A stretch of DNA of 64,000 bases from Bacteroidota bacterium (GTDB lineage Bacteria > Bacteroidota > Ignavibacteria > Kryptoniales > JAKASW01): assembly GCA_021811615.1 (NCBI GenBank), contig JAJZNW010000110.1:28130-92129 (forward strand), given 5' to 3'. This document shows, piece after piece, positions 1 through 64,000 of the stretch. Position 1 is the stretch's first letter; each line of letters starts with the position of its first letter. Made by a program: the position numbers and the translations under genes. The notes under the pieces are model-generated. The model did no database searches. It saw only the letters and a program-made list of their open reading frames with translations, and was not told where the DNA came from.

Positions 1-631
1 TAACGCCGGTCTGGTAATGCAAATACGGATCATCAGCTGAATGCAAGAGGGCTTTCTGCAGTATCTCCAGGTTTCTTTTTCCCCTGTCCACCGTGCCCTG
101 AACAAGTTTCTTAGAATAGCCGTGATGGACAATAAGGAGGTCGGACCGTTCGATCTTTCCGCCGTTCTTCTCGATGCTCCCCCTGATTTGCTCGTGGACC
201 GGCATCGCGTACCTGTAATTCTTCCGGTTTCTGAAAAGCCTTACTATCATCATGTCTTCATACTTCATCACATCCGTCTCGGGCATCTCACTGCGGACGA
301 TCACTTCGAATCCGTCGGCATGCGAAGTCCTGATGACGTCGGGTATCTTCTCTCTCGATTGCCGGCTCAATTCCTCATCGGCATCCAGTACGAGGATCCA
401 ATTCCCGGTCGCCGATTCAAGAGACAGATTTCTAGCCGCGGAAAAATCGTTCGCCCACGAGCAAGTCACAACCCTGGCCCGATGCCTTCTGGCAATTTCA
501 ACCGTAGAATCGGTCGAACCGGTATCGACAATTATCATCTCGTCCGCCACGCCGTCTGCGCTTTTCAAGCACGCGTCGAGATATTCTGCTTCGTTCCTGA
601 CTATCATGCAAAGTGATACACCGGTCTGCAT
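1..631 (-). CDS. Family 2 glycosyltransferase, C-terminus beyond window
   Basis: I translated this gene by hand. It runs off the left edge, so about 210 N-terminal residues are visible. They begin MQTGVSLCMIVRNEAEYLDA, the usual opening of a GT-A glycosyltransferase, followed by a nucleotide-binding stretch (MIIVDTGSTDSTVEIA) and the metal-binding DxD-type motif in VLDADEE near residue 83. Members of this subgroup often carry TPR repeats after the catalytic domain; that part is not visible. The ATG at 629-631 is preferred over one at 638-640 because GGAGG lies 9 bases before it. It starts 45 bases after the large sensor protein's stop, so the two are probably co-transcribed. The acceptor and sugar donor cannot be told. 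Confidence 0.85.
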   Translation of the reverse strand, partial: MQTGVSLCMIVRNEAEYLDACLKSADGVADEMIIVDTGSTDSTVEIARRHRARVVTCSWANDFSAARNLSLESATGNWILVLDADEELSRQSREKIPDVIRTSHADGFEVIVRSEMPETDVMKYEDMMIVRLFRNRKNYRYAMPVHEQIRGSIEKNGGKIERSDLLIVHHGYSKKLVQGTVDRGKRNLEILQKALLHSADDPYLHYQTGV

Positions 632-675
632 CCGAATCATCCTCCGAGTTTGCCGACAAAGGCCCTAAGCCGGGA

Positions 676-3600
676 TCACATCGGCCTGAAACGCGTTATG
701 GTATCCGATTCGAGAGGGCGAAGGGAAATGTGATCCACTCCTTCGGATTTTTCCTCCCCGTCCCGGTTGGTGAGGAGGACTGTCGTGCAATCCGGCTGCG
801 CCTTCTTCAGCTGGCTGCAGAGCTCTCTACCATTTATGGACGGCAGGCTCAGGTCGACGAAAGCTACGCCGAATTTTTCGGACTGGAAGAGCTTCGCAGC
901 CTCGACGGCATCGCCGGCGACCTTGAGCCGCGGGAATACCAGCAGAATATTTCTTGATTCCTCCTCGACGAGATGCTTGTCGTCTTCGACGAGGAGCGCG
1001 GTGAGCTCGCTTGGATACGTCCCTTCTGCCGGTCTCGATTCGAAGATTTCAAATGTCATGACGTTGGCCTGCACATCGGCTTCTACCGTGTAACCGAGCT
1101 TTTCGATTTTTGCAACCAGAGCTCGGATACTTGCGCTACCTTCAATCCGGTCCTGATCTACCGCCTCATCCACGGCACCGGTAAGTCTTAATCCCACCCG
1201 TTTCCCTTTTCCTTCCGCTGCGTCACCCGGGCCGGGCTGGGAAGTTGCGACAAGCACGTCGCATTCCTTCAATCCGGAAACCAGGACTACATTGGACAGG
1301 AGATCGCGCAGGAGATCGAACGTAGACTGATCGACTCTGAATTCCGCGAGCGATGAAGTCTCAAAGCTTTTTATCCTGATCGCCGTGTTTGCCTGGCCGG
1401 TCCCGGCGGGATTCATCAATACTGTCCTGACGGCCTCAAACAATTCGTCCTGGCCCTTCGATGAGCTGTCGAGGTCGACCGACATCTCCTTTGCCGCGGC
1501 GGCAAGATGAAGGCGAATCTCCTGCATGATCTTATCTTCGCCCTGAACGAAGGAAAGGCGGGAGAGGACATTGTCTATTGCGATTCTTGCATTCCTCAGC
1601 GAAACCGGGACCCTCTCTATGGATTCGCGCAGAGTTGCCTGCTCTTCTTTCGCCCGGTCCAACCTGGAGCGCAAGACCGAAGTCTCGGCCTGAAGAGCAG
1701 GGAGTTTCATGGCAAATAAACTTCTGATCTTGTCGACAGACAGGCCGACCATGGTACGGGACAGGGGATCGGCGGAACTCTTTACCGACAACATGCCCAG
1801 GCCGACGCTCGAGAAATCGGCCTCGTAGGATCCGGAACCATCGCCATCTTTCTCCACAAGCTCCAGCGGGCGGCTCGAATCAGTTTCCGCATTCCCGGGA
1901 GTAAGGACCACCGACGCCTCTTTCATCTTTGACGACAAAGAGTCCGCAAGCAATTTTACGACGGCTTCGGGAGTCCCGGCTTTCGAAAGCCTCGTCATGA
2001 AATCGCCCATGATTTTTGAATTTTCCAGAAGCTGCACCGAGATCTTCGCTTGTTCCTCGGAACTTCTCCTGCCTTCAAGCATATCCAGCGAGACGGAAGC
2101 GACTGCATTCAGCTCGGATAGCGACGGCGAGACGGCGATGAACCTTAACAAGAGCGCGAGACCCTGGCGCCTCGATTTGACAGCGAAGTAGAAACCATCG
2201 GCTCCTTTCATGTCGGCAGACTCGAGCTGGTTCGCCGGTACAAGCGCGCCGAATTTCGTCGCGGGCAAGGATAATTCCTTCGGGAGATTCCCGTTAGAAA
2301 CTACGAGCGACATCGCGGTCCCCTCGAGAGCGTATACTCCTACCGATTCGGCGGCAAAGACCTGCCGGACCAGGTCGGTCACGTGGCGGGAGTATTCATC
2401 GAATGAGCCGTCTCCCATTCCGGTCAAACCGACCACGGCCCGCGTCACCTTTCCGCTTTCCTCGAATCTCCGTTCAGCGGACATTCGGGCGTACAGGCCG
2501 GCGGCTACAGACGATGCCGCTTTAAGGATGGGGACGAGTTCGTCCGAATACTGCGACTTGGTTGCCGTGGAAGGAAATGCGATCGAAGCGAAACCGAGAA
2601 CATCTCCGACCGCGGTGCTTTGCAGAAGGAGCCTCGAATCCCCTGCCGAGATTACATTCATAAGAGTGGAATCGGGGATCTCGATCCCTGAGAAAGACCC
2701 GCCGTGACGGACAGCAGTCACATCGCTCTCGGTAAGGCCGAGGGAAAGCGACGGTTCTATTCTGCCCGAGGCTGCCGTCAAGAGGAAGACGTCGGCGGTT
2801 CCTCGGGATGTATGGAGAGTCCCCGTTCCTATTACTTTGGCACCGGAATATGCCTCGGCCGTAAGGAGATCGCTGAGATTTTTGAGTATCGCCTCGAACT
2901 TGTCGGCCGAAGGGAGCTCTCTCACGATCACATTCCGCCGTTTTAACTTTTCAATTTCCGCCCGCTGGCCGACCTCTTGATTGACAGGTCTGAATCTGTA
3001 GACTTGAGTCGTTCCGATCGGTATGTTATCGACTTTGTAGAAACGTCCATTCAATTCACCGGTATCCTCAGGGCGGGATATCCCGATGCCGGCAAGTATC
3101 TTCATGGGGTCGACGCTTTCGTCGAGCCGCAGAGAAAGTTTGTTCCTGGCCGCCACATTTGCGGCACGGACAATACCGCTATCTATGACGAAAACGGGAT
3201 CGTCGACAAAGGACTCAAGCAGGTTGTTCACCATGCCTTGCGCACCGCGGAGTTGCTGCTTCAGCACCTCCTGCTCGGTGATGTCTTCAAGGAAAAGGAA
3301 AGTCGTGTCTTCGGTGACAGCAGCAGAGACATTCAGGTACTTTCTATCTGTGGTGCGGCACATTCGCATGACGATCTCTCCCGCACGGAGCTCCGACTTG
3401 AAGCTCTCCGGTGACTCTCCGAGGTACCTGAGGAAACCGTCGAAGCTTCTGTCCGCCGAAAGGAATTCCTTGAATAGGCTTTCGAACATGTCGTTCCACC
3501 TGGAAAGTTTTCCCCCGCTGACGGCGGCCGTCGGGAGAAAGCTGTTGAAGAGTCTCCCCGACTCCATCGCCGACTTTCCAAGTTCTATTTCGATCTTTTT

Positions 3601-4923
3601 TAATTCAGAGACATCCCGGAATGCATAGAAACTTTTGCCGGCGACATCCCAGTGCGCCACCGAAATGGCTCTGCCCCGATTGTCAACGATTTCATGGTCG
3701 GTTTCGAGGGCTGCCGGAGAGGCCATCCCGTTCGAGGAAAGGAATTCCCCGAGTAGCTGCCCTTCGTTCACATCGAACATTTCGCGCATGGGGCGGCTCA
3801 AGACGGAGATGATTCCATTCGATACGGTCATAACGGGCAAGGCAGCCCCTCGTACGGACTCCTCCGAAAATGTCTCGGCTTCACCGACACTCTTCTTCAG
3901 GGACTCGTTCTCGGAACGGAGAGCGTCGATAGTCCGACCGAGCTCGTTTCGCAGCTCGATATCGGAAGTGTCCTCAGAGAGGTAGACTGCCGACAGGCCG
4001 CGCCCGCCGTCAGTTTTTTTCCTCGTTACTACATAAGTCTTGAAGTGTCTTCCGGACATCACGACGGATGTCGGGCGGCTTTCCCCGGCGCCGACTCCGA
4101 CGAAAAACTCGACGAATTCCTGTCTCGCCACCTGATCCACAAGCGAGGAGAACGATTGTCCTTCGGGCTTTACGCCGGGTCCGGCGAGGCGTGCCAGGGC
4201 TTCGTTGGTTTCCACTATTATGCCGTGCTCATCGAGAACCGCGGCAGCCAGCGACATTTCATTGAAGAGATGAAGGTGTGAACTTTCTTTCTCCCGCAGT
4301 TCTCCTTTAAGCTTGACCAGCTGCTCATCGAAACGATCCTGCAGGCTTTGGAGCCGTCCCTTCACCTCCGAAAGATGAGAAGCCACCTTGAGGAGAAACA
4401 CAAATCGCCCGAGGTCTTCTCTGAGGGCCGGAGGTTTTTCACGAAGGAGAAGGAGAAGCACCATTTCCGAAGAGTCGGTCTTCAGGGAAGCGGTGGCGAC
4501 CAGTTCCGCTCCCAACTCTCGCTGAAGTTTCCTGCAAGCGGCCGATGTGGTCATATCGCCGAGCAGTTGGAAGAAGTCGTCAGACTCTGTGAAAGTTTCT
4601 TCGAACGCTTTCTTCCGGGTACCGGTGAGAGGGATTTTTTCGGGGGACAGCCTGATCCCCGCGATTCTAAAGAGGTCGGCGATCCGTTTCTGGTTGTCGG
4701 CTGAATACGCAGCCAAAGCGGCCGTTCCGCCCGAACGCCTGAAAAGAAACGAGTTGCAGTCGAACGCTTTACCGACGGCGGACACTATCGAGCCGACGGT
4801 ATTTTCAGGCCGCTCCGAGAATATTGTTTCCGAGAGTGCGGCAAAAAAAGCCTCCTGAAATCTCGCGTGGTGACTCGTCGTGTTTATCGTCTCTGTGGAT
4901 TTACTTTTTTTCAGATTAAGCAT
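676..4923 (-). CDS. Large multi-PAS/GAF protein with degenerate kinase core and C-terminal receiver
   Basis: This 1415-residue soluble signalling protein has an N-terminal GAF-like region (about 20-180), a coiled-coil segment (195-225), several PAS-like blocks (about 220-330, 350-450, 455-560, 565-650) and further GAF-like blocks up to about 1100. A region near 1120-1300 looks like a histidine kinase core, with a remnant of the N-box (LLRDLLSNVVLVSG). I find no H-box histidine, no DxGxG motif and no GxGLGL motif. The C-terminus (about 1307-1415) is a receiver domain with acidic residues D1314/D1315, likely phosphoacceptor D1357 and T1385, but the usual invariant Lys is Arg (LRPLES, R1402). 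No membrane segment is evident. It is transcribed after the PAS-GAF kinase, 73 bases away, which is its likely partner. Confidence 0.8.
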   Translation of the reverse strand: MLNLKKSKSTETINTTSHHARFQEAFFAALSETIFSERPENTVGSIVSAVGKAFDCNSFLFRRSGGTAALAAYSADNQKRIADLFRIAGIRLSPEKIPLTGTRKKAFEETFTESDDFFQLLGDMTTSAACRKLQRELGAELVATASLKTDSSEMVLLLLLREKPPALREDLGRFVFLLKVASHLSEVKGRLQSLQDRFDEQLVKLKGELREKESSHLHLFNEMSLAAAVLDEHGIIVETNEALARLAGPGVKPEGQSFSSLVDQVARQEFVEFFVGVGAGESRPTSVVMSGRHFKTYVVTRKKTDGGRGLSAVYLSEDTSDIELRNELGRTIDALRSENESLKKSVGEAETFSEESVRGAALPVMTVSNGIISVLSRPMREMFDVNEGQLLGEFLSSNGMASPAALETDHEIVDNRGRAISVAHWDVAGKSFYAFRDVSELKKIEIELGKSAMESGRLFNSFLPTAAVSGGKLSRWNDMFESLFKEFLSADRSFDGFLRYLGESPESFKSELRAGEIVMRMCRTTDRKYLNVSAAVTEDTTFLFLEDITEQEVLKQQLRGAQGMVNNLLESFVDDPVFVIDSGIVRAANVAARNKLSLRLDESVDPMKILAGIGISRPEDTGELNGRFYKVDNIPIGTTQVYRFRPVNQEVGQRAEIEKLKRRNVIVRELPSADKFEAILKNLSDLLTAEAYSGAKVIGTGTLHTSRGTADVFLLTAASGRIEPSLSLGLTESDVTAVRHGGSFSGIEIPDSTLMNVISAGDSRLLLQSTAVGDVLGFASIAFPSTATKSQYSDELVPILKAASSVAAGLYARMSAERRFEESGKVTRAVVGLTGMGDGSFDEYSRHVTDLVRQVFAAESVGVYALEGTAMSLVVSNGNLPKELSLPATKFGALVPANQLESADMKGADGFYFAVKSRRQGLALLLRFIAVSPSLSELNAVASVSLDMLEGRRSSEEQAKISVQLLENSKIMGDFMTRLSKAGTPEAVVKLLADSLSSKMKEASVVLTPGNAETDSSRPLELVEKDGDGSGSYEADFSSVGLGMLSVKSSADPLSRTMVGLSVDKIRSLFAMKLPALQAETSVLRSRLDRAKEEQATLRESIERVPVSLRNARIAIDNVLSRLSFVQGEDKIMQEIRLHLAAAAKEMSVDLDSSSKGQDELFEAVRTVLMNPAGTGQANTAIRIKSFETSSLAEFRVDQSTFDLLRDLLSNVVLVSGLKECDVLVATSQPGPGDAAEGKGKRVGLRLTGAVDEAVDQDRIEGSASIRALVAKIEKLGYTVEADVQANVMTFEIFESRPAEGTYPSELTALLVEDDKHLVEEESRNILLVFPRLKVAGDAVEAAKLFQSEKFGVAFVDLSLPSINGRELCSQLKKAQPDCTTVLLTNRDGEEKSEGVDHISLRPLESDTITRFRPM

Positions 4924-4996
4924 AAGGATTCGGATTGATAATGTATGACGGGAACAAAGGTATCACTCGAAGAAGGAAAGGGATCTCCTCCCCTTC

Positions 4997-6634
4997 TCAT
5001 TGCCTCGGGAGCGTGAAAAAAAATGTCGAACCTTTTCCTTTACCTGCCGATTCGACCCAGACGGTTCCACCGCTCAGCTCGACGATTTTCTTGACAAAAG
5101 CGAGGCCCAAACCGCTCCCTTCGACTTTTTCGGTGTCGCTCGTTTTGACTCTCTGGAAAATCGCGAATATTCTCTCGTGGAATTCCTGTGGGATGCCTAT
5201 TCCATTATCTCGAACATAGAAAAGGTAATGATCGATTTTATCCTGTACTCCTATCGTAAGTTGAGGGCTCGCCTGATCGCCCATGTATTTGATCGCATTG
5301 TCCACCAGGTTCATGAAAATGCGTTCGACGTAACGTGCTACGACATACAGCTGCGGGAAGGCGCCTTCAAGAGCAACTTTGACCTTCCTCTCGGCGAGCC
5401 TGATCGACATATCGTTGAGAACGCGGTCGACGAGTTGTGCCATATCGGTCTCCTCGGGAACGGCGTCGACGCTTCCGACTCTCGCGAGGTCGAGGAGGTC
5501 GTTAACGAGAGAGTGCAGGCGGCCGGAAGAGGTCATGATGGCATCGATGAGGACATCCTGCTCGACTTCGAGCCGTCCGCTTCTCTTGAGCTCCCTTGCA
5601 AATCCCTCGATGACGAGTATCGGAGATTTCAGGTCGTGGGTAATGGCGTAAGTAAATTGCTGCAGCTCGCGATTCTTGCTTTCGAGAAGCCTGGTCTTCT
5701 GGATCGTTTCCTCGTGAAGCCTGGAGTTCTCGATAGCGGCGCCGATTACCGTGCCGATTCCTTCTATGATTTCCCTCTGGGCGTCCTCGAGCACGCGTGC
5801 AGATTCGCTGAAAAGTGCGCCGACTCCGACCGCCTTTCCTTTAGCCTTCAGGGGGAATACCACCAGTGAAGCGAAAGGGGATCTTCTCATCGTACGGGGC
5901 ATCAGGACCTGGTTCTCATTCCTGCTTATAGATTCCACGGTGTCCGATCTCAATACCTGTCCGAAGACGTTCGAGTTAATCTCCGAGCCGTGGACCTCCG
6001 AAAGGAAATCCTCACTGAGGTTGGCGCTTGCAGCCACGAAAATCCTGCGGCCCGCTTTGTCGGGAAGAAGTATGGCTCCTGCGTCCCCGGTGAAGATGTC
6101 CATTGTCTGCCTCACGGAATATTCGAGCACCTCCCTGAAGTCTATCGTCCGGTTGAGAAGTGTCGCTATCCTGTTGATTGCGCTCAGCTGCAGGTTTCTC
6201 TGAGTCAGCGTCTCCTCGAGTTTGCGCCGATTCGTGACGTCGATCAGAATGCCGAGCGTGCCCGCAAGTACGTTATCCTCGCCAAAAAATGGGGAGGTGG
6301 AAATCTGGATGAAGTACTCTTTGCCGTCCGGTCTTTTCAGGAGAAACTCTTTCGAATCAATCGGTCTTTCGCTGGCAATGGTCTGATTGAAAGGCAGGTT
6401 GGGCGAGGCAACTGGCCGTTTGGTATTCGGATCGCAGACTCCCCTGAGGAGTACGGCGGAATTTTTTCGAAGATTGAGCTCTCTTTCCACGCCGAATATC
6501 TTTTCTGCCGCCCTGTTCATCCCGACTATTTCCCCAAAGCGATTAGTGACTATCATCCCCTCGCCGATTCCTTCAAACAGCCTAAGAAGATCCTCGGAGA
6601 TGACGACTCCGTTATTTTTAACTTCAACGCCCAT
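4997..6634 (-). CDS. PAS-GAF sensor histidine kinase, cytoplasmic
   Basis: This is a 545-residue two-component sensor kinase. It has a PAS domain (about 12-135, ending in a DVTNRRKLEE linker), a GAF domain (about 160-305), a short coiled coil, a HisKA domain with phosphorylatable H333 in FTYAITHDLKSPI, and an HATPase domain with the N-box at N446 (VDNAIKY), G1 box DNGIGI (476-481) and G2 box GSGLGL (506-511). All catalytic motifs are intact, unlike in the large protein downstream. No transmembrane helix is seen, so the signal is probably cytoplasmic. No response regulator is adjacent; the receiver of the downstream protein is the obvious candidate phosphate acceptor, which is inference. Confidence 0.92.
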   Translation of the reverse strand: MGVEVKNNGVVISEDLLRLFEGIGEGMIVTNRFGEIVGMNRAAEKIFGVERELNLRKNSAVLLRGVCDPNTKRPVASPNLPFNQTIASERPIDSKEFLLKRPDGKEYFIQISTSPFFGEDNVLAGTLGILIDVTNRRKLEETLTQRNLQLSAINRIATLLNRTIDFREVLEYSVRQTMDIFTGDAGAILLPDKAGRRIFVAASANLSEDFLSEVHGSEINSNVFGQVLRSDTVESISRNENQVLMPRTMRRSPFASLVVFPLKAKGKAVGVGALFSESARVLEDAQREIIEGIGTVIGAAIENSRLHEETIQKTRLLESKNRELQQFTYAITHDLKSPILVIEGFARELKRSGRLEVEQDVLIDAIMTSSGRLHSLVNDLLDLARVGSVDAVPEETDMAQLVDRVLNDMSIRLAERKVKVALEGAFPQLYVVARYVERIFMNLVDNAIKYMGDQASPQLTIGVQDKIDHYLFYVRDNGIGIPQEFHERIFAIFQRVKTSDTEKVEGSGLGLAFVKKIVELSGGTVWVESAGKGKGSTFFFTLPRQ

Positions 6635-6853
6635 AGGGTTATTCTATTCTCCAGGTGTTCCAAGTTAAAAATCGACCACTTTACTTACAAACATGCATCC
6701 CAAGGGAGCTTAACCTGACGGGGGGCAAGACTATTCGAGCGCCGATCCGTAGAATCCGCCTGGACACCCATGCAATGAAGAACCATCCTTGCAGATAATA
6801 GTAGAAGAATCTATATTATCGAGTCAAAACCGATGATATTCCCTGGAAAACCT

Positions 6854-6926
6854 GGGGCTGTAGCTCAGCTGGGAGAGCGCGTGAATGGCATTCACGAGGT
6901 CAGGGGTTCGATCCCCCTCAGCTCCA
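6854..6926 (+). tRNA. tRNA-Ala, anticodon GGC
   Basis: The 73 bases fold into a complete cloverleaf. The acceptor stem GGGGCUG/CAGCUCC contains the G3-U70 pair that identifies alanine tRNAs. The D arm is GCUC...GAGC, the anticodon stem is CGUGA/UCACG with loop AUGGCAU (anticodon GGC, reading GCC codons), and the T arm is AGGGG/CCCCU with loop UUCGAUC. The CCA end is not encoded: the discriminator A is followed by CA. No neighbouring tRNA gene is seen. Reading antisense through it gives the false LRGIEPLTS peptide common in databases. Confidence 0.97.
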
Positions 6927-7050
6927 CAAGAACCACCCTTCCATGAATCCCATCCCCCGGATTGAAACCGTTAATTGCGGGCGTGGCTTCGGTTTGATTT
7001 CGCTCCCGGTACGGCAGTTTTAACTTCAGAACCAGACTCCTAAAAACTTG

Positions 7051-7164
7051 GCCGAAAAGTGTAACCACCAAGACACGAAGACACAACGTCGTTGGGAATT
7101 GCAATCAACCTCGATCTTTCTATTTGAGTCTTAGTGCCTTGGTGGTCTATCAGAGCTTTTCGGC
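7051..7164. repeat. Imperfect 114-base inverted repeat, likely dispersed element
   Basis: Two outer arms (GCCGAAAAG at 7051-7059 and CTTTTCGGC at 7156-7164) and two inner arms (ACCACCAAG at 7064-7072 and CTTGGTGGT at 7138-7146) are exact reverse complements at nearly equal offsets. The flanks of the inner arms (ACACGAAGAC and GTCTTAGTGC) pair partly. No coding potential is seen inside. I recall similar ACCACCAAG-rich palindromes scattered through environmental bacterial genomes, but only this copy is in the window, so mobility is inference. It lies just after tRNA-Ala. Confidence 0.6.
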
Positions 7165-7171
7165 TGCAGAT

Positions 7172-7331
7172 CTAGAAAGCCCTCGAATTTACCAGCGTCG
7201 CGCCGCCGTACAACCGGCCGTCGTTATGATATGGGCTCAAGTCGTGTATCACAACAGATCCGAGAGGTTCGTCGAATTTGCCCTGTGTTACTCCGTGTGA
7301 ATGAAGCCTTCGATCTTTCGACGGCAGTTTG
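7172..7331 (-). other. Open frame without a start, possible gene remnant
   Basis: Downstream of the DinB stop, a different minus-strand frame stays open until TAG at 7172-7174. It reads through segments such as KFDEPLGSVVIHDLSPYHND and RLYGGATLVNSRAF, which look more protein-like than random sequence. There is no start codon or ribosome binding site in the intergenic part, and the frame would have to begin inside the DinB gene. It could be the tail of a lost gene or chance. I do not recognise the family. Confidence 0.2.
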
Positions 7332-7826
7332 TCAGCTCCCCTTCTCCCGGTAGAATCCTATCAGATCCGTATTGGCGGGTTTATAGCCGAGTTGCCGCTG
7401 GAGCGCCACAACCTGGCCCCGGTGATAGGTGAAGTGATTGAAGAGCTGGTTGAACGCCCAAATTTTCGGATGGAAATATTTGTTGCCCCTTGAATCCTGG
7501 TACTCCATCCTGGACAGGAGCTGAGCGTCGTTCATCGCTGCCAGCACGCCGGTCATCCTGTTGTCCAGATCATCCCACGTTTTCCGGAAATCTTCGACGT
7601 TGTTAAGTTGCGAGGCGTCGATGGGGATAATCTGATTACCTTCGAGCCTGCTCAGCCAGATGTTTTCGGCATTCACCATATGAAAGAGGGTCCCTTGTAT
7701 CCCTCCGTGACTCGAGTGAAGATCTTTCGCAAAATCTTCCTGTTTCATTTGAGCGAGGGAATCAAGAAGTCTTGCCTTCGCCCACTGGTTGTAATCAAAA
7801 AGCTCCAACAAATCGTTCCTGTTCAT
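7332..7826 (-). CDS. DinB family metal-dependent protein
   Basis: This 164-residue protein has the DinB/YfiT four-helix-bundle pattern. It begins with LLELFDYNQWAKARLLDSL, has a first histidine in FHMVNAENIWLSRL (about residue 49) and a C-terminal His pair in FNHFTYHRGQV (about 131-135), the three-His metal site of the family. It ends with the typical DLIGFYREKGS. Family members include thiol transferases and damage-induced proteins, so the reaction cannot be named. It appears monocistronic. Confidence 0.88.
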   Translation of the reverse strand: MNRNDLLELFDYNQWAKARLLDSLAQMKQEDFAKDLHSSHGGIQGTLFHMVNAENIWLSRLEGNQIIPIDASQLNNVEDFRKTWDDLDNRMTGVLAAMNDAQLLSRMEYQDSRGNKYFHPKIWAFNQLFNHFTYHRGQVVALQRQLGYKPANTDLIGFYREKGS

Positions 7827-7939
7827 TTTGTATCTCCGTCAATTTTTAAGGTAGACTAAGAACGGAACAGCCCGGAGGGAGAACAAGTTGCACAGCGAGG
7901 CGGAGCGATGCCGGAGTTTCTATCCGGAGTGCGACTCGC

Positions 7940-7957
7940 GGGGGCGTGAACACCCCC
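7940..7957. terminator. GC-rich hairpin downstream of rpsT
   Basis: The element is GGGGGCGTGAACACCCCC, a strong short stem-loop 20 bases downstream of the S20 stop on the minus strand. It is not followed by a T-run, so it may act as a 3' stabiliser or a Rho-assisted stop rather than a classic intrinsic terminator. Confidence 0.4.
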
Positions 7958-7976
7958 GGTCGACTCTCATCTTCAA

Positions 7977-8252
7977 TTATGCCGTCTGGGCCGGCGGTGT
8001 ATTGAGCTTATTGATATGCTTCGCCAGTTTGGACTTCTGGTTGGCGGCTTTCCTCTTATGGATTATACCCTTCGCAGCGAGTTTATCGAGGGTAGATGTG
8101 GCTTCCTTCATAGCGGCGGCTGCTTTATCCTTGTCGGTTTCAGTCTTTGCCTTCTTAAGAAGAGTCTTAACTTCAGACTTGATTCCCCTGTTGACAGCGC
8201 GACGTTTGTTGCTCTGGCGGGCTCTTTTTTCCGCCGACTTGTGTTGTGCCAT
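7977..8252 (-). CDS. rpsT: 30S ribosomal protein S20
   Basis: This 91-residue basic protein begins MAQHKSAEKRARQSNKRRAV, the standard S20 N-terminus, and contains the conserved KGIIHKRKAANQKSKLAKHI near its end. S20 binds 16S rRNA early in 30S assembly. The open frame extends 19 codons upstream, but the ATG at 8250-8252 is chosen because it matches the family start and has AAAGGA a few bases before it. It starts 14 bases after the GalT-like gene's stop, so the two are likely co-transcribed. Confidence 0.97.
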   Translation of the reverse strand: MAQHKSAEKRARQSNKRRAVNRGIKSEVKTLLKKAKTETDKDKAAAAMKEATSTLDKLAAKGIIHKRKAANQKSKLAKHINKLNTPPAQTA

Positions 8253-8266
8253 GACGATTCCTTTGT

Positions 8267-9583
8267 TTATTTTAAGTAATACTTCAGCGGATTCGGCTGC
8301 AGTTTGCATTCCTCCGCAATTCTCGCATATTCGATTTTCTTTTCGTCCCTGAGCTTGTAGAGGACCGGTACGAGCCGGTCGCGAAGCTCGACGGGAGTCA
8401 TAGGGTTGATATAGATGCTTGTACCGCCTTCAAACCCTGCGGGGACATTTATTCTCCACTTTATCAAGATCCTCCAGGGCATTTTGTAAACGGAGTCGAT
8501 CGGGGTGTAGTACCATTCTTCGTTGCACGAAATGAAAGGTCCGGTGGCCGCATGTATTGCATGGACGAGATTACTCATTCCACGTATCTCTTGCTCGGAA
8601 TGTTCCTGCGGGCGGGAAGCCTGCGACTTTGAGAATATCTCTATCGTAGGAAAGCGATGCCCGATCCCAACGAAGGCGATGGCATAATCGTTCTCCGCGA
8701 AAACAAGATTGTGGTGTCCGGCGAAATTAGGTCCATACTCGTTGAAGCAGTTCGGATCTTCGCGGACCATCCTGGTTTGATCACCGATAGACGCTCCCCA
8801 CTCGTCGAGAGCGACGAGCTGTTTGTGGAGATGATCGACGGAAGCGCCCGCAGGGCTCAGCCAGTTCTGGAAAATGCTTATATACCTCGCATACCTGTTC
8901 GTCGAAAAGATGTCGATCATCGAATCTATCGCGAACTTCATGTATTGATAATGCTCGTCGGGAGTCAGGTCGCCGGAGGATAAGAGCTGGTTATCGAATT
9001 TCGCTTCAGGACGAAAATGTTTATGTGCGATTATGATCTCGTGACTCCCGCCGAAGAATGAGTCGGCGAGATGAAGTTTTTCTTCAAGCGGGGCCTTCTC
9101 GACCTCCTCGAAGGATTTCCCCAGCCTGTTCATTTTGTAGTTGATGATATCAATGATATGCCTGAGACCGACCGGGTTGTTAAGATAACTCTCGCGCCAC
9201 TTGACCTGTTTCGGGGTGAGTTTATAGCTGTAGTTCTTTCTCCAGTAGTCCAGGGTGACGATCTCGAAAAGGTTCGGTACCCTTCTGAAGACGGGAGAGG
9301 TCTCGGTGTACCTGTCGGGTGCAAGGTACTCAAGCTTCACGAAGTTATTCCCGTCCTTCACCAGCCGGGCTTTTTCAGGAGGCGTTTCGAAAAAACGGGT
9401 CTCGCAGAAGCTGCAGTAGTCTTCTTTCTCCTTCGTCGCGATCTTCTTCGGCTGGACGGTCTGGCCGGCCGATACCGGCTTGCTGCTCCTTCCGGGCACA
9501 GCCCAGACCTCGGTCCCGGTGAAAGGGCTCACCTGCTTGGTAGTGCCGTCAGGCATTATATGGTAGTAATTTGCGTAATCCAA
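8267..9583 (-). CDS. GalT-like HIT-superfamily protein (DUF4921-like)
   Basis: This 438-residue protein resembles galactose-1-phosphate uridylyltransferase. It has PFTGTEVWAVPGR near the N-terminus, a zinc-type CxxC (DYCSFC) and the active-site-like DHLHKQL, where true GalT has HPHxQ. Members act on nucleotide-sugar or sugar-phosphate substrates; the substrate here is unknown and no other Leloir-pathway gene is nearby. The first possible codon is TTG at 9581-9583; ATG at 9554-9556 (MPDGTTKQ) is an equally good start by homology. It lies directly upstream of rpsT and diverges from the isocitrate dehydrogenase gene. Confidence 0.75.
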   Translation of the reverse strand: MDYANYYHIMPDGTTKQVSPFTGTEVWAVPGRSSKPVSAGQTVQPKKIATKEKEDYCSFCETRFFETPPEKARLVKDGNNFVKLEYLAPDRYTETSPVFRRVPNLFEIVTLDYWRKNYSYKLTPKQVKWRESYLNNPVGLRHIIDIINYKMNRLGKSFEEVEKAPLEEKLHLADSFFGGSHEIIIAHKHFRPEAKFDNQLLSSGDLTPDEHYQYMKFAIDSMIDIFSTNRYARYISIFQNWLSPAGASVDHLHKQLVALDEWGASIGDQTRMVREDPNCFNEYGPNFAGHHNLVFAENDYAIAFVGIGHRFPTIEIFSKSQASRPQEHSEQEIRGMSNLVHAIHAATGPFISCNEEWYYTPIDSVYKMPWRILIKWRINVPAGFEGGTSIYINPMTPVELRDRLVPVLYKLRDEKKIEYARIAEECKLQPNPLKYYLK

Positions 9584-9724
9584 TTCGGGGTTCTTCTGAG
9601 AAAATACTGCAAAATTTAACTCTAATAGGAAGAAATAGCAAAGTAGATGGAATCCCAGGCGGGCCGCAGGTTTGATTTTCAGGCCACCGCGATATATTTT
9701 TTTGTACCAACAAAGCAGGAGAAC

Positions 9725-10735
9725 ATGCCCTACACAATTACACTCATACCAGGGGACGGAATCGGGCCGGAGATCAGCAGTGCAGCGAAACGCGTGGTGG
9801 AATCCACCGGCGTCAAAGTCGACTGGGATGTCCAGGAAGCGGGGCTAAATGCAATCGATAAATACAAAGATCCACTCCCGCAGTCGGTAATCGAATCGAT
9901 CGGGAAAAACAAAGTCGCTTTGAAAGGCCCCCTGACCACACCTGTCGGTACTGGGTTCAGGAGTGTAAACGTCGCTCTGAGGAAGGAGTTCGAGCTTTAC
10001 TCGAACCTTCGTCCTGCGAGATCGTTCGAGGGAGTTAAGGCACGCTACGACAAAATAGACCTCATAATAGTCCGTGAGAACACGGAAGAGTTCTACAGCG
10101 GGATAGAGCACTACGTAGACGCGAAGAGGAGTGCAGCGGAAACCATCGGCATCGTGACGAGGACGGGCTCGGAGAGAATAATCCGATTCGCATTCGAATA
10201 CGCGAGGGCTCACGGCAGGAAGAAGGTCACCGTAGTCCACAAGGCGAACATACTGAAATATACCAGCGGTTTGTTCCTGGACATTGCCAGGTCGATGTCC
10301 AAGGAATACCCAGATATTGAAATGAACGACAAGATCATAGATAACATGGCGATGCAAATGGTAATCAACCCGTACCAATTCGACGTCGTCGTGACTACGA
10401 ATCTCTTCGGAGATATACTATCGGATCTCGCTTCGGGGCTGGTGGGCGGGCTCGGAGTGGCACCGGGCGCGAATCTCGGCTACAACACCGCGATTTTCGA
10501 GGCCGTACACGGCAGCGCGCCTGACATCGCCGGTAAGAATATTGCCAATCCGTCGGCACTGATCCTGGCGTCCGCGATGATGCTCGAGCACATTGGAGAG
10601 CAAGACGCAGCGCAAAGGATCGAAAGAGCTGTCGCATCCGTCATCAAGGAAGGGAAAAAAGTAACCAGAGACCTCAACCCCGACCGGCCCGTTTCGACGG
10701 ACGAGATGGCGGACGCGATCATAGAGAACCTTTAA
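9725..10735 (+). CDS. NAD-type isocitrate dehydrogenase
   Basis: This 336-residue beta-decarboxylating dehydrogenase begins YTITLIPGDGIGPEI. It has the substrate-binding segment STGFRSVNVALRKEFELYSNLRP-like (about 75-95), the VRENTEEFYSGIE loop and the metal/nucleotide segment DVVVTTNLFGDILSDLASG, followed by EAVHGSAPDIAGKNIANP. The short length and loop sequence match the mitochondrial Idh3-type and some bacterial NAD-dependent enzymes. Isopropylmalate or homoisocitrate dehydrogenase are less likely alternatives. The ATG at 9725 has AGGAGA just upstream; the longer frame from 9647 lacks such a site. Confidence 0.85.
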   Translation: MPYTITLIPGDGIGPEISSAAKRVVESTGVKVDWDVQEAGLNAIDKYKDPLPQSVIESIGKNKVALKGPLTTPVGTGFRSVNVALRKEFELYSNLRPARSFEGVKARYDKIDLIIVRENTEEFYSGIEHYVDAKRSAAETIGIVTRTGSERIIRFAFEYARAHGRKKVTVVHKANILKYTSGLFLDIARSMSKEYPDIEMNDKIIDNMAMQMVINPYQFDVVVTTNLFGDILSDLASGLVGGLGVAPGANLGYNTAIFEAVHGSAPDIAGKNIANPSALILASAMMLEHIGEQDAAQRIERAVASVIKEGKKVTRDLNPDRPVSTDEMADAIIENL

Positions 10736-10893
10736 CTGAGGCTGTCGTCGGAATAGCCATCCGATGAATCGTACGGCTACCGACAGCGCGTCCCGGCAAG
10801 TTTGCCCCGACCTACCGGGAAGTGTTTCGAGACGCGTCGATTTCAGTCGATGCCACTTTCGGTGACACCCTCTAACCAAAGCGGAGGACCAAA

Positions 10894-11634
10894 ATGACTG
10901 CAACTTCCAAAAAGAAAAGAGTTTTCAAGAACGGCCTTGAAATCAGATGGCTGGGACATGCCGCCTTCAGAATAAAATCGCCGGGCGGGAAGATAATCTA
11001 TATCGATCCCTGGCTGGAAAATCCCGTGGCCCCTCCCGATGCAAAAGAGGCGGAGAGTGCCGACCTGATAGTTCTGACACACGGACATTTCGACCACATC
11101 GGGAACACGCTTGAGCTCGCCGCGCGGACGAACGCGAGAGTCGTCAGCAATTTCGAGATATCCGTGTTCCTGAAGAGCAAAGGTCTGCCGGACGATAAAC
11201 TCATCGGCATAAACACATCCGGGTCGATCGATGTCGACGGCATAAAGCTGACGATGGTACACGCAATCCACAGCAGCGGCATATCGGACGGCGAAAGGAT
11301 TGTCGACGGCGGAACGGCAGCAGGCTTCGTGCTGAAACTCGAGGACGGCTACACCCTCTACCATACGGGCGACACAGGACTCTTCTCAGACATGAAGCTT
11401 ATCGCCCAGCTGTACAAACCGCAGGTGGTGATGATGTGCATCGGCGGGTTCTACACGATGAGTCCCGTCGAAGCGGCAGAGGCCGTCAAATTGCTTAAGC
11501 CGAAGATGGTGATCCCGATGCATTTCGGAACATTCCCTGCGCTCAGCGGAAGTCCGGAAGCATTGAAAAAGGCGCTGGCGAAGTCGGTTCCTACGAAAGT
11601 GGTCGCACTCAAACCGGGCGAGGTTCTGGCGTAG
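10894..11634 (+). CDS. UPF0173 metallo-beta-lactamase-fold hydrolase
   Basis: This 246-residue protein has the metallo-hydrolase motif THGHFDHIGNT (about 63-73) and a later metal-site segment LYHTGDTGLFSDM. Another metal-site histidine lies in VIPMHFGTFP. The pattern IRWLGHAAFRI...DPWLENP is typical of the UPF0173 (YtkL-like) family. These proteins bind two metals, but the physiological substrate is unsettled. The start has GCGGAGG 7 bases upstream. A dyad-rich spacer of 158 bases separates it from the isocitrate dehydrogenase gene, so shared transcription is possible but not required. Confidence 0.9.
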   Translation: MTATSKKKRVFKNGLEIRWLGHAAFRIKSPGGKIIYIDPWLENPVAPPDAKEAESADLIVLTHGHFDHIGNTLELAARTNARVVSNFEISVFLKSKGLPDDKLIGINTSGSIDVDGIKLTMVHAIHSSGISDGERIVDGGTAAGFVLKLEDGYTLYHTGDTGLFSDMKLIAQLYKPQVVMMCIGGFYTMSPVEAAEAVKLLKPKMVIPMHFGTFPALSGSPEALKKALAKSVPTKVVALKPGEVLA

Positions 11635-11642
11635 TTTCAGAT

Positions 11643-11675
11643 TTTCTGCCGGGGCAAAACTCGTCCCGGCAGAAA
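11643..11675 (+). terminator. Stem-loop after UPF0173 gene
   Basis: An 11-base perfect stem (TTTCTGCCGGG at 11643-11653 pairs with CCCGGCAGAAA at 11665-11675) lies 8 bases after the stop codon. The 3' side is followed by another small palindrome (CCGCTTAAGCGG, 11677-11688) rather than a T-run. Confidence 0.6.
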
Positions 11676-11771
11676 CCCGCTTAAGCGGAAACTGCCGATC
11701 TCAAAGGAGCAGAACTCCTCCACTGGACGAGAGGGTTATTCCACGCCGATCTGCAATTCAAGCACCTGGAA

Positions 11772-11823
11772 CCCCCGGGCAAAGTTTTGTATCTAATATA
11801 ACGTGGTACCTGGGGGAATTTTT
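11772..11823 (+). terminator. Possible weak terminator before MFS gene
   Basis: CCCCCGGG at 11772 can pair with CCTGGGGG ending at 11816 across a long loop, and is followed by AATTTTT. The loop of about 29 bases makes this a weak candidate. It may instead be part of the leader of the transporter gene. Confidence 0.3.
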
Positions 11824-11884
11824 CAGGCCACTTTTTGTGATTCTAATTTTGACCAATACATGGAAATCCTTCGGATAATCAATA

Positions 11885-13087
11885 ATGAAGCGTTCACCAA
11901 TTTATGTAGTACTACTCACAGTCTTCGTCGACCTTCTTGGCTTCGGAATAATCATTCCATTACTTCCCTTCTATGCTGAACATTACGGCGCAACGCCTGT
12001 CGTCATAGGCCTGCTGACGGCGGCTTACTCCTTCATGCAATTCCTGTTCGTTCCGTTCTGGGGAAGGCTTTCAGATCGAATCGGCAGGCGGCCCATCATA
12101 CTCATGAGCGTTTTCGGCTCGTTCATATCTTACCTCGTATTCGGGTTTGCCGGATCGCTCACCGTACTTTTCATATCGAGACTACTGGCCGGATTCATGG
12201 GAGCCAACATCTCGACCGCTAACGCCTACATCGCCGATTCCACATCATTCGACGAACGTGCGAAGTATATGGGAATGATCGGCGCGGCATTCGGAGTCGG
12301 CTTCATGCTTGGTCCGTTCACCGGCGGAATAATGAGCAAGATAAGCTACGGCGCGCCGGGCTTCCTCGCTTCAGGCCTCTCACTGATCAATTTCATCCTC
12401 GCATACTTCAGGCTTCCAGAGTCGATAAACTCGAAATCCGAGAGCTCGAAGAGAATCAGCCTCTTCAACATATCTGCGGTGAAGGAAGCCTTCAAGATAC
12501 CCGCGATCGGAAGCCTGGTGATGGTATTCTTCTTTTACACGATTGCCTTTTCGACACTGTACGTCGCATTTCCCCTCTTCACAGGAGAGGTTTTCAAATA
12601 CGGAGCCGAGGCAAACGGTTACATCTTCGCGTACATCGGTTTAATCGGGATACTGGTACAGGGCGGCGCCACCGGCAGGCTTGTTAAGAGATACGGTGAA
12701 AAGGCGCTGCTGATAACGGGTGTCGCACTCCTTTTTGCGGGTCTCACATTCGTTCCGCTTATTCACACGCTGACGCCGCTGCTCATTCTCATTACGCTTC
12801 TCGCGATCGGAAGCGCGCTCGTCACTCCTTCGCTCAACAGCCTGATATCCAAGTACGCCGGCGAGGGGCGACATGGAAGCGTCCTCGGAGTCTCGTCTTC
12901 ATTTTCAAGTCTTGCGAGAGTGCTCGGACCTTTCTGGGGAGGATTCATAATAAGTGCCGCAGGCATCACGTGGCCGTTCTATACCGGCAGTCTCATGCTT
13001 CTGGCGGCAATTTTCTTCGCTCTGAAGATTCGGAAAATTTCTCCCCCGTCCACAGAGACTCCGGAAGTGAAAGCGACTTCCGAATAG
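11885..13087 (+). CDS. MFS transporter, TetA-like DHA1 family
   Basis: This 400-residue inner-membrane protein has twelve predicted hydrophobic helices. Motif A is present in the loop between helices 2 and 3 (FWGRLSDRIGRRP, about 58-70), and an antiporter motif C-like stretch appears in helix 5 (GAAFGVGFMLGPFTGG). The N-terminus (FVDLLGFGIIIPLLPFYAE) is typical of the TetA/Bcr-like drug:proton antiporters. The substrate cannot be inferred. The C-terminal tail is short and polar. It appears to be transcribed alone or with the acidic gene 38 bases downstream. Confidence 0.9.
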   Translation: MKRSPIYVVLLTVFVDLLGFGIIIPLLPFYAEHYGATPVVIGLLTAAYSFMQFLFVPFWGRLSDRIGRRPIILMSVFGSFISYLVFGFAGSLTVLFISRLLAGFMGANISTANAYIADSTSFDERAKYMGMIGAAFGVGFMLGPFTGGIMSKISYGAPGFLASGLSLINFILAYFRLPESINSKSESSKRISLFNISAVKEAFKIPAIGSLVMVFFFYTIAFSTLYVAFPLFTGEVFKYGAEANGYIFAYIGLIGILVQGGATGRLVKRYGEKALLITGVALLFAGLTFVPLIHTLTPLLILITLLAIGSALVTPSLNSLISKYAGEGRHGSVLGVSSSFSSLARVLGPFWGGFIISAAGITWPFYTGSLMLLAAIFFALKIRKISPPSTETPEVKATSE

Positions 13088-13124
13088 TTTGCTTTTTGTT
13101 GTTTCTTTTTGAATTTTTAGGCGT

Positions 13125-13736
13125 ATGAAGCAAAAGAAAAAACAGCCACCGAAAGAGAGCAAAGAGAAAAGTTCGCGGTCTCCAGCGAAGAAGCATCCCC
13201 ATGAGAGTGCGGCTCATAAAGGGGTAGACAAGCAGCAGCTGTCATTTGAAATCGAGACCGGCATATACGAGGTCGACAAGATTTTCGAAGGACAGGGCGA
13301 CCGTCTGAACGACTCTTATGTCATAGAGTCGCTGACGACCTTCATGAAGGTCATCAAAGAGGACACATTCGGCGGCTACGCTGAGACTTTGAAGGAAGGT
13401 TCGGATGAAGAATCCGACATGATGCACATTAACATCGTAAACAGGATAAGCTCCGCGGCAGAGGAACTGGAGATCGAGTTCTCCGACGCCGAGGTGATTG
13501 AGACAGTAAAGAACATCCTGGCAAACGTGAAGAAGGCGAGCTCGCCGAAGTCTCCCCGCGCATACCTCGACCCGCTTTCAAAGCGGTTGAAGGAGATGGG
13601 GTTCAAATCCGATTTCATCACCGACAGCGATATAGACGGCGAGACGATCCGGCTCGAGGACATCGAGAATTTGGACGATCTCAATCTCGATGACGACGAC
13701 GATCTCGACCTCGACAACTTCCGTCCCGGTTATTGA
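13125..13736 (+). CDS. Unknown protein with basic head and acidic tail
   Basis: I do not recognise this 203-residue protein. The first 40 residues are rich in Lys, Pro and Ser (MKQKKKQPPKESKEK). A mixed helical core runs from about 38 to 160 (FEIETGIYEVDKIFEGQGDR and similar). The tail is strongly acidic, with runs such as NLDLDDDDDLDLDN before the C-terminal PGY. There is no signal peptide or membrane segment. Strong charge polarity suggests a nucleic-acid- or ribosome-associated protein, which is only a guess. It lies 38 bases after the MFS gene. Confidence 0.7.
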   Translation: MKQKKKQPPKESKEKSSRSPAKKHPHESAAHKGVDKQQLSFEIETGIYEVDKIFEGQGDRLNDSYVIESLTTFMKVIKEDTFGGYAETLKEGSDEESDMMHINIVNRISSAAEELEIEFSDAEVIETVKNILANVKKASSPKSPRAYLDPLSKRLKEMGFKSDFITDSDIDGETIRLEDIENLDDLNLDDDDDLDLDNFRPGY

Positions 13737-14134
13737 TTAGAGTTGCAGCAGAACCGGGTATGATCATCCGGCGAGAGCCTCGCTGAAGCCGCCCTGGCTT
13801 CGCGGTGAGTTCAAAGCTGCAGAAGGTGTCCGTCAGTCGTTAAGCCAGGTTCCGAAAGGGCCTCCCGCGAATATTCATAGCTTTCCCGGTGTGACACACC
13901 TGAAATAACACGCGAGAAAAAAGAGGAGGAGTGCCGCAAACAGGGCCAATCAAACTGTGGATGCCATGCACGGGGCTGATTTGTGCGATTACCGGTCAAT
14001 ATTGTGTTTTGCTTAGTATATCATCGGCGATTTTTGTTATTTTATCATTGATATTTTCTTCGGAATATGGGTATCTATGATTTCTCTCCAATTAAGTTGG
14101 CATTCTTCGTCAGTAATAAATGGTGAATTGACAA
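13737..14134. other. 398-base gap with tandem hairpins, no gene
   Basis: Directly after the acidic gene come two hairpins, GCGAGAGCCTCGC (13771-13783) and GAAGCC-N5-GGCTTC (13785-13801), which probably end that transcript. A third dyad, GGTGTGACACACC, is at 13888-13900. The last 150 bases are AT-rich and should hold the ychF promoter, but I could not fix its elements. A frame at 13811-13999 on the minus strand looks random. I see no tmRNA, SRP or riboswitch signature. Confidence 0.5.
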
Positions 14135-15232
14135 ATGGGTTTTAACTGCGGGATCATCGGACTGCCGAACGTCGGCAAGTCTACAATTTTCAACGCGCTC
14201 ACGGCTGCCGGAATCGCGGCAGAGAACTATCCCTTCTGCACCATCGAGCCTAATATGGGCATAGTGCCGGTGCCCGACAGAAGGCTCGACAAGCTCGCAG
14301 CATTATACGAGACACAGAAAATCATCCCGACGACCATAGAATTCGTAGACATAGCAGGACTCGTCAAGGGAGCGAGCAAAGGAGAGGGACTCGGCAATCA
14401 GTTCCTCGGGCACATCCGCGAGGTCGATGCCGTGGCACATGTCGTCAGGTGCTTCGACGACCCGAACGTCGTTCATGTCGACGGCTCGGTCGACCCGAAG
14501 AGGGACGTCGAAGTAATCGAAACGGAACTGATCATAAAGGACCTCGACACGCTTCAGCGGAAATTGAAAGAGACCGAAGGGCGGGCCAGATCGGGCGATA
14601 AGAAGGTCAAGGAAGAGTACGATGTCTACGTACGTCTGAACGACCATCTGAATTCCGGAAGACTTGCCAAATACCTCGAGTATGAAGACGAGCAGCACCG
14701 CGAGTACGTCAGGCAGCTCCATCTTCTCACGGATAAACCTGTCATGTACATCGCCAACGTTGACGAGGCGAGCGTCAAGACCGGGAACAGATATGTAGCG
14801 ACAGTGAAGGAGATCGCCGCGCGCGAGGGAGCCAGCGTCGTCATGGTGTCTGGAAAAATAGAAGCCGAACTTTCTCAGCTCCCGGCGGACGAAAGAGAAG
14901 CCTTCCTCTCGGATCTCGGTCTAAGCGCGTCGGGCCTTGAGAGGGTCATAAGGGAGGGATATTCGCTCCTGAAGCTTGTAACATTCTTCACCGCAGGACC
15001 GAAGGAAGTCCACGCCTGGACGGTGGAGGCAAACACACCCGCTCCGCGAGCCTCCGCAAGAATACATTCCGATTTCGAAAAGGGATTCATCAGGATGGAA
15101 GTGATCAAGTACGACGACCTTATGAAACTCGGCTCGGAACAGGAGGTGAAGGACGCAGGACTCCTCCATGTCGAAGGTAAAGATTATCAGGTACAGGACG
15201 GGGATATTGTAGTCGTGAGGTTCAGCGTCTGA
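14135..15232 (+). CDS. ychF: Redox-regulated ATPase YchF (Obg-like)
   Basis: This 365-residue Obg-family P-loop protein has Walker A GLPNVGKST (9-17), switch region DIAGLVKGASKGEGLGNQFL and the NxxE base-recognition motif (NVDE) that gives YchF proteins ATP preference over GTP. A coiled-coil arm follows (about 125-200), then a C-terminal TGS domain ending DIVVVRFSV. It binds ribosomes and is linked to stress and redox control in other bacteria. There is no clear Shine-Dalgarno sequence before the ATG. It is full length. Confidence 0.96.
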   Translation: MGFNCGIIGLPNVGKSTIFNALTAAGIAAENYPFCTIEPNMGIVPVPDRRLDKLAALYETQKIIPTTIEFVDIAGLVKGASKGEGLGNQFLGHIREVDAVAHVVRCFDDPNVVHVDGSVDPKRDVEVIETELIIKDLDTLQRKLKETEGRARSGDKKVKEEYDVYVRLNDHLNSGRLAKYLEYEDEQHREYVRQLHLLTDKPVMYIANVDEASVKTGNRYVATVKEIAAREGASVVMVSGKIEAELSQLPADEREAFLSDLGLSASGLERVIREGYSLLKLVTFFTAGPKEVHAWTVEANTPAPRASARIHSDFEKGFIRMEVIKYDDLMKLGSEQEVKDAGLLHVEGKDYQVQDGDIVVVRFSV

Positions 15233-15281
15233 TGCCGACCTTTCCAGGGCAAATTGTCGAAACATACGGAGATAAACGCAA

Positions 15282-16154
15282 ATGAAGGACCATATTCGTA
15301 TCGCAGTGGCTGCGCTTCTAATGCTTCCTTTGGTGGCATTCGGGCAACCCCGCCTACACCGCCTCAGCTTTTATTCCCATTCGGTACACGACACGATGCA
15401 TGTCGTGGTACTTCTGCCTCCACATTACGATCGGGCCCACGCCTATCCTGTATTATTCCTGCTGCACGGATACGGCGGGGATCAGAACGACTGGACTGCG
15501 AAGACTAACCTTGTCGAATACACTTCGCATATCCGGCTCATCATTGTAATGCCGGAGGCCAAGAACTCATGGTACGTGAATTCGCAGATGGATCCCCGGG
15601 AGAAGTATGAAGACTACATAATGCGCGAGCTGCCGAAGTTTATCAACAAGCGCTTCCCCATCGACACCACCCGGGAAGCGATCGCAGGGCTTTCCATGGG
15701 AGGCTACGGCGCGCTGGTGCTTGGACTAAGGTACCCGCATAAGTTTCAATTCATCGGAGATCTCAGCGGGGCAATAACGACACCGGAAATAATCGACTCG
15801 ATGCTTGATGTACCCGGATTCAACCTCGGTACGCAGCGGGGGATCATGCCGAGCATAATAAAGGCGTTCGGAAAGGACGACAAGCGCTTCAGAGATTCTC
15901 ACAACGTGTTTGATTTGATCGAGAAGGATCCTCCCGCAACGATACCCTATATATTCATGGCGGCGGGCACAGAGGATGGTTATGTCGAATTCCGTCCCGC
16001 GGATCATGCTTTCATAGATTCGCTTCACGCTCGCGGCGACACTCGCTATGAGTACCACGAACTCCCAGGCCAGCACGACTGGAAATTCTGGAATAAGGAA
16101 GTCCGGCCGATGCTGAGGAGAATGGCGGAGATAATGGAACTGAGAAATCAGTGA
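15282..16154 (+). CDS. Secreted esterase, EstD/antigen 85-like alpha/beta hydrolase
   Basis: This 290-residue protein has a cleavable signal peptide (hydrophobic core ALLMLPLVAF, likely cut after residue 21). The hydrolase fold shows an oxyanion-site LHGYGG (about 61-66), nucleophile S138 in GLSMGGYG, a likely acid in GTEDGYVEF and catalytic His in LPGQHDW. Family members cleave feruloyl, acetyl or formyl esters; the substrate is unknown. Its stop overlaps the start of the uracil-DNA glycosylase gene by four bases, so they share an mRNA. Confidence 0.87.
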   Translation: MKDHIRIAVAALLMLPLVAFGQPRLHRLSFYSHSVHDTMHVVVLLPPHYDRAHAYPVLFLLHGYGGDQNDWTAKTNLVEYTSHIRLIIVMPEAKNSWYVNSQMDPREKYEDYIMRELPKFINKRFPIDTTREAIAGLSMGGYGALVLGLRYPHKFQFIGDLSGAITTPEIIDSMLDVPGFNLGTQRGIMPSIIKAFGKDDKRFRDSHNVFDLIEKDPPATIPYIFMAAGTEDGYVEFRPADHAFIDSLHARGDTRYEYHELPGQHDWKFWNKEVRPMLRRMAEIMELRNQ

Positions 16155-16897
16155 AGGAGGGACGGCCAGCCGTTCGGGACGGGGAAACTAAGACAGAAAA
16201 TGCTGAGGATACCGGAGCCCGGCTTTCATCGCTGAATTCTGCCATCGTGAAATGCAGGAGATGCCAACGCCTGGTAGAGTGGCGTGAAAAGGTTGCGCGG
16301 GAAAAAGTTGCCCGTTTTTCCGATTGGGAGTATTGGGGAAAGCCGGTTCCCGGATTCGGTGACCCGGGTGCGCGGCTTCTCATCGTGGGGCTGGCACCGG
16401 CCGCACACGGCGCCAACAGGACTGGACGAATGTTTACGGGCGACAAAAGCGGCGAATGGCTCCACAGGACTTTACACGAGTTCGGCTTTTCTAACAGGGA
16501 AAATTCTTCGACGGCCGATGACGGGCTCGAACTCAACGACTGTTACATCACGGCAGTCGCGAGGTGCGCACCCCCGCAGAACAAGCTCACGAAAGAGGAG
16601 ATAGAAAATTGCCGGCCTTTTCTTCAGCAAGAATTCCGGATTCTCCCCAGCGTCCGGGTGGTCGTAGTCCTGGGCAAACTGGCCTTCGACCAGGTTTTGA
16701 AGAATCTCCTGAAGGATAAGCCCGCCGTACGAGGGGAAAGAGCTGTATTCAAACATGGCGCGGTGTATCATTTGAATTCCACCCTGACAGTAATCGCTTC
16801 ATACCACCCAAGCCAGCAAAACACATTTACAGGCAAGCTGACGAGACAGATGTTCGAGTCGGTATTCAGGAAGGCTCGCGCGATCTTAATGTCGTAA
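16151..16897 (+). CDS. Family 5 (UdgB-like) uracil-DNA glycosylase
   Basis: This 248-residue repair enzyme removes deaminated bases from DNA. Motif 1 is GLAPAAHGANRTGRMFTGD (about 80-98), where the first polar catalytic residue of other UDG families is replaced by Ala, as in family 5. Motif 2 is HPSQQNTFTG (H219). Four cysteines, C35, C38, C139 and C154, fit the expected 4Fe-4S cluster. The start is GTG at 16151, overlapping the esterase stop (GTGA), with GGAGG lying inside the first codons. Pairing with a secreted esterase is probably an accident of packing. Confidence 0.92.
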   Translation: MKEGRPAVRDGETKTENAEDTGARLSSLNSAIVKCRRCQRLVEWREKVAREKVARFSDWEYWGKPVPGFGDPGARLLIVGLAPAAHGANRTGRMFTGDKSGEWLHRTLHEFGFSNRENSSTADDGLELNDCYITAVARCAPPQNKLTKEEIENCRPFLQQEFRILPSVRVVVVLGKLAFDQVLKNLLKDKPAVRGERAVFKHGAVYHLNSTLTVIASYHPSQQNTFTGKLTRQMFESVFRKARAILMS

Positions 16898-17131
16898 GAA
16901 GCGCATATTAATCGCTCTAATTACCTCCTTATGAGCTCTGACCTCGGACAACCGCAACCCGGGCCTCCCCCCTTCCCACTGTACCGTTTGCCTGATTAGA
17001 TCGCCCTTTTTTCCGGTCCCTTCGGCCCCCTCGGTGGCCGGTAAAGTTTACATCTTTTTTGTCCGATAATTGTTAGTGAGACACTCAGGAAGAGTGCGAA
17101 ATACTTAAGTACAACATAAAGAGAGTACGTC

Positions 17132-17362
17132 ATGGACGACGAAAAAAGTGGTGTGCCCTCCCGGCGCCTAACGCGAAGGGAGGAAGAGGAGCTGTTTTCA
17201 GCGATCATCACGGGATATTTGAAGGACAAGGTTGAACTTGAAATATACCCGAAGGGGATCTCAATCAAAGAAACTTCGAACCCTGACGCGAGGGAAATCT
17301 TCTTCCCGTTTGATGAAGAGGATAGCACCCCACCGGGACCGGAGGAGTGCACGGGTCAATGA
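17132..17362 (+). CDS. Small unknown protein, 76 residues
   Basis: This short acidic protein (MDDEKSGVPSRRLTRREEEE...) has a possible beta-rich centre (KVELEIYPKGISIKET) and a Pro-rich tail. AGAGAG lies about 6 bases before the ATG. I know no family. The frame overlaps a minus-strand frame at 16996-17352, but its composition is more protein-like. It converges with the PflX-like gene, whose stop is 6 bases beyond its own. Confidence 0.5.
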   Translation: MDDEKSGVPSRRLTRREEEELFSAIITGYLKDKVELEIYPKGISIKETSNPDAREIFFPFDEEDSTPPGPEECTGQ

Positions 17363-17368
17363 CTGCGA

Positions 17369-18451
17369 TCAGCGCTTGAACGGCTCAATGCGATTTGTGA
17401 AATCGGGCTTGTAGTAATCCTGGCTTTCGAAATTCTGCATCCAACCGTTTTCGAAACCGAACTCATCCAGAAGATCGAGGACCTTGTCGTATTCCGATTC
17501 GCGGATATGCCTGCTCATGAGCATAATCGATTCCGCCTTGTTCGTCGGGTAGTACTGCGACATCACCGACAGCGCGACATCGTTTCCGAGTTCTCCCGCG
17601 ATCCACTTCAATGTCTCCCTGCTGCCGGCCAGGCCGTTGGGAAGCACGAGGTGCCTTATGAGTAGACCGCGCTTCAGCGATCCGTCATCGCCGATGACCA
17701 GATCGCTTCCTACCTGCCTGTGCATTTCCTTCAAAGCGAGGCGTGCGAACTTCGGATATTCCTTCACCTTCGAATACATGTACCCGTCGATCTCTTCCGC
17801 GTATTTGAGGTCAGGCAAATAGATATCCACGATCCCGTCAAGAAGCTTGAGCACATCGACGGAGTCGTACGCGTTAGTGTTGTAAACTAAAGGCAGGTGC
17901 AGGCCCTGTTCGACGGCTATCCCGAGGGCCCGGACAATTTCGGGGACGAAATGCGTCGGCGATACCAGTCCGATGTTGTGACAACCCTTCGCCTGCAGCT
18001 CAAGCATGATTTCGGCCAGTCTCTCGAAGGTAACTTCGTTCTTAAGCTCGACTTTGTAATTCTGGCTGATCTGATAATTCTGGCAGTACACGCAGCGAAG
18101 GTTACAGTTGCCGAAGAATATGTTTCCGGCGCCGTTGGTGCCGACAAGCGGCGGCTCTTCGCCGAAATGCGGGCAGTAGGAGCTCACGATCGGAAGATAC
18201 CGCGAATAACATCTCGCGATCTCCCCCTTTTTCCTGTCGACCCGGCAGTCGAGCGGGCAGATGTTGCACGATTCAAGCATCCGGTCGAGTATTTCGACGC
18301 GGCGTTGCAGCTCACCTGATTCATGGAGCCTAAGGTAGGACGGTTCGAACTCTATCACTTTTGTATCTCGTTTATCTATTTGTAAAACAGGAATTGCCAA
18401 AAGATCGGTTCCAGCCCGATCAACCAATATTCCGGGAATCGAATAAGCCAA
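17369..18451 (-). CDS. Radical SAM protein, PflX/COG1313 type
   Basis: This protein of up to 360 residues resembles pyruvate formate-lyase activating enzymes of the PflX group. An N-terminal cysteine set C62, C65, C69 and C81 precedes the radical SAM signature C116xxxC120xxC123 (GNCNLRCVYCQN). Later segments (NTNAYDS, DIYLPDLKYA, RHLVLPNG) are typical of the group. Its target protein is unknown; no glycyl-radical enzyme is in the window. The longest frame opens with TTG at 18451, with no ribosome binding site; GTG at 18358 (IEFEPSYLRL) fits relatives better. It follows the SDR gene directly. Confidence 0.85.
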   Translation of the reverse strand: MAYSIPGILVDRAGTDLLAIPVLQIDKRDTKVIEFEPSYLRLHESGELQRRVEILDRMLESCNICPLDCRVDRKKGEIARCYSRYLPIVSSYCPHFGEEPPLVGTNGAGNIFFGNCNLRCVYCQNYQISQNYKVELKNEVTFERLAEIMLELQAKGCHNIGLVSPTHFVPEIVRALGIAVEQGLHLPLVYNTNAYDSVDVLKLLDGIVDIYLPDLKYAEEIDGYMYSKVKEYPKFARLALKEMHRQVGSDLVIGDDGSLKRGLLIRHLVLPNGLAGSRETLKWIAGELGNDVALSVMSQYYPTNKAESIMLMSRHIRESEYDKVLDLLDEFGFENGWMQNFESQDYYKPDFTNRIEPFKR

Positions 18452-18456
18452 GTTTT

Positions 18457-19230
18457 CTATGGGTTCGTAGCCCAGAGCTCGACTTCGCGAACGAGGGCTC
18501 TTGGAGGAAGCTTGATGGCAGCTACTATCGTGTCGGCGACATCCTCGGCTCGCAGCCTCGCACCTTTTCCGCCCTTAAGTATCTGGCGGCTATCCCTTTC
18601 GCTCGAATCGACTGAGCTCGGCGTTACCACTATGACGCGGATGTTATGGCCCCGGACTTCCTGAAGAAGCGCCTCTGAAAAACCCTCGATGCCGAATTTT
18701 GAAGCTGCATATACTGCAGAGTTCGCTTTCGCCCGCTTCCCCGACGTTGACGATATCATCACTATCGTACCGTCCATCTTTTCGATCATCTCGGGAAGGA
18801 CCGCACGCGCAAGTAAAAACGGCCCCGTAAGATTGGTCCCGATGATCGAGTTCCAATCGTTCAACGACATCTCGGTAACCGGCTTCTCAAGATATTGTCC
18901 GGCGTTATTTATAAGTATGTCTATCGTTCCAAATTCGGTAAGAGTCTTCGAAAGAAGCCTGTGTACGCTCTTCTCGTTCGAAACGTCGGTTTGCACGGCA
19001 ATCACCTTGCCGCCGTTCCCGGAGATCTCTTCGGCGGTGGCTTTGAGATCCCCAAGCGTCCTTCCTGCAATGACCACCGAGGTCCCTTCCCGTGCCAGCC
19101 TTTGGGCGATGAACCTTCCGATTCCTCTCGAACCTCCCGTAACGATCGCCACTTTTCCAGCGAGGCTACCGCCGGGATATTGTGCAGTCGATTCCGACCT
19201 GACTTTCTTTGAAGATGCGGATTTAAGCAT
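18457..19230 (-). CDS. Short-chain dehydrogenase/reductase
   Basis: This is a classical SDR of about 257 residues. It has the Rossmann motif TGGSRGIG, NNAG, a catalytic Ser in ISSTSG and YAASK with the catalytic Tyr and Lys. It lacks the C-terminal signatures of FabG, so the substrate is unknown. I start at ATG 19228-19230, one base after the hprK stop; the frame stays open for 12 more codons upstream inside hprK. The three genes hprK, SDR and pflX-like are packed as one minus-strand operon. Confidence 0.9.
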   Translation of the reverse strand: MLKSASSKKVRSESTAQYPGGSLAGKVAIVTGGSRGIGRFIAQRLAREGTSVVIAGRTLGDLKATAEEISGNGGKVIAVQTDVSNEKSVHRLLSKTLTEFGTIDILINNAGQYLEKPVTEMSLNDWNSIIGTNLTGPFLLARAVLPEMIEKMDGTIVMISSTSGKRAKANSAVYAASKFGIEGFSEALLQEVRGHNIRVIVVTPSSVDSSERDSRQILKGGKGARLRAEDVADTIVAAIKLPPRALVREVELWATNP

Positions 19231-19231
19231 G

Positions 19232-20248
19232 CTACTCAAAGTCCCTTTCAAAATACCGGCTCGCACCGGTACCCTGTTTTTTCTTCTTCTTGATCGCTTC
19301 CTGGATTTTCTGGTTGAACACTTCCGCCGCGTCGTAGTCGTATGAACGCAGGAGTTGATTCAACGAGATGACCTCGGCTATTACGGTTATATTCTTTCCG
19401 GGGAGGATCGGGAGCTTAATAAACGGAATGTCGACGCCGAGAATCGAAATAAATTCGTGGTCCAGCCCTGTCCTTGTATATTCCTGAGTGGAGTCCCATT
19501 CTTCAAGTTCGACCACCACTTCTATTCTCTTACGTTTCCTGACGGCTCTTATGCCGAAGACACTCCGGACATCTATCACTCCCAGGCCGCGAACTTCCAT
19601 GAAATGCTGGGCGATGTTGGAGCTCTTCCCGATAAGGATGTCCTCACCCTCTCTGTAAACTCCGACGGCATCGTCGGCCACGAGCCGGTGTCCGCGCTCA
19701 ACCAGGTCGAGTGCGATTTCGCTTTTGCCGATTCCGCTCTTCCCTACGAACAGAAGACCTATGCCGTACACGTCGACGAGCGAGCCGTGTATCACCGTGC
19801 TCGGCGCAAATATCTGGTCCAGAAACTCTCCGAGGAAGTAGACCAGCCTCGTCGTCTCGAGTGTGCTCCGGAAGACCGAGACACCGTGTTCGGTGATGAG
19901 ATCGATCAGGTCCTGCTCGAGTTCGTTGCTGTTCGCGATGATGATGCAGGGTATATCGAACTGCAGAATGGTCTGCAACGCCCGGCGCCTGTCCTCGAGC
20001 TTCAGCGAGCTGAGGTACCTGACCTCTGTGTTCCCGAATATCTGTACCCGGTTGTAGGTAAACAACTCGACGTAGCCTGCCAGGGCTAGGCCAGGCCTGT
20101 GCACGTTCTTGTCCGTAATAAGCTTTGCGTGGCCTATGTCGCCGTTGATCTGCTGAAGTTTCGTCTTCTCGTGCATCGTTTTGTACAACTCGCCGACGCT
20201 GACGTCTTTTCTCCTTATTTCCTTCGTATCCCAAATACGTGATGCCAT
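19232..20248 (-). CDS. hprK: HPr(Ser) kinase/phosphorylase
   Basis: This 338-residue bifunctional enzyme phosphorylates and dephosphorylates a serine of HPr. The N-terminal lobe is followed by the catalytic core with H154 (IHGSLVDVYG), Walker A GKSGIGKS (169-176), the ADDAV acidic pair and the HprK signature MEVRGLGVIDV (about 217-227). No HPr or other PTS gene lies in this window; in many non-Firmicutes HprK works in an incomplete PTS with regulatory roles. The C-terminus ends in a Lys-rich stretch before FERDFE. Confidence 0.96.
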   Translation of the reverse strand: MASRIWDTKEIRRKDVSVGELYKTMHEKTKLQQINGDIGHAKLITDKNVHRPGLALAGYVELFTYNRVQIFGNTEVRYLSSLKLEDRRRALQTILQFDIPCIIIANSNELEQDLIDLITEHGVSVFRSTLETTRLVYFLGEFLDQIFAPSTVIHGSLVDVYGIGLLFVGKSGIGKSEIALDLVERGHRLVADDAVGVYREGEDILIGKSSNIAQHFMEVRGLGVIDVRSVFGIRAVRKRKRIEVVVELEEWDSTQEYTRTGLDHEFISILGVDIPFIKLPILPGKNITVIAEVISLNQLLRSYDYDAAEVFNQKIQEAIKKKKKQGTGASRYFERDFE

Positions 20249-20565
20249 ATCGCTAAAAATATATGAACAAATGCGGGGAAATGCACCCTAAATCGAATCC
20301 ACGGGCGCGTCGAGCGGCACGCGTCATATGCTCACCCCCATCGACCGGCATCGCAAGCGGGCCGATGCCGGATCACCGCGCGAAGGTTAAGACAGAGAGT
20401 CGACAGACTCCGGTTCCGCCGGAACCCGGAAGAGCGTACAAAACCGCGGTTATTGTACCTGTTCATCAGACATCCCGTGCGGCCGGATCCGTCTTTCTGC
20501 GAAGCGCATGAATGGAAGATGGGGTATCACTTTGCGCGCTGCCGCGATTGGGAGAACCACGCGGG
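20249..20565. other. 317-base gap with two hairpins
   Basis: This GC-rich gap separates the end of the sugar operon from hprK. It holds a 9-base perfect stem, CCGGCATCG (20345-20353) with CGATGCCGG (20363-20371), and a smaller hairpin GGTTCC-N3-GGAACC near 20410-20424. Neither has a T-run. They probably mark the end of the upstream operon, and the hprK promoter should lie nearer 20249. A plus-strand frame at 20263-20511 looks like noise. Confidence 0.4.
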
Positions 20566-21306
20566 TCAGGTAGCGGAGGAATCCTTGAACCGGGAGAGGT
20601 CTTTTGCGAAAAATGCGCGGAAGTAGGCGAGCGTATATTGGAAATTCACTTTCCAGAATCCTGTTTCGTCGAATCTCCGCGGCGAGGTTCGCGTCCAGAC
20701 CTTCCTGGAGAATGTCACTTTGCCGGCCATGCGTACCAGCATCATTCCGATGACGGCGTCGTCGCCCCAGAAACTAATGGGAGGAATACCGCCAATGGTG
20801 TGAAGGGCTTCCCTCGTCACGGCAAAGTTACCGCCGATTATGACGGCGGCCTTCCGCCAGAAGACGGCTCTGAGGAGCACGGGCAGCGCAGGAAGGACCA
20901 CCCAGGAATAGAGTTTGTTCAGCACTGCTTTATAGCCCGCAGAGAATCCGTAATAGTACGGGCCGCTCACCGCCTTCGCCCCCTTTTCAATCTCGAGCCT
21001 GATGTTTTTTATCCAGTCGACCGGCACCATGCAATCGGAATCGAGAAAGCAAATCACGTCTCCTTTCGATTCGAGGAAGCCACGCTGGCGGGCAAAATTG
21101 GGACCCGGCATTTCCTCGAACACCACCTTACCGCTTCCCCCGAGAGCCATTGTCGCGGCAGAATGCGTGTGGTCGCTTGAATTGTTATCCACGACTATGA
21201 TTTCGACGGAATCGCCAGACTCGAGCACCTGGGCACGGACTGCCATGACGGCCGACTCGATGTGTTTGCCTTCGTTGAAAGCAGGTATCACTACGGAAAA
21301 TTTCAT
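20566..21306 (-). CDS. Family 2 glycosyltransferase
   Basis: This GT-A fold enzyme of 246 residues begins MKFSVVIPAFNEGKHIESAV. It has the donor-site VVDNNSSDHT and the DxD-type FLDSDC, and continues to an acceptor-side GGNFAVTREAL and GDDAVIGMM. A hydrophobic pair near 140-165 may associate it with the inner membrane. I choose ATG at 21304-21306; a TTG eight codons earlier overlaps the preceding stop. It is the last gene of a five-gene operon and may add a sugar to a surface glycan or glycolipid. Confidence 0.88.
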   Translation of the reverse strand: MKFSVVIPAFNEGKHIESAVMAVRAQVLESGDSVEIIVVDNNSSDHTHSAATMALGGSGKVVFEEMPGPNFARQRGFLESKGDVICFLDSDCMVPVDWIKNIRLEIEKGAKAVSGPYYYGFSAGYKAVLNKLYSWVVLPALPVLLRAVFWRKAAVIIGGNFAVTREALHTIGGIPPISFWGDDAVIGMMLVRMAGKVTFSRKVWTRTSPRRFDETGFWKVNFQYTLAYFRAFFAKDLSRFKDSSAT

Positions 21307-21326
21307 TAAGCCGGCACCATCACTTT

Positions 21327-22382
21327 TCAAAGCCTCTGCTGATTGTTTTCGGTCTTCTCGAATATATCACATTTGGTGCAGATAGTGCGCGTGGTATTTC
21401 CTTTATAAACCGACTTGGCAAATAAGCTTCGTGAGTAGATGTATTTCTCGTTATACCATATTTCCTCGAACGACTCTTTCGTAAGGTCTCCCCAGACGTT
21501 CTCCCTGCTTGTAATCCAGCAGCAAGGCGCCACTTTACCGTCCGGATTCACGACGGGGGAAGTAAAGAGCTGGCTGCACGGTTTATTGTTGATGGGAGGG
21601 TTACTCCCGTTCTTGTAGTAGTCAAGGACAAATCTGGAGTCTCTCGGGAGCCACATCTTTTTCCTTTCGTCGAGAGTGCCGGGGAACGCCATGTCTGGTA
21701 TGTCGTCGGACAGCCCCATCTTGTCGAACATTATCTCTATTTTCATTTCCGCGGCCATTTCCCTCGCACGAGCTATTTCATGCTCATTGAACCTATTCAC
21801 TATGAATTTCCAGACAATTTTCGGGTCTCTCTTCCGCAGCCTTTTTTTTGCTGCCACCGTCATCCCGACGTTTTCAATCACGCAGTCGAGACGGCCTTTC
21901 ACCCTGTACTTCTCGTAGGTTTCCTGCGAGGCTCCATCGGCCGAGATAACAAGCTGATGCAGACCGGATCCGACGAGCACATCGAAAAATTCCGGCTTTT
22001 GCCTGAAGCTGAAATTTGTGTGTACTATGGTGTAAATATTCCTCGACACCGCTTCTCTTATCATTCGAGGGGTTTCATGGTACAGGAGAGGCTCGCCCCA
22101 GTTGAAGAGGATGAGCACCTTGACCGACGGCATTTTGTCCAGCACCATCCTGAAAGTGTCGAAGGACATTTTCCCCTTGTCATAGTCCTGGTTCCTGGAT
22201 GCGCAGAGCGGGCATTCAAGATTGCAGACGTTTATTGGGTCGAGCGTAAGGGCGTTCGGTAGCCGCGGGCGGAGATCATTCGGATTGAACCGGTATTTGA
22301 GCCGTTCAGCGATTTTATTCTGAATGTTTACCGGGACTCTTTGCCAGAAAAAAAGGTAAGCCTGAAAAAGAAAACTGTTCAT
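21327..22382 (-). CDS. Radical SAM protein with C-terminal SPASM-like cysteines
   Basis: This 351-residue protein has the radical SAM signature in CNLECPLC (after LDPINV) and FNWGEPLLY, the GGEP-like SAM-binding motif. The C-terminal auxiliary cluster region contains PCSQLF, PCCW and ICTKC, with the typical spacing of SPASM-like domains. Relatives are often found in glycan or lipid modification loci. ATG at 22382 is chosen because AGG lies 5 bases upstream and it follows the preceding gene's stop directly. The reaction is unknown. Confidence 0.88.
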   Translation of the reverse strand: MNSFLFQAYLFFWQRVPVNIQNKIAERLKYRFNPNDLRPRLPNALTLDPINVCNLECPLCASRNQDYDKGKMSFDTFRMVLDKMPSVKVLILFNWGEPLLYHETPRMIREAVSRNIYTIVHTNFSFRQKPEFFDVLVGSGLHQLVISADGASQETYEKYRVKGRLDCVIENVGMTVAAKKRLRKRDPKIVWKFIVNRFNEHEIARAREMAAEMKIEIMFDKMGLSDDIPDMAFPGTLDERKKMWLPRDSRFVLDYYKNGSNPPINNKPCSQLFTSPVVNPDGKVAPCCWITSRENVWGDLTKESFEEIWYNEKYIYSRSLFAKSVYKGNTTRTICTKCDIFEKTENNQQRL

Positions 22383-22384
22383 GC

Positions 22385-23113
22385 TTACCTGATAGCTTCC
22401 CAGTTCTTGTAGATCCGCTTCAACTTGATTAGCGGCAATGAACTCAGGAGCCACGCCGAGATAGTTCTCCAGTAGCCCCAGGCACGATATCGGCGCGGGG
22501 ATTCATAGACCGTCGCCGCCCACGTGAAAAGGGTCTTCCCATGTTTTCTTACCCTGGTGAAGAGATCGAAGTCTTCTCCGGTTATGAGTTCTTCCCTGTA
22601 ACCGCCCGCTTTTTCGTAGACTTCCCGCCTGATTACCTGGAATTCGCCCCTGGCCATCCCCCGTCCGGCCAAATTCGAAAAATAGTAATAGACATTGCAG
22701 ACTGCGCTGAAACATCTGTCGCTCAGCTTCTCCTGTTCCGGCACGCATCTGATCGGGCAGGTCATCGCGACGTACCCGTCGGAAGCGAACTTCATCTCGG
22801 CCGTCGAAAAAAGTCTTTCAACGTCGAACTTGACATCGGCATTGATGAAGAGAAGATTTTCGCCGCTCGCAGATTTTGCTCCTTTCGATCTGCAGGCCGA
22901 GATAGACCTCGCTTCCCCCTTCTCGTAGCGGACGACCTTGTCGCAATGCTCCCCTGCAATCTCCAGCGTCCGGTCGGTGCTCCCTCCGTCTGAGACGATG
23001 ACCTCGTAATCGAACCTCGATTTGAGAGCCGGGTTGCACAACGATCCGAGGAGACCGGGAAGAAGTTTTTCTTCGTTCAGAGTAGGAATGATGATAGAAT
23101 ATTTCAAGTTCAA
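22385..23113 (-). CDS. Family 2 glycosyltransferase
   Basis: This is a 242-residue GT-A enzyme. It has SIIIPTLNEEKLLPGLL, VIVSDGGSTDRT and a degenerate DxD-type NADVKF, followed by GEFQVIRREVYEKAGGY and ITGEDFDLFTRV, typical of membrane-associated lipid-linked sugar transferases. It ends with a hydrophobic segment (SAWLLSSLPLIKL). The start is TTG at 23113, overlapping the preceding stop (TTGA), which couples its translation to the Wzi-like gene. Donor and acceptor cannot be told. Confidence 0.87.
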   Translation of the reverse strand: MNLKYSIIIPTLNEEKLLPGLLGSLCNPALKSRFDYEVIVSDGGSTDRTLEIAGEHCDKVVRYEKGEARSISACRSKGAKSASGENLLFINADVKFDVERLFSTAEMKFASDGYVAMTCPIRCVPEQEKLSDRCFSAVCNVYYYFSNLAGRGMARGEFQVIRREVYEKAGGYREELITGEDFDLFTRVRKHGKTLFTWAATVYESPRRYRAWGYWRTISAWLLSSLPLIKLKRIYKNWEAIR

Positions 23114-24894
23114 AAGTCCGTAGATATTGTGGCGTAAAAATATTGGTCCAAATATGTTTGCGAAGCATAGAGTTTGTCGACCGACTGGAGTGAGTAATCG
23201 AAGTCTATGTAATACTGCCGGATAGGTTCTATTCGAGCCGACAGAGTTACAATATCCCTGTTGACCCTGTAGCCCATTAGGAAATCGTTGGTGTATTTCC
23301 CGTCGAGGTCACCCCGGTTGACATCGCCGCCGAAGTTCCGCATGATCGCTCCCTGGTCGTTCAGCGTGAAATTTCCGCTGGCATCCAGGAAGCCGATTCC
23401 CGACCGCTGGTGTCTGTAAAGCATCTGGAGTGTTATACGATTCGTAAGATAGTACTGCAGCTCCAGAGCAATCTGGTCGGAGTTCGGCGGGAGAGGCGAT
23501 CCCATGCTTATTCCCCAGTTTGTGTAAGTGCTGGTGTTACTCCTGTGCGAGTAAACGAACGGGTCGAGGAGCGTGTATTCCAGGATAGCAGTAAGGTTGC
23601 TGATGCCGAACGGCTCTACATACATGAAGCCGGCCTGGTAGCCGAACTTGTTGTCGTCGCCTCTTGGAGTCTTGTTGCCGAGAGTGCTGAAGTTGAGATC
23701 GTCTACGAGCAGGGTAAGTTGCAGTCCCATGTCGGTGGCGGGCCTGAACTCACAGTCGAACCCCATCATCGCGTTGCTGCGCGAATCGGCCGTCGGTCCC
23801 GTGCTGATTTGCTCCGACTCCAGGATGCTTACGGGGTTCATATAGGTGAATGAGAGTCCCTGATCGGTGAGTATGAGGCTCTCGTACATTCCGAACCTGA
23901 ACGAGGGGGACAAAACGATATCCAACCGATGACCTACGATGTTTTTCGACGTGAGCGGAGCACCCAGAGAATCACCGTTCAAATTTCCGTAGAAGAAAGT
24001 GTAGTGAAAGAATTCATAGTTGATGTCCACTCTCCCGAAATCGAAAGGAGGAATATTATCAGACATGAAGAGCTTGTCGATGTACCCGTCCCCAATTTCG
24101 AAGTTGTCCCTGCCTATCATCAGAGCGACGGCATTGCTGTCGAACGAGTACCGCAGGTACCCGGAATTGAATGCAGTTACGTATTTCTCGGCCACGAATT
24201 TGTAAGATGCCGTAAGCAAAGGATCGAACGCCGCCGCAACCTGCCGTGCGAACTGACCGCCGCCGATCGACTGCCCCTCGGTGACACGCAGATAGTACCC
24301 GAGATTATTGAACACCGTTCCCCTCAGCGACGGGCCTATCTCGAGAAGCGAAAGATGGGTATTGGGAAAGTCTTCCGGGGTAAAATAGTCGTAAGAAATG
24401 GAGCCGGTCCCGTTCAAGAACAGGGGCGGGTAACTCTTGATGCTGTAGGATCTATAAGAGAGGGCGGCCTGGCCATCGAGGAACAGTGTAAAATTCGGAT
24501 CGGTATACGACACCAGGTGTTTCTGCTTTCGGTCGCTGAAGATCTGAAGTATGCTGTCGGGTTTGAAGTCCGCCGTGAAAGAATACGAATCGTTCATATT
24601 TCTGCCGATATCGTAACCAAACTCTACCATCAGATCACCGAGTATCCTCCGCTCGACGGAGCTCATCCTGTTCCTCTCATTATTCAACTGGACCAGATAC
24701 TCGGATACTCTTCGCCGGCTTATAGGAATGTTCGCGTCGTTATAATCGATAAGTCCTTTCATGCTCATCATTTCCAGGAAAGGATAGACCTTATGGTTGA
24801 CAGGCACCAGCTCGGTTTGTGCAAGCAGTGCGGCAGGGTACAGCAGCGAGAATAGGATTAACAGCCGCAGCACCCCCGTTGACATATTTTTCAT
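23110..24894 (-). CDS. Wzi-like capsule-assembly outer-membrane beta-barrel
   Basis: This 594-residue secreted protein starts at the ATG at 24894 with AAAGGGG upstream; its signal peptide is MKNMSTGVLRLLILFSLLYP...LLAQ. After an N-terminal segment (NHKVYPFLEMMSMKGLIDY...) typical of Wzi/CapD-like porins, the rest is rich in alternating aromatic strands, consistent with an 18-strand barrel, and ends in Phe. In E. coli, Wzi anchors capsule to the cell surface. Its place among glycosyltransferases supports a role in surface glycan handling, but no Wza, Wzc or polymerase is present here. Confidence 0.75.
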   Translation of the reverse strand: MKNMSTGVLRLLILFSLLYPAALLAQTELVPVNHKVYPFLEMMSMKGLIDYNDANIPISRRRVSEYLVQLNNERNRMSSVERRILGDLMVEFGYDIGRNMNDSYSFTADFKPDSILQIFSDRKQKHLVSYTDPNFTLFLDGQAALSYRSYSIKSYPPLFLNGTGSISYDYFTPEDFPNTHLSLLEIGPSLRGTVFNNLGYYLRVTEGQSIGGGQFARQVAAAFDPLLTASYKFVAEKYVTAFNSGYLRYSFDSNAVALMIGRDNFEIGDGYIDKLFMSDNIPPFDFGRVDINYEFFHYTFFYGNLNGDSLGAPLTSKNIVGHRLDIVLSPSFRFGMYESLILTDQGLSFTYMNPVSILESEQISTGPTADSRSNAMMGFDCEFRPATDMGLQLTLLVDDLNFSTLGNKTPRGDDNKFGYQAGFMYVEPFGISNLTAILEYTLLDPFVYSHRSNTSTYTNWGISMGSPLPPNSDQIALELQYYLTNRITLQMLYRHQRSGIGFLDASGNFTLNDQGAIMRNFGGDVNRGDLDGKYTNDFLMGYRVNRDIVTLSARIEPIRQYYIDFDYSLQSVDKLYASQTYLDQYFYATISTDF

Positions 24895-24968
24895 ACCGCA
24901 ATCCCCTTTAAGACAATTTGTCCGGATCATGGCGCGGCAGGACAACACGACACCGCGCCGGAAAACAA

Positions 24969-26480
24969 TCACACTTTTTGTTGCACCGAGCCGCCGCCAC
25001 CAACATCGAGAGTCTGCATTCGGAGGGCAAATTCCTTTCGGCGTTTCTTCTCGAGAAATCGCCCCTGAGTCAGGTGATGGAAGACCCAGTCCGGATAATG
25101 GTACAGCATCATCACCACGACCTTCAGGAAGAACAGAGGATACCTTTTCCAGATTCTCTTGTATACGCCGCCGTCCGTGAAAGTCATGTGGTTCATCGAG
25201 TCGATAACCCTGTAAAGCTCATAAGAGTCAAGATGGTCCGTCCTGATGTTCGCGTTTATGCAATCGTAAGTTGAATAATCGTGCAGGTTTGTGATGTAAT
25301 TACCTGCGATAAGTTCCTGTCTCAGCTCAGTACCCGGGTAAGGAGTTAGCGTGAAGAAAAGCACCGCGTCCAGGCCGAGCCTCTTCGTGTACTCGTAAGT
25401 TCGCCAGAGCGTCTCTTTGTCGTCAGCCGGATTACCGACGATGAAACCGCCGAACACGAAAACGCCGTTCTCCTGGAGGCTCTTCACTACGGCCGCAGTT
25501 TCGCTCGTCTCGAACTGGTTGTCCTTGTTGAAAAATTTCAGCGACTCGTCCGAATCGCTTTCGATTCCCAGGAACACCCATTCGAATCCGGCCTTCCTCA
25601 TGAGCTTTGTCAGGTACATATTTCTGCTGAACCCCTGCACACTCGCCTGCGTGAGAAACTTAATATCGTTCAGTCCGCGCTCGATTATTCCGTTGCAGAG
25701 CTCTTCAAAATGGTTTTTGTTGAGGACGATATTGTCATCGGTAAAGAATATCGCCTTTGCGCCGTGGTCTTTCGCGTCCTGGATATCGTCCAGAACCCTT
25801 TCAAGGCTGTATTTTCTGTAGCTCCGCCCGTACATCTTCGTAATAGTACAGTAATTGCACGTGAAGGTGCAGCCCCGCGATGTTTCAACTACGTCGCCCT
25901 GGTAGCCGAAGATCCTGAACTTCCTGTTTTTGATCACCCTGCAATTCCTGTCGGGCAACTTCAATTCATCGAGGTTAAGGAGGCCGCCGGGAGGATTTTC
26001 GATAATTCTTCCGTCTTTTCTAAAAGAGACGCCCGGTATGTCTTCGGGGATGTTTCCGTTGTGAATCGCCTCCGTGAGGCTTCTGAAAGCTGCCTCTCCT
26101 TCGCCTCTTACCACGAAATCGATATAGTCCATGTCGCTGCTGTGAAGGATCTCGTCGTAGGCTACCGTCGCATGGTAACCTCCGAGAACGGTCTTGACGC
26201 CCGGATTCAGCCGCTTCGCGATCTTCGCGAGCTCCAACATCTCGGCATACTGGAACACCATTGAGCTGAAGCCTATCACGTCAAAATGGTTTTTCTGGAT
26301 ATAACTTGTGTAGTACTCTTTGGCATTGAACCTGACCGGCACGAGATCGAGAATCTTCACGTTGCATATTTCGTGATTCACGTTTGCAGCAAGAGAGGAA
26401 AGACCGCCGTTCGGCTGTGTCATCAAGAACGCGCCGTATCCAGTGATCCTGGAACTTGCAACAAGCAAACAATTAATCAT
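24969..26480 (-). CDS. B12-binding-domain radical SAM protein
   Basis: This is a 503-residue protein. Residues 1-150 resemble a cobalamin-binding Rossmann domain (VIGFSSMVFQYAEMLELAKI, TVLGGYHATV), and the radical SAM domain has CTFTCNYC in ETSRGCTFTCNYCTITKMYG (about 206-214). Further motifs such as FTDDNI and GGFIVGNP are usual in the BchE/HpnP-like superfamily. Members perform methylations, ring closures or other carbon chemistry on lipids and sugars. It heads the five-gene operon, diverging from the TPR protein gene. Confidence 0.88.
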   Translation of the reverse strand: MINCLLVASSRITGYGAFLMTQPNGGLSSLAANVNHEICNVKILDLVPVRFNAKEYYTSYIQKNHFDVIGFSSMVFQYAEMLELAKIAKRLNPGVKTVLGGYHATVAYDEILHSSDMDYIDFVVRGEGEAAFRSLTEAIHNGNIPEDIPGVSFRKDGRIIENPPGGLLNLDELKLPDRNCRVIKNRKFRIFGYQGDVVETSRGCTFTCNYCTITKMYGRSYRKYSLERVLDDIQDAKDHGAKAIFFTDDNIVLNKNHFEELCNGIIERGLNDIKFLTQASVQGFSRNMYLTKLMRKAGFEWVFLGIESDSDESLKFFNKDNQFETSETAAVVKSLQENGVFVFGGFIVGNPADDKETLWRTYEYTKRLGLDAVLFFTLTPYPGTELRQELIAGNYITNLHDYSTYDCINANIRTDHLDSYELYRVIDSMNHMTFTDGGVYKRIWKRYPLFFLKVVVMMLYHYPDWVFHHLTQGRFLEKKRRKEFALRMQTLDVGGGGSVQQKV

Positions 26481-26637
26481 GTACGTCCCCCGGCTTAATT
26501 ATCGCTGCGTGATTTTCGGAATAATATAGAGATTCCCGGCGCACTTCGCAAATTTTTTGTGATTCCAGAAGAGTCTGCGAGTGTTATATTGTCACGTCAC
26601 GGCTGTTTGATGCTCAAAGAAACAAAACGGATCTCTA

Positions 26638-28158
26638 ATGAGGATAAAAAAAAGCGGCATTATTCCATTTTTTGTTTCATTTGTCCTTGTCTTTGGACTA
26701 ATTCTAAACGCTGAAGGAGAGAGCCGATACGATTCACTCATCACGCGGGCGACCGACCTGGCATACAACGTACATTTCAAGGAAGCGGAAAGTCTTTTCA
26801 GAGAGGCGGCGCGTATCTCCCCGGATAGAGGAGAAAGCTACTTCGGCATCGCGCAAATACATCTATGGATCTATCTCGGCACGAAGGACAAGTCTCAGTA
26901 CGATACCTTCATGAAGTGGTACGGCATCACGGTCTCGAAGGAAAAGGAGCTGCTCGAGAGAGCCCCGGAAGATTACAGGGCAAGCGAAATGCTCGGCGAG
27001 ACTTACCTCCTACGGTCGCTCGCATGCGTCACCGCGCGTTCTTACGTCGACGCTTTCTGGGCCGTCAAGTCGGCGCACAATTATTTCAAAAAGACGCTGC
27101 AGGCCGATCCGCATTTCTATGAAGCGTACAGGGGGCTCGGGGAAATTCACTACTTCCTCGATTTCATACCCGGCAGCGTTCGCTGGGCGATCGGTATATT
27201 CGGACTGGAAGGGGACAAGGAGAAAGGGTTTGCCGAGATCAAGCTGGCTTACGAAAAAGGCGGCGGAGACCGGATCAAGTCGGCACTCTCGCTGGCGCAA
27301 ATCTACTCCAACTACGTGGCAGAATATGACAGCGCAGAAAACCTTATGCGCCGGCTTGTGAAACGGTTTCCGCGCAACCCCATGTTCAACTATCACCTCG
27401 CGGTAGAGTTGATCAAGCAACGCCGTCTCAACGAGTCGGAGCAATTTCTCGACACGATCCTGCGTGAGAATAACCCCGACTTCGAGGTGCTGAACAATCT
27501 CTCCCTCTTTCTCAAAGGGGACATCTACTTCAAGCTGAATGATTTCCCGACCTCGATCAAATACAACAGGATGTTCCTCGAAAGGACACACGATCCGGAC
27601 TACACGGGGATAGCCAGTTACAGGATGGCCGTCGGTTACAGGGCCATGGGCAACGACACGATGATGGTGAAGAGTTTGCGGAGGGCGATGCAGGGCAACC
27701 AGGACATTTACGACGACTCGCGCGCGAGGGAAAGGAGCGGAGAATTCCTAAGGAAAGGGATTTCTCCGGATGAGCTGACGACTCTGGAGGCAAAAAACGA
27801 TGTGGATGCGGGAGAATACGAGAAGGCTTATTCAGTTTTGATGCCGGTCGTGAACAGCTTCAGGGACAGGGATACGCGGTCGGAGGCGCTTCTGGTCCTG
27901 TCGGAATCGGCGATTCACCTCGGGAAGTTTGCAGAAGGGATACGTTTTGCGGGGCTGGCGGACTCCTCAGGAAAGAGCGAAGAGGAGTGGATCGGACCCA
28001 GATCATGGTACATCGCCGCGCTTGGCAATTACCGCGAGGGGAACATCACCGCAGCGAAAGATCTTCTGGCGAAGGCAAAAGACACGAGCGAGTACAGATC
28101 CAACAGCCTTTTGAATGCTCTGATAAACAGCCTGGATGGGAATCTCAGGGAGAAATAA
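26638..28158 (+). CDS. Exported TPR protein
   Basis: This 506-residue protein has an N-terminal signal sequence (IIPFFVSFVLVFGLILNAEG, residues 8-27). It continues in helical TPR-type repeats throughout, for example AEYDSAENLMRRLVKRFPRN and ALGNYREGNITAAKDLLAKA. TPR arrays bind other proteins; the partner is unknown. It has no lipobox cysteine that I can see. It diverges from the sugar operon and ends at a strong terminator. Confidence 0.85.
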   Translation: MRIKKSGIIPFFVSFVLVFGLILNAEGESRYDSLITRATDLAYNVHFKEAESLFREAARISPDRGESYFGIAQIHLWIYLGTKDKSQYDTFMKWYGITVSKEKELLERAPEDYRASEMLGETYLLRSLACVTARSYVDAFWAVKSAHNYFKKTLQADPHFYEAYRGLGEIHYFLDFIPGSVRWAIGIFGLEGDKEKGFAEIKLAYEKGGGDRIKSALSLAQIYSNYVAEYDSAENLMRRLVKRFPRNPMFNYHLAVELIKQRRLNESEQFLDTILRENNPDFEVLNNLSLFLKGDIYFKLNDFPTSIKYNRMFLERTHDPDYTGIASYRMAVGYRAMGNDTMMVKSLRRAMQGNQDIYDDSRARERSGEFLRKGISPDELTTLEAKNDVDAGEYEKAYSVLMPVVNSFRDRDTRSEALLVLSESAIHLGKFAEGIRFAGLADSSGKSEEEWIGPRSWYIAALGNYREGNITAAKDLLAKAKDTSEYRSNSLLNALINSLDGNLREK

Positions 28159-28195
28159 AGCCGAACCTTCTCCCCGGGGGGATGCGAGAAAATGA

Positions 28196-28221
28196 GAAGC
28201 CCCGCGTTCCCGCGGGGCTTC
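28196..28221. terminator. Bidirectional rho-independent terminator
   Basis: A near-perfect stem, GAAGCCCCGCG...CGCGGGGCTTC with a small loop, lies between the convergent TPR and hpf genes. On the plus strand it is followed by CTTTCC; on the minus strand by TCATTTTC. It should stop both transcripts. Confidence 0.85.
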
Positions 28222-28229
28222 CTTTCCAC

Positions 28230-28574
28230 TCACAGCATTTGTTTCGCTCGCACAGCTACCTGAGGGATTCTCCCTTCATGTTTTATCTTCTGCTTGAACT
28301 TCACTAATTGCGCTTCTAGTTTATCGACCGCCTTGTCGACGGCCTTGAAGTAGTCGTCGGTCGTCTCTGCCGCCTTCAGAATCTTGTCGTGGACCGAAAG
28401 TTTTATCTCTACCATTTTATCCGTTCCGTTGGGTTTGGAGTGTTCATTCAGGAAAACGACGTTGCAATGTACCACTCCGTCGAAGAATCTGTTCAACTTC
28501 GAGACTTTGTCTTCAGCGTAAGTCTTCAAAGCGGGTTCAGCCTTGAAATGTCTGGAAGTGATGCTGATGTTCAT
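28230..28574 (-). CDS. hpf: Ribosome hibernation promoting factor, short type
   Basis: This 114-residue protein starts MNISITSRHFKAEPALKTYA, with a strong GGAGG 6 bases before the ATG. It contains a core of the S30EA/HPF fold (KLNRFFDGVVHCNVVFLNEH, VEIKLSVHDKIL, DDYFKAVDKAVDKLEAQLVK). The frame runs 74 codons further upstream, but that part is not homologous and ends inside the xerC gene. HPF blocks the decoding site in stationary phase. The short length means it lacks the dimerisation domain of long HPF, so it probably acts like E. coli HPF or RaiA. Confidence 0.95.
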   Translation of the reverse strand: MNISITSRHFKAEPALKTYAEDKVSKLNRFFDGVVHCNVVFLNEHSKPNGTDKMVEIKLSVHDKILKAAETTDDYFKAVDKAVDKLEAQLVKFKQKIKHEGRIPQVAVRAKQML

Positions 28575-28755
28575 GAGATTCCTCCATATTGTTGTGTTCA
28601 CTGTTCCGACCGGGTCGGAATTTATCGTTAGTGTCCGCGAGACGGAAGGCAAACCTGCAAGTCCAAACCGGACCGCCGGGGCCTGGCCGACGCCTCTACC
28701 CGGACCTTTCCTAAGGGTCCATTGGATATCCGAGCGCCCATGAGCTGACAACCGT
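28575..28755 (-). promoter_or_regulatory. hpf leader with two hairpins
   Basis: The 181-base spacer between xerC and hpf holds a perfect dyad, TTCCGAC-CGG-GTCGGAA (28604-28620), 30 bases upstream of the hpf ATG. A second hairpin, GGACCTTTCCTAAGGGTCC (28702-28720), is likely the end of the topA-xerC transcript. The first could be an operator or an mRNA structure. I could not place a promoter with confidence. Confidence 0.4.
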
Positions 28756-29688
28756 TCAGCTGCCCGGCCTCTGAGTGCCCGCCCGCGGATGTGCATTTTT
28801 GTAGACCTTTTTCAACTGCTCAACAGATAAGTGAGTGTAAACCTGCGTCGTCGACAGACTTTCATGACCGAGAAGCTGCCTCACCGCCTCGAGGTCGGCA
28901 CCGTGATTCAGCAAATGAGTCGCAAACGAATGGCGCAACGTATGCGGTCCCTTTCTCTCGACGTTTGAAACCCGGCTGATCCGCTTCGCCACGATGCGGT
29001 AGACAGAAGCGGGAATGATCCTCTTGCCAATTGACGAAATGAAAAGCGCTCGGTCGTCGGCTTTTCCCGAGGTTAAACCGTCCCGGACCTTCAGGTAGCC
29101 GCGCACAGCGTCGATGGCCCTGTCGATAACAGGTATGACGCGCTGCTTCCTGCGCTTCCCCAGGACCGTCACCACATGGCCGTCGAAATCGATGTCGCCG
29201 AAATTCAATCCGCACAGCTCGCTGACGCGCATCCCGGTCCCGTACAGAAGTTCAAGTATCGCCTTGTCGCGATAGTCGGCCGGCGAATCGAGTTGAACAT
29301 TGAGCATCTTCTCAATGCCGTCCTCTTCTATGAAAACGGGAATCGGCTTACGCGCCTTTGGGGTGTTTATATAGCCCGTGAAGTCCTTTTCGACGTATTC
29401 GAACTTCACGAGATACTTCGCGAATGATCTGATGCTGGAGAGCTTTTTTCTTACCGTCCGGCGGTCGTTTCCGCGCTTGTCCAGCTCGACAAGAAACGCA
29501 CGCACGCTCTCCCCTTCCGAAAGGATCTCGAGAGGGATTTCCTCTGCGCCGGAGTATTCGAAGAGAAAGTTATTGAATTCCCTGAGCGATTGCTCATATG
29601 TGGCAATCGTATTTGCCGATGCGTTTTTCTCCTTCTTAAGGTAGTCGAGGAAGGAGTCAGCTAATTCACGTACGGTTTTCTCATTCAC
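28756..29688 (-). CDS. xerC: Tyrosine recombinase XerC/XerD type
   Basis: This 310-residue site-specific recombinase has an N-terminal SAM-like DNA-binding domain (1-110) and a catalytic domain with the complete active site: R154 (TGMRVSE), K178, H249 and R252 (PHTLRHSFATHLL), H275 (LLGHESLST) and Y284 (VYTHL). Such enzymes resolve chromosome dimers at dif. Its ATG overlaps the topA stop by four bases, an arrangement seen in other bacteria too, which favours the housekeeping role over a phage integrase. XerD is not excluded. Confidence 0.93.
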   Translation of the reverse strand: MNEKTVRELADSFLDYLKKEKNASANTIATYEQSLREFNNFLFEYSGAEEIPLEILSEGESVRAFLVELDKRGNDRRTVRKKLSSIRSFAKYLVKFEYVEKDFTGYINTPKARKPIPVFIEEDGIEKMLNVQLDSPADYRDKAILELLYGTGMRVSELCGLNFGDIDFDGHVVTVLGKRRKQRVIPVIDRAIDAVRGYLKVRDGLTSGKADDRALFISSIGKRIIPASVYRIVAKRISRVSNVERKGPHTLRHSFATHLLNHGADLEAVRQLLGHESLSTTQVYTHLSVEQLKKVYKNAHPRAGTQRPGS

Positions 29689-32111
29689 TTCGCTGCGACT
29701 TCTCCAAACGAACCCTCGGAGACATTCCCGCCGGCTTCAGTCTTGCCCTGAACCTGGCCGCCGGCATTCTCCGGACTCTGCGGTGCCTGTGCCTCCTCCG
29801 GTGAGAATTCGCTCTCACATTTCGGGCACTTGTAGTAGTTTCCCTTTGTTTTCGTGTACTTGGAAAGAAGGAAAGGTGAATCTCCTAGGGGACACGGAAT
29901 GTTTACCGGCTTGTCCCACGTGGCATAGTGGCACTTCGGGTAGTTCGTGCAGCCGTAGAAAATTCTTTTCTTGCGGGTGAAGCGCTGCGCGAGCTCACCC
30001 TTGCCGCATTCAGGGCACTTGACGCCCGTCGTGATACTCTTTGTGAACTTGCATTCCGGGTAGTTCGAACAGCCGATGAACTTGCCGAACCTGCTGTTCT
30101 TATAAATGAGATCGTTGCCGCACTCGGGGCACTTGTCGCCGGTCGGGCGGTTGTTGTCGTCGTGAGCATCGATCGGCTTCGTGTTCTTGCACTCCGGATA
30201 CTTGCTGCATGCAAGGAACCTTCCGCGTCGGCTCCATTTGATGACCATCGGGGATCCGCACACGTCGCAGTTTACCTGCTGTCCGTCGACTGACGATTTG
30301 ATCTCGTCTATTTTTCCTTCGACTCCTTTGACCGCCGTGTCGAAGGGGTGATAGAACTCGTTGAGGACATCGAGATATTTTTTCGTGCCGCCTGCGATTT
30401 CATCGAGTTCGGATTCCATCTCCGCAGTAAACTTCACGTCAAAGAATTCGGGAAGGTTGGCGGATAGAATCTTGTTAACGTTCATGCCGAGGTCGGTGGC
30501 AAACAGACGTCTCTCTCTCAGCTCGACGTACCCCCTGTCCTCGATCGTGGAGACGATCGAGGAATAGGTACTCGGTCTGCCGATGCCGAGGGACTCGAGT
30601 TCTTTGACGAGGCTGCTCTCGGTGTAACGCGCCGGTGGTTTGGTAAAGTGCTGTCTCGTATAGACGTCATCGAGACCGAGCGGCTCACCTTCTTTGAGCG
30701 TTGCCGGAAGCGCGAATTTTTGAAGCTCGTCGCTGTCTTCGTCGGATTTCGCCGCGTCGGCGTCTTCGGCGGTGATGTCGTAAATCTGTAAAAAGCCGGG
30801 GAACTTCACGTGAGAGTCGGTTGCCTTGAAGACAAACATCTCGCCGTCCTTAGCCGCTTCGGCTGTTCCCTCGACCGATACGGTAATCTGATCGTAGACG
30901 GCGGGGTTCATCTGCGATGCGATGAACCTCTTCCATATCAAGTCATACAGTAGAAACATCTCTCTCGGAAGGTGTTTCTTGATTTCCTGGGGGAGGTACT
31001 CCATGTGAGTAGGGCGAATCGCTTCGTGAGCATCCTGGGAAGCCTTCGATTTCTTGAAGTGTCGCGCTTCTTTCGGAAGGAACTCCTGTCCGAACTCTGT
31101 CTTGATATAATTCCTCGCCGCGCCGATAGCTTCGTCGCTGATCCTTGTCGAGTCGGTCCTCATATAAGTGATCAATCCGACGCGCCCTTCCGGCCCGACC
31201 TCCACGCCTTCATAAAGCTGCTGGGCCAACATCATGGTTCGCTTCGGCGAGAAACCCAGCCTTGTGGAAGCGGCTTGTTGAAGTGTGCTTGTGATGAACG
31301 GAGGAGCAGGATTTCTTTTCTGTTCTTTCCTCTGAATCGAGGAGACGGTATACTTCGCGGACTTGATATCCGTCACGAATTTTTCCGCTTCATCCTGGCT
31401 CCCGATGAAGAACTCTTTCTTCGAGCGGTCCTTTGCGTTAGCGCTTCCCTGCGGATCCTTGAGGTCCTTCCCCGCAATGGAATAGAGCTTCGCTTCAAAC
31501 TCTTCCTGCTTTTCGGTCGTGAATTTCCCGAGCACGGACCAATATTCGATAGGTGAGAAGCCGTTGATCTCGTTCTCGCGCTCGCAGACGAGCTTAAGGG
31601 CGACGGATTGGACCCTGCCGGCAGAAAGGCCCGGGTATACCGCCTTCCAAATAAGAGGGCTGACTTTATAGCCGACCAGCCGGTCCATCACGCGGCGCGC
31701 CTGCTGGGCATAAACGAGGTGAGAGTCGATCTTGAGGGGATTCTCCATCGCCTTGGAAACACCCGATTGAGTGATCTCCGTAAAGAGGACCCTGAATACA
31801 TTTTCTGAGGAATGCTTGAGCTCGTCGGCAATATGCTGTGCGATCGCCTCCCCTTCGCGATCCGGGTCAGTCGCAATGTACACTTGCTGGGCTTTCTCGG
31901 AGAGGTCTTTGAGTTTTTTGATGACTTCGCTTTTGCCGCGTATGGTCTTGTATTCAGGCTCGAAGCCCTTTTCGACATCGACGCCGAGTTTACTCTTCGG
32001 CAAATCCTTTATGTGACCCACGGTGGCCTCGACGACGTAGTCGTTCCCGAGGTACCTATTTATAGTTTTTGCTTTGGATGGGGATTCGACAATTACGAGT
32101 TTTTTTGCCAT
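29685..32111 (-). CDS. topA: DNA topoisomerase I
   Basis: This 808-residue type IA topoisomerase relaxes negative supercoils. The TOPRIM domain shows VIVESPSKAKTI (E9) and TDPDREGEAI (81-90). The catalytic tyrosine is Y316 in GLITYMRTDSTRIS. The C-terminus carries zinc-ribbon repeats: CDVC...CSKYPEC, CPEC...CSNYPEC, CPEC...CTNYPKC and a fourth with CPLG and CPKC. The tail is rich in Gly and Ala. Gene order smg-topA-xerC is a known conserved neighbourhood. Confidence 0.98.
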   Translation of the reverse strand: MAKKLVIVESPSKAKTINRYLGNDYVVEATVGHIKDLPKSKLGVDVEKGFEPEYKTIRGKSEVIKKLKDLSEKAQQVYIATDPDREGEAIAQHIADELKHSSENVFRVLFTEITQSGVSKAMENPLKIDSHLVYAQQARRVMDRLVGYKVSPLIWKAVYPGLSAGRVQSVALKLVCERENEINGFSPIEYWSVLGKFTTEKQEEFEAKLYSIAGKDLKDPQGSANAKDRSKKEFFIGSQDEAEKFVTDIKSAKYTVSSIQRKEQKRNPAPPFITSTLQQAASTRLGFSPKRTMMLAQQLYEGVEVGPEGRVGLITYMRTDSTRISDEAIGAARNYIKTEFGQEFLPKEARHFKKSKASQDAHEAIRPTHMEYLPQEIKKHLPREMFLLYDLIWKRFIASQMNPAVYDQITVSVEGTAEAAKDGEMFVFKATDSHVKFPGFLQIYDITAEDADAAKSDEDSDELQKFALPATLKEGEPLGLDDVYTRQHFTKPPARYTESSLVKELESLGIGRPSTYSSIVSTIEDRGYVELRERRLFATDLGMNVNKILSANLPEFFDVKFTAEMESELDEIAGGTKKYLDVLNEFYHPFDTAVKGVEGKIDEIKSSVDGQQVNCDVCGSPMVIKWSRRGRFLACSKYPECKNTKPIDAHDDNNRPTGDKCPECGNDLIYKNSRFGKFIGCSNYPECKFTKSITTGVKCPECGKGELAQRFTRKKRIFYGCTNYPKCHYATWDKPVNIPCPLGDSPFLLSKYTKTKGNYYKCPKCESEFSPEEAQAPQSPENAGGQVQGKTEAGGNVSEGSFGEVAAK

Positions 32112-32167
32112 GTCGGAATTTTACCAGTCTTGTTAAAGAATGCACGTATCGATCAGGTGCTCTGCGT

Positions 32168-32623
32168 TCAATTTATGGTATCGGAACTGTTGAGCATTAT
32201 CCTGCTTCCCGGTTTTCCGGGTGAATTATATTCGAACAGGACGCTTGCCACGATTGATTTTACTTCGTCCCTGTCCACGACATTCGATCCTGACATCAGC
32301 GAACGCTCTATTATGTTTTCCAGGTCGAGCTGGTCGATAAGTCCGAGCTCATACATCTCGACGAGAAAGCCTCGCGCCTCTTTGGTCAAGATTTGTCTTT
32401 CGGCTTCATGGAAAATTCTGTAAGAGCGAGCGCGGGTCCCCTTCATGCGTTTGAGCGGCTCGCGGAGATTCATCTTGTCATAAATCCAGCTCAGCGCCGT
32501 GGAAATTTCAGTCTGGCTGTATCCGCTTTCGCTCAACTTGGATACATCGACCTTCGAAATGTCCTTCGTCTCCCGTATCTCGCGCATGAGAACGACTATT
32601 AGTTCTATGATTTTTTCCTGCAT
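32168..32623 (-). CDS. smg: Smg family protein (DUF494)
   Basis: This 151-residue helical protein begins MQEKIIELIVVLMREIRETK and contains YSQTEISTALSWIYDKMN and RIFHEAERQILTKEARGFLV, characteristic of the Smg/DUF494 family. Its role is poorly known; it commonly sits near topA or dprA, as here, 56 bases upstream of topA. A Gly/Pro-containing C-terminal tail is not conserved. AGGAG directly abuts the ATG, so the true binding site may be GAGG 13 bases upstream. Confidence 0.9.
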   Translation of the reverse strand: MQEKIIELIVVLMREIRETKDISKVDVSKLSESGYSQTEISTALSWIYDKMNLREPLKRMKGTRARSYRIFHEAERQILTKEARGFLVEMYELGLIDQLDLENIIERSLMSGSNVVDRDEVKSIVASVLFEYNSPGKPGSRIMLNSSDTIN

Positions 32624-32673
32624 CTCCTATGTATCCTCAAGACCAATATATGTTGAAAAATTCCAAAGTCAAG

Positions 32674-33108
32674 CTATCCTCTGTCACGCCCGTCAAAAAA
32701 CGGCCCAATGAACGTATTTTCGCGTCTTCTCATCCTCAACTTTTCCGATCGGGTCTTATCATCCCAGCCGCAAAGGTGCAGGACACCGTGAACCATCAGC
32801 CGAAGCACTTCTTTCTCGACAGGCACTTTGTAGCGTCTCGCCTGAACCCGAGCCCTGTCTACGCTTACGTAGATCTCCCCATCGATGCGACCGGTGTCGG
32901 CAAGATCAAAAGATATGACGTCGGTCCGGTAATTATGGCTCAGGAATTTCCTGTTGACTCCGAGCAGGTATTCATCATCGACAAGCACAAGGTTGATACT
33001 GTCGGCAGTCTTCTTTTCTTCTTTCAGTACGCGACGGACAAGAGCGGCGAGACGTACGCGGTCGAATTTCGGCGCACGCGGATAATCAACGAAAAGATTT
33101 ATTTTCAC
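32674..33108 (-). CDS. ybeY: Endoribonuclease YbeY
   Basis: This 144-residue metallo-endoribonuclease is needed for 16S rRNA maturation and quality control. The metal motif reads HGVLHLCGWDD, with H107 and H111 as usual, but the third position, His in most bacteria, is Asp (D117), a change I also associate with Bacteroidota. The upstream TDVISFDLADTGRIDGEIYV is typical. It starts with GTG, overlapping the preceding unknown gene's stop (GTGA). The tail is rich in Arg. Confidence 0.93.
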   Translation of the reverse strand: MKINLFVDYPRAPKFDRVRLAALVRRVLKEEKKTADSINLVLVDDEYLLGVNRKFLSHNYRTDVISFDLADTGRIDGEIYVSVDRARVQARRYKVPVEKEVLRLMVHGVLHLCGWDDKTRSEKLRMRRRENTFIGPFFDGRDRG

Positions 33109-33536
33109 TTAATGCTTGTCTCAGCGAGAGAGAGCGCGATGCTGCTGAGCATGACTTCGGGGCCCATACGCGTGAAGTCGCCCGACAGAGCGCTCTTGTC
33201 GACGTTTGCGTAAAGCGAGCAGCCCGCCTCACGTTCGACGATCAGTCCGCTGATCTTGCCGTCGGCCTCCGAATAGAACGTCACTTCGCCGAGCAGGTCT
33301 GAAGCGAGATAGCCGGTACATTGATGTAATTGGAGATGAGAATTGATCGTGTAGACCGTGATGAGATTGCCCTTCTGCCTGCCGGTTTTCAGCGACGGGT
33401 AGATTTCGACGGCAAGCTTACGCTTGGATTTCTTGTCAAAGAGATCGAACCGGTAGAAGTTTCCGCGTTTCACGCCTTTCGCCTTCAGAACCGAACCGAT
33501 ACTTTCGATATCTTTGGACTTAAACTCAAAACTCAT
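33105..33536 (-). CDS. Unknown protein upstream of ybeY
   Basis: This 143-residue soluble protein does not match a family I recognise. It has a beta-rich first half (FYRFDLFDKKSKRKLAVEIY, GNLITVYTINSHLQLHQCTG) and helps define an operon because its stop overlaps the YbeY start by four bases. A cysteine near 84 and one near 106 are not in a motif. It could have a translation or RNA-related role given its partner, but this is guilt by association. Confidence 0.75.
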   Translation of the reverse strand: MSFEFKSKDIESIGSVLKAKGVKRGNFYRFDLFDKKSKRKLAVEIYPSLKTGRQKGNLITVYTINSHLQLHQCTGYLASDLLGEVTFYSEADGKISGLIVEREAGCSLYANVDKSALSGDFTRMGPEVMLSSIALSLAETSIK

Positions 33537-33561
33537 ATGATTTCCTTAATAGTATAATATA

Positions 33562-33598
33562 AAACCCAATGCCGTGAAATCCTCCCGACATTGGGTTT
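33562..33598 (-). terminator. Terminator after cold-shock gene
   Basis: AAACCCAATG and CATTGGGTTT form a 10-base stem with a 17-base loop, followed on the minus strand by TTATATTATAC. It lies 24 bases after the csp stop and just before the AT-rich start region of the next gene. Confidence 0.75.
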
Positions 33599-33621
33599 AT
33601 CAAAGAAATGGAACCGCAGTA

Positions 33622-33825
33622 CTATTTTGCGGTAACGTTGACGGCCTTAAGACCTCTGGCGCCTTCCACGATCTCAAATTCTACTTCGGTACCTTTGTCC
33701 AGTGTCTTGTACTGCTTATCGCTCTTTATGTCGCTGTAGTGGACAAACACATCCTCACCGTTGTCCTGTTCGATGAACCCGAACCCTTTTTTTCCATCGA
33801 ACCATTTAACCTTACCATTCGGCAT
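33622..33825 (-). CDS. Cold-shock protein, CspA family
   Basis: This 67-residue OB-fold protein has both RNA-binding motifs: RNP1 KKGFGFIEQ and RNP2 DVFVHYSDI. The start [16 protein letters not shown] has a GGAGGAGG-type site just upstream (GGAGGAGGTATC). It melts mRNA structure. It is preceded by an unusually long, foldable leader and followed by its own terminator, so it is a single-gene unit. Which Csp paralogue it is (A, B, C, D) cannot be told. Confidence 0.96.
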
Positions 33826-34083
33826 GATACCTCCTCCAAATAAGTCTGCAGCTCTGGCGGCCGTGAATCGGGCAAGTCACTCAAATAATTAGTTTTCCGG
33901 CCGCGTCTCGCCACATACGGCCTGCCCGATAAGTCATTGGATCTTGTGATAATCGTGCTTGAAGAGAAAGAAACGCCCTTAAGGTGCTTATCTGTTCCGC
34001 AAATAGTCCTTGGTGATGGGGAAGTCGGCGCCACGCCTCGTGCGCCCGTTGTCGATATGTCCGTGCTCATAATTTGCAAAATT
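33826..34083 (-). promoter_or_regulatory. Long structured 5' leader of the cold-shock gene
   Basis: The predicted transcript start near 34083 gives a leader of about 258 bases. Within it ATCGGGCA (33923-33930, minus) can pair with TGCCCGAT (33867-33874, minus), enclosing a smaller GGCC stem. Together with the ordinary ribosome binding site this is the layout of a temperature-sensing cspA-type leader. No reading frame in it looks real. Confidence 0.5.
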
Positions 34084-34089
34084 TGAATC

Positions 34090-34118
34090 AATTTAGCCGG
34101 ACACCCAGTGAATGTCAA
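34090..34118 (-). promoter_or_regulatory. Sigma-70-type promoter for the cold-shock gene
   Basis: On the minus strand, TTGACA (34118-34113), exactly 17 bases, then TAAATT (34095-34090). The -35 box is perfect and the -10 box matches at four of six bases. It lies between the convergent end of the zinc-ribbon gene and the csp gene, pointing at the latter. Confidence 0.6.
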
Positions 34119-34180
34119 GCTTTGTGAAAAAACAAATCGGGATTCCCTACATTCCGTCAGAGAGTGAAGTCGATTCCGGC

Positions 34181-34735
34181 TCATTCCTCCAGATTCTTCC
34201 TCCTGGAGACACCAAACAGGTTCGCATTGAACTCCTTCAACAGCCCTTTGGCTTCTTCCACCTGATCGTCCCGAACGAAAAATTTCGCCGGCTGAATAAG
34301 CGGATAGACGGCGAGGAAGTCTTCGCCCGATACATAGTAATCTATGTCTGAATCGTCCAGAAACGACTTGAGAAGCGCGATATCTCCCTGATTCCGTGAA
34401 GAGAAAACTTCGGTGTACTTCTTATCCTTCAGAACCATCGGAGGATTCACCGTGAAGTCGAGATAGGCCTCGCACTCAGGACAATGAAATACTCTTGCTG
34501 CACGTTCCTCTTTCGCCAAGTGAAGCTCGCTCGAGCAGCTCGGGCAGGTAATGATCTCAGGGAGTAAACCTGCGGCAGCCTCATGCCTCATAACGTCCTG
34601 GCAGGCAGGTTTCCTGCAATAATAATATTCCTTTCCCTCAACAAGGCACGCCTCGCAGTAAGCTTCACCGCAATTGTGGCAGACAGAGATCGTCTTCCTG
34701 TTCGGATGATTGGCGCAATGTTCACTAGAACCCAT
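34181..34735 (-). CDS. B-box-like zinc-finger plus DUF2007-like protein
   Basis: This 184-residue protein starts at ATG 34735. Residues 5-50 carry a Cys/His-rich B-box-like zinc finger (CANHPNRKTISVCHNCGEAY...CEAC...CRKPAC). Then comes a zinc-ribbon CPSC...CPEC (about 65-90). The C-terminal part (about 110-180) resembles DUF2007, a putative signal-transducing domain (DIALLKSFLDDSDIDYYVSG, PAKFFVRDDQVEEAKGLLKE). No membrane segment is present, and the function is unknown. It is separated from its neighbours by gaps on both sides. Confidence 0.75.
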   Translation of the reverse strand: MGSSEHCANHPNRKTISVCHNCGEAYCEACLVEGKEYYYCRKPACQDVMRHEAAAGLLPEIITCPSCSSELHLAKEERAARVFHCPECEAYLDFTVNPPMVLKDKKYTEVFSSRNQGDIALLKSFLDDSDIDYYVSGEDFLAVYPLIQPAKFFVRDDQVEEAKGLLKEFNANLFGVSRRKNLEE

Positions 34736-34843
34736 CTTCGTCCCTCGCATCTCGTTTCGGCGCCGCCGGCGCTGTTTCGAGTATATTATAATGATACCTC
34801 GGATGAAACAAGTCTAACGTCCTGAGTTCCATGAACCCGGCGC

Positions 34844-35086
34844 TCATCCGCACTCGATCCGGTCCCCGTGGCTCTCTGGCATCGATACCGCAATGAAATT
34901 CAATTCTTAGTCCCTGGAATTGTGAGGGCGATGAGATGTTCCGGGTTCGACCTCCACAACCTCACCTTCATGAACTTCGAAATTCCGCCCGCCAGACTCT
35001 ATCGAGGCCCTCCCACTCAATACATAAAACAACTGTCGCGCTCTTTCATAGTTGTGAGCCAACCATCCCGAGCCGACGACATCTCA
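34844..35086 (-). pseudogene. Decayed cupin-family gene
   Basis: A single minus-strand frame reads GWLAHNYERARQLFYVLSGR, then EVHEGEVVEVEPGTSHRPHN, and SMPESHGDRI, in the correct order and spacing for a small single-domain cupin. It is interrupted by TAA at 34907-34909 between HRPHNSRD and ELNFIAV, where relatives continue without a gap, and by TGA at 35084-35086 upstream of the homologous part. The N-terminus is not recognisable. The gene is therefore broken by at least one nonsense change. The remaining stop is TGA at 34844. Confidence 0.75.
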
Positions 35087-35152
35087 GATGTCTACCTGTA
35101 AAGACCGTGGCGAGCAATGCTCGTCAAGAGCAACAAGCGAACGGTACATCGA

Positions 35153-35560
35153 TCACGAGACTTTGTTCAGCTTTGCATCGGGAATGGTAGGTTGGAAAAG
35201 CTCTATCGGATTGCCCGAGGGGTCTTCGACGAGACACTGTTTTCCGCCGAGCCCTGTAACGATATCGTTCCGAAAACGGACACCTGCCAGCCTGAGTTTC
35301 GCAACTAACGACTCGATATCTTCAACTTCGACGGCGAACCGATTCCACCCGCCCGGTGCGGGCAATGTACCGTCCTGCATTGCCTGACCGCCGCCGGGAC
35401 CACCGCCCGGTTTACTGAGTACCAGACGCAGGTCACCGCGAGACAGCATGGCAAAAGAAGGTGCCGGATGCATGACCTCTTTGAATCCGAGATGTGTACA
35501 GTAGAACGCGATCGCTGCGTCTACGTCATTGACAACATATCTGACCTGGACAGTAGCCAA
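35153..35560 (-). CDS. VOC family (glyoxalase/bleomycin resistance-like) protein
   Basis: This 135-residue protein has paired beta-alpha-beta-beta-beta modules: VQVRYVVNDVDAAIAFYCTH at the start, FAMLSRGDLRLVLS, WNRFAVEVEDIESLVAKLRL and the C-terminal EDPSGNPIELFQP with the metal Glu. The class includes glyoxalases, dioxygenases and antibiotic-binding proteins, so no substrate is assigned. The start is TTG at 35560, with a strong GGAGGAGG 8 bases upstream. It precedes the cupin pseudogene in the same direction. Confidence 0.85.
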   Translation of the reverse strand: MATVQVRYVVNDVDAAIAFYCTHLGFKEVMHPAPSFAMLSRGDLRLVLSKPGGGPGGGQAMQDGTLPAPGGWNRFAVEVEDIESLVAKLRLAGVRFRNDIVTGLGGKQCLVEDPSGNPIELFQPTIPDAKLNKVS

Positions 35561-35675
35561 TTTCTGTTCCTCCTCCGTCGTCTTTCCGGACTTACTCTCT
35601 ACAAACCATCCTAAAATCCGTCAGGCTTAAGTTAAACCGCACCGGCTTTGAATTCACCATGCGTATGGAATGAGC

Positions 35676-36491
35676 TCAATAGCTTTCTTCTTTGGACGGG
35701 AACTTGCCATTCTTCACGTCGTCGATGTACGCGAGAAAGGCTTTGCGCATTTGCTCCGCGAGATTGGCATAATGGCGCACGAACCGCGGCTTAAACTCCT
35801 GAGTCAGGCCGAGCATATCCGCGTAGACGAGAATCTGGCCGTCGCATGCCTGACCGGCTCCAATTCCGATCGTAGGGACCTTCACGGCTTTCGTGACCCT
35901 CGCTGCAAGCTGGGCAGGAATCTTCTCGAGAACTATCGCGAACACACCGGCGGCTTCGAGGAGCTTCGCATCTGAGAGTATCGCGGCAGCTTCCTCCTTC
36001 TCTTCGCCTCGCGGGCGATAGCCGCCGAACTTGTTTATCGACTGCGGCGTCAGACCGAGATGTCCCATAACCGGGATTCCAATTTCAGTCATACGTCCAA
36101 CTGATTCGGCAATGGCCTTCCCGCCCTCGACTTTAACCGCGCTGGCACCTGTTTCTTTGAGGATGCGGCCGGCATTACGGAGCGTCTCTTCCGGATCAAT
36201 CTGATAACTCATGAAGGGCATATCGACCACGACGAGCGCCCGCTTCACCGATCTGGATACCACCTTCGCGTGGTAGATCATTTCATCAAGGGTAACGGGA
36301 ATCGTCGTGTCGTTTCCCTGGAAGACGTTTGAAAGGGAGTCGCCGACAAGAATTATGTCTATGCCGGCCTCATCAAGTACGCGAGCCGTTATGGCGTCGT
36401 AGGCGGTGAGCGCGGCTATCCTATCACCGCTTCGTTTCGATTCCATTATCGTGCGCGTCGTAACTGCCTTCACTTTGCTCTTTTCCGCCAT
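35676..36491 (-). CDS. panB: 3-methyl-2-oxobutanoate hydroxymethyltransferase
   Basis: This 271-residue enzyme makes ketopantoate for pantothenate and CoA synthesis. Typical segments are [71 protein letters not shown] and [20 protein letters not shown]. It is full length and catalytic residues appear intact. It follows lipM by 39 bases, at the end of the lipid A/OMP operon. No other pan genes are in the window. Confidence 0.97.
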
Positions 36492-36530
36492 TTCATTTTC
36501 CTTTCCCGGCAGACAACAGTCGGCCTCTTT

Positions 36531-37355
36531 TCAATTCTTCCTGACATTCGCTTCGGCTGCTTCGCGGGCCGGAAATGATGTGCCTGAGAACACGGCACCG
36601 AACGTTTCCGAAAATCCTTCCTTCAAAACAGCGATAATGTCCTTCCGGTCCACTGCGAAGCCGAGTATCTCGCCGAGAGTCACCGTATGCGACTCAAGGT
36701 CGGCCCTTGTTTTCTCGCGCAACGATTCATCGATATTCAAATAGTTAACGATGCGCTTGTGAAATTCTCCCATCAATATTGAGCCATGCTGGAGTAGAAT
36801 ATCGCCGAACCTGTGCTGCGCGCTACCGACCAGCTTTCTTCCCATGTGTTCGACCTCGAATACGGCGGACGTGGAGAAACAGGGGATGGCTCTCGGGTCG
36901 CGGAAGAGCTTCTGAAAATCCGCGGAGCTGTGCGAGAGGTCGAGTTCGGCACCAAGTTTCCTAAGTCCGACCACGAGAGCTGAGCTTATCCGGTTGTAGG
37001 TTTCACGGACCGAAAGCCCGCCGGTCTCCATAACCACAGAGTAAGTAAGTTCCTCTGAGTGCAGGACCGCCTTACCGCCCGTAGGACGTTTCACGATGTC
37101 GATCCTGTCGATGCGGGCACGCTCAACATTTATGTCTGATTCGTTTTGATTTCTCCCGAGGGAAATACAGAACGGCTTCCATCCGTATAGCCTCAGCATC
37201 GGGATGCCTGTAATCCTGAACTCGTCCACGAGGCTGAGGTCAAACTTCATGTTGAACTCTCCCGGGTTGTCGCGGGTATCGATGAAGAACCACTCCTTTG
37301 AGGCGCGCTTCTGCGGAGAGTCCGACGGCCGATCCAACCGCTCACCGGCGCCCAC
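36531..37355 (-). CDS. Octanoyl/lipoyl transferase, LipM-type
   Basis: This protein of about 274 residues belongs to the biotin/lipoate A/B ligase fold. Motifs are KRPTGGKAVLHSEELTYSVV and the LipM-type CFSTSAVFEVE...GRKLVGSAQHR, with the Cys expected to carry octanoate. A lipoate-protein ligase A is a possible alternative. The best start is GTG at 37355, with AGGAG 6 bases upstream; a TTG two codons earlier overlaps the lpxA stop. It lies within the envelope operon directly after lpxA. Confidence 0.85.
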   Translation of the reverse strand: MGAGERLDRPSDSPQKRASKEWFFIDTRDNPGEFNMKFDLSLVDEFRITGIPMLRLYGWKPFCISLGRNQNESDINVERARIDRIDIVKRPTGGKAVLHSEELTYSVVMETGGLSVRETYNRISSALVVGLRKLGAELDLSHSSADFQKLFRDPRAIPCFSTSAVFEVEHMGRKLVGSAQHRFGDILLQHGSILMGEFHKRIVNYLNIDESLREKTRADLESHTVTLGEILGFAVDRKDIIAVLKEGFSETFGAVFSGTSFPAREAAEANVRKN

Positions 37356-37357
37356 GA

Positions 37358-38137
37358 TCAACTCCTGATTATACCGCGGGAAGAGTTCTTGAGAAAAGAA
37401 AGGATGATGGAGATTTCTTCAGACGGCGGGAAATCGCTTTCGATTTTGCGGATGGCGTCGCTGAACATCAGACCTGAAGAATACAGCACCCTGTAAGCGT
37501 TTTCGACGGCCGTTATTTTCTCGCTCGTGAATCCTCTCCGCCGGAGGCCGATGACGTTCACACCTTCGTACCTCATCGGCTCCCGGCCCGCGAGGACATA
37601 AGGCGGGATATCCTTGGTAACTCTGAAGCCGCCGCCAATCATGCTGTGTGAACCGACCTGAACAAACTGGTGTACAGGAGTTCCTCCCCCGATCGTTACC
37701 CAATCGCCTACCGTCACATGTCCTGCGAGCGCCACCAGGTTCGCGAAGATACAGCGATTGCCGACGCGGCAGTCGTGGGCGACATGGACATTGGCCATGA
37801 GAAGGCAGTCACTACCGATGACGGTCTTGCCGGTCTCGACAGTCCCTTTATGGAGAGTGGCAAATTCCCTTACTACGGTATTGTCGCCTATTTCGAGCGT
37901 GGTCTGCTCGCCTGCAAATTTCAAATCCTGCGGGACGTTGGAAACGACCGCACCATGATGGATCACGCAGTTTTTTCCGACACGCGCACCTGCGGCTATC
38001 AGAACGGAGGAGCCTATGGTACAACCGTCCCCGATAACGACATCGCCTTCGACGACAGCAAAAGGCCCGATTGTGACGTTTTCACCGATTTGTGCCTTGG
38101 GGTTGATTATCGCACTCGGATGAATAGTTGTGGCCAT
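37358..38137 (-). CDS. lpxA: UDP-N-acetylglucosamine acyltransferase
   Basis: This 259-residue left-handed beta-helix enzyme catalyses the first step of lipid A synthesis. Hexapeptide repeats run through the N-terminal half (IHPSAIINPKAQIGENVTIG). The catalytic histidine lies in the ANVHVAHDCRVGNRCI segment, and AGHVTVGDWVTIGGGTPVHQ is characteristic of LpxA. The start is ATG at 38137, 7 bases after the lpxC-fabZ stop; the longer frame reaches into that gene. The adjacent LpxC acts on its product. Confidence 0.96.
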   Translation of the reverse strand: MATTIHPSAIINPKAQIGENVTIGPFAVVEGDVVIGDGCTIGSSVLIAAGARVGKNCVIHHGAVVSNVPQDLKFAGEQTTLEIGDNTVVREFATLHKGTVETGKTVIGSDCLLMANVHVAHDCRVGNRCIFANLVALAGHVTVGDWVTIGGGTPVHQFVQVGSHSMIGGGFRVTKDIPPYVLAGREPMRYEGVNVIGLRRRGFTSEKITAVENAYRVLYSSGLMFSDAIRKIESDFPPSEEISIILSFLKNSSRGIIRS

Positions 38138-38144
38138 CTGGATT

Positions 38145-39563
38145 CTATTTTCCCTCTGCCGGCGAGTTATTGGCATCGACGATAGCCGCAGTCATCTCGG
38201 CCTCAGCGACCAGGGATCCGTCGACAAAGGCTTTCCCTGTCATTGCCGCAATCTTGTTTCGTCTCGACGCCATCTCGAGCTGCATGATGAGCTGGTCTCC
38301 CGGAACGACCGGTTTTCTGAATTTCACGTTATTCAGCGACATGAAGTAAACGAGTTTCCCGTCGGCATTCTCCATGCCGTTGAGAAGGAGGATGCCGCCC
38401 GTCTGCGCCATAGCTTCGACTATAAGGACGCCGGGCATTATCGGCTTTCCGGGGAAATGTCCCTGAAAGAAAGGCTCATTCGTCGTCACGTTCTTAACTC
38501 CGACGACCCTTTCGTCTATCTTGAACTCGACTATCTTATCCACAAGAAGGAAAGGATACCTGTGCGGGAGTATTCGTTTGATGGCCTCGTTGTCGAAGAT
38601 GACTCCCTCAGTCTTCGTGAACTGATACTTCTTGACAATCTTCTTCTGCTGGTAGAGCTTCCTGATTTTTCTGGCGAATTCGACGTTGTGCGGATGTCCC
38701 GGCCTGGCGGCGAGTATCTGCGCCTTCATCGGGGCACCGACGAGTGCCAGGTCGCCGAGGAGATCGAGGAGTTTATGACGCGCAGGCTCGTTCTTATATC
38801 TCAGTGTCCGATCGTTGAGAATACCCGTCGAGCCGAGTATAACCGATCCGTTGATTCCAAGCTTGGTGGCAAGCCTCTTCAGCTCCGCCGCTTCCATTTC
38901 ATCGTCCACTATGACGATCGCGTTCTCGAGATTTCCTCCTCGAATCAGCCCATTTTCCCTGAGCATCTCCACTTCCTTCAAGAAGCAGAAAGTCCTTGCC
39001 GAGGAGAACTCGTTGACGAACTCGTCTTCGAGAGAGAAGAGACCGGTGTGCTGACTTCCGAGCGCCGGGTTTTTATAATCTATCATGATGGTAACCCTGA
39101 AATCGTCGAGGGGGAGGGCGACCATCTGTACATCCTTCTTTTCGTTCAGGAACTCGACGGTTTGGTCGATGATCAGGTAATCCTTCGGGGCGTCCTGGAC
39201 AGTAAATCCGGCTTTGAGCAGCACGTCCACAAAAGGCTTCGAGCTTCCGTCTCCAACCGGAGGCTCGGGTGCATCGAGTTCGATCATCACATTGTCGATC
39301 TCGAGTCCGGCAACGGCGGCGAGGACATGTTCCACGGTGTGGACTTTGACATCACCGATGCCGAGAGTCGTTCCCCGCGACACGTCGACGACGTAATCGG
39401 CAAGCGCAGGTATTTCGGGCTTTCCGCCGACATCGGTTCTTCGGAAAACGATACCGTGATTCTCGGGCGCGGGAAGAAAAGTGATCGTAGATTCGCAGCC
39501 GGTGTGCAGACCCACACCGGAAACCGAGACTTTACTGGTAATGGTACGTTGTTGAACAAGCAT
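38145..39563 (-). CDS. lpxC-fabZ: Bifunctional LpxC deacetylase / FabZ dehydratase
   Basis: This is a 472-residue fusion. Residues 1 to about 302 are LpxC, with zinc ligands H79 (VHTVEHV), H263 and D267 (ARHKLLDLLGD); it removes the acetyl group in the committed step of lipid A synthesis. From about 318, FabZ follows (ILPHRYPFLLVDKI), with catalytic H369 (FFQGHFPG) and E383 (IVEAMAQ); it dehydrates 3-hydroxyacyl-ACP. Such fusions are known in Bacteroidetes and Chlorobi. The two activities compete for the same 3-hydroxyacyl pool. Confidence 0.97.
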   Translation of the reverse strand: MLVQQRTITSKVSVSGVGLHTGCESTITFLPAPENHGIVFRRTDVGGKPEIPALADYVVDVSRGTTLGIGDVKVHTVEHVLAAVAGLEIDNVMIELDAPEPPVGDGSSKPFVDVLLKAGFTVQDAPKDYLIIDQTVEFLNEKKDVQMVALPLDDFRVTIMIDYKNPALGSQHTGLFSLEDEFVNEFSSARTFCFLKEVEMLRENGLIRGGNLENAIVIVDDEMEAAELKRLATKLGINGSVILGSTGILNDRTLRYKNEPARHKLLDLLGDLALVGAPMKAQILAARPGHPHNVEFARKIRKLYQQKKIVKKYQFTKTEGVIFDNEAIKRILPHRYPFLLVDKIVEFKIDERVVGVKNVTTNEPFFQGHFPGKPIMPGVLIVEAMAQTGGILLLNGMENADGKLVYFMSLNNVKFRKPVVPGDQLIMQLEMASRRNKIAAMTGKAFVDGSLVAEAEMTAAIVDANNSPAEGK

Positions 39564-39571
39564 CTATGTGG

Positions 39572-40606
39572 CTACTCCTTGTCTGTCAGTTTTTCTACTT
39601 TGTTGCGCAGTGCCGTAACCTCTTCGATCAGTTCCGGAAGCATTCGAATGGCGCCTTCGATGCGTTTTGCTTCTCTTAATTCCCTCGCGGGATATCCAAA
39701 CAGTATTTTCCCCGGCTCGCTGACGGATTTGGAAACACCGGACTGCCCGCCGATGGAAGTATTGTCCGCTATTTCGAGGTGGCCTGAAATTCCCACCTGG
39801 CCTCCTATAATGCAATGTTTGCCCACTTTTGTGCTCCCTGCGACACCGGACTGCGCGGCCATGACGGTATATTCTCCGAGCACAACGTTGTGAGCAATTT
39901 GAACAAGGTTGTCCAACTTCGCACCCCGGCAAATCCTGGTTTCGCCCAGCGTAGCTCGGTCGATCGAGCAATTCGATCCGATCTCCACATCGTCCTCGAT
40001 TACGACGATTCCGAGTTGCGGTATTTTCTCGTAGCTACCGTCCGCTTTGGGGGCGAAACCGAAGCCATCACTCCCGATGACGGTACCGCTATGTATTATT
40101 ACATTCTTCCCGATCTTGCAGCCGGGATAGACGGTAACGTTGGGATAGAGGAGAGAGTTTTCGCCGACCACGGCCCCTTCGCCGACGACGGAGCCGTGCG
40201 AGATTTTCGCGCCGTCGCCGATTTTAGCGCCGTCCATGATGGAAGCAAATGCGCCGATCCCAACGCTGTTCCCCAGGACGGCTTTCGGGGAAACGTATGC
40301 CGCAGGGTTTATTCCCGGCCACAGCGGATCCACCATTGGCATCGTGGTTTTCAGCGCAAACACGAATGCCACATACGGGTCTTTGGCCCTCAGCAGCGTG
40401 ATATCGCTTCGACCGGATTTGAATTCTTCCGAGACGATCACTGCCGAAGCTTTTGTAGTATCAAAGAACCTCAGGTACTTTGGGTTGGCCAGGAAAGTCA
40501 GCTCACCTTCCCTGGCCTCTTCAATTTTCCCGACACCGGATATTTCTAAATCGGCATTCCCTTCGACTTTCGCCCCGACGAGCCTGGCTATGTCGGAGAC
40601 CTTCAT
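39572..40606 (-). CDS. lpxD: UDP-3-O-acylglucosamine N-acyltransferase
   Basis: This 344-residue acyltransferase adds the second acyl chain in lipid A synthesis. An N-terminal domain (MKVSDIARLVGAKVEGNADL) precedes the hexapeptide beta-helix. The expected catalytic His is in LDNLVQIAHNVVLGEYTVMA. A C-terminal helix (LPELIEEVTALRNKVEKL) completes the family layout. Its ATG overlaps the stop of the upstream OmpH gene by one base (TAATG), so translation is likely coupled. Confidence 0.97.
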   Translation of the reverse strand: MKVSDIARLVGAKVEGNADLEISGVGKIEEAREGELTFLANPKYLRFFDTTKASAVIVSEEFKSGRSDITLLRAKDPYVAFVFALKTTMPMVDPLWPGINPAAYVSPKAVLGNSVGIGAFASIMDGAKIGDGAKISHGSVVGEGAVVGENSLLYPNVTVYPGCKIGKNVIIHSGTVIGSDGFGFAPKADGSYEKIPQLGIVVIEDDVEIGSNCSIDRATLGETRICRGAKLDNLVQIAHNVVLGEYTVMAAQSGVAGSTKVGKHCIIGGQVGISGHLEIADNTSIGGQSGVSKSVSEPGKILFGYPARELREAKRIEGAIRMLPELIEEVTALRNKVEKLTDKE

Positions 40607-41199
40607 TAATGAATGCCCTGGGACGGGTTCTGCGGATTAGTCGTGGGTGTCCCTGCCGGTGAGGTCGTGGAAGGGATCTTCAGTTTGTCGAGAACCTGCT
40701 GCGTCACATCGTATTTAGGATTCGAGTACATGAGAAGAATCTGGCCGCTCTTGTCGAAGATATAATCGTATTTATCTTCCTTGGCGACCTCCTGGATGGC
40801 CTGGAGGATCTTCTCCTGAACGGGGCGCATGATGGCGTTCTGCTGCTGAGAAAGGTCGCCGTTCGGACCAAACCGTTGGTTTCTGAGGTCCACGATTTTC
40901 TTCTGCATATCGCTCAGCTTCTGCTCCTCCTGCACGCGCGCCTGCTCCGGAAGAATGAGTCTTCTTCGCTGGTAATCATTGGCTTCCTGGTTGAAATCGG
41001 TTTGAAGCTTATTTATTTCGCTCTGCCATTGAGCTACCAGGTTATCGAGCTTATTCTGCGCTTCGACGGCTGCCGGAAGTTTCTTCATTATGACCTGCGT
41101 GTCCACCCATCCGATTTTCTGCTGGGCGAATCCTGCGAGGCTCGACAGAAAGATGAAAGCAGAAACGAGCGCCGAAAATTTCAAAACACTCGTCTTCAT
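40606..41199 (-). CDS. Skp/OmpH periplasmic chaperone, second copy
   Basis: This 197-residue secreted protein has signal peptide MKTSVLKFSALVSAFIFLSS...GFAQ, then QKIGWVDTQVIMKKLPAAVE, the OmpH opening. Long helical tentacles with coiled-coil character follow (about 45-120), then IDKS/FDKSGQILLMYSNPKYDVT near the C-terminus. A Pro/Thr-rich tail (STTSPAGTPTTNPQNPSQG) is unusual. It likely holds unfolded outer-membrane proteins for BamA. AGGAAA precedes the ATG. Confidence 0.93.
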   Translation of the reverse strand: MKTSVLKFSALVSAFIFLSSLAGFAQQKIGWVDTQVIMKKLPAAVEAQNKLDNLVAQWQSEINKLQTDFNQEANDYQRRRLILPEQARVQEEQKLSDMQKKIVDLRNQRFGPNGDLSQQQNAIMRPVQEKILQAIQEVAKEDKYDYIFDKSGQILLMYSNPKYDVTQQVLDKLKIPSTTSPAGTPTTNPQNPSQGIH

Positions 41200-41207
41200 G
41201 ACGTTTC

Positions 41208-41759
41208 CTAGTTTCCTTGTCGTGTTAATATATCAAGTACCTTGTAAGTAAGATCGTAATCCGGGTCGGCATAGAGAAGCACCGCCGCCTGGTCGCTCTT
41301 ATCGAAAACGAACTGCATGCGTTGAGACCTTGCAACCTGTGCGATGACGGAATAAACGCGGTCACGTATGGGCTTCAGGAGCTTCTCCCGTGTCTGGTCG
41401 AGCTCGCCGCCCTGACCGACTTTTTCCTGACGATAGGCGAGTATCTGCTGCTGGAGCTGGTTGATTTCATTCTGCGCTTGTTCCTTCGCCTGAGTGGTCA
41501 TCATCGCCGACTGCTTTGTGTATGCGTCTACCTTGCCCTGGTATTCCTTAGACATCTGGTCCACGGTATCGCTCCAAGCTTTCATAAGAGCATCGAGTTT
41601 TCTCTGGGCTGCCTGCGCGTCCGGGAGCTGGTTCAAAATAGTAGCCGAATTGACGTACCCGATTTTCAGCGGCTCATTTTTCGGTGCAGCCGCGAACATG
41701 AAACCTAACGCCGACACTATAAGAGCCGACGAAAGCAGAACGATGAATTTCTCTTTCAC
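41208..41759 (-). CDS. Skp/OmpH periplasmic chaperone, first copy
   Basis: This 183-residue protein has a signal sequence (FIVLLSSALIVSALGFMFAA) and the OmpH fold start LKIGYVNSATILNQLPDAQA, then Gln/Lys-rich coiled-coil arms (SKEYQGKVDAYTKQSAMMTT). The C-terminal segment (FVFDKSDQAAVLLYADPDYD) is similar to the next gene. It starts with GTG, with AGAGG upstream. Tandem OmpH copies after bamA are common in Bacteroidota and Chlorobi. The copies may have distinct clients. Confidence 0.93.
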   Translation of the reverse strand: MKEKFIVLLSSALIVSALGFMFAAAPKNEPLKIGYVNSATILNQLPDAQAAQRKLDALMKAWSDTVDQMSKEYQGKVDAYTKQSAMMTTQAKEQAQNEINQLQQQILAYRQEKVGQGGELDQTREKLLKPIRDRVYSVIAQVARSQRMQFVFDKSDQAAVLLYADPDYDLTYKVLDILTRQGN

Positions 41760-41804
41760 TTCTAACCTCTTTTTTTGTTTAACACAAGTTAACAGTCCTG
41801 AATT

Positions 41805-44168
41805 TCAAAAACTCTTTCCGAACTCGAAATTGAAATGCCATCCGGACACCGGCCCGTTCGGTGTGGTCGAGTCGAAACCGTAGCCGTAATCGAACCCGAC
41901 CAGGCCGATTGGATTAATCAGAATCCTTGCTCCGAAACCGGCAGCCCGTTTTAGCTGGAACAAGTTCGTTTGCCCGAGATCCGCCCAGACGTTTCCACCC
42001 TCCGCGAACAGTAGGACGTACAAGGGCATGGGGTCCTGCAAAACCGAGACGCGGAGCTCCAGCGTCTGCTTGAACATTACGTTGCCGCCGATCGGGTTGC
42101 CGCTCGCATCCTTGGGGCCGACGCTCTGATCGGCATATCCTCTCAAAGCAGTCGTCGAAATATATCCGAGCCCCGTACCGCCCATAAAGAACTTCTCAAG
42201 CGGAGGCGCACCGAGCAGCTTTGTATCTATCAACCCGATCACTCCGAACCTCGTGCCGCTGTAAAGGACCACCTTGTCCGACCCGAACAGCGTGGTATAG
42301 AAATCGGCAGAGAAGACATGCTTGTGGAAACTCGTCTCACCGGGAAGCGGCGGGCCGGCTATTTCGTCCGTCAGAGAGACGTCGGAGCCGACGGTCGGGA
42401 AAATCGGGCTGTCAGTACTATTCCTCGATATTACCTGCGTAAGGCTCACCTCGCTGCTCGGTCCGACGGTATAAAGGAGCGTCGGCCCGCTTATGAAGTC
42501 GTTCTTCTGCGCAGTCACTATCCAGTTGATGCGGAAATAGCGGTCGGGCCACATCAGTCTTCTTCCGATGCTGACAGAGCCGCCGGTCATTCTATAATCG
42601 TAAGTGTATATCTGCCGGGTGTCGAACACGTTCACGCCGAGAGAAGTCGGCGTGTCCATGAACCAGGGCTCTGCAAAGCCCAGAGAGAAAGTACGGTAAT
42701 AGCTGCTCACGCCGAACTGCCACGTGAAATTGAGCGACTGGCCGGCACCGCCCTGGAGGGGGTGGGCGATGTCGAAGTTATTGAAGCTCAGCCCGATCGC
42801 GCCCGTGAAGCCGAAGAGCTGGCTGTAACCGACCGACATATTGAAAGTGTCGCTCGATTTTTCTTTAACACTGTAGGTGACATCAACCGTCGAATCGTTC
42901 ACGATGTAATAGTCTGGCTTGATCTTTTCGGGATCGAAGTAATTCATCTGGGAGAGCTGTCTCACGCTGTTGATTATCATGGCACGGGAGAAATAGTCGC
43001 CAGGGACGGTGAAGAGCTCGCGCCTGATTACCTTGTCCTGCGTTTTGGTGTTCCCGTTGATGATGACCTGTCCGATCCTGAATTGGTTTCGTTCCTGGAT
43101 GGTTATGTGGAGATCCACCGAGTCGGGCGGGACACGGGTCACAGTCGGATCGATGTTCATTGTCAAATAGCCTGTATCGAGATATAGAGAAGCGACGTCG
43201 GTTTGTTCTTTATTCCCGCGAAGGTTTTCGTCGAATTTCACCTCATCGAAGACCTGGCCCGGCTTCATCCCCAGCCGTTCGTTGAGTATGCTTGTGGGAA
43301 ATCTAGTGTTCCCTTCCCAGGTAATGCGCCGTACAAAGTATTTTTTCCCTTCATAGACATTGATATGGATGAACATGTCTTTCTTATTCGGGCTGTACCA
43401 GATCGAATCCGACACGATCGAGGCGTCGATGTAGCCGTGTTTCCTGTAGAAGTCGACGATGTTCTGCTTGTCTTTATCGAATTTTTCTTTGTCGAATTTC
43501 GAGCTTTGCCAGAACATCCACCAGACATCCTCGTGGGTATCCTTCATTGCCCCGCGGAGGTCGCCCGACTTGAAAGCATGATTACCGCTGAAAGTGATCT
43601 TCTTAATTTTGACTTCCTGCCCTTCGTTGATGTCCACGACGAGGTTAACGGGAGCGTCCGCAGTGTCTGCCACAGGCTCCAGTTTTGGAGATATCTCCGC
43701 GAGGAGATATCCTTTCTTCTCATATTTTTTCTTGACGTTATAAACGAGGGTGCTGAGATCTTCAGGGTTGATTATCTGGCCTTTGATAAGGTTGATATCC
43801 TCCTTGATATCCTTTTCGCTCAGCTCGTGGTTCCCTTTGATCACGATGTTGTTGAGTCTCGGGTACTCCTTGACCTTGATCAACAGGAACGCACCATCGC
43901 CGACGCGGTTATCGAGGAGGACTTTTATGTCGGAGAAAATTCCGAGTGACCAGAGCTGCTTAATGGCCTGGCGAATCTTATCGCCGCCTGGGGTAAATTC
44001 CTCCCCCACCTGCAATCCGGAATAGCGGATAACCGCAGACGCCTCAGTTTGCTTGTTCCCTTCGACTGAGATACCAAGAATCTTCAGAGGCTGGGCTTTC
44101 TGTTCTGTCTGCGCGAAGGCGTTCAAGAAGAGGAGGCCGAGGGTCAGAAATACAAAAAGATACTTCAT
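41805..44168 (-). CDS. bamA: Outer-membrane protein assembly factor BamA
   Basis: This protein of about 787 residues starts at the ATG at 44168, with signal peptide KYLFVFLTLGLLFLNAFAQT. Five POTRA domains follow (ISVEGNKQTEASAVIRYSGL at the first). Then comes an Omp85 barrel with the conserved MGG-like insert (FFMGGTGLGYISTTALRGY) and a last strand ending in GKSF, with the C-terminal aromatic needed for insertion. It inserts beta-barrels into the outer membrane. It is followed by OmpH chaperones and lpxD, forming an envelope operon. Confidence 0.96.
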   Translation of the reverse strand: MKYLFVFLTLGLLFLNAFAQTEQKAQPLKILGISVEGNKQTEASAVIRYSGLQVGEEFTPGGDKIRQAIKQLWSLGIFSDIKVLLDNRVGDGAFLLIKVKEYPRLNNIVIKGNHELSEKDIKEDINLIKGQIINPEDLSTLVYNVKKKYEKKGYLLAEISPKLEPVADTADAPVNLVVDINEGQEVKIKKITFSGNHAFKSGDLRGAMKDTHEDVWWMFWQSSKFDKEKFDKDKQNIVDFYRKHGYIDASIVSDSIWYSPNKKDMFIHINVYEGKKYFVRRITWEGNTRFPTSILNERLGMKPGQVFDEVKFDENLRGNKEQTDVASLYLDTGYLTMNIDPTVTRVPPDSVDLHITIQERNQFRIGQVIINGNTKTQDKVIRRELFTVPGDYFSRAMIINSVRQLSQMNYFDPEKIKPDYYIVNDSTVDVTYSVKEKSSDTFNMSVGYSQLFGFTGAIGLSFNNFDIAHPLQGGAGQSLNFTWQFGVSSYYRTFSLGFAEPWFMDTPTSLGVNVFDTRQIYTYDYRMTGGSVSIGRRLMWPDRYFRINWIVTAQKNDFISGPTLLYTVGPSSEVSLTQVISRNSTDSPIFPTVGSDVSLTDEIAGPPLPGETSFHKHVFSADFYTTLFGSDKVVLYSGTRFGVIGLIDTKLLGAPPLEKFFMGGTGLGYISTTALRGYADQSVGPKDASGNPIGGNVMFKQTLELRVSVLQDPMPLYVLLFAEGGNVWADLGQTNLFQLKRAAGFGARILINPIGLVGFDYGYGFDSTTPNGPVSGWHFNFEFGKSF

Positions 44169-44323
44169 CCTTACCAGATTCTTTCCGAGAAATTCATTCA
44201 CTTGGTGATGTCGTAAGCTCGCGTTGGACGCCGCCCTATACGACTAAGTTCCTCTCTTAGACAAAAAAATGACGCGGCGGTTGCATCCCCGGTCGATACA
44301 GCTCTTTTTGGGAAGCAGGTTTA

Positions 44324-45106
44324 TCAAATCGTTTGGAGGCGCTTTACCTGCTCGCTCACAAGCCCAAACCTACGCTCGCGTTTTTGAAAATCGCTTATTG
44401 CCTCATATAGTTGTCTGCGACGGAAATCAGGCCAGAAGACTCTTGAGAAATATATTTCCGTATATGCGGACTGGTACAGGAGGAAATTGCTTATACGGAG
44501 TTCGCCGCTGGTTCTTATCAATAAGTCTGGATCGGGCATCGAACCGGTGCTGAGGTACCTTGAGAAGAGAGACTCATCTATATCATCAGCAGACAGTTTG
44601 CCGGCGGCAACATCAGAGGCAATTTTTCTGGCAGTCTCGACAATCTCGCGCCTGCCGGAGTAACTGAGTGCCAGATTCAGGTTCAGGCCGGTGTTGCGGG
44701 TCGTTTTTTCGAACGCCTCACTCAATTCCCGCTGCACTCCCGCAGGCAAAGAGCCGAGGTCGCCGATTGCCGTGAGGCGGACGTTGTTCCTGTAGAGTCT
44801 GTCGGTCTCGTCACGCAGCGCTTTAACGAGGAGCCGCATCAGTGTGGAAACCTCATGCGTCGGACGTTTCCAGTTTTCGGTCGAGAAAGTATAAAGCGTC
44901 AGGCACTTCACGCCCAACTCACCGCAGGCCTCGACAATATCGCGAACGGAGTTCACGCCTTCACGGTGCCCGGCCGCACGCGGCAATGCGCGCTGCTTGG
45001 CCCACCTTCCATTGCCATCCATGATGATCGCGATGTGCTTGGGTATACTGCCGCTGGCCTTCAGTTCTTCCTGTAGACCCTTGTCATCAGAGCCGAGTCT
45101 GATCAA
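44324..45106 (-). CDS. uppS: Undecaprenyl diphosphate synthase
   Basis: This 260-residue cis-prenyltransferase makes the C55 carrier used for peptidoglycan and O-antigen. The catalytic opening is HIAIIMDGNGRWAKQRALPR, with the key Asp, followed by GHREGVNSVRDIV and TLYTFSTENWKRP. The C-terminal RTSGELRISNFLLYQSAYTE is typical. The frame begins with TTG at 45106; the purine-rich AGGCGGAAAGA upstream supports this start. It lies 155 bases upstream of bamA and is probably in the same operon. Confidence 0.96.
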   Translation of the reverse strand: MIRLGSDDKGLQEELKASGSIPKHIAIIMDGNGRWAKQRALPRAAGHREGVNSVRDIVEACGELGVKCLTLYTFSTENWKRPTHEVSTLMRLLVKALRDETDRLYRNNVRLTAIGDLGSLPAGVQRELSEAFEKTTRNTGLNLNLALSYSGRREIVETARKIASDVAAGKLSADDIDESLFSRYLSTGSMPDPDLLIRTSGELRISNFLLYQSAYTEIYFSRVFWPDFRRRQLYEAISDFQKRERRFGLVSEQVKRLQTI

Positions 45107-45229
45107 TCTTTCCGCCTCATTTTTTGCTGTGAAATTTAAACCGGCATATAGTAAAAATCAAGGATTTGAAAGACACGCGAACGAGATAACGTTCAATTTT
45201 TCCGTAAGTTACGTCAACCACACCGGGAT

Positions 45230-47602
45230 TTACCGCCAATTTACGATGTGCGACCGGTCAGAAACGAGCCTGAAACACACCGCTCCCAGCGAATCGGTCC
45301 TCATAGTCAAGATCCCCGCGCGATTCATCCTCTCGATCACGCTTTCGGAAGGGTGGCCAAACCGATTCCCCGCCCCCACGGAAATGACTCCGTACCTGGG
45401 TCGAACGGACAGGAGAAATTCGTCCGAGGAACTTGTTTCGCTTCCATGGTGTGCCGACTTCAAGATTTCCGACGCCAGAAAATGCCCGTATGCCCTCACC
45501 AGTTCAAGCTCAACCTTATGTTCTATGTCGCCGCACAGAAGGACGGACTCCCTCCCGATGCAGACCTTCAGAACTACTGAACCGTCATTTAACCTTGACC
45601 GGTAAGATAAGCCGTTTGCACCAACGTACTTTCCATTTGGATGGAGGACATACACCCTGTGCATCGCTCCCGAATCGAGTATCATGCCCGCGAGTGCGTG
45701 ACGCGACGGAATTCTCATGGCCTCCACCGCAGCCAGGGTCGTTTTCCAGCTCCTCGACACGGAGTTTTGGTCGGGATAAATGAAATTGCGGACCTTCAAA
45801 TTCCGGAGCACACTCGCGGCACCGCCGATGTGATCGCTATGAAGATGAGATATCACGAAATAGTCGATGTGGTCCACACCTCTCTTCCTGAGAAAAGGGA
45901 CGATGATGCGCGCGCCAGCATCGTTCATCCCGAAGTTGACTCCTGCATCAATCAGCAAGTTTTTCCCGGACGGGAGCTCGATATAAATCGCGTCACCCTG
46001 CCCGACATCCAACACGTAAAGTCGCCCTTCAGACCGGCTGAAGAATAGTGATGAATAGAGAATCAAGTTCCCACCCAATAAAACCGCAAAGACAAGTTTC
46101 TTCAGGACGGACTTACCTCCGAAGAGAAAGACAGAGACGAGCCACACGAAGTAGAGAGCGCTGAACAACATCGCCGAGTCGTCGATTCTTACAATGCTCG
46201 CATTCCACGAGCCTATGATCGAATTAAGTTTAAGGATCACGATACCGACGGTCTGGGCGGCTGCTCCATAAACTGAGGCGAGCGCGGATGAAAACGTACT
46301 GAATGCCAGAAATGTGAAAGTCATCGAAGTGAAAATGCCGGAAAGGGGAACGATCAGGAGATTTGCGAGTACACTGACCAGCGAGACCCTTTCGAAATAG
46401 AATACGGTAATCGGGACTGTACCGAGGGTAGCTGCTATCGTCAGAGATGAAGCGGATAAGAGAGGATTCACCCAGCGCAGTTCAACCACTTTCGGATAGG
46501 ACTTCCTGACCGAAGTCACCATCCTTTCGTAGAAGAAGGCGATAGACAGCACTGCGGCGAAAGAGAGCTGGAACCCCGGAGAAAAAAGCTGCGAAGGTGC
46601 GAAGGCGAGAATAACCAACGCGGCGAATCCCAGCGAGTTCATTAAATTGCTTTTTCTCTGGAGCAACAATCCGAAGAGGACAATTATCGCCATGATAACC
46701 GCGCGGACCACGCTTGGCCCCGATCCCACGACTAGCGCATAGAAGATCAGTAACGGAGCGACAATAAAAAACCGGAGTCTCCGCGGCACTCTAAGCACTG
46801 AGGAAAGTGTCACGAGGATTCCGGTCAGGAAACCGATGTGGAGACCCGATACTGAAAGGATATGGACCGTTCCGGAATTCATGAAGTTCTCGTTCGTCTC
46901 CCTGCTTATTCCGCTCCTTTCCCCGAGGACCATTGCCCGTGCCAATCCCGTGACATCTCCGGCGACAAACTTTTCCGTTTTCTCTCTGACGAAATCCCTG
47001 ACAGGCTGAACCAAGGACTTTTTCAGGCTGAAAGCGTTATCGTGTTCCACGCTTATCAAGTCTTTCGGACTGCGAAGGAATATCCTTCCCGCAAATCCGT
47101 TCAACCTGTAGTAATTCTTCGCGTTGAACTGGCCCGGGTTCCTTGCAAGCGAAAGGGTACCCGCTTTTCCCCTGAAGACTATCCTGTCACCGATCGCGAC
47201 GGACAATCGTGTCTGAGGCGTGAGGACCAGATCCCCCCGGATTCGCTTCCAGCCCCTGTTAAACCCGTGGCACTCAGTCAAGACGACGGAAGGCCTGAGA
47301 GTATCGGAAGAGATCTGGCTCACAGTCCCCGAATAGAACTGAAAATCGGATGGATGGATTTCGCTCAAAGACACCATGGCGATATTGATGTAGAAGGCAA
47401 ATGCGAGAAAGAGCGAAGCATATCCCAGAACGGAGAGGCCGATGGAGCGTCTCTCTTTGCGCACCAAATAAAGGGCAAAGGAAGCCAGGCAAATCACGAC
47501 AGCACCCAAAGGAATGATGACGGGATAATCCTGGAGGAGTCTTCCTGCCGTTATACCTGCAGCCGCTACGAGCGCGGCCTTAAATGCGGGTAAATGTTTC
47601 AT
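45230..47602 (-). CDS. comEC: ComEC/Rec2 DNA-uptake channel protein
   Basis: This protein of about 790 residues has an N-terminal DUF4131-like region, a multi-helix competence domain (SGTVHILSVSGLHIGFLTGI is the family motif) and a C-terminal metallo-beta-lactamase domain with SHLHSDHIGGAASV. In competent bacteria it moves single-stranded DNA across the inner membrane. ATG at 47602 is chosen because of the AGGGCGG upstream; the frame extends 13 codons further. No other com gene is nearby. Confidence 0.94.
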   Translation of the reverse strand: MKHLPAFKAALVAAAGITAGRLLQDYPVIIPLGAVVICLASFALYLVRKERRSIGLSVLGYASLFLAFAFYINIAMVSLSEIHPSDFQFYSGTVSQISSDTLRPSVVLTECHGFNRGWKRIRGDLVLTPQTRLSVAIGDRIVFRGKAGTLSLARNPGQFNAKNYYRLNGFAGRIFLRSPKDLISVEHDNAFSLKKSLVQPVRDFVREKTEKFVAGDVTGLARAMVLGERSGISRETNENFMNSGTVHILSVSGLHIGFLTGILVTLSSVLRVPRRLRFFIVAPLLIFYALVVGSGPSVVRAVIMAIIVLFGLLLQRKSNLMNSLGFAALVILAFAPSQLFSPGFQLSFAAVLSIAFFYERMVTSVRKSYPKVVELRWVNPLLSASSLTIAATLGTVPITVFYFERVSLVSVLANLLIVPLSGIFTSMTFTFLAFSTFSSALASVYGAAAQTVGIVILKLNSIIGSWNASIVRIDDSAMLFSALYFVWLVSVFLFGGKSVLKKLVFAVLLGGNLILYSSLFFSRSEGRLYVLDVGQGDAIYIELPSGKNLLIDAGVNFGMNDAGARIIVPFLRKRGVDHIDYFVISHLHSDHIGGAASVLRNLKVRNFIYPDQNSVSRSWKTTLAAVEAMRIPSRHALAGMILDSGAMHRVYVLHPNGKYVGANGLSYRSRLNDGSVVLKVCIGRESVLLCGDIEHKVELELVRAYGHFLASEILKSAHHGSETSSSDEFLLSVRPRYGVISVGAGNRFGHPSESVIERMNRAGILTMRTDSLGAVCFRLVSDRSHIVNWR

Positions 47603-47861
47603 CGAGCCGCCCTGACAATTTGCCCGTGAGAATTGCGACACTGTTGACCGAGATCGCAGAGATTGCCATCTCTATCTCCTTCGGCTTGGACTCACGTCGA
47701 TAAAAATCCCGGTCCGTTCCCATGAACAGGCCGACAGTTGATTATCCCGACCGGTCACATGAAAGAAAGCGCACAAGGATGGAGGATCTTACAAGAAAGA
47801 AATCAGCGATACCTCAATCAGTAATATTTGTGTGCCATCTTTACACTTACTCCGGAAAAAG

Positions 47862-49448
47862 CTATATCCTGTAATGACAGCCGACGCTGCTCTTGTTTTC
47901 CCACGCCGAAAGAGTCACGATCAATCCAGCTCTCAATGCATTTCTCAATCCGATAAGTTCGTCGGTAAGCCGAACGGCCCTGTAAAAGTTTTCTATTTCC
48001 GATTCGAGATGCCTAAGCTCGCGGATAGCCCTGCGAAGCCGACGCGTCGTGCGGACAAGCCCGACATAGTTCCACATTATGTGTTTGAGCACGCTCATAT
48101 CCTGAGTGATCAGGGCGGGATCGGCAGTTTCCGTGCCCGTATCTTCCCAGAGTGGAATCTCAAACGTAGACGGATCGGGTGCGCCGTCCATTTCGTGAAC
48201 GATATCTTCGGCGGCGCGGACTCCCCAGACGAGCCCTTCCAGCAGCGATGTGCTTGCAAGCCTGTTTGCACCGTGAAGACCCGTGCATGCCACCTCGCCG
48301 ACGGCGTATAACGAATCGACGGAAGTTCTCCCCCACTCGTCGACCCAGACTCCACCGCAGAAGTAATGTGCGGCGGGAACCACTGGAACCAAGTCCGTGG
48401 CGATATCGACCCCGTAAAGCAGGCACTGCTCACGGATCGAAGGGAATAATTCGGCTATCTTATCCTTCGGGATATACGAGCGCAGGTCGAGATAGACGTT
48501 AGAGACATCCTTCGAGAGCATTTCCTGGTGTATGCTTCTTGAGACGACGTCACGTGGAGCCAGGTCTTTCCATTCGGGCGCGTATTTGTCCATAAACGGC
48601 TTCCCGTCGGCATCGACGAGCCTCGCCCCTTCGCCGCGGACTGCTTCGGATATCAGGAAGCTCGGCGCGTTCGGCTGGTAGAAAGTCGTCGGATGGAACT
48701 GGACGAACTCGCTGTTGATTACCCTCGCGCCGGCCCGGTAAGCCATGGCAAGTCCGTCTCCCCGCGCGCCGATAGGATTTGTCGTCCGGAGAAAAATCTG
48801 GCCGATCCCACCGGTAGCGAGAACCGTTTTATGCGCGAGGCATCTTATGACCGCGCCGTTATCTTGGTTGAGAAGATATGCTCCGACGCACGAAAGCGGG
48901 TCGTAAATTCTGAGCCGGTCAGAAGAGTGATGTGCAGGAGTAAGCAGGTCGACAGCAGTGTGCCCTGTAAGGAGCCTGACGTTAGGATGACCGTCGAGCG
49001 CTTTCAGGAGTGAGATTTCTATCGCGCGCCCGGTCGCGTCAGTGGCATGGACGATCCTGTTTATCGAATGTCCCCCTTCGCGGACGAGCGACAGCTCGTC
49101 GTTCTCTGAGCGGTCGAACGGGACTTTAACCTTCTCCATCAGAATTTCGCGGGCAAGCTTCGGACCTTCGGTTGCAATGATTTCCACCGCCCTCCGATTG
49201 CAGTAGCCGGCTCCTGCACGGATGATATCCTCGGTGAGCAGTTCCCTTGAGTCTTCATGCGCGGTGTACACAATGCCCCCCTGCGCATAGAATGTATTCG
49301 ACTCTTCTGGTTTCCTGGCACGAGTCACGAGCGTAACATCGACACCGGCGTCTGCCAGCTGAAGTGCGGTAACCGAGCCGGCTATTCCGCTGCCGATTAT
49401 AAGTACTTCAGTTTCTATCCCCGAGTGTCCCTGGGCTTCATTTGTCAT
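47862..49448 (-). CDS. nadB: L-aspartate oxidase
   Basis: This is a 528-residue flavoprotein. The FAD site is TEVLIIGSGIAGSVTALQLA; segments EGGHSINRIVHATDATGRAI, QFHPTTFYQ and YAVGEVACTGLHGANRLAST are typical of NadB. It oxidises aspartate to iminoaspartate, the first step of de novo NAD synthesis, feeding NadA, whose gene lies upstream. A C-terminal helical domain (DMSVLKHIMWNYVGLVRTTR) completes the layout. Succinate dehydrogenase flavoprotein is excluded by the context. Confidence 0.97.
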   Translation of the reverse strand: MTNEAQGHSGIETEVLIIGSGIAGSVTALQLADAGVDVTLVTRARKPEESNTFYAQGGIVYTAHEDSRELLTEDIIRAGAGYCNRRAVEIIATEGPKLAREILMEKVKVPFDRSENDELSLVREGGHSINRIVHATDATGRAIEISLLKALDGHPNVRLLTGHTAVDLLTPAHHSSDRLRIYDPLSCVGAYLLNQDNGAVIRCLAHKTVLATGGIGQIFLRTTNPIGARGDGLAMAYRAGARVINSEFVQFHPTTFYQPNAPSFLISEAVRGEGARLVDADGKPFMDKYAPEWKDLAPRDVVSRSIHQEMLSKDVSNVYLDLRSYIPKDKIAELFPSIREQCLLYGVDIATDLVPVVPAAHYFCGGVWVDEWGRTSVDSLYAVGEVACTGLHGANRLASTSLLEGLVWGVRAAEDIVHEMDGAPDPSTFEIPLWEDTGTETADPALITQDMSVLKHIMWNYVGLVRTTRRLRRAIRELRHLESEIENFYRAVRLTDELIGLRNALRAGLIVTLSAWENKSSVGCHYRI

Positions 49449-49495
49449 TATGATTCGCTACCGGTTCTGAACTGGAATGGTATTTATCTTCTTCA

Positions 49496-50521
49496 TCAGC
49501 CTATCGCAATCATCCGTTCGACCGCCTTCGCAGCCCTGACCCTTACCTGTTCCGGGACTTCGATGACGTACTGAGTCTCACGGAGTGCCTCCAGGGTATC
49601 TTCGAGTGTGATCTGGTTCATGTGCGGGCACCGGATGGTGCAAAGCCTGAGCATTTCCTTATCGGGATTTGCCGCGGCCACGTTGTCGCCCATGGAACAT
49701 TCCGTAAGCAGCAGATACCTGGGAGACTTCGACTCGCGCACGTAGCGTTCCATGGCCGTCGTGCTTCCCGAAAAATCGGAGGCTTCAACCACTTCCGGGC
49801 TGCACTCCGGATGGGCAAGGACGACAACGTCGGGAAATTGTTTCCGCACGTTTGCGATATCTTCCACGGTAAATCTCTCGTGCACTTCGCATCTTCCCTG
49901 CCATCCGATTATCTGGAAAGGCTTTTCAAGTTCAGCGGCATCTTTGCGCGGGAAGACAATCTTCTTCCCGGTCTCAGCGGCTACGTTACCGGCGAGGTAC
50001 TCATCGGGCAGAAAGATAACGACATCACTGTCGAGCGACCTGACAACTGCGGCGGCGTTTCCCGACGTGCAGCAAATATCGGATTCCGCCTTGACGTCGG
50101 CGTAGGTGTTGACATAGGTGACGACGGGAGCGCCGGGGAACTGAGCCTTGAGACTTCGCACATCTTCGGCGGTGATGCTCGCGGCTAGTGAACAGCCCGC
50201 CTTCTCGGCCGGAAGCAGGACAGTCTTTTCCGGATTAAGTATTTTCGCCGTCTCGGCCATGAAGCGCACGCCGCAGAACACTATAATGTCCTTATCGGTC
50301 TGGGCCGCTTTCCTCGACAACTCCAGAGAATCGCCGACAAAATCGGGAATCGAGTAGTAGAGTGCGGGCTCCATGTAGTTGTGGCCGAGTATCACCGCAT
50401 TGCGTTCAGCCTTAAGCCTGTTGATTTCGTAAGCGATCTCGGATTTTATCCTGAGCTCGGGCTCAGGGACCACATCTCTTAATCTATTTTTCAAATTCGA
50501 ATATATTTCCTGAACGGTCAT
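49496..50521 (-). CDS. nadA: Quinolinate synthase
   Basis: This 341-residue 4Fe-4S enzyme condenses iminoaspartate with dihydroxyacetone phosphate. Cluster cysteines are in EKAGCSLAASITA (about 110), LAHPECSPEVV (about 238) and LCTIRCPHMNQ (about 298). Other segments are AVILGHNYMEPALYYSIPDF and YVNTYADVKAESDICCTSGN. It sits between nadC and nadB, 47 bases from nadB, consistent with one operon. Confidence 0.97.
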   Translation of the reverse strand: MTVQEIYSNLKNRLRDVVPEPELRIKSEIAYEINRLKAERNAVILGHNYMEPALYYSIPDFVGDSLELSRKAAQTDKDIIVFCGVRFMAETAKILNPEKTVLLPAEKAGCSLAASITAEDVRSLKAQFPGAPVVTYVNTYADVKAESDICCTSGNAAAVVRSLDSDVVIFLPDEYLAGNVAAETGKKIVFPRKDAAELEKPFQIIGWQGRCEVHERFTVEDIANVRKQFPDVVVLAHPECSPEVVEASDFSGSTTAMERYVRESKSPRYLLLTECSMGDNVAAANPDKEMLRLCTIRCPHMNQITLEDTLEALRETQYVIEVPEQVRVRAAKAVERMIAIG

Positions 50522-50534
50522 CGTGAGCTTTCAA

Positions 50535-51371
50535 TCATTTATTATTGTCAATCATCAGACTTATATCCATCGCGGTTACCGAATGTGTCAGTGCGCCGAC
50601 AGAAATAAAATCGACGCCGGTCGCCGCAACCGCTGCGACTCTTTTCAGAGTCATATTTCCGGAGGCCTCCAGCGGTACGCGTCCCGCGGCGATCTCGACG
50701 GCCTTCCTCATCGTTTTGGTGTCCATATTATCGAGCAAAACGCGATCGACGTTGAGCTGGAGCACTTCCTTCAGCTCATCCAGCGTGCGTACTTCGACTT
50801 CGATCTGAATGCCTGCCGGTGCATTAGCTCTCACGCGGCGAACCGCCTCGGTGATCCCGCCCGCCTCTGCGATGTGATTGTCCTTTACAAGGACCATGTC
50901 GTACAAGCCAATGCGATGGTTGGAAGCCCCTCCGATTCTTACGGCCATCTTGTCGAGCACTCTCAAGCCCGGGGCGGTCTTCCTGGTATCGAGTATGACC
51001 GCCTTCGTGCCGGCTGCGGCCTCGACGAAGCGTCTGGCGGCAGTCGCGATCCCGGACATTCGCTGGAAAAAATTCAATGCCACGCGCTCACCTGCAAGTA
51101 TCGCCTTGCCGGGCCCGTTTAGAGTACCTATCGTTTCTCCCGATTTCACGTCGGCTCCGTCCGACACGGATTGGATTACCCTCACCCGGTCATCGATGAA
51201 CCTGAAGGTAGCTTTGACTACGTCCCAGCCGGCCACCGTCCCGTTCGATTTGGCAATGAACCGCCCGTTGGCCTGCAATTCCTGAGACACAATCGCGTTC
51301 GTCGTCACGTCGCCGGGACCTATATCCTCGGCGAGCGCGCGCTTCACGATCTCTTCAATCTCTTTATTCAT
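50535..51371 (-). CDS. nadC: Nicotinate-nucleotide pyrophosphorylase (carboxylating)
   Basis: This enzyme of 278 residues turns quinolinate plus PRPP into nicotinate mononucleotide. Typical segments are EDIGPGDVTTNAI, ILDTRKTAPGLRVLDKMAVR, GGASNHRIGLYDMVLVKDNH and EVEVRTLDELKEVL. The frame runs 56 codons further upstream, but the ATG at 51371 matches the family start. No clear ribosome binding site is present; TTGACA at 51404-51409 (minus) suggests a promoter very close to the start. It heads nadC-nadA-nadB. Confidence 0.96.
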   Translation of the reverse strand: MNKEIEEIVKRALAEDIGPGDVTTNAIVSQELQANGRFIAKSNGTVAGWDVVKATFRFIDDRVRVIQSVSDGADVKSGETIGTLNGPGKAILAGERVALNFFQRMSGIATAARRFVEAAAGTKAVILDTRKTAPGLRVLDKMAVRIGGASNHRIGLYDMVLVKDNHIAEAGGITEAVRRVRANAPAGIQIEVEVRTLDELKEVLQLNVDRVLLDNMDTKTMRKAVEIAAGRVPLEASGNMTLKRVAAVAATGVDFISVGALTHSVTAMDISLMIDNNK

Positions 51372-51628
51372 CAAATATTTTGAATTTCCGCGATCTAATT
51401 GGATGTCAACTGGACGGAGATAATCACATCCGGCAAAAAGAATGTAATCAAAGCCCGGGTTAAACTGCAATCTATCTTGACCGGCCTGGAGTGTAATTCG
51501 AGGGAACCGACTGTGCCCCGTCAGTGTTGCAGATGTCAAGGAACCGGCTTTGGAGGAGGAGCCGGCGACTGTTCACAGCGGGAAGTGGGAGCAGTTAGAT
51601 ACGATATAAGAAGAACCAGGAGGAGTAA

Positions 51629-53431
51629 ATGAAACGAACATTAATGGTGTTTCTACTCTTAGCGTCCGCAGTCATAACCAGGCAAGCATCTGCGCAGGTG
51701 TTCTTCACGGCCAGCCTCGGTCCGGGGACTTCGGTAGTCTCCAACGGGACCGGCACCGCTTGGGCCGTTCTGAACATGGCACAGAAGTCACTTACATTCA
51801 GAATCACGTACGCTAAGCTTGACAGCACATTCACACACGCGCATTTTCATTTAGGTGCGGAAGGCACGAACGGGCCGGTGGTGTTCCCGCTCGATACTTT
51901 CTTTGTGGGCAATACCGCAGAGGGCACATGGTATAACATACCGGACTCATTGATTTCCGCCCTCATGAAAGGCGACATATACATAAATATACACACGCTT
52001 AAATATCCGGCGGGCGAGATTCGCGGCCAATTGGAAGCCTCTCCGGACATGGGAATCTCGATGAGCCTTGACGGCTCGCAGGATGTTCAGCCCCTGCCGG
52101 TCGGAGGGACGGGAACCGGGTGGGCGATTTTCAATCCCGATTCAAATATTCTTTACTTTCGCGTGACTGTCGCCGGTCTGACATCGGGCATAACGGGCTC
52201 CCATTTCCACCTCGGCGCTGCGGGGACCAACGGACCGGTAGTCTTCCCGTTCGACATGACCGATAGTACCTTCACCGGCTCCTGGGCGTTCCCGGATTCG
52301 ATGTGGACAGATCTCGTGACAAACCAGCTGTATGTGAACATACACACGCAGAAGAATCCCGCCGGCGAAATAAGGGGACAGTTCACATTGCAGCCGACCT
52401 CAAATATTTTCCTTGCGGCCTCCCTGGACGGAGCGAACCAGGTACCCGCAGTGACGTCGAACGGGGCAGGGACTGCATGGGTCGTCTTGAACGTTACTCC
52501 CGGTTCGGGCTCACTTACGTACAGGCTGACGTACGCCGACCTGGACAGCACCTTTACCGCAGCACATTTCCATCACGGTGCACCCGGCGTCAACGGTCCT
52601 GTAGTCATGCCGATCACGACATTCTCGGGGAACTCAGCCCAGGGCACCTGGTCGAATATACCCGACAGTCTTGTCGACGCGATGCTGAGCGGGGATATCT
52701 ACCTGAATGTTCACTCAGCTGCACATCCAGCGGGAGAGTTGCGCGGTCAACTCGAAAGACCGGACGGCGTTCCGTTCTCAATCAGCCTCTCGAGTGATCA
52801 AAGCGTGCCCGCTCTTTCGACCACCGGTACCGGCACAGGCTGGGCGGTGCTCGACACTACCGGCACGAACGTCAGCTATGACATAACGGTTGCGACACTA
52901 TCCTCAAACATAATCGCAGTCCACTTCCACGACGGTGCCGCCGGCGTCAACGGCCCGGTGGTTGAGCCGCTTTCATACACAATGATCGGCGCGAGCGGGA
53001 TATGGACCCCGGTGCCCGATAGTCTAATTCCGACGCTGCTCAACGGAGATATTTACTCGAACTTCCATTCTTCCGATCACCCGGCGGGAGAGATACGCGG
53101 TCAGCTCCTCCTTGACAACGGCTCGCTGCTGACAGCCATCGTCCAGACGAAGGACCCCGTCCCGAACACGTTCCGGTTAAGCCAGAATTACCCCAACCCG
53201 TTCAACCCGTCTACGATAATTCAGTATAGCGTCCCGGCGAAGTCCCAGGTGAAGCTCATCGTGTACAACATACTCGGCGAGAAAGTGACTACTCTTGTCG
53301 ACGCGGTCGAAAGTCCGGGGACACACGAAGTCATCTTCAACGGAGACCGGTTCGCGAGCGGAGTTTATTTCTACAGGCTAACCGCAAACGGGAACACATT
53401 CCTGACGAAGAAGATGGTTCTGCTTAAATAG
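51629..53431 (+). CDS. Secreted four-repeat CHRD protein with T9SS sorting tail
   Basis: This 600-residue protein has a signal peptide (to about residue 23) and four CHRD repeats (about 24-138, 140-255, 258-377, 380-497). Each contains an HFHxGAxGxNGPVV-type core and a GDIYxNxH...PAGEIRGQL end. A C-terminal type A sorting domain follows (LSQNYPNPFNPSTIIQYSVP...GVYFYRLTANG...KKMVLLK), used by type IX secretion. CHRD domains, first seen in chordin, have no known bacterial activity. Strong AGGAGGAG precedes the ATG and a terminator follows. Confidence 0.9.
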   Translation: MKRTLMVFLLLASAVITRQASAQVFFTASLGPGTSVVSNGTGTAWAVLNMAQKSLTFRITYAKLDSTFTHAHFHLGAEGTNGPVVFPLDTFFVGNTAEGTWYNIPDSLISALMKGDIYINIHTLKYPAGEIRGQLEASPDMGISMSLDGSQDVQPLPVGGTGTGWAIFNPDSNILYFRVTVAGLTSGITGSHFHLGAAGTNGPVVFPFDMTDSTFTGSWAFPDSMWTDLVTNQLYVNIHTQKNPAGEIRGQFTLQPTSNIFLAASLDGANQVPAVTSNGAGTAWVVLNVTPGSGSLTYRLTYADLDSTFTAAHFHHGAPGVNGPVVMPITTFSGNSAQGTWSNIPDSLVDAMLSGDIYLNVHSAAHPAGELRGQLERPDGVPFSISLSSDQSVPALSTTGTGTGWAVLDTTGTNVSYDITVATLSSNIIAVHFHDGAAGVNGPVVEPLSYTMIGASGIWTPVPDSLIPTLLNGDIYSNFHSSDHPAGEIRGQLLLDNGSLLTAIVQTKDPVPNTFRLSQNYPNPFNPSTIIQYSVPAKSQVKLIVYNILGEKVTTLVDAVESPGTHEVIFNGDRFASGVYFYRLTANGNTFLTKKMVLLK

Positions 53432-53452
53432 ATTTCTGAAAGCCAGGAAGTC

Positions 53453-53481
53453 AAAGGCCCGCCGTGTTGGCGGGCCTTTTT
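53453..53481 (+). terminator. Rho-independent terminator of the CHRD gene
   Basis: A 9-base GC stem, AGGCCCGCC (53455-53463) with GGCGGGCCT (53469-53477), has a GTGTT loop and continues into TTTTT. It lies 24 bases after the stop codon. Confidence 0.9.
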
Positions 53482-53606
53482 GATTACGGCAGGTTTTATC
53501 TTTGCAGGATGCCAGGGAGCATTTTCGATGGCGCGACTCCAGCGCTCTTCTGATCCCATTAACCCCGTGCTCCTGCCAGCCTTCAGTTCATGCACAAAAT
53601 CCGCCT

Positions 53607-54983
53607 CTACTCATAGATGAATCCCCTGTTTATGTAGTAGGTCACTCCGACGTTGAGAGAGTTGTCTATAGTCTCTCCACGCACTGGAGCCATGTAGTTC
53701 TCGTTGTCAAAGTAGTCCCAGGAATAGGAAGCGGATAACGAGATGTGGTCTTCGACGAAATAGTTGATGGACGCACCTAGATTATCCGACAGACTTCTCG
53801 CTTTGTCAGCCATATTGATGAACAGTAAGCCAAAATCATCGTATGCGGCGAGCACGATCCGGTCGGTCAGCTCATAATCGTAGGCCACATTTGCGCTGCC
53901 AGTATACTGCTGTCTCATCTGGGAATCCTTCACGATGTTCGGCCCCCCGGAGAGGCTTATGCCAAAAGCGAGCTGCGAATTGAGGTTCAACTGATGGCTG
54001 TACTGCGCGTAGGCATTTCCCATCGTGTAAAGTGCTTCGGCCATGTTCCAGACGCCTGGAGAGATCGTTTGAAACTGGTTACTGTAGTCAACCTGCAGCT
54101 GCACACCGGCGACGGCGCCCTCTCTTCTCATGAACCTCAGTTCGTTAGGGACTTCTCTCAGATATGAATCCGAATATTGATTCAGGCCGGCCAGCGATAC
54201 CCCGTCCCTTGCGAGAGCATTCTGTACATTCTGCCAGAAGTATTTGTCCGGTCGAACATAAACATCGCCGTAATATCCTTCCCTGTAAAACTGTTGTGCC
54301 AGATCCTCGATGGTACTTTCGCTTAAATCCCCCTTCAGCAGATTGAGCTGCTTCAGCCTTTGCTGAAAACGTACTGCGGATACAACAGCGGTAACGTTCC
54401 TCATCTTGCCGACTCCGATCCCAAGCCCGAAGTTGTAATTTTGAAACTTCGCTCCGGAATATGATGCGGTTGGATAATTTGCTGAGCCATTGCCATAGTT
54501 AGCAGACATATTGAAGATAGAATACGTGTTGACCGACCAAAACATGTTTCCGGATCCGTCATAGTCGCGGTACGTCCCATTCAAAGTAAAGGACAGTGAA
54601 TTAATGGATTGGGAAAGATTCCCCGGAGCGCCGAAGTTGCCGTCGTCGATTTGCTTGTACTGCTGGTTCGTGTTGCCGCTGGCGATGACATTCAGGCTCA
54701 AATATCGGTTGTCAGATTCCTCCAGCAGGAGATATTGCGGCGACAAGTCGGCCTCCAGGACTGAAGTAAACTCGCTCGCGTTCGGTCCGTTACCCGGAAG
54801 AACTGCATCGTTTTCCGAATTATAGTTCAGGTGAGTATTCAGCCACAACGAGCTCAGTTCAGTCTTCGGTATTTTGAACCTTGAAAAAACTTCAGGATTT
54901 GTGTTGCCGAGGCCGTACGATTGTGAATATGCCACCTGATAAGTGCTCGTAAAAAGGATCGCTAATGCAACAATGCGTTTCAT
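53607..54983 (-). CDS. Outer-membrane beta-barrel protein of unknown role
   Basis: This 458-residue protein has an N-terminal signal peptide (RIVALAILFTSTYQVAYSQS). The body has many short amphipathic strands with aromatic and polar alternation (YLSLNVIASGNTNQQ, ISLSASYSWDYFDNE) and a C-terminal strand NVGVTYYINRGFIYE, typical of an outer-membrane barrel. I find no plug or TonB box and no assignable family. Two tandem ATATGGGGAG repeats lie upstream, between it and the archaemetzincin gene, and may control it. Confidence 0.75.
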   Translation of the reverse strand: MKRIVALAILFTSTYQVAYSQSYGLGNTNPEVFSRFKIPKTELSSLWLNTHLNYNSENDAVLPGNGPNASEFTSVLEADLSPQYLLLEESDNRYLSLNVIASGNTNQQYKQIDDGNFGAPGNLSQSINSLSFTLNGTYRDYDGSGNMFWSVNTYSIFNMSANYGNGSANYPTASYSGAKFQNYNFGLGIGVGKMRNVTAVVSAVRFQQRLKQLNLLKGDLSESTIEDLAQQFYREGYYGDVYVRPDKYFWQNVQNALARDGVSLAGLNQYSDSYLREVPNELRFMRREGAVAGVQLQVDYSNQFQTISPGVWNMAEALYTMGNAYAQYSHQLNLNSQLAFGISLSGGPNIVKDSQMRQQYTGSANVAYDYELTDRIVLAAYDDFGLLFINMADKARSLSDNLGASINYFVEDHISLSASYSWDYFDNENYMAPVRGETIDNSLNVGVTYYINRGFIYE

Positions 54984-55096
54984 TGCTTCTCTCCCATTTG
55001 ATTTGAATTGTCAGACCAGCTGCGTGGTACAAAGGTCTCCCCGTCCAAGGTTACCGCCTCGCCAGGATGCGTTGACGACGATTTTCATCCTCCCAC

Positions 55097-55128
55097 ATAT
55101 GGGGAGTCTTCCGTAGCAATATGGGGAG
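55097..55128. repeat. Tandem ATATGGGGAG sites, 22 bases apart
   Basis: Identical 10-base copies at 55097-55106 and 55119-55128 have a centre-to-centre distance of 22 bases, two helical turns. The first copy is the right part of an imperfect palindrome (CTCCC-N7-GGGAG, 55090-55106). They sit about 115-145 bases upstream of the outer-membrane protein gene, an appropriate place for an activator-binding site. Confidence 0.5.
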
Positions 55129-55161
55129 ATTATAGGTTAGCGCCCGCTCCCAGTCAAGACA

Positions 55162-55713
55162 TCAGTTGTCGCCCAGCTTCGAGAGCAATTGCCCCGAGCA
55201 AGTCGAACAGAACCTGTCAGTTTTGACGTCGATTTCCTCGGCCCCCGTAGAAGAGTGCATTACACACAAGTAGTTGTTGCAATGCAGAAGACCGAACGCA
55301 TGTCCCAGCTCGTGTATCGATTCCTTAACGAGACGAAGATTCAGCAGGTTTGGATCCGGTGCGAGGCCGTATAATTCCTCACGAAGCCGGTGGGAGGAGA
55401 CTACCGCCACCTTTCCGTCAAGCTGTGCTTCCCCGAAGACATAAGTGAGAACCGGAACGAAGAGATCGCCTGAAGTTACGCCAAGGATCCTCCCGTCGAA
55501 ATCTTCAAACTTCTCGAGCAGTGACGTGATCAGGGCCGTAGAAGAATATTGGTTCCTGGACAAGTTGAATGCAAACGAACCGTCAAGCTGGACGGCCCGG
55601 GTGACCTCTATACGGCACCGGAAAGCTGAGGTAAGCGGCTTCACTAGCGGTTGAAGGAGCGTGCGGTCGACGGGGCTGATCGCGACGATAAGAATCGAAG
55701 AGGCGTTCGCCAT
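55162..55713 (-). CDS. amzA: Archaemetzincin-like zinc protease
   Basis: This is a 183-residue M54-family metallopeptidase. The active-site motif HELGHAFGLLHC (H134, E135, H138, H144) is followed by C145, C150, C169 and C172, the second zinc site of archaemetzincins; M152 and the FCSTC segment fit the family. No signal peptide is seen, so it is probably cytoplasmic. Its ATG is 17 bases after the sigma-54 regulator stop, so it is probably the third gene of the two-component operon. Its substrate is unknown. Confidence 0.9.
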   Translation of the reverse strand: MANASSILIVAISPVDRTLLQPLVKPLTSAFRCRIEVTRAVQLDGSFAFNLSRNQYSSTALITSLLEKFEDFDGRILGVTSGDLFVPVLTYVFGEAQLDGKVAVVSSHRLREELYGLAPDPNLLNLRLVKESIHELGHAFGLLHCNNYLCVMHSSTGAEEIDVKTDRFCSTCSGQLLSKLGDN

Positions 55714-55730
55714 CGGGCTGCCGATTCCGG

Positions 55731-57107
55731 TTAAGCCTGAGGTTTTTTCAGCCCGTATTTCGAAATCTTGCTGTAGAGAGTTACCCGATCGATTCCAAGC
55801 GCCTCCGCGCTGTGGGTGATGTTCCAGCTGTGCTTTGCCAGGACCTTCGCGATGTGGGTCTTCTCCATGCTCGTGATAAGGTCGTCCTGCTGCTCTTCAG
55901 CCTCATGAAGTTGTGAAAGCTGGAAAGGAAGATCGCCGGTCTTTATGGCGGGCGGCTTGGCGAGCACCATGGCACGCTCGATGACGTTCTCCAGTTCGCG
56001 GATATTGCCAGGCCACCTGTTACGGATTAAAAGGTCCATCGCCTCCGGATCGATTCCGACCGTCTGTTTGTTCATGAGAGTCGCATATTTTTGTACAAAA
56101 TGATCGACGAGTGGCGGGATATCCACACGTCTTTCTCTCAGCGGGGGGATGAAGATCGTAAAGACGTTCAGCCTGTAATACAGGTCCTCACGAAAACTTC
56201 CATCCCCTATCGCAGCTTCCAGGTCGCGGTTCGTGGCGCAGATCACCCGGAAATCGCTGGAGATCATTTCATTGCCGCCCACTCTCGTGAACTGTTTTGT
56301 CTCGAGCACACGAAGGAGCTGCACCTGCATCTTCTGGCTGATTGTGCCGATCTCATCGAGGAAGATCGTTCCCCCGTCGGCCATCTCGAACTTACCTTTC
56401 CGCCTGAACTGCGCGCCGGTGAAGGCCCCCTTTTCATGGCCGAAGAGCTCGCTTTCAAGAAGAGTCTCAGGAACTGCTCCGCAGTTTACAGTTATAATAG
56501 GGAAGTATTTTCTAGCGGAGTTGGCGTGAATCGTCCTGGCGACGAGCTCCTTTCCGGTCCCGCTTTCGCCCCGTATCATAACGGTCGTGTCGGTTTTCGC
56601 GACTGTCTTCGCGAGGTCGATAACCTTCTTCATTTGCGAACTCTCGCCGACTATCTCCTCGACCCCGGAGAGTTCCGACATCTGCTGGCGGAGGCGCCAG
56701 TTCTCATCTGTAAGCTTCTTCGTTCTTAGGGCGTTCTGGACGAGATGCGAGAGATGCTCCGGGTCGACAGGCTTCGTGACGTAGTCAAATGCCCCCTCCT
56801 TCAACGCTTGCACGGCGCTGTCGACGGCTGCGAATGCCGTAATCATAATCACGCAGGCGCCCTTGTCGATTTCCCCGATTCTTTTCTGAAGCTCCAGACC
56901 GTCCATGCCGGGCATCTTGATATCGAGCAGTATGACGTCCCACGGTCCGTCGTTCATGAGCGTTAACGCCTTAGCGGCATTTTCGGCGGAACCGACCTTA
57001 AAGCCGTCCTCTCTGAACCACTTGCTCAGCGAATCGCGGACCGAAAGCTCGTCATCGACGATCAGTATGCTCGATTGAGAGTTCTTCTCACTGTTTGCCA
57101 TATTCAT
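55731..57107 (-). CDS. NtrC-family sigma-54-dependent response regulator
   Basis: This is a 458-residue regulator. A receiver domain has phosphoacceptor D62, T90 and K112 in VTKPVDP. The AAA+ domain has Walker A GESGTGKE (180-187), the sigma-54-contacting GAFTGA (227-232) and Walker B GGTIFLDEIG (245-254). The C-terminal helix-turn-helix (THIAKVLAKHSWNITHSAEA) is of the Fis type. Every key motif is intact, so it should activate sigma-54 promoters. It follows the sensor kinase by 3 bases. Targets are probably the adjacent redox genes. Confidence 0.96.
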   Translation of the reverse strand: MNMANSEKNSQSSILIVDDELSVRDSLSKWFREDGFKVGSAENAAKALTLMNDGPWDVILLDIKMPGMDGLELQKRIGEIDKGACVIMITAFAAVDSAVQALKEGAFDYVTKPVDPEHLSHLVQNALRTKKLTDENWRLRQQMSELSGVEEIVGESSQMKKVIDLAKTVAKTDTTVMIRGESGTGKELVARTIHANSARKYFPIITVNCGAVPETLLESELFGHEKGAFTGAQFRRKGKFEMADGGTIFLDEIGTISQKMQVQLLRVLETKQFTRVGGNEMISSDFRVICATNRDLEAAIGDGSFREDLYYRLNVFTIFIPPLRERRVDIPPLVDHFVQKYATLMNKQTVGIDPEAMDLLIRNRWPGNIRELENVIERAMVLAKPPAIKTGDLPFQLSQLHEAEEQQDDLITSMEKTHIAKVLAKHSWNITHSAEALGIDRVTLYSKISKYGLKKPQA

Positions 57108-57110
57108 TTC

Positions 57111-58739
57111 TCAATTCTTCTTTACATTTGCCAATATCGATCCACCGGCTTTTTCCGGATTCACCGGCAGCACAATGGTAACCGTTGTCCCGATGCCCTG
57201 TGTGGAATCGACTTCAATTCTCCCGTTATGCCGTTCGACAATTCCATGTACCACGGCCAGGCCGAGCCCCGTCCCTTTCCCGTCCTTCTTCGTCGTGAAG
57301 AACGGTTCAAATATGTGCTCGAGGTCATCTTTGTTTATGCCGATGCCGTTGTCGATCACTTTTATCTCGATCTCGTCTTGGGTTGCGATTTTTTTCATCG
57401 TAATTTTCAGCGTACCACCTTCCGGCATCGCTTCTATGGCATTTATTTCGAGAGCTATCAGGGCCTGCTCGAGTTGCTGAGGGTCGCAAATCGTTTCCAC
57501 AGGCGTATCCGGAACGTCGACCTCTGCCCTGACGTTGTTCATGGCCAGATGATGCGCGATCAGCTTAAGGCTTTGATTTATGACCGGGGCTAAGTTCTGG
57601 AGCTGAAACTCACCTATCTTCTGCCTGGAAAACAGGAGGAGATTATTGACGATGTTGCCGCATCTCGTGCTCTCGTCGGCAATCATCGTCAGTTCGTCGC
57701 CGATCCCTTTCAGGCTGTCCTCCGTCAGATCTCCTTTAGCAAGTTGTTTCTTCAGCAACTTTGCGTAAGCGAGGATACCGGCAAGAGGATTATTCAACTC
57801 GTGGGCGACGCTGGCAGCGAGTTTTCCAAGAGAGGCCATCTTCTCCATCTGTACCATGTTCGAGAGAGCCCTGCGGAGCTCATCGGTCTTTTGTTCCACA
57901 CGCTCCTCGAGGGTCTGAGTCCATTCGGTAAGCTCATCGCGTGCCCTGCCGAGTTCTTCTGTCATCTTGTTGAACGAATCGGCGAGATCGCCGATCTCAT
58001 CGGACGAATGCACTCTGATCCTGTGGTCCAGGTTCCCCTTTGTAATCTCACGAGTCCCTTCGGTCAGCCTCCTAACCGGGATATTGACCATCGTCCAGAT
58101 GAAGATCCCTGCGAATATCGTGACACTCAACACCATAAGCGCCCCGCCGAAATACGAATACTGTCTAAGCTGTACAAGACTTGCATCCATCGCTTTGAGC
58201 GGCAGCATGACGTCGAGGACGCCGAGCACCGTCTGGTTGGCCGGATGTTCATGGCACGGCGCCTTATAGCAGCTCGGTTCGTTTTTGATGGGAGTGATTA
58301 CCCCTAACACGCGGTAGCCCTTCGGCGAATAGAAAATCCTCGTCAGTGCCGAATTGCCGTTTGTCGGCAGCGCCTTCCCCGGCTTATGGCACACGTTGCA
58401 TGCTTCGGCGTTCATGTTGACATACTTGCCGACTTCGCTGGCGACGGTGGAATAAGTTATCTCGCCTCTTTTGTTGTAGATGCGGATAGCCTGTATCCCG
58501 GGCTCGGATCCGAGAGTGTTGATCGTCCGGTAGATGTCTTCCCGCCGGTTTTCCAGCATGCTGTAGTGTGTCGATCTTTTGATCAGATCGCTCGTGCGGA
58601 GAGCCCAGTCGGTTGTAATGCTCAGATACTTCTCGGTATGCCAGTTCAACATGACTGCCGTGAAGATCGCCGTGGCGATGATCATGACGAGAAGCACGAT
58701 CACGAATAATCGGAATGCCAGATATCTGGTTATGCGCAT
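57111..58739 (-). CDS. Membrane sensor kinase with CxxCH and CxxxxCH motifs
   Basis: This 542-residue sensor has two membrane helices (about 10-31 and 196-218) around a periplasmic domain that holds C114xxCH (C114, C117, H118) and C157xxxxCH (C157, C162, H163). The first is a standard c-type haem attachment site; the second has one of the known longer spacings. A HAMP domain (220-275), a HisKA box with H313 (VAHELNNPLAG) and an HATPase with N433, DNGIGI and GTGLGL follow. The likely signal is redox state, oxygen or small gases. It is paired with the downstream sigma-54 regulator. Ordinary metal or disulfide binding by the cysteines cannot be excluded. Confidence 0.93.
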   Translation of the reverse strand: MRITRYLAFRLFVIVLLVMIIATAIFTAVMLNWHTEKYLSITTDWALRTSDLIKRSTHYSMLENRREDIYRTINTLGSEPGIQAIRIYNKRGEITYSTVASEVGKYVNMNAEACNVCHKPGKALPTNGNSALTRIFYSPKGYRVLGVITPIKNEPSCYKAPCHEHPANQTVLGVLDVMLPLKAMDASLVQLRQYSYFGGALMVLSVTIFAGIFIWTMVNIPVRRLTEGTREITKGNLDHRIRVHSSDEIGDLADSFNKMTEELGRARDELTEWTQTLEERVEQKTDELRRALSNMVQMEKMASLGKLAASVAHELNNPLAGILAYAKLLKKQLAKGDLTEDSLKGIGDELTMIADESTRCGNIVNNLLLFSRQKIGEFQLQNLAPVINQSLKLIAHHLAMNNVRAEVDVPDTPVETICDPQQLEQALIALEINAIEAMPEGGTLKITMKKIATQDEIEIKVIDNGIGINKDDLEHIFEPFFTTKKDGKGTGLGLAVVHGIVERHNGRIEVDSTQGIGTTVTIVLPVNPEKAGGSILANVKKN

Positions 58740-58816
58740 AAATTTGCCGATGCCCTCAACTCAGGTCAAAAACGTCAATTCTTATGCCGCGACCTGCGAG
58801 GGGACGGGATCTCAAT

Positions 58817-58832
58817 TGCCCGAAAACGGCCA
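58817..58832 (-). promoter_or_regulatory. Candidate sigma-54 promoter of the two-component operon
   Basis: TGGCCGTTTTCGGGCA on the minus strand has the invariant GG and GC exactly ten bases apart and a TGGC opening, but the rest of the -24/-12 consensus is poor. It lies about 78 bases upstream of the sensor kinase start. Confidence 0.3.
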
Positions 58833-58920
58833 GAAACGAGGGATTTTAGGGGGAAAGTGACGGACTCAATAACGGCACGGCGAGCATTTCAAGGCCAACG
58901 TGGCATAATTCCGCGTCGCT

Positions 58921-59736
58921 CTACCTCGTGCCTGAGAAGAGAGTCTCCAGGAAAGAAACATATCTTGAAGTGCCGAGGAGGTCCTTCAAATTGCGAGGAC
59001 GGATACCGCCGTCCATCAATGTCACGCCGAGAGAAGCCGGCAGGGCATCGAATTCCATGATGAGATTCTGTTTCAACCCCGTGAACTGTTCCCTGGAAAT
59101 CGACTCCATAGCTGATGCATCGAAGCATGCCGCTTGACTTTTATCCGAACAGGATAGCTCAGCGAACCAGCCGGCGCCATAAGGATCCCGCCTGACAATC
59201 GCAATAGATTCCATGACCTCCGGGTTCACACACTTAACCTTTCCATCCAGAGGCGATTGCACGGCGATGGTGCCTTCTTCGCATGTCATCCATGCGCAAG
59301 GATTGTCTTTGAAGGTCGAGGTTCCGGGCTTGGGCAGCACAATGCTGCCCACTCCCTCGAGAAGCCCGGCAACGAAATGATCTATTCCGACCTGAAAGGT
59401 ATTTGGAACCGTCTCCTTCAACCATACATGGCCTCGCGTATACATCCTGTCGGAGGGAGGCTTCATCGACAAAGGGCCGGCGAAAATACCCCTGATGACA
59501 TCGAGCATGGAGTCTTGTCTGGTTCGGGCTTTGGAACCGGCGGCCCCCTGGGCAGGCTTCCCTGCCCGGGTTGCAGAGGCGGGGATCGACTTCTGGCGCA
59601 TGACCTGATCGAATGGGCATTCGTCGCATTCAAAATTCCGGTCGCACAGTTTATACGAAACAAGGCCGGCATCGACCCAGATGCAATTAAGCTCGCCTTC
59701 CGGTATCACTTTGCTTATCGTTTTCTTTTCTTCCAT
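58921..59736 (-). CDS. GcvH-like protein with N-terminal cysteine motif, no lipoyl lysine
   Basis: This 271-residue soluble protein starts at ATG 59736. The N-terminus has cysteines C18, C31, C37 and C40 in CIWVDAGLVSYKLCD and ECDECP, a pattern I know from redox-linked proteins. Residues 98-195 follow the glycine-cleavage H-protein fold (GHVWLKETV, FQVGIDHFVAGLLEG, SIVLPKPG, VQSPLDGKV, DPYGAGWFAEL). The position of the lipoyl-lysine is Glu (E154). The C-terminus has GVTLMDGG (237-244). It lies 25 bases after the HybB-like gene, in its operon. An unlipoylated scaffold or sensor role is inference. Confidence 0.8.
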   Translation of the reverse strand: MEEKKTISKVIPEGELNCIWVDAGLVSYKLCDRNFECDECPFDQVMRQKSIPASATRAGKPAQGAAGSKARTRQDSMLDVIRGIFAGPLSMKPPSDRMYTRGHVWLKETVPNTFQVGIDHFVAGLLEGVGSIVLPKPGTSTFKDNPCAWMTCEEGTIAVQSPLDGKVKCVNPEVMESIAIVRRDPYGAGWFAELSCSDKSQAACFDASAMESISREQFTGLKQNLIMEFDALPASLGVTLMDGGIRPRNLKDLLGTSRYVSFLETLFSGTR

Positions 59737-59761
59737 GTCACACCCGCCTCTGCTGAGTTGA

Positions 59762-61003
59762 CTACTTTGCCTCCATCCCGAAGGATGGCTCGCCTTTAAG
59801 CTGGGCATCGTCCTCGATCACTACCACTTCATAGCTCTCCGCCTTCACGGGCTCTGCCGCCGTCGCAGCCTCCGGAAACACGGCAAGGTTTTTCGCTGCC
59901 CAGGCGAAAGCGCCGAAGCCGAGCGCTACTATCATAAGCGTCACTGAGACTTCCATCCAGCTCGGGAAGTAGGCAACGCCGTAATGCCTTTCGAGCGAGG
60001 TCACGCTGACGTTCATCCTGTTAAGGACAAACCCCATCACTGCAAAGAGAGCACTATAGTACAGACCGCGTTTGTTGTTTCTGATCCTGGGGATCACAAG
60101 CATCGTAATCGGAATAACGACTCCGATCATGATCTCCGCCCAGAAGAGAATCCCCTCCGTATTGAATGTAAAGAGATACGAGAAGAGGTGATAATTTAAC
60201 ATATCTTCGATCCTGAGGACGAGGTAAACGGCGAGGGCCACGGCAGTGACCTTGCCCAGTTTCGACAAAATCGGCATTTCGATTTCCCTGTGGAATGCGC
60301 GCGAGCTGAGAAACGATTCCATTATTACCATGGCCGGTCCTACGGCCACCGCCGAGATGAAGAAAAGGAACGGTAGGTTTCCCGTGTACCATAAAGGGTA
60401 GACCTTTTCCGGCATGACCAGATACAGCGACCCGAGGGACGACTGGTGAAGAGAGGAGAGCATGACGCCGAGGATCACGAGCGGAACGATCATCTTATGC
60501 ACCACTTCGGCGGCCTTATGAAGATGGAAACGTTCAAAGACCATGGGGCTGAATTCAAACGCGAGGACCGTCGTGTAAAGCATGACACACCATGCGAGCT
60601 CGAACATGGGGGAGTGCGGATTCCACATGACGAGAGGGTGCCATATATTCCACGGCCTTCCAAGGTCGAACATGAGAGCGAACACAACGAGCACGTAACC
60701 GAGGAACGCGGTCAGCACGGCCGGCCTGGCGATCGGTTTGTAATAATCAAGATGGAAGACGTAAACGGCGCCGGCAACGACGAATCCTCCCGCGGCCAGG
60801 CCGACACCGCAAAGGACGTCGAATCCGATCCATATTCCCCAGGGGAACTTGTCGCTCAGGTTAGTCGCAGCACCGAGGCCATAGACGAAGCGGACGTAAG
60901 TGGAATACAGCCCGGCAACGACGAGCACAAGGAACACAGATTTCCAGAAGGTCATGTGCCTGAACCAAAAGGCTATTTTCGATAGGACTCCGTTATTTCG
61001 CAT
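59762..61003 (-). CDS. NrfD/HybB-type membrane subunit
   Basis: This is a 413-residue integral membrane protein with about ten helices. Its sequence (GVVIPITMLVIPRIRNNKRG, FDLGRPWNIWHPLVMWNPHS, LWYTGNLPFLFFISAVAVGP) is like the HybB/NrfD family that exchanges electrons with menaquinone. A short cytoplasmic-type acidic tail follows the last helix. Its start overlaps the ferredoxin gene by 11 bases, so translation is coupled. The catalytic partner that gives or takes electrons is not in the window. Confidence 0.93.
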   Translation of the reverse strand: MRNNGVLSKIAFWFRHMTFWKSVFLVLVVAGLYSTYVRFVYGLGAATNLSDKFPWGIWIGFDVLCGVGLAAGGFVVAGAVYVFHLDYYKPIARPAVLTAFLGYVLVVFALMFDLGRPWNIWHPLVMWNPHSPMFELAWCVMLYTTVLAFEFSPMVFERFHLHKAAEVVHKMIVPLVILGVMLSSLHQSSLGSLYLVMPEKVYPLWYTGNLPFLFFISAVAVGPAMVIMESFLSSRAFHREIEMPILSKLGKVTAVALAVYLVLRIEDMLNYHLFSYLFTFNTEGILFWAEIMIGVVIPITMLVIPRIRNNKRGLYYSALFAVMGFVLNRMNVSVTSLERHYGVAYFPSWMEVSVTLMIVALGFGAFAWAAKNLAVFPEAATAAEPVKAESYEVVVIEDDAQLKGEPSFGMEAK

Positions 61004-61799
61004 CTTTTCCTCCGCTCGTCTGCTCTTTGATTTCCAATTCGTCGGGTTCCGTTCTCCCGCGCTTCAATTCGTCTTCGTATTCCGCGACTTTTTTCTTCCG
61101 ATTCGTAAGCCACCAGAAGCCCGCCATCAGAGTACTCCCCCAGACGAAATAGTCAGGGATCTTCTCCATGATGTCCCAGGTATACTTGGGCAGAGCCCTC
61201 TTCGGAAGATTCGTGGGGAAGCCGAGTTTTCCGAAGTCCTCGCCGGCAAGATAGATAGTGGAAGTGCCGCCGACTTCGGTAGTGCCGAATATATGCTGGA
61301 CATAAGTCCCGGGGTTGTTCTTTATTCGTTTCTTCGCTTCTTCGATCAAGTCGTCGCGGTATCCGAATACTCTGGCCTGTGCCGGACACGCCTCAACGCA
61401 GGCGGGCTGTTTCCCCTCCAGCTGGCGAGGATAGCACATATCACATTTTGTGACCTTAGGAGCAGGCTTGTTCCATTGATACTTCGGTATCTGGAACGGG
61501 CATGCCTGCACACAGTAGCGGCATCCCATGCATTTGTCTACATCATAAACCACAGGTCCTGAAGCTGTCTTATGAATCGCTCCAACCGGGCAGACCGATG
61601 CACATGTCGGTTCCTCGCAGTGCATGCAGAGCCTCGCGACGTAAGTTTGTCCGTATTGCTGAACGACGGTGTTCTTTTCACACGATAGCTCGTGCACATC
61701 CGTATGAGGGAATCCCCATCGGTCGGCGCACGCGTCCTCACACGCCATGCAACCTATACATTGAGTCGTGTCTACTAAAATTCCTACCTGCTTTTTCAT
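60993..61799 (-). CDS. Four-cluster ferredoxin subunit, HybA/DmsB-like
   Basis: This 268-residue protein has sixteen cluster cysteines: C14, C17, C20, C24; C58, C61, C66, C70; C90, C93, C96, C100; C119, C122, C134, C138. They are in the arrangement of HybA, DmsB and NrfC-type subunits. A single C-terminal helix (PDYFVWGSTLMAGFWWL, 215-232) would anchor it to the membrane. No Tat or Sec leader is seen, so its orientation is unclear. AAAGGA precedes the ATG at 61799. It passes electrons to the HybB-like subunit. Confidence 0.93.
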   Translation of the reverse strand: MKKQVGILVDTTQCIGCMACEDACADRWGFPHTDVHELSCEKNTVVQQYGQTYVARLCMHCEEPTCASVCPVGAIHKTASGPVVYDVDKCMGCRYCVQACPFQIPKYQWNKPAPKVTKCDMCYPRQLEGKQPACVEACPAQARVFGYRDDLIEEAKKRIKNNPGTYVQHIFGTTEVGGTSTIYLAGEDFGKLGFPTNLPKRALPKYTWDIMEKIPDYFVWGSTLMAGFWWLTNRKKKVAEYEDELKRGRTEPDELEIKEQTSGGKDAK

Positions 61800-61840
61800 T
61801 TCGATTGTCCTTTTCCAGTTAACGACCAATAATTAGGTGA

Positions 61841-62542
61841 TTACTTCCCGTTTCCCGCTCCCAGGAAATCGGTCTCGAACCTTCGCCAGATTTCCTGCGG
61901 TGAGTGTTCCATGACGTCGTTAACCGGCGCGCCTCCATCCATTAAGGTCACACCTGCGGGCAGTGCGGAACCGGAGGCCGCGAGGCCTTCCGTCTGAGCG
62001 GTAATGAAATTTCTGAATCTCTTGATCTCTTCCTTGAGCCACATCGCCGCTTCATTCCCGATGGACAGCTGCTTGATATCGGCCGCCAGATTTGCCGGTT
62101 CGAGCAACAGCACCCAGCCTCCCTTGTACGGCTCTTTCCTCACGACACCGGGAGAGTGTACCAGCTCATCGTTGATCCCGACCACTTTACCCGAGATCGG
62201 CGCATGAAACGAAACCTCTTTTTGTCCCTGCCGGAGAGTGAAGAGTCTATCCCCCTTTTGAACGACGGTGTTCTGAGGAAGGAGCTCAAACGCACTGACG
62301 GGACCGAGGATCTTCTGGACGAAATCGTCGAGACCTACGCGTGTGAGTCCGTCGGGAAGGAGTTCAACCCACGTGTGGCCCTTTCCGAAAAAATATCCTT
62401 TGGGTATTACGAACCTTGGCTTTGCAGAAACGTGTGCGGCGGGAGCAAGCGCCGTCTTCCGTTTTGCTGCCCTTTGCACGAAATAATCGATGACCAGGAA
62501 AACGATTATCGTCGCGACTACGAATAACGCAACCATTTTCAA
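61841..62542 (-). CDS. Membrane-anchored GcvH-like protein, no lipoyl lysine
   Basis: This 233-residue protein has an N-terminal helix (VALFVVATIIVFLVIDYFVQ, 4-23) followed by a GcvH-like domain: KGHTWVELLPDGLTRVGLDD, FELLPQNTVVQKGDRLF, FHAPISGKVVGIND and EPYKGGWVLLLEP. At the lipoyl site the sequence is RQGQKEVSFHAP, so Gln occupies the usual Lys position, with a Lys one residue later. It shares GVTLMDGG (197-204) with the GcvH-like protein at 58921. It heads the operon and is 41 bases upstream of the ferredoxin gene. Confidence 0.8.
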   Translation of the reverse strand: MKMVALFVVATIIVFLVIDYFVQRAAKRKTALAPAAHVSAKPRFVIPKGYFFGKGHTWVELLPDGLTRVGLDDFVQKILGPVSAFELLPQNTVVQKGDRLFTLRQGQKEVSFHAPISGKVVGINDELVHSPGVVRKEPYKGGWVLLLEPANLAADIKQLSIGNEAAMWLKEEIKRFRNFITAQTEGLAASGSALPAGVTLMDGGAPVNDVMEHSPQEIWRRFETDFLGAGNGK

Positions 62543-62853
62543 CCTCCTAAGATTTTGCTTTGGTATGTGAATCCATTCGAGCAGAATACATTCTCACGAT
62601 ACTGCGGCAACGTGCCAGATTCCGCGCTTGAAGGAAATCGGGTCCATACCCCGCACTGCAGCTCTTAAATGAATTCCATTCTCTCTTCATTTGATTTACC
62701 TTTTTCTGAATCACTACAGCTATAAGTTCAAATGGCGTTCCAAAACTGCGCAGATGGAGGAAAGAATACCGACGAGTAACTGTTGGTCAATCAGTGGATT
62801 GGCGTGACGGGGAAATCGACACTGCGAGAGTTGGGGAGTCACAGCGTACTCCA

Positions 62854-62967
62854 GTTGAATCGCTCAACACCCCGTATTGAGATGATGTTGAGAATCCGCC
62901 TGAATTCCCGGGAATCGCATAAAGTGTCGGGTTGAAATACTCAACGTCATCCGTTTAACAATTCAAC
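62854..62967. promoter_or_regulatory. Three GTTGA-N5-TCAAC operator-like sites
   Basis: Fifteen-base dyads: GTTGA-ATCGC-TCAAC (62854-62868), GTTGA-AATAC-TCAAC (62931-62945) and the slightly degenerate GTTTA-ACAAT-TCAAC (62953-62967). The last two start 22 bases apart, on the same face of the helix; the first is 77 bases from the second. They lie about 310-425 bases upstream of the GcvH-like gene, an enhancer-like distance for an NtrC-type activator. Confidence 0.5.
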
Positions 62968-63045
62968 GGAGACTGGGAGAAATGAAGCCAAATCTGGATT
63001 GGATGTCGAAATTCCTGATGAATACGAGGAAGGATATTAGATTGA

Positions 63046-63089
63046 AAGCCCGCCGGTGCAAGTCTGGAATCACAACACTCGGCGGGTCT
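63046..63089 (-). terminator. Terminator after deoC
   Basis: CCCGCCG (63080-63086 on the minus strand) pairs with CGGCGGG (63049-63055), with a 24-base loop, followed by CTTTCAAT. It lies about 20 bases beyond the deoC stop. Confidence 0.55.
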
Positions 63090-63103
63090 CATCAAAGATA
63101 CAA

Positions 63104-63784
63104 CTACTGAGTGCTTTCCTTGATGATCTTAACACCCGAGCTTGCGCCTATCCTCGTGGCGCCATTCTCGATCATCAGAAGCGCGTCAGCGTAAGTCCTG
63201 ATCCCGCCTGACGCCTTCACCCCAATAGAAGGGCCCACAACCCTTCTCATCAGCGCGACATCGGATGCCGTCGCACCACCCTTACTGAAGCCGGTTGACG
63301 TCTTCACGAAATCGGCCCCAACATTCTTCGCGATCAGGCAGGCACGCTCCTTCTCCTCATCGGTAAGTAGACAAGTCTCTATTATCACCTTGGCGATGGC
63401 CGAGCTTGAGTGAGCCGAGTTCACCACCGCACGGATATCCTCTTCGATGTACCTGAGATCTCCGGCCTTGAGTCGTCCGATGTTGATGACCATATCCACT
63501 TCCTGTGCCCCGTTCGAAATGGCTTCCTCGGTCTCGCGTAACTTCGAGGCAGTCGTCGTCGCGCCGAGCGGGAAGCCGATCACGCAGCAAACTTTCACGG
63601 ACGAATCCTTCAGCTTTTCTTTCACAAGACTGACGTACGAGGGATTGATACAGACGCTTGCGAAGTTGTTTTCCAAAGCCTCCCTGCAAACGTTCTCCAC
63701 TTCGGCCGGAGTCGCTTCTGGTTTCAGGATGGTGTGGTCGATCAGCCGTGCCAGATCGGCGCCGGAAATCTTCTTACTGCTCAC
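63104..63784 (-). CDS. deoC: Deoxyribose-phosphate aldolase
   Basis: This 226-residue class I aldolase splits 2-deoxyribose-5-phosphate into glyceraldehyde-3-phosphate and acetaldehyde. The Schiff-base lysine is K161 (DFVKTSTGF), the second lysine K190 (GVKASGGI) and the acidic D98 (EVDMVINIG), all as in the family. It starts with GTG at 63784, overlapping the preceding gene's stop (GTGA), so it is translationally coupled to the phosphoesterase-like gene. Confidence 0.97.
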
Positions 63785-64000
63785 TTGTTTCCCCCTTCAG
63801 AATTGTTCAACTGATCATACAATTCCAGATCCGACTTCATCAGGTGTGACGAAGGAGCCGTCGGATTGTATGGTTTGAAATCAGGCTTCCTTGTGAATAT
63901 CCCGAACATCGGAACTGCCAGCGCATCGCCAAGGTTCAGCGGCTTCACTCCAAGTATCAGTTCGATAGTCCGCAGCATGCTCAGCTGGTCATAACGATCA
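63781..64000 (-). CDS. Phosphoesterase-like protein, C-terminal part only
   Basis: Reading runs in from the window edge without a start: [20 protein letters not shown], then a tail ending [10 protein letters not shown]. The segment [11 protein letters not shown] is typical of the C-terminal part of alkaline-phosphatase-fold phosphoesterases (often annotated as phosphoesterase or acid phosphatase family proteins). The ATG at 63978 lies within that conserved segment and is not the true start. It overlaps deoC by four bases, suggesting a nucleoside or phosphate salvage operon. Confidence 0.6.

What the first reader, a model, noticed from the sequence alone, without database searches (positions are those of the whole stretch)
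58921..62542. Redox module bracketed by two GcvH-like proteins that cannot carry lipoate in the usual way
Seen: GcvH-like (membrane-anchored), four-cluster ferredoxin, NrfD/HybB-like subunit and GcvH-like (soluble, with extra cysteines), in one tight minus-strand operon. In both H-like proteins the lipoyl-lysine position is replaced (Glu or Gln), while both share the C-terminal motif GVTLMDGG. Established: NrfD/HybB and HybA-type subunits pass electrons between quinone and a catalytic partner. Inference: the H-like folds were repurposed as scaffolds, electron-transfer partners or sensors of an as yet unnamed membrane complex. No catalytic subunit is encoded here, so the complex may dock to another enzyme. 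This is my best candidate for an undescribed system.
Basis: partly seen in the sequence, partly recalled or inferred. Interest (0 to 1): 0.75.

Follow-up and report, generated by a model that had tools for sequence, protein, structure and literature searches.

The report
Seven-gene heme-sensor redox signalling operon
Two GcvH-like proteins without the usual lipoate lysine belong to a seven-gene set, kept together in several bacterial phyla, that likely senses redox state through a predicted heme-carrying kinase and would switch on its own genes.

Summary
The four genes are real, and the finding is larger than reported. They open a seven-gene minus-strand operon: membrane-anchored GcvH-like (HA), HybA/HmcB-like ferredoxin (FER), NrfD, soluble GcvH-like (HB), a histidine kinase with periplasmic CxxCH and CX4CH motifs (HK), a sigma-54 response regulator (RR) and an archaemetzincin (AMZ). 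In 29 HB-seeded loci with enough flanking DNA, HK and RR are present in 29, FER and NrfD in 27, AMZ in 27. HB has the GcvH fold, but the lipoyl-lysine position is Gln/Glu here and Lys in 9 of 141 relatives. In a sister operon GcvH-like domains are fused to phospho-receivers, and there the C-terminal DGG tail is missing. Sigma-54 promoters (16 of 58 cassettes; 0.17 expected) and a GTTGA-N5-TCAAC dyad (25 copies upstream; 0.03 expected) precede the cassettes; the window has two such dyads. I read it as a self-activating redox-signalling unit in which non-lipoylated GcvH domains link a quinone module to phospho-signalling. Gene content, linkage and promoter motifs are shown; heme loading, electron flow and protein contacts are inferred. 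No description was found in ten full-text searches.

The parts
61841..62536 (-). HA: membrane-anchored GcvH-like protein (one N-terminal TM helix by eye, GCV_H domain, DGG tail); Gln at the lipoyl-lysine position
60993..61829 (-). FER: HybA/HmcB-like ferredoxin, 16 Cys in four groups, C-terminal hydrophobic tail, no Tat signal (ATG start probably at 61799)
59762..61003 (-). NRFD: NrfD/HybB/HmcC-like quinone-interacting membrane subunit
58921..59736 (-). HB: soluble GcvH-like protein with N-terminal Cys4 motif (C18, C31, C37, C40) and DGG tail; Glu at the lipoyl-lysine position
57111..58739 (-). HK: sensor histidine kinase with periplasmic Cache-like domain carrying CxxCH and CX4CH (predicted diheme c)
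55731..57107 (-). RR: NtrC-family sigma-54-dependent response regulator
55162..55713 (-). AMZ: archaemetzincin-family metalloprotease, active-site motif intact
   Evidence: (158.6 bits, cut-off 145)
62854..62868 (.). upstream dyad GTTGA-N5-TCAAC, proposed RR site 1
62931..62945 (.). upstream dyad GTTGA-N5-TCAAC, proposed RR site 2
62727..62742 (-). TGGAACGCCATTTGAA, sigma-54-like promoter variant echoed in close relatives of the window; only copy of TGGAACG-N4-TTGAW in the held genome

Best explanation
The four reported genes are the first part of a conserved seven-gene operon (HA-FER-NRFD-HB-HK-RR-AMZ) that is likely a self-activating redox-signalling unit, in which two GcvH-fold proteins that lack the lipoyl lysine would link a quinone-reactive membrane module to a predicted diheme sensor kinase. 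Shown here: gene content, conserved linkage across phyla, replacement of the lipoyl lysine, the paired heme motifs in the kinase, sigma-54 promoter motifs and a shared dyad upstream, and fusion of GcvH-like domains to receiver domains in a sister operon. Inferred steps: NrfD/FER exchange electrons with the quinone pool; the periplasmic c-hemes of HK report redox state (or nitric oxide); HK phosphorylates RR; RR binds GTTGA-N5-TCAAC and drives sigma-54 transcription of its own operon; HA and HB act on the cytoplasmic side as adaptors that gate HK/RR or the NrfD module (in the sister operon such domains carry the receiver themselves); AMZ is a proteolytic output or feedback arm.
For: Linkage: of 53 HB-seeded loci, 29 have at least 4 kb upstream and 5.5 kb downstream; within 6 kb (AMZ 7.5 kb, either strand) HK 29, RR 29, FER 27, NrfD 27, AMZ 27, all six 24 of 29. 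The exact order H-FER-NRFD-H-HK-RR-AMZ on one strand is seen in 21 of all 53, many of the rest being cut by contig ends. AMZ-seeded set in Desulfacinum's phylum (40 loci from 39 of 63 matching genomes, chosen from the top of the list): 23 have the cassette-type RR within 9 kb; of these 19 also have an H-like gene and 14 a heme-motif HK. Heme motifs: both in 54 of 55 cassette HKs of 480 aa or more; L077 has CxxCH twice. Nearest solved domains are the c-heme sensors 3b42 (GSU0935; E 2.4e-4) and 3b47 (E 1.5e-3), and 3b42_B is also a Foldseek hit. FER+NrfD goes with heme-motif HK: 10 both, 4 heme only, 1 FER/NrfD only, 8 neither (Fisher p 0.009, not corrected for relatedness). Signalling role of the H domain: 12 receiver-GcvH proteins in 8 sister loci; DGG tail in 133 of 139 non-fused and 0 of 12 fused (two confirmed by Pfam). 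Autoregulation: sigma-54 sites 16 of 58 (expected 0.17); dyads 25 in 15 of 58 upstream regions (expected 0.03), 3 elsewhere in 915 kb. The window has two dyads (shuffle mean 0.08); the held genome has seven, and the other five all lie inside long ORFs.
Against: No biochemistry. The electron path is uncertain: FER of the window type has no Tat signal (50 rows in one clade) although its C-tail looks like that of exported relatives, so FER may lie on the opposite side of the membrane from the HK hemes. Seven genes in one operon could simply be a respiratory module with its own regulator; the only intergenic dyads found are those of the operon itself, which fits that rival equally well. Two of 29 loci lack FER/NrfD (L061, L087) and two lack AMZ (L066, L068). 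HK and RR are large families, so part of their 29 of 29 could be unrelated neighbours; L087's kinase has no heme motif. 17 of 40 AMZ-seeded loci have no cassette-type RR within 9 kb (some on short contigs), and 4 of the 23 that do have no H-like gene. Only 15 of 58 upstream regions show the exact dyad and 16 of 58 a strong sigma-54 site; the dyad was picked from some of the same regions and the cassettes are related, so the shuffle expectation overstates significance. The window's own promoter has GA instead of GC at -12. Heme attachment was not tested.
Confidence: 0.5

Rival explanations
1. It is an inducible electron-transfer complex of the HybAB/Hmc type: FER and NrfD move electrons between quinone and an unlinked partner, HA and HB are structural or electron-transfer subunits, and HK/RR merely controls expression.
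For: FER and NrfD are nearest HmcB/HmcC and HybA/HybB models. FER keeps four cluster motifs. HB has an invariant Cys4 motif that could hold a cluster. The only intergenic dyads found in the held genome lie upstream of this operon. A sister operon carries a multiheme cytochrome (Pfam Cytochrom_CIII), and PMC10924467 describes C-tail FeS/HybB-like/octaheme modules.
Against: No catalytic or terminal subunit is in the window cassette. HK and RR are more constant than FER/NrfD (29 against 27 of 29). H-like genes occur with HK/RR/AMZ where FER/NrfD is absent (L061, L209, L228, L232-L234) and such domains are fused to receivers.
Confidence: 0.35
2. The H-like proteins carry lipoate or another acyl or thiol cofactor at a non-standard residue and act as swinging-arm carriers, like LbpA in the sHdr pathway.
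For: GcvH fold conserved (HB model). A Lys lies next to the usual position in HA. 9 of 141 relatives have Lys in the exact column. Cassettes beside HdrA-like proteins exist.
Against: The column is G, N, S, D, E, W and other residues in most relatives, and even orthologues differ. LbpA is reported to keep the lysine strictly (PMC6067878, passage seen). Lipoate ligase genes were not searched for.
Confidence: 0.06
3. The cassette is a nitric-oxide sensing and response unit: HK hemes bind NO rather than report redox state.
For: Heme-Cache domains fused to signalling modules have properties typical of NO sensors (PMC12889525, abstract seen). The HK domain resembles GSU0935, which that paper counts in the family (passages).
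Against: Only 1 of 46 HK domains matches PF11845. Two heme motifs and linkage to a quinone module suggest electron transfer.
Confidence: 0.2

Closest known systems
HybA/HybB of E. coli hydrogenase-2 and HmcB/HmcC of the Desulfovibrio Hmc complex
   Same: FER and NrfD pair, adjacent genes, four-cluster ferredoxin with C-terminal tail
   Different: Scores below the curated cut-offs (FER 236/420 and 205/263 bits; NrfD 329/550 and 310/450); no hydrogenase or HmcA/D/E/F gene among the nine ORFs scanned; FER without Tat signal; GcvH-like, HK, RR and AMZ genes added
C-tail iron-sulfur / HybB-like / octaheme module (PMC10924467, section 12 read)
   Same: Same gene pair; the sister operon here also has a multiheme cytochrome and a Tat-bearing FER
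   Different: The text names no GcvH-like gene and reports no conserved flanking genes; the window cassette has no multiheme cytochrome
Glycine cleavage H protein (GcvH) and LbpA
   Same: GCV_H domain and fold (Foldseek TM-score by target 0.88 to 1onl for HB)
   Different: Lipoyl lysine not conserved; below the GcvH cut-off (46.7 and 55.5 against 115.85 bits); the genome has a separate, ordinary gcvH beside a gcvPA-like gene (the neighbour named by eye)
Heme-Cache (sCache_heme) sensors, e.g. GSU0935/GSU0582
   Same: Periplasmic Cache/PAS-like domain with c-heme motif; second-heme variants are mentioned in PMC3831638 (passage)
   Different: CX4CH at the place of the Geobacter CxxCH plus a second upstream CxxCH; kinase tied to a NrfD cassette
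NtrC-family two-component systems and archaemetzincins
   Same: RR has receiver, AAA+ and Fis-type HTH domains; AMZ passes the archaemetzincin cut-off
   Different: Steady partnership with GcvH-like and NrfD genes; none of the 24 archaemetzincin papers listed suggests a two-component link by title or opening abstract lines (none opened)

Membership tests
GcvH / lipoate carrier | GCV_H domain and fold | tested here: met
   (fold modelled for HB only)
GcvH / lipoate carrier | lipoyl lysine in the conserved hairpin | tested here: not met
   Gln in HA, Glu in HB; Lys in 9 of 141 relatives
GcvH / lipoate carrier | NCBIfam GcvH score cut-off | tested here: not met
   46.7 and 55.5 against 115.85 bits
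LbpA (sHdr) | strictly conserved lysine (as stated in PMC6067878) | tested here: not met
Hmc complex | HmcB and HmcC model cut-offs; HmcA, D, E, F present | tested here: not met
   236.1/420 and 328.9/550 bits; no such genes among the nine ORFs scanned
HybAB of hydrogenase-2 | HybA/HybB cut-offs and hydrogenase subunits | tested here: not met
   205.1/263 and 310.4/450 bits; no hydrogenase gene among the nine ORFs scanned
C-tail FeS/HybB/octaheme module | Tat signal on the FeS protein and a c-type cytochrome gene | tested here: not met
   window FER has no Tat signal and no cytochrome gene is in the cassette; met in the sister operon of L075
Heme-Cache sensor | CxxCH in a periplasmic Cache-like domain | tested here: met
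   but PF11845 in 1 of 46 and PF21563 in 33 of 46 members at E 0.01 (below its cut-off in the window)
Heme-Cache sensor | covalent heme bound | not testable with these tools
   needs expression and heme stain
NtrC-type two-component system | receiver, sigma-54 AAA+ and HTH_8 domains next to a histidine kinase; sigma-54 in the genome | tested here: met
Archaemetzincin | NCBIfam cut-off and HExxHxxGxxH...CxM...CxxC motif | tested here: met
   158.6/145 bits; motif (spacing allowed to vary) in 47 of 50 AMZ of the mapped loci, 2 of the 3 misses cut short

The most novel reading that the evidence does not exclude
The GcvH fold, stripped of its lipoyl lysine, has become a dedicated signalling domain: DGG-tailed or receiver-fused GcvH proteins gate a quinone-fed diheme sensor kinase, and a bacterial archaemetzincin is its proteolytic output. 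The same regulatory core is re-used on cytosolic HdrA-type enzymes. This would be a new class of redox-signalling system found across several phyla.
Probability: 0.3. Interest if true: 0.87.

Novelty: new variant of a known kind. Interest (0 to 1): 0.7.

Why it matters
Several of these GcvH-like proteins carry glycine-cleavage names in the sources although they lack the lipoyl lysine; here they form a conserved partner set with a heme-motif kinase, a NrfD module and a protease. If right, it explains a recurrent misannotation, gives bacterial archaemetzincins a pathway context, and offers a compact operon in which to test how quinone or NO status is turned into transcription in mostly uncultured Bacteroidota, Ignavibacteria, Acidobacteriota and Desulfacinum's relatives. 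The DNA site and promoter predictions make it directly testable in a reporter strain.

Tried and rejected
Rejected: lipoate on the usual lysine; membership in Hmc, HybAB or GcvH by curated cut-offs. A canonical sigma-54 site in the window was looked for and not found (TGGCACG-N4-TTGC has no match in the held genome); the variant motif was found instead. The other five exact dyads in the genome all fall inside long ORFs. PHROGs gave nothing for HA. Paper searches linking GcvH to NrfD, kinases or archaemetzincin gave nothing relevant. Weak points: the greedy gene caller hid some genes behind longer antisense ORFs, so counts rest on six-frame searches. In one search all H-like models merged into one superfamily, so HA and HB are told apart by position, TM segment and Cys motif, not by model score. 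In one search, L061 and L071 count as lacking a second H only because the seed match spans both. L104 duplicates L081 and was dropped; it was counted, and rows were not otherwise deduplicated. Short or cut loci (24 of 53) were left out of the 29-locus count and are listed. Rows left out of the FER tree: the C31-type ferredoxins (L006, L110, L111), duplicates and incomplete ones. Alignment A3 holds the window plus 45 of 53 non-redundant kinases, all chosen for having both heme motifs; A4 holds 48 of the 55 HB homologues.
Full report
WHAT IS THERE. The operon runs on the minus strand from HA (62536) to AMZ (55162): HA, FER, NRFD, HB, HK, RR, AMZ. HA and HB carry a GCV_H domain; FER is a 16-Cys ferredoxin nearest HmcB/HybA; NRFD is nearest HmcC/HybB; HK has HAMP, HisKA and HATPase domains; RR has receiver, sigma-54 AAA+ and HTH_8 domains; AMZ passes the archaemetzincin cut-off. 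The roughly 560-base gap between deoC and HA holds the regulatory sites. The same genome has a normal gcvH beside a gcvPA-like gene (the neighbour named by eye), so the two H-like proteins are not its ordinary glycine cleavage H protein.

LIPOATE. Aligning 145 H-domain rows to the genome's own GcvH (one of the rows is that protein; three have a gap at the site), the lysine column is Gln in HA, Glu in HB and Lys in 9 of 141. Relatives of those nine often have other residues there. AlphaFold of HB with 48 rows (mean pLDDT 75.5; residues 91-190 above 90 in most ten-residue blocks) matches solved GcvH structures (1onl_A TM-score by target 0.88, rmsd 2.0). HB adds an N-terminal segment with four Cys invariant in the 48 rows, modelled with low confidence.

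LINKAGE. A scan of genome contigs with the HB profile gave 53 loci, titled Bacteroidetes/Ignavibacteria, Acidobacteria (Blastocatellia), Gemmatimonadota, KSB1, Planctomycetes, Nitrospinae, Neomarinimicrobiota, a deltaproteobacterial MAG, some unnamed bacteria and the isolate Desulfacinum hydrothermale. Of the 29 with at least 4 kb upstream and 5.5 kb downstream, HK 29, RR 29, FER 27, NrfD 27, AMZ 27, second H 24 (two of the five misses, L061 and L071, are counting artefacts), all six 24. The exact order H-FER-NRFD-H-HK-RR-AMZ on one strand occurs in 21 of 53; the others are cut by contig ends or are variants: HB and HA first in L065, L071-L074, FER first in L054, an extra H in L060 and L062. 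In the window's relatives, 40 of 41 genomes have a match to HA, but this includes ordinary GcvH hits. Exceptions: L061 (Blastocatellia) and L087 (Desulfacinum) lack FER/NrfD; the planctomycete loci L066 and L068 lack AMZ and a second H.

TEST FROM THE PROTEASE. Archaemetzincin was searched in 198 genomes of the window's phylum: 39 match. Of the 30 loci returned, the 13 with a strong match to the cassette AMZ profile all have the sigma-54 RR beside them; 10 with weak matches do not; 7 do not match the profile. In Desulfacinum's phylum 63 of 148 genomes match. I fetched 40 loci from 39 of these genomes, mostly the best-scoring ones: 17 AMZ have no cassette-type RR within 9 kb (a few on short contigs); 23 do. 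Of those 23, 19 have an H-like gene, 14 a heme-motif HK and 11 FER+NrfD. FER+NrfD and heme-motif HK go together (10 both, 4 heme only, 1 FER/NrfD only, 8 neither; Fisher p 0.009, phylogeny not corrected). In 6 of the 8 with neither, a Cys-motif H gene is still beside HK, RR and AMZ. In L209 and L228 an HdrA-like flavoprotein follows, in L194 HdrC/HdrA-like genes, in L087 an HdrA-like protein and a formate-dehydrogenase-like gene (the Hdr and FDH names are my reading of sequences and Pfam domains; MTHFR in L228 is a Pfam hit, in L209 read by eye). L232-L234 have other neighbours. So the regulatory core appears re-usable.

THE KINASE. Of 55 cassette HKs of 480 aa or more (preceded by H or NrfD and followed by RR on the same strand), 54 have CxxCH and, about 40 residues on, CX4CH; the exception, L077, has CxxCH twice. 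In the Desulfacinum-phylum set L224 shows only CxxCH and L222 none. The Cys and His of both motifs are invariant in the 46-row alignment, which was built only from HKs carrying both. The model (pLDDT 84.8) is a Cache-like domain; sequence profile and Foldseek both find GSU0935, a periplasmic c-heme sensor domain of Geobacter, though WalK Cache domains rank higher in Foldseek. PMC12889525 (abstract and passages seen) groups GSU0935 with heme-Cache domains that have NO-sensor properties when fused to signalling modules.

PROMOTERS AND DYADS. Across 58 distinct cassette upstream regions, 16 have a sigma-54 site scoring at least 14 of 15.5, against 0.17 expected from dinucleotide shuffles. The dyad GTTGA-N5-TCAAC, found by comparing upstream regions, occurs 25 times in 15 of 58 upstream regions (0.03 expected) and 3 times in the other 915 kb of the same loci (two-cassette loci counted twice). 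Caveats: the dyad was picked from some of these regions, and the 15 include six from close relatives of the window and five from Acidobacteria-type loci, so they are not independent. The window has exactly two, at 62854 and 62931, spaced 77 bases, both upstream of HA. The held genome (84% complete) has seven copies; the other five all fall inside long ORFs. The best sigma-54-like site of the window, TGGAACG-N4-TTGAA, has GA for GC at -12 but is echoed in related loci and is unique in the genome. RpoN is present. I infer that RR activates its own operon; that this RR binds this dyad is not shown.

THE H DOMAIN AS SIGNALLING PART. In 8 loci (L060, L067, L075, L083, L084, L090, L106, L108) GcvH domains are fused to receivers, beside HK, NrfD and FER. 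In L075, read in full, the sister operon runs FER(Tat)-NRFD-multiheme cytochrome-HK-receiver-GcvH-TM-receiver-GcvH, and Pfam confirms Response_reg plus GCV_H in both fusion proteins. All 12 receiver-fused H proteins lack the DGG tail, whereas 133 of 139 non-fused ones have it; the six without are the true GcvH, the planctomycete L066 and L068, L070 and L078 (short rows), and L100. In L067, L083, L084 and L090 the sister operon lies back to back with a full window-type operon, in L075 with an HB-HK pair. Since receivers act in the cytosol (established knowledge), the H domains of that family are cytosolic, while FER of the sister operon carries a Tat signal; this argues against a direct FER-H electron path there.

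THE FERREDOXIN. The window-type FERs lack a Tat signal; in a 74-row tree 50 of the 51 Tat-less rows form one side of a branch (support 100/99), the 51st (L060) sits among Tat-bearing ones and may be truncated. All 11 FERs of the fetched Desulfacinum-phylum loci have it. The conserved C-tail with basic residues after it resembles the exported form, so the compartment of the window's FER stays open. PMC10924467 reports signal-less C-tail FeS proteins that probably hitchhike with a Tat partner (section 12); I saw no Tat-bearing partner in this cassette.

HOW IT MOST LIKELY WORKS. NrfD and FER equilibrate with quinone (inferred from family); the periplasmic hemes of HK report redox state or NO (inferred from motif and fold); HK passes phosphate to RR (inferred from family); RR turns on the operon by the dyads and sigma-54 (supported by sequence statistics); HA and HB couple these parts through the GcvH fold (inferred from linkage and receiver fusions); AMZ trims a target of the unit (inferred). 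The chief rival, a regulated respiratory module, shares most evidence and differs on what HA and HB do.

LITERATURE. Ten full-text searches of the open PMC library found no description of this gene set. Subscription papers are mostly missing there, so absence is not proof. Papers seen: PMC10924467 section 12 and passages; PMC6067878 passages; PMC12889525 abstract and passages; PMC3831638 passages; all others in search listings only.

Noticed in passing
L006 (G000:C31) 2285-9752: A paralogous operon in the same genome: two further H-like proteins, NrfD, ferredoxin, a Tat-bearing molybdopterin-type oxidoreductase and a multiheme cytochrome (the last two named by eye), with an archaemetzincin and sigma-54 regulator alongside on the other strand; a relative that has a catalytic-type subunit.
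   Followed up: partly
L209, L228, L194, L087: HK-RR-AMZ-H without FER/NrfD sits beside HdrA-like flavoproteins (MTHFR by Pfam in L228).
   Followed up: partly
L076, L077, L081, L062, L105 (between HB and HK): A gene for a protein of about 171-176 aa inserted in the operon; in L076 it is a multiheme cytochrome c554-type protein by Pfam (the others not tested).
   Followed up: partly
L060, L067, L075, L083, L084, L090, L106, L108: Receiver-GcvH fusion proteins, with and without an N-terminal TM helix, lacking the DGG tail.
   Followed up: yes
L061: Blastocatellia cassette that keeps HB-HA-HK-RR-AMZ but has no FER or NrfD nearby.
   Followed up: no
L193, L054 (genome G230): A Gemmatimonadota genome carries three archaemetzincin genes over the cut-off, two of them in complete cassettes (L054, L193).
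   Followed up: partly
window 51629-53431: 600-aa protein of about four repeats with a signal-like start and a C-terminal sorting-like end, downstream of the operon on the other strand (read by eye).
   Followed up: no
window 53607-54983: 458-aa protein downstream of AMZ with no Pfam or NCBIfam match; related proteins follow the cassette in some close relatives.
   Followed up: no
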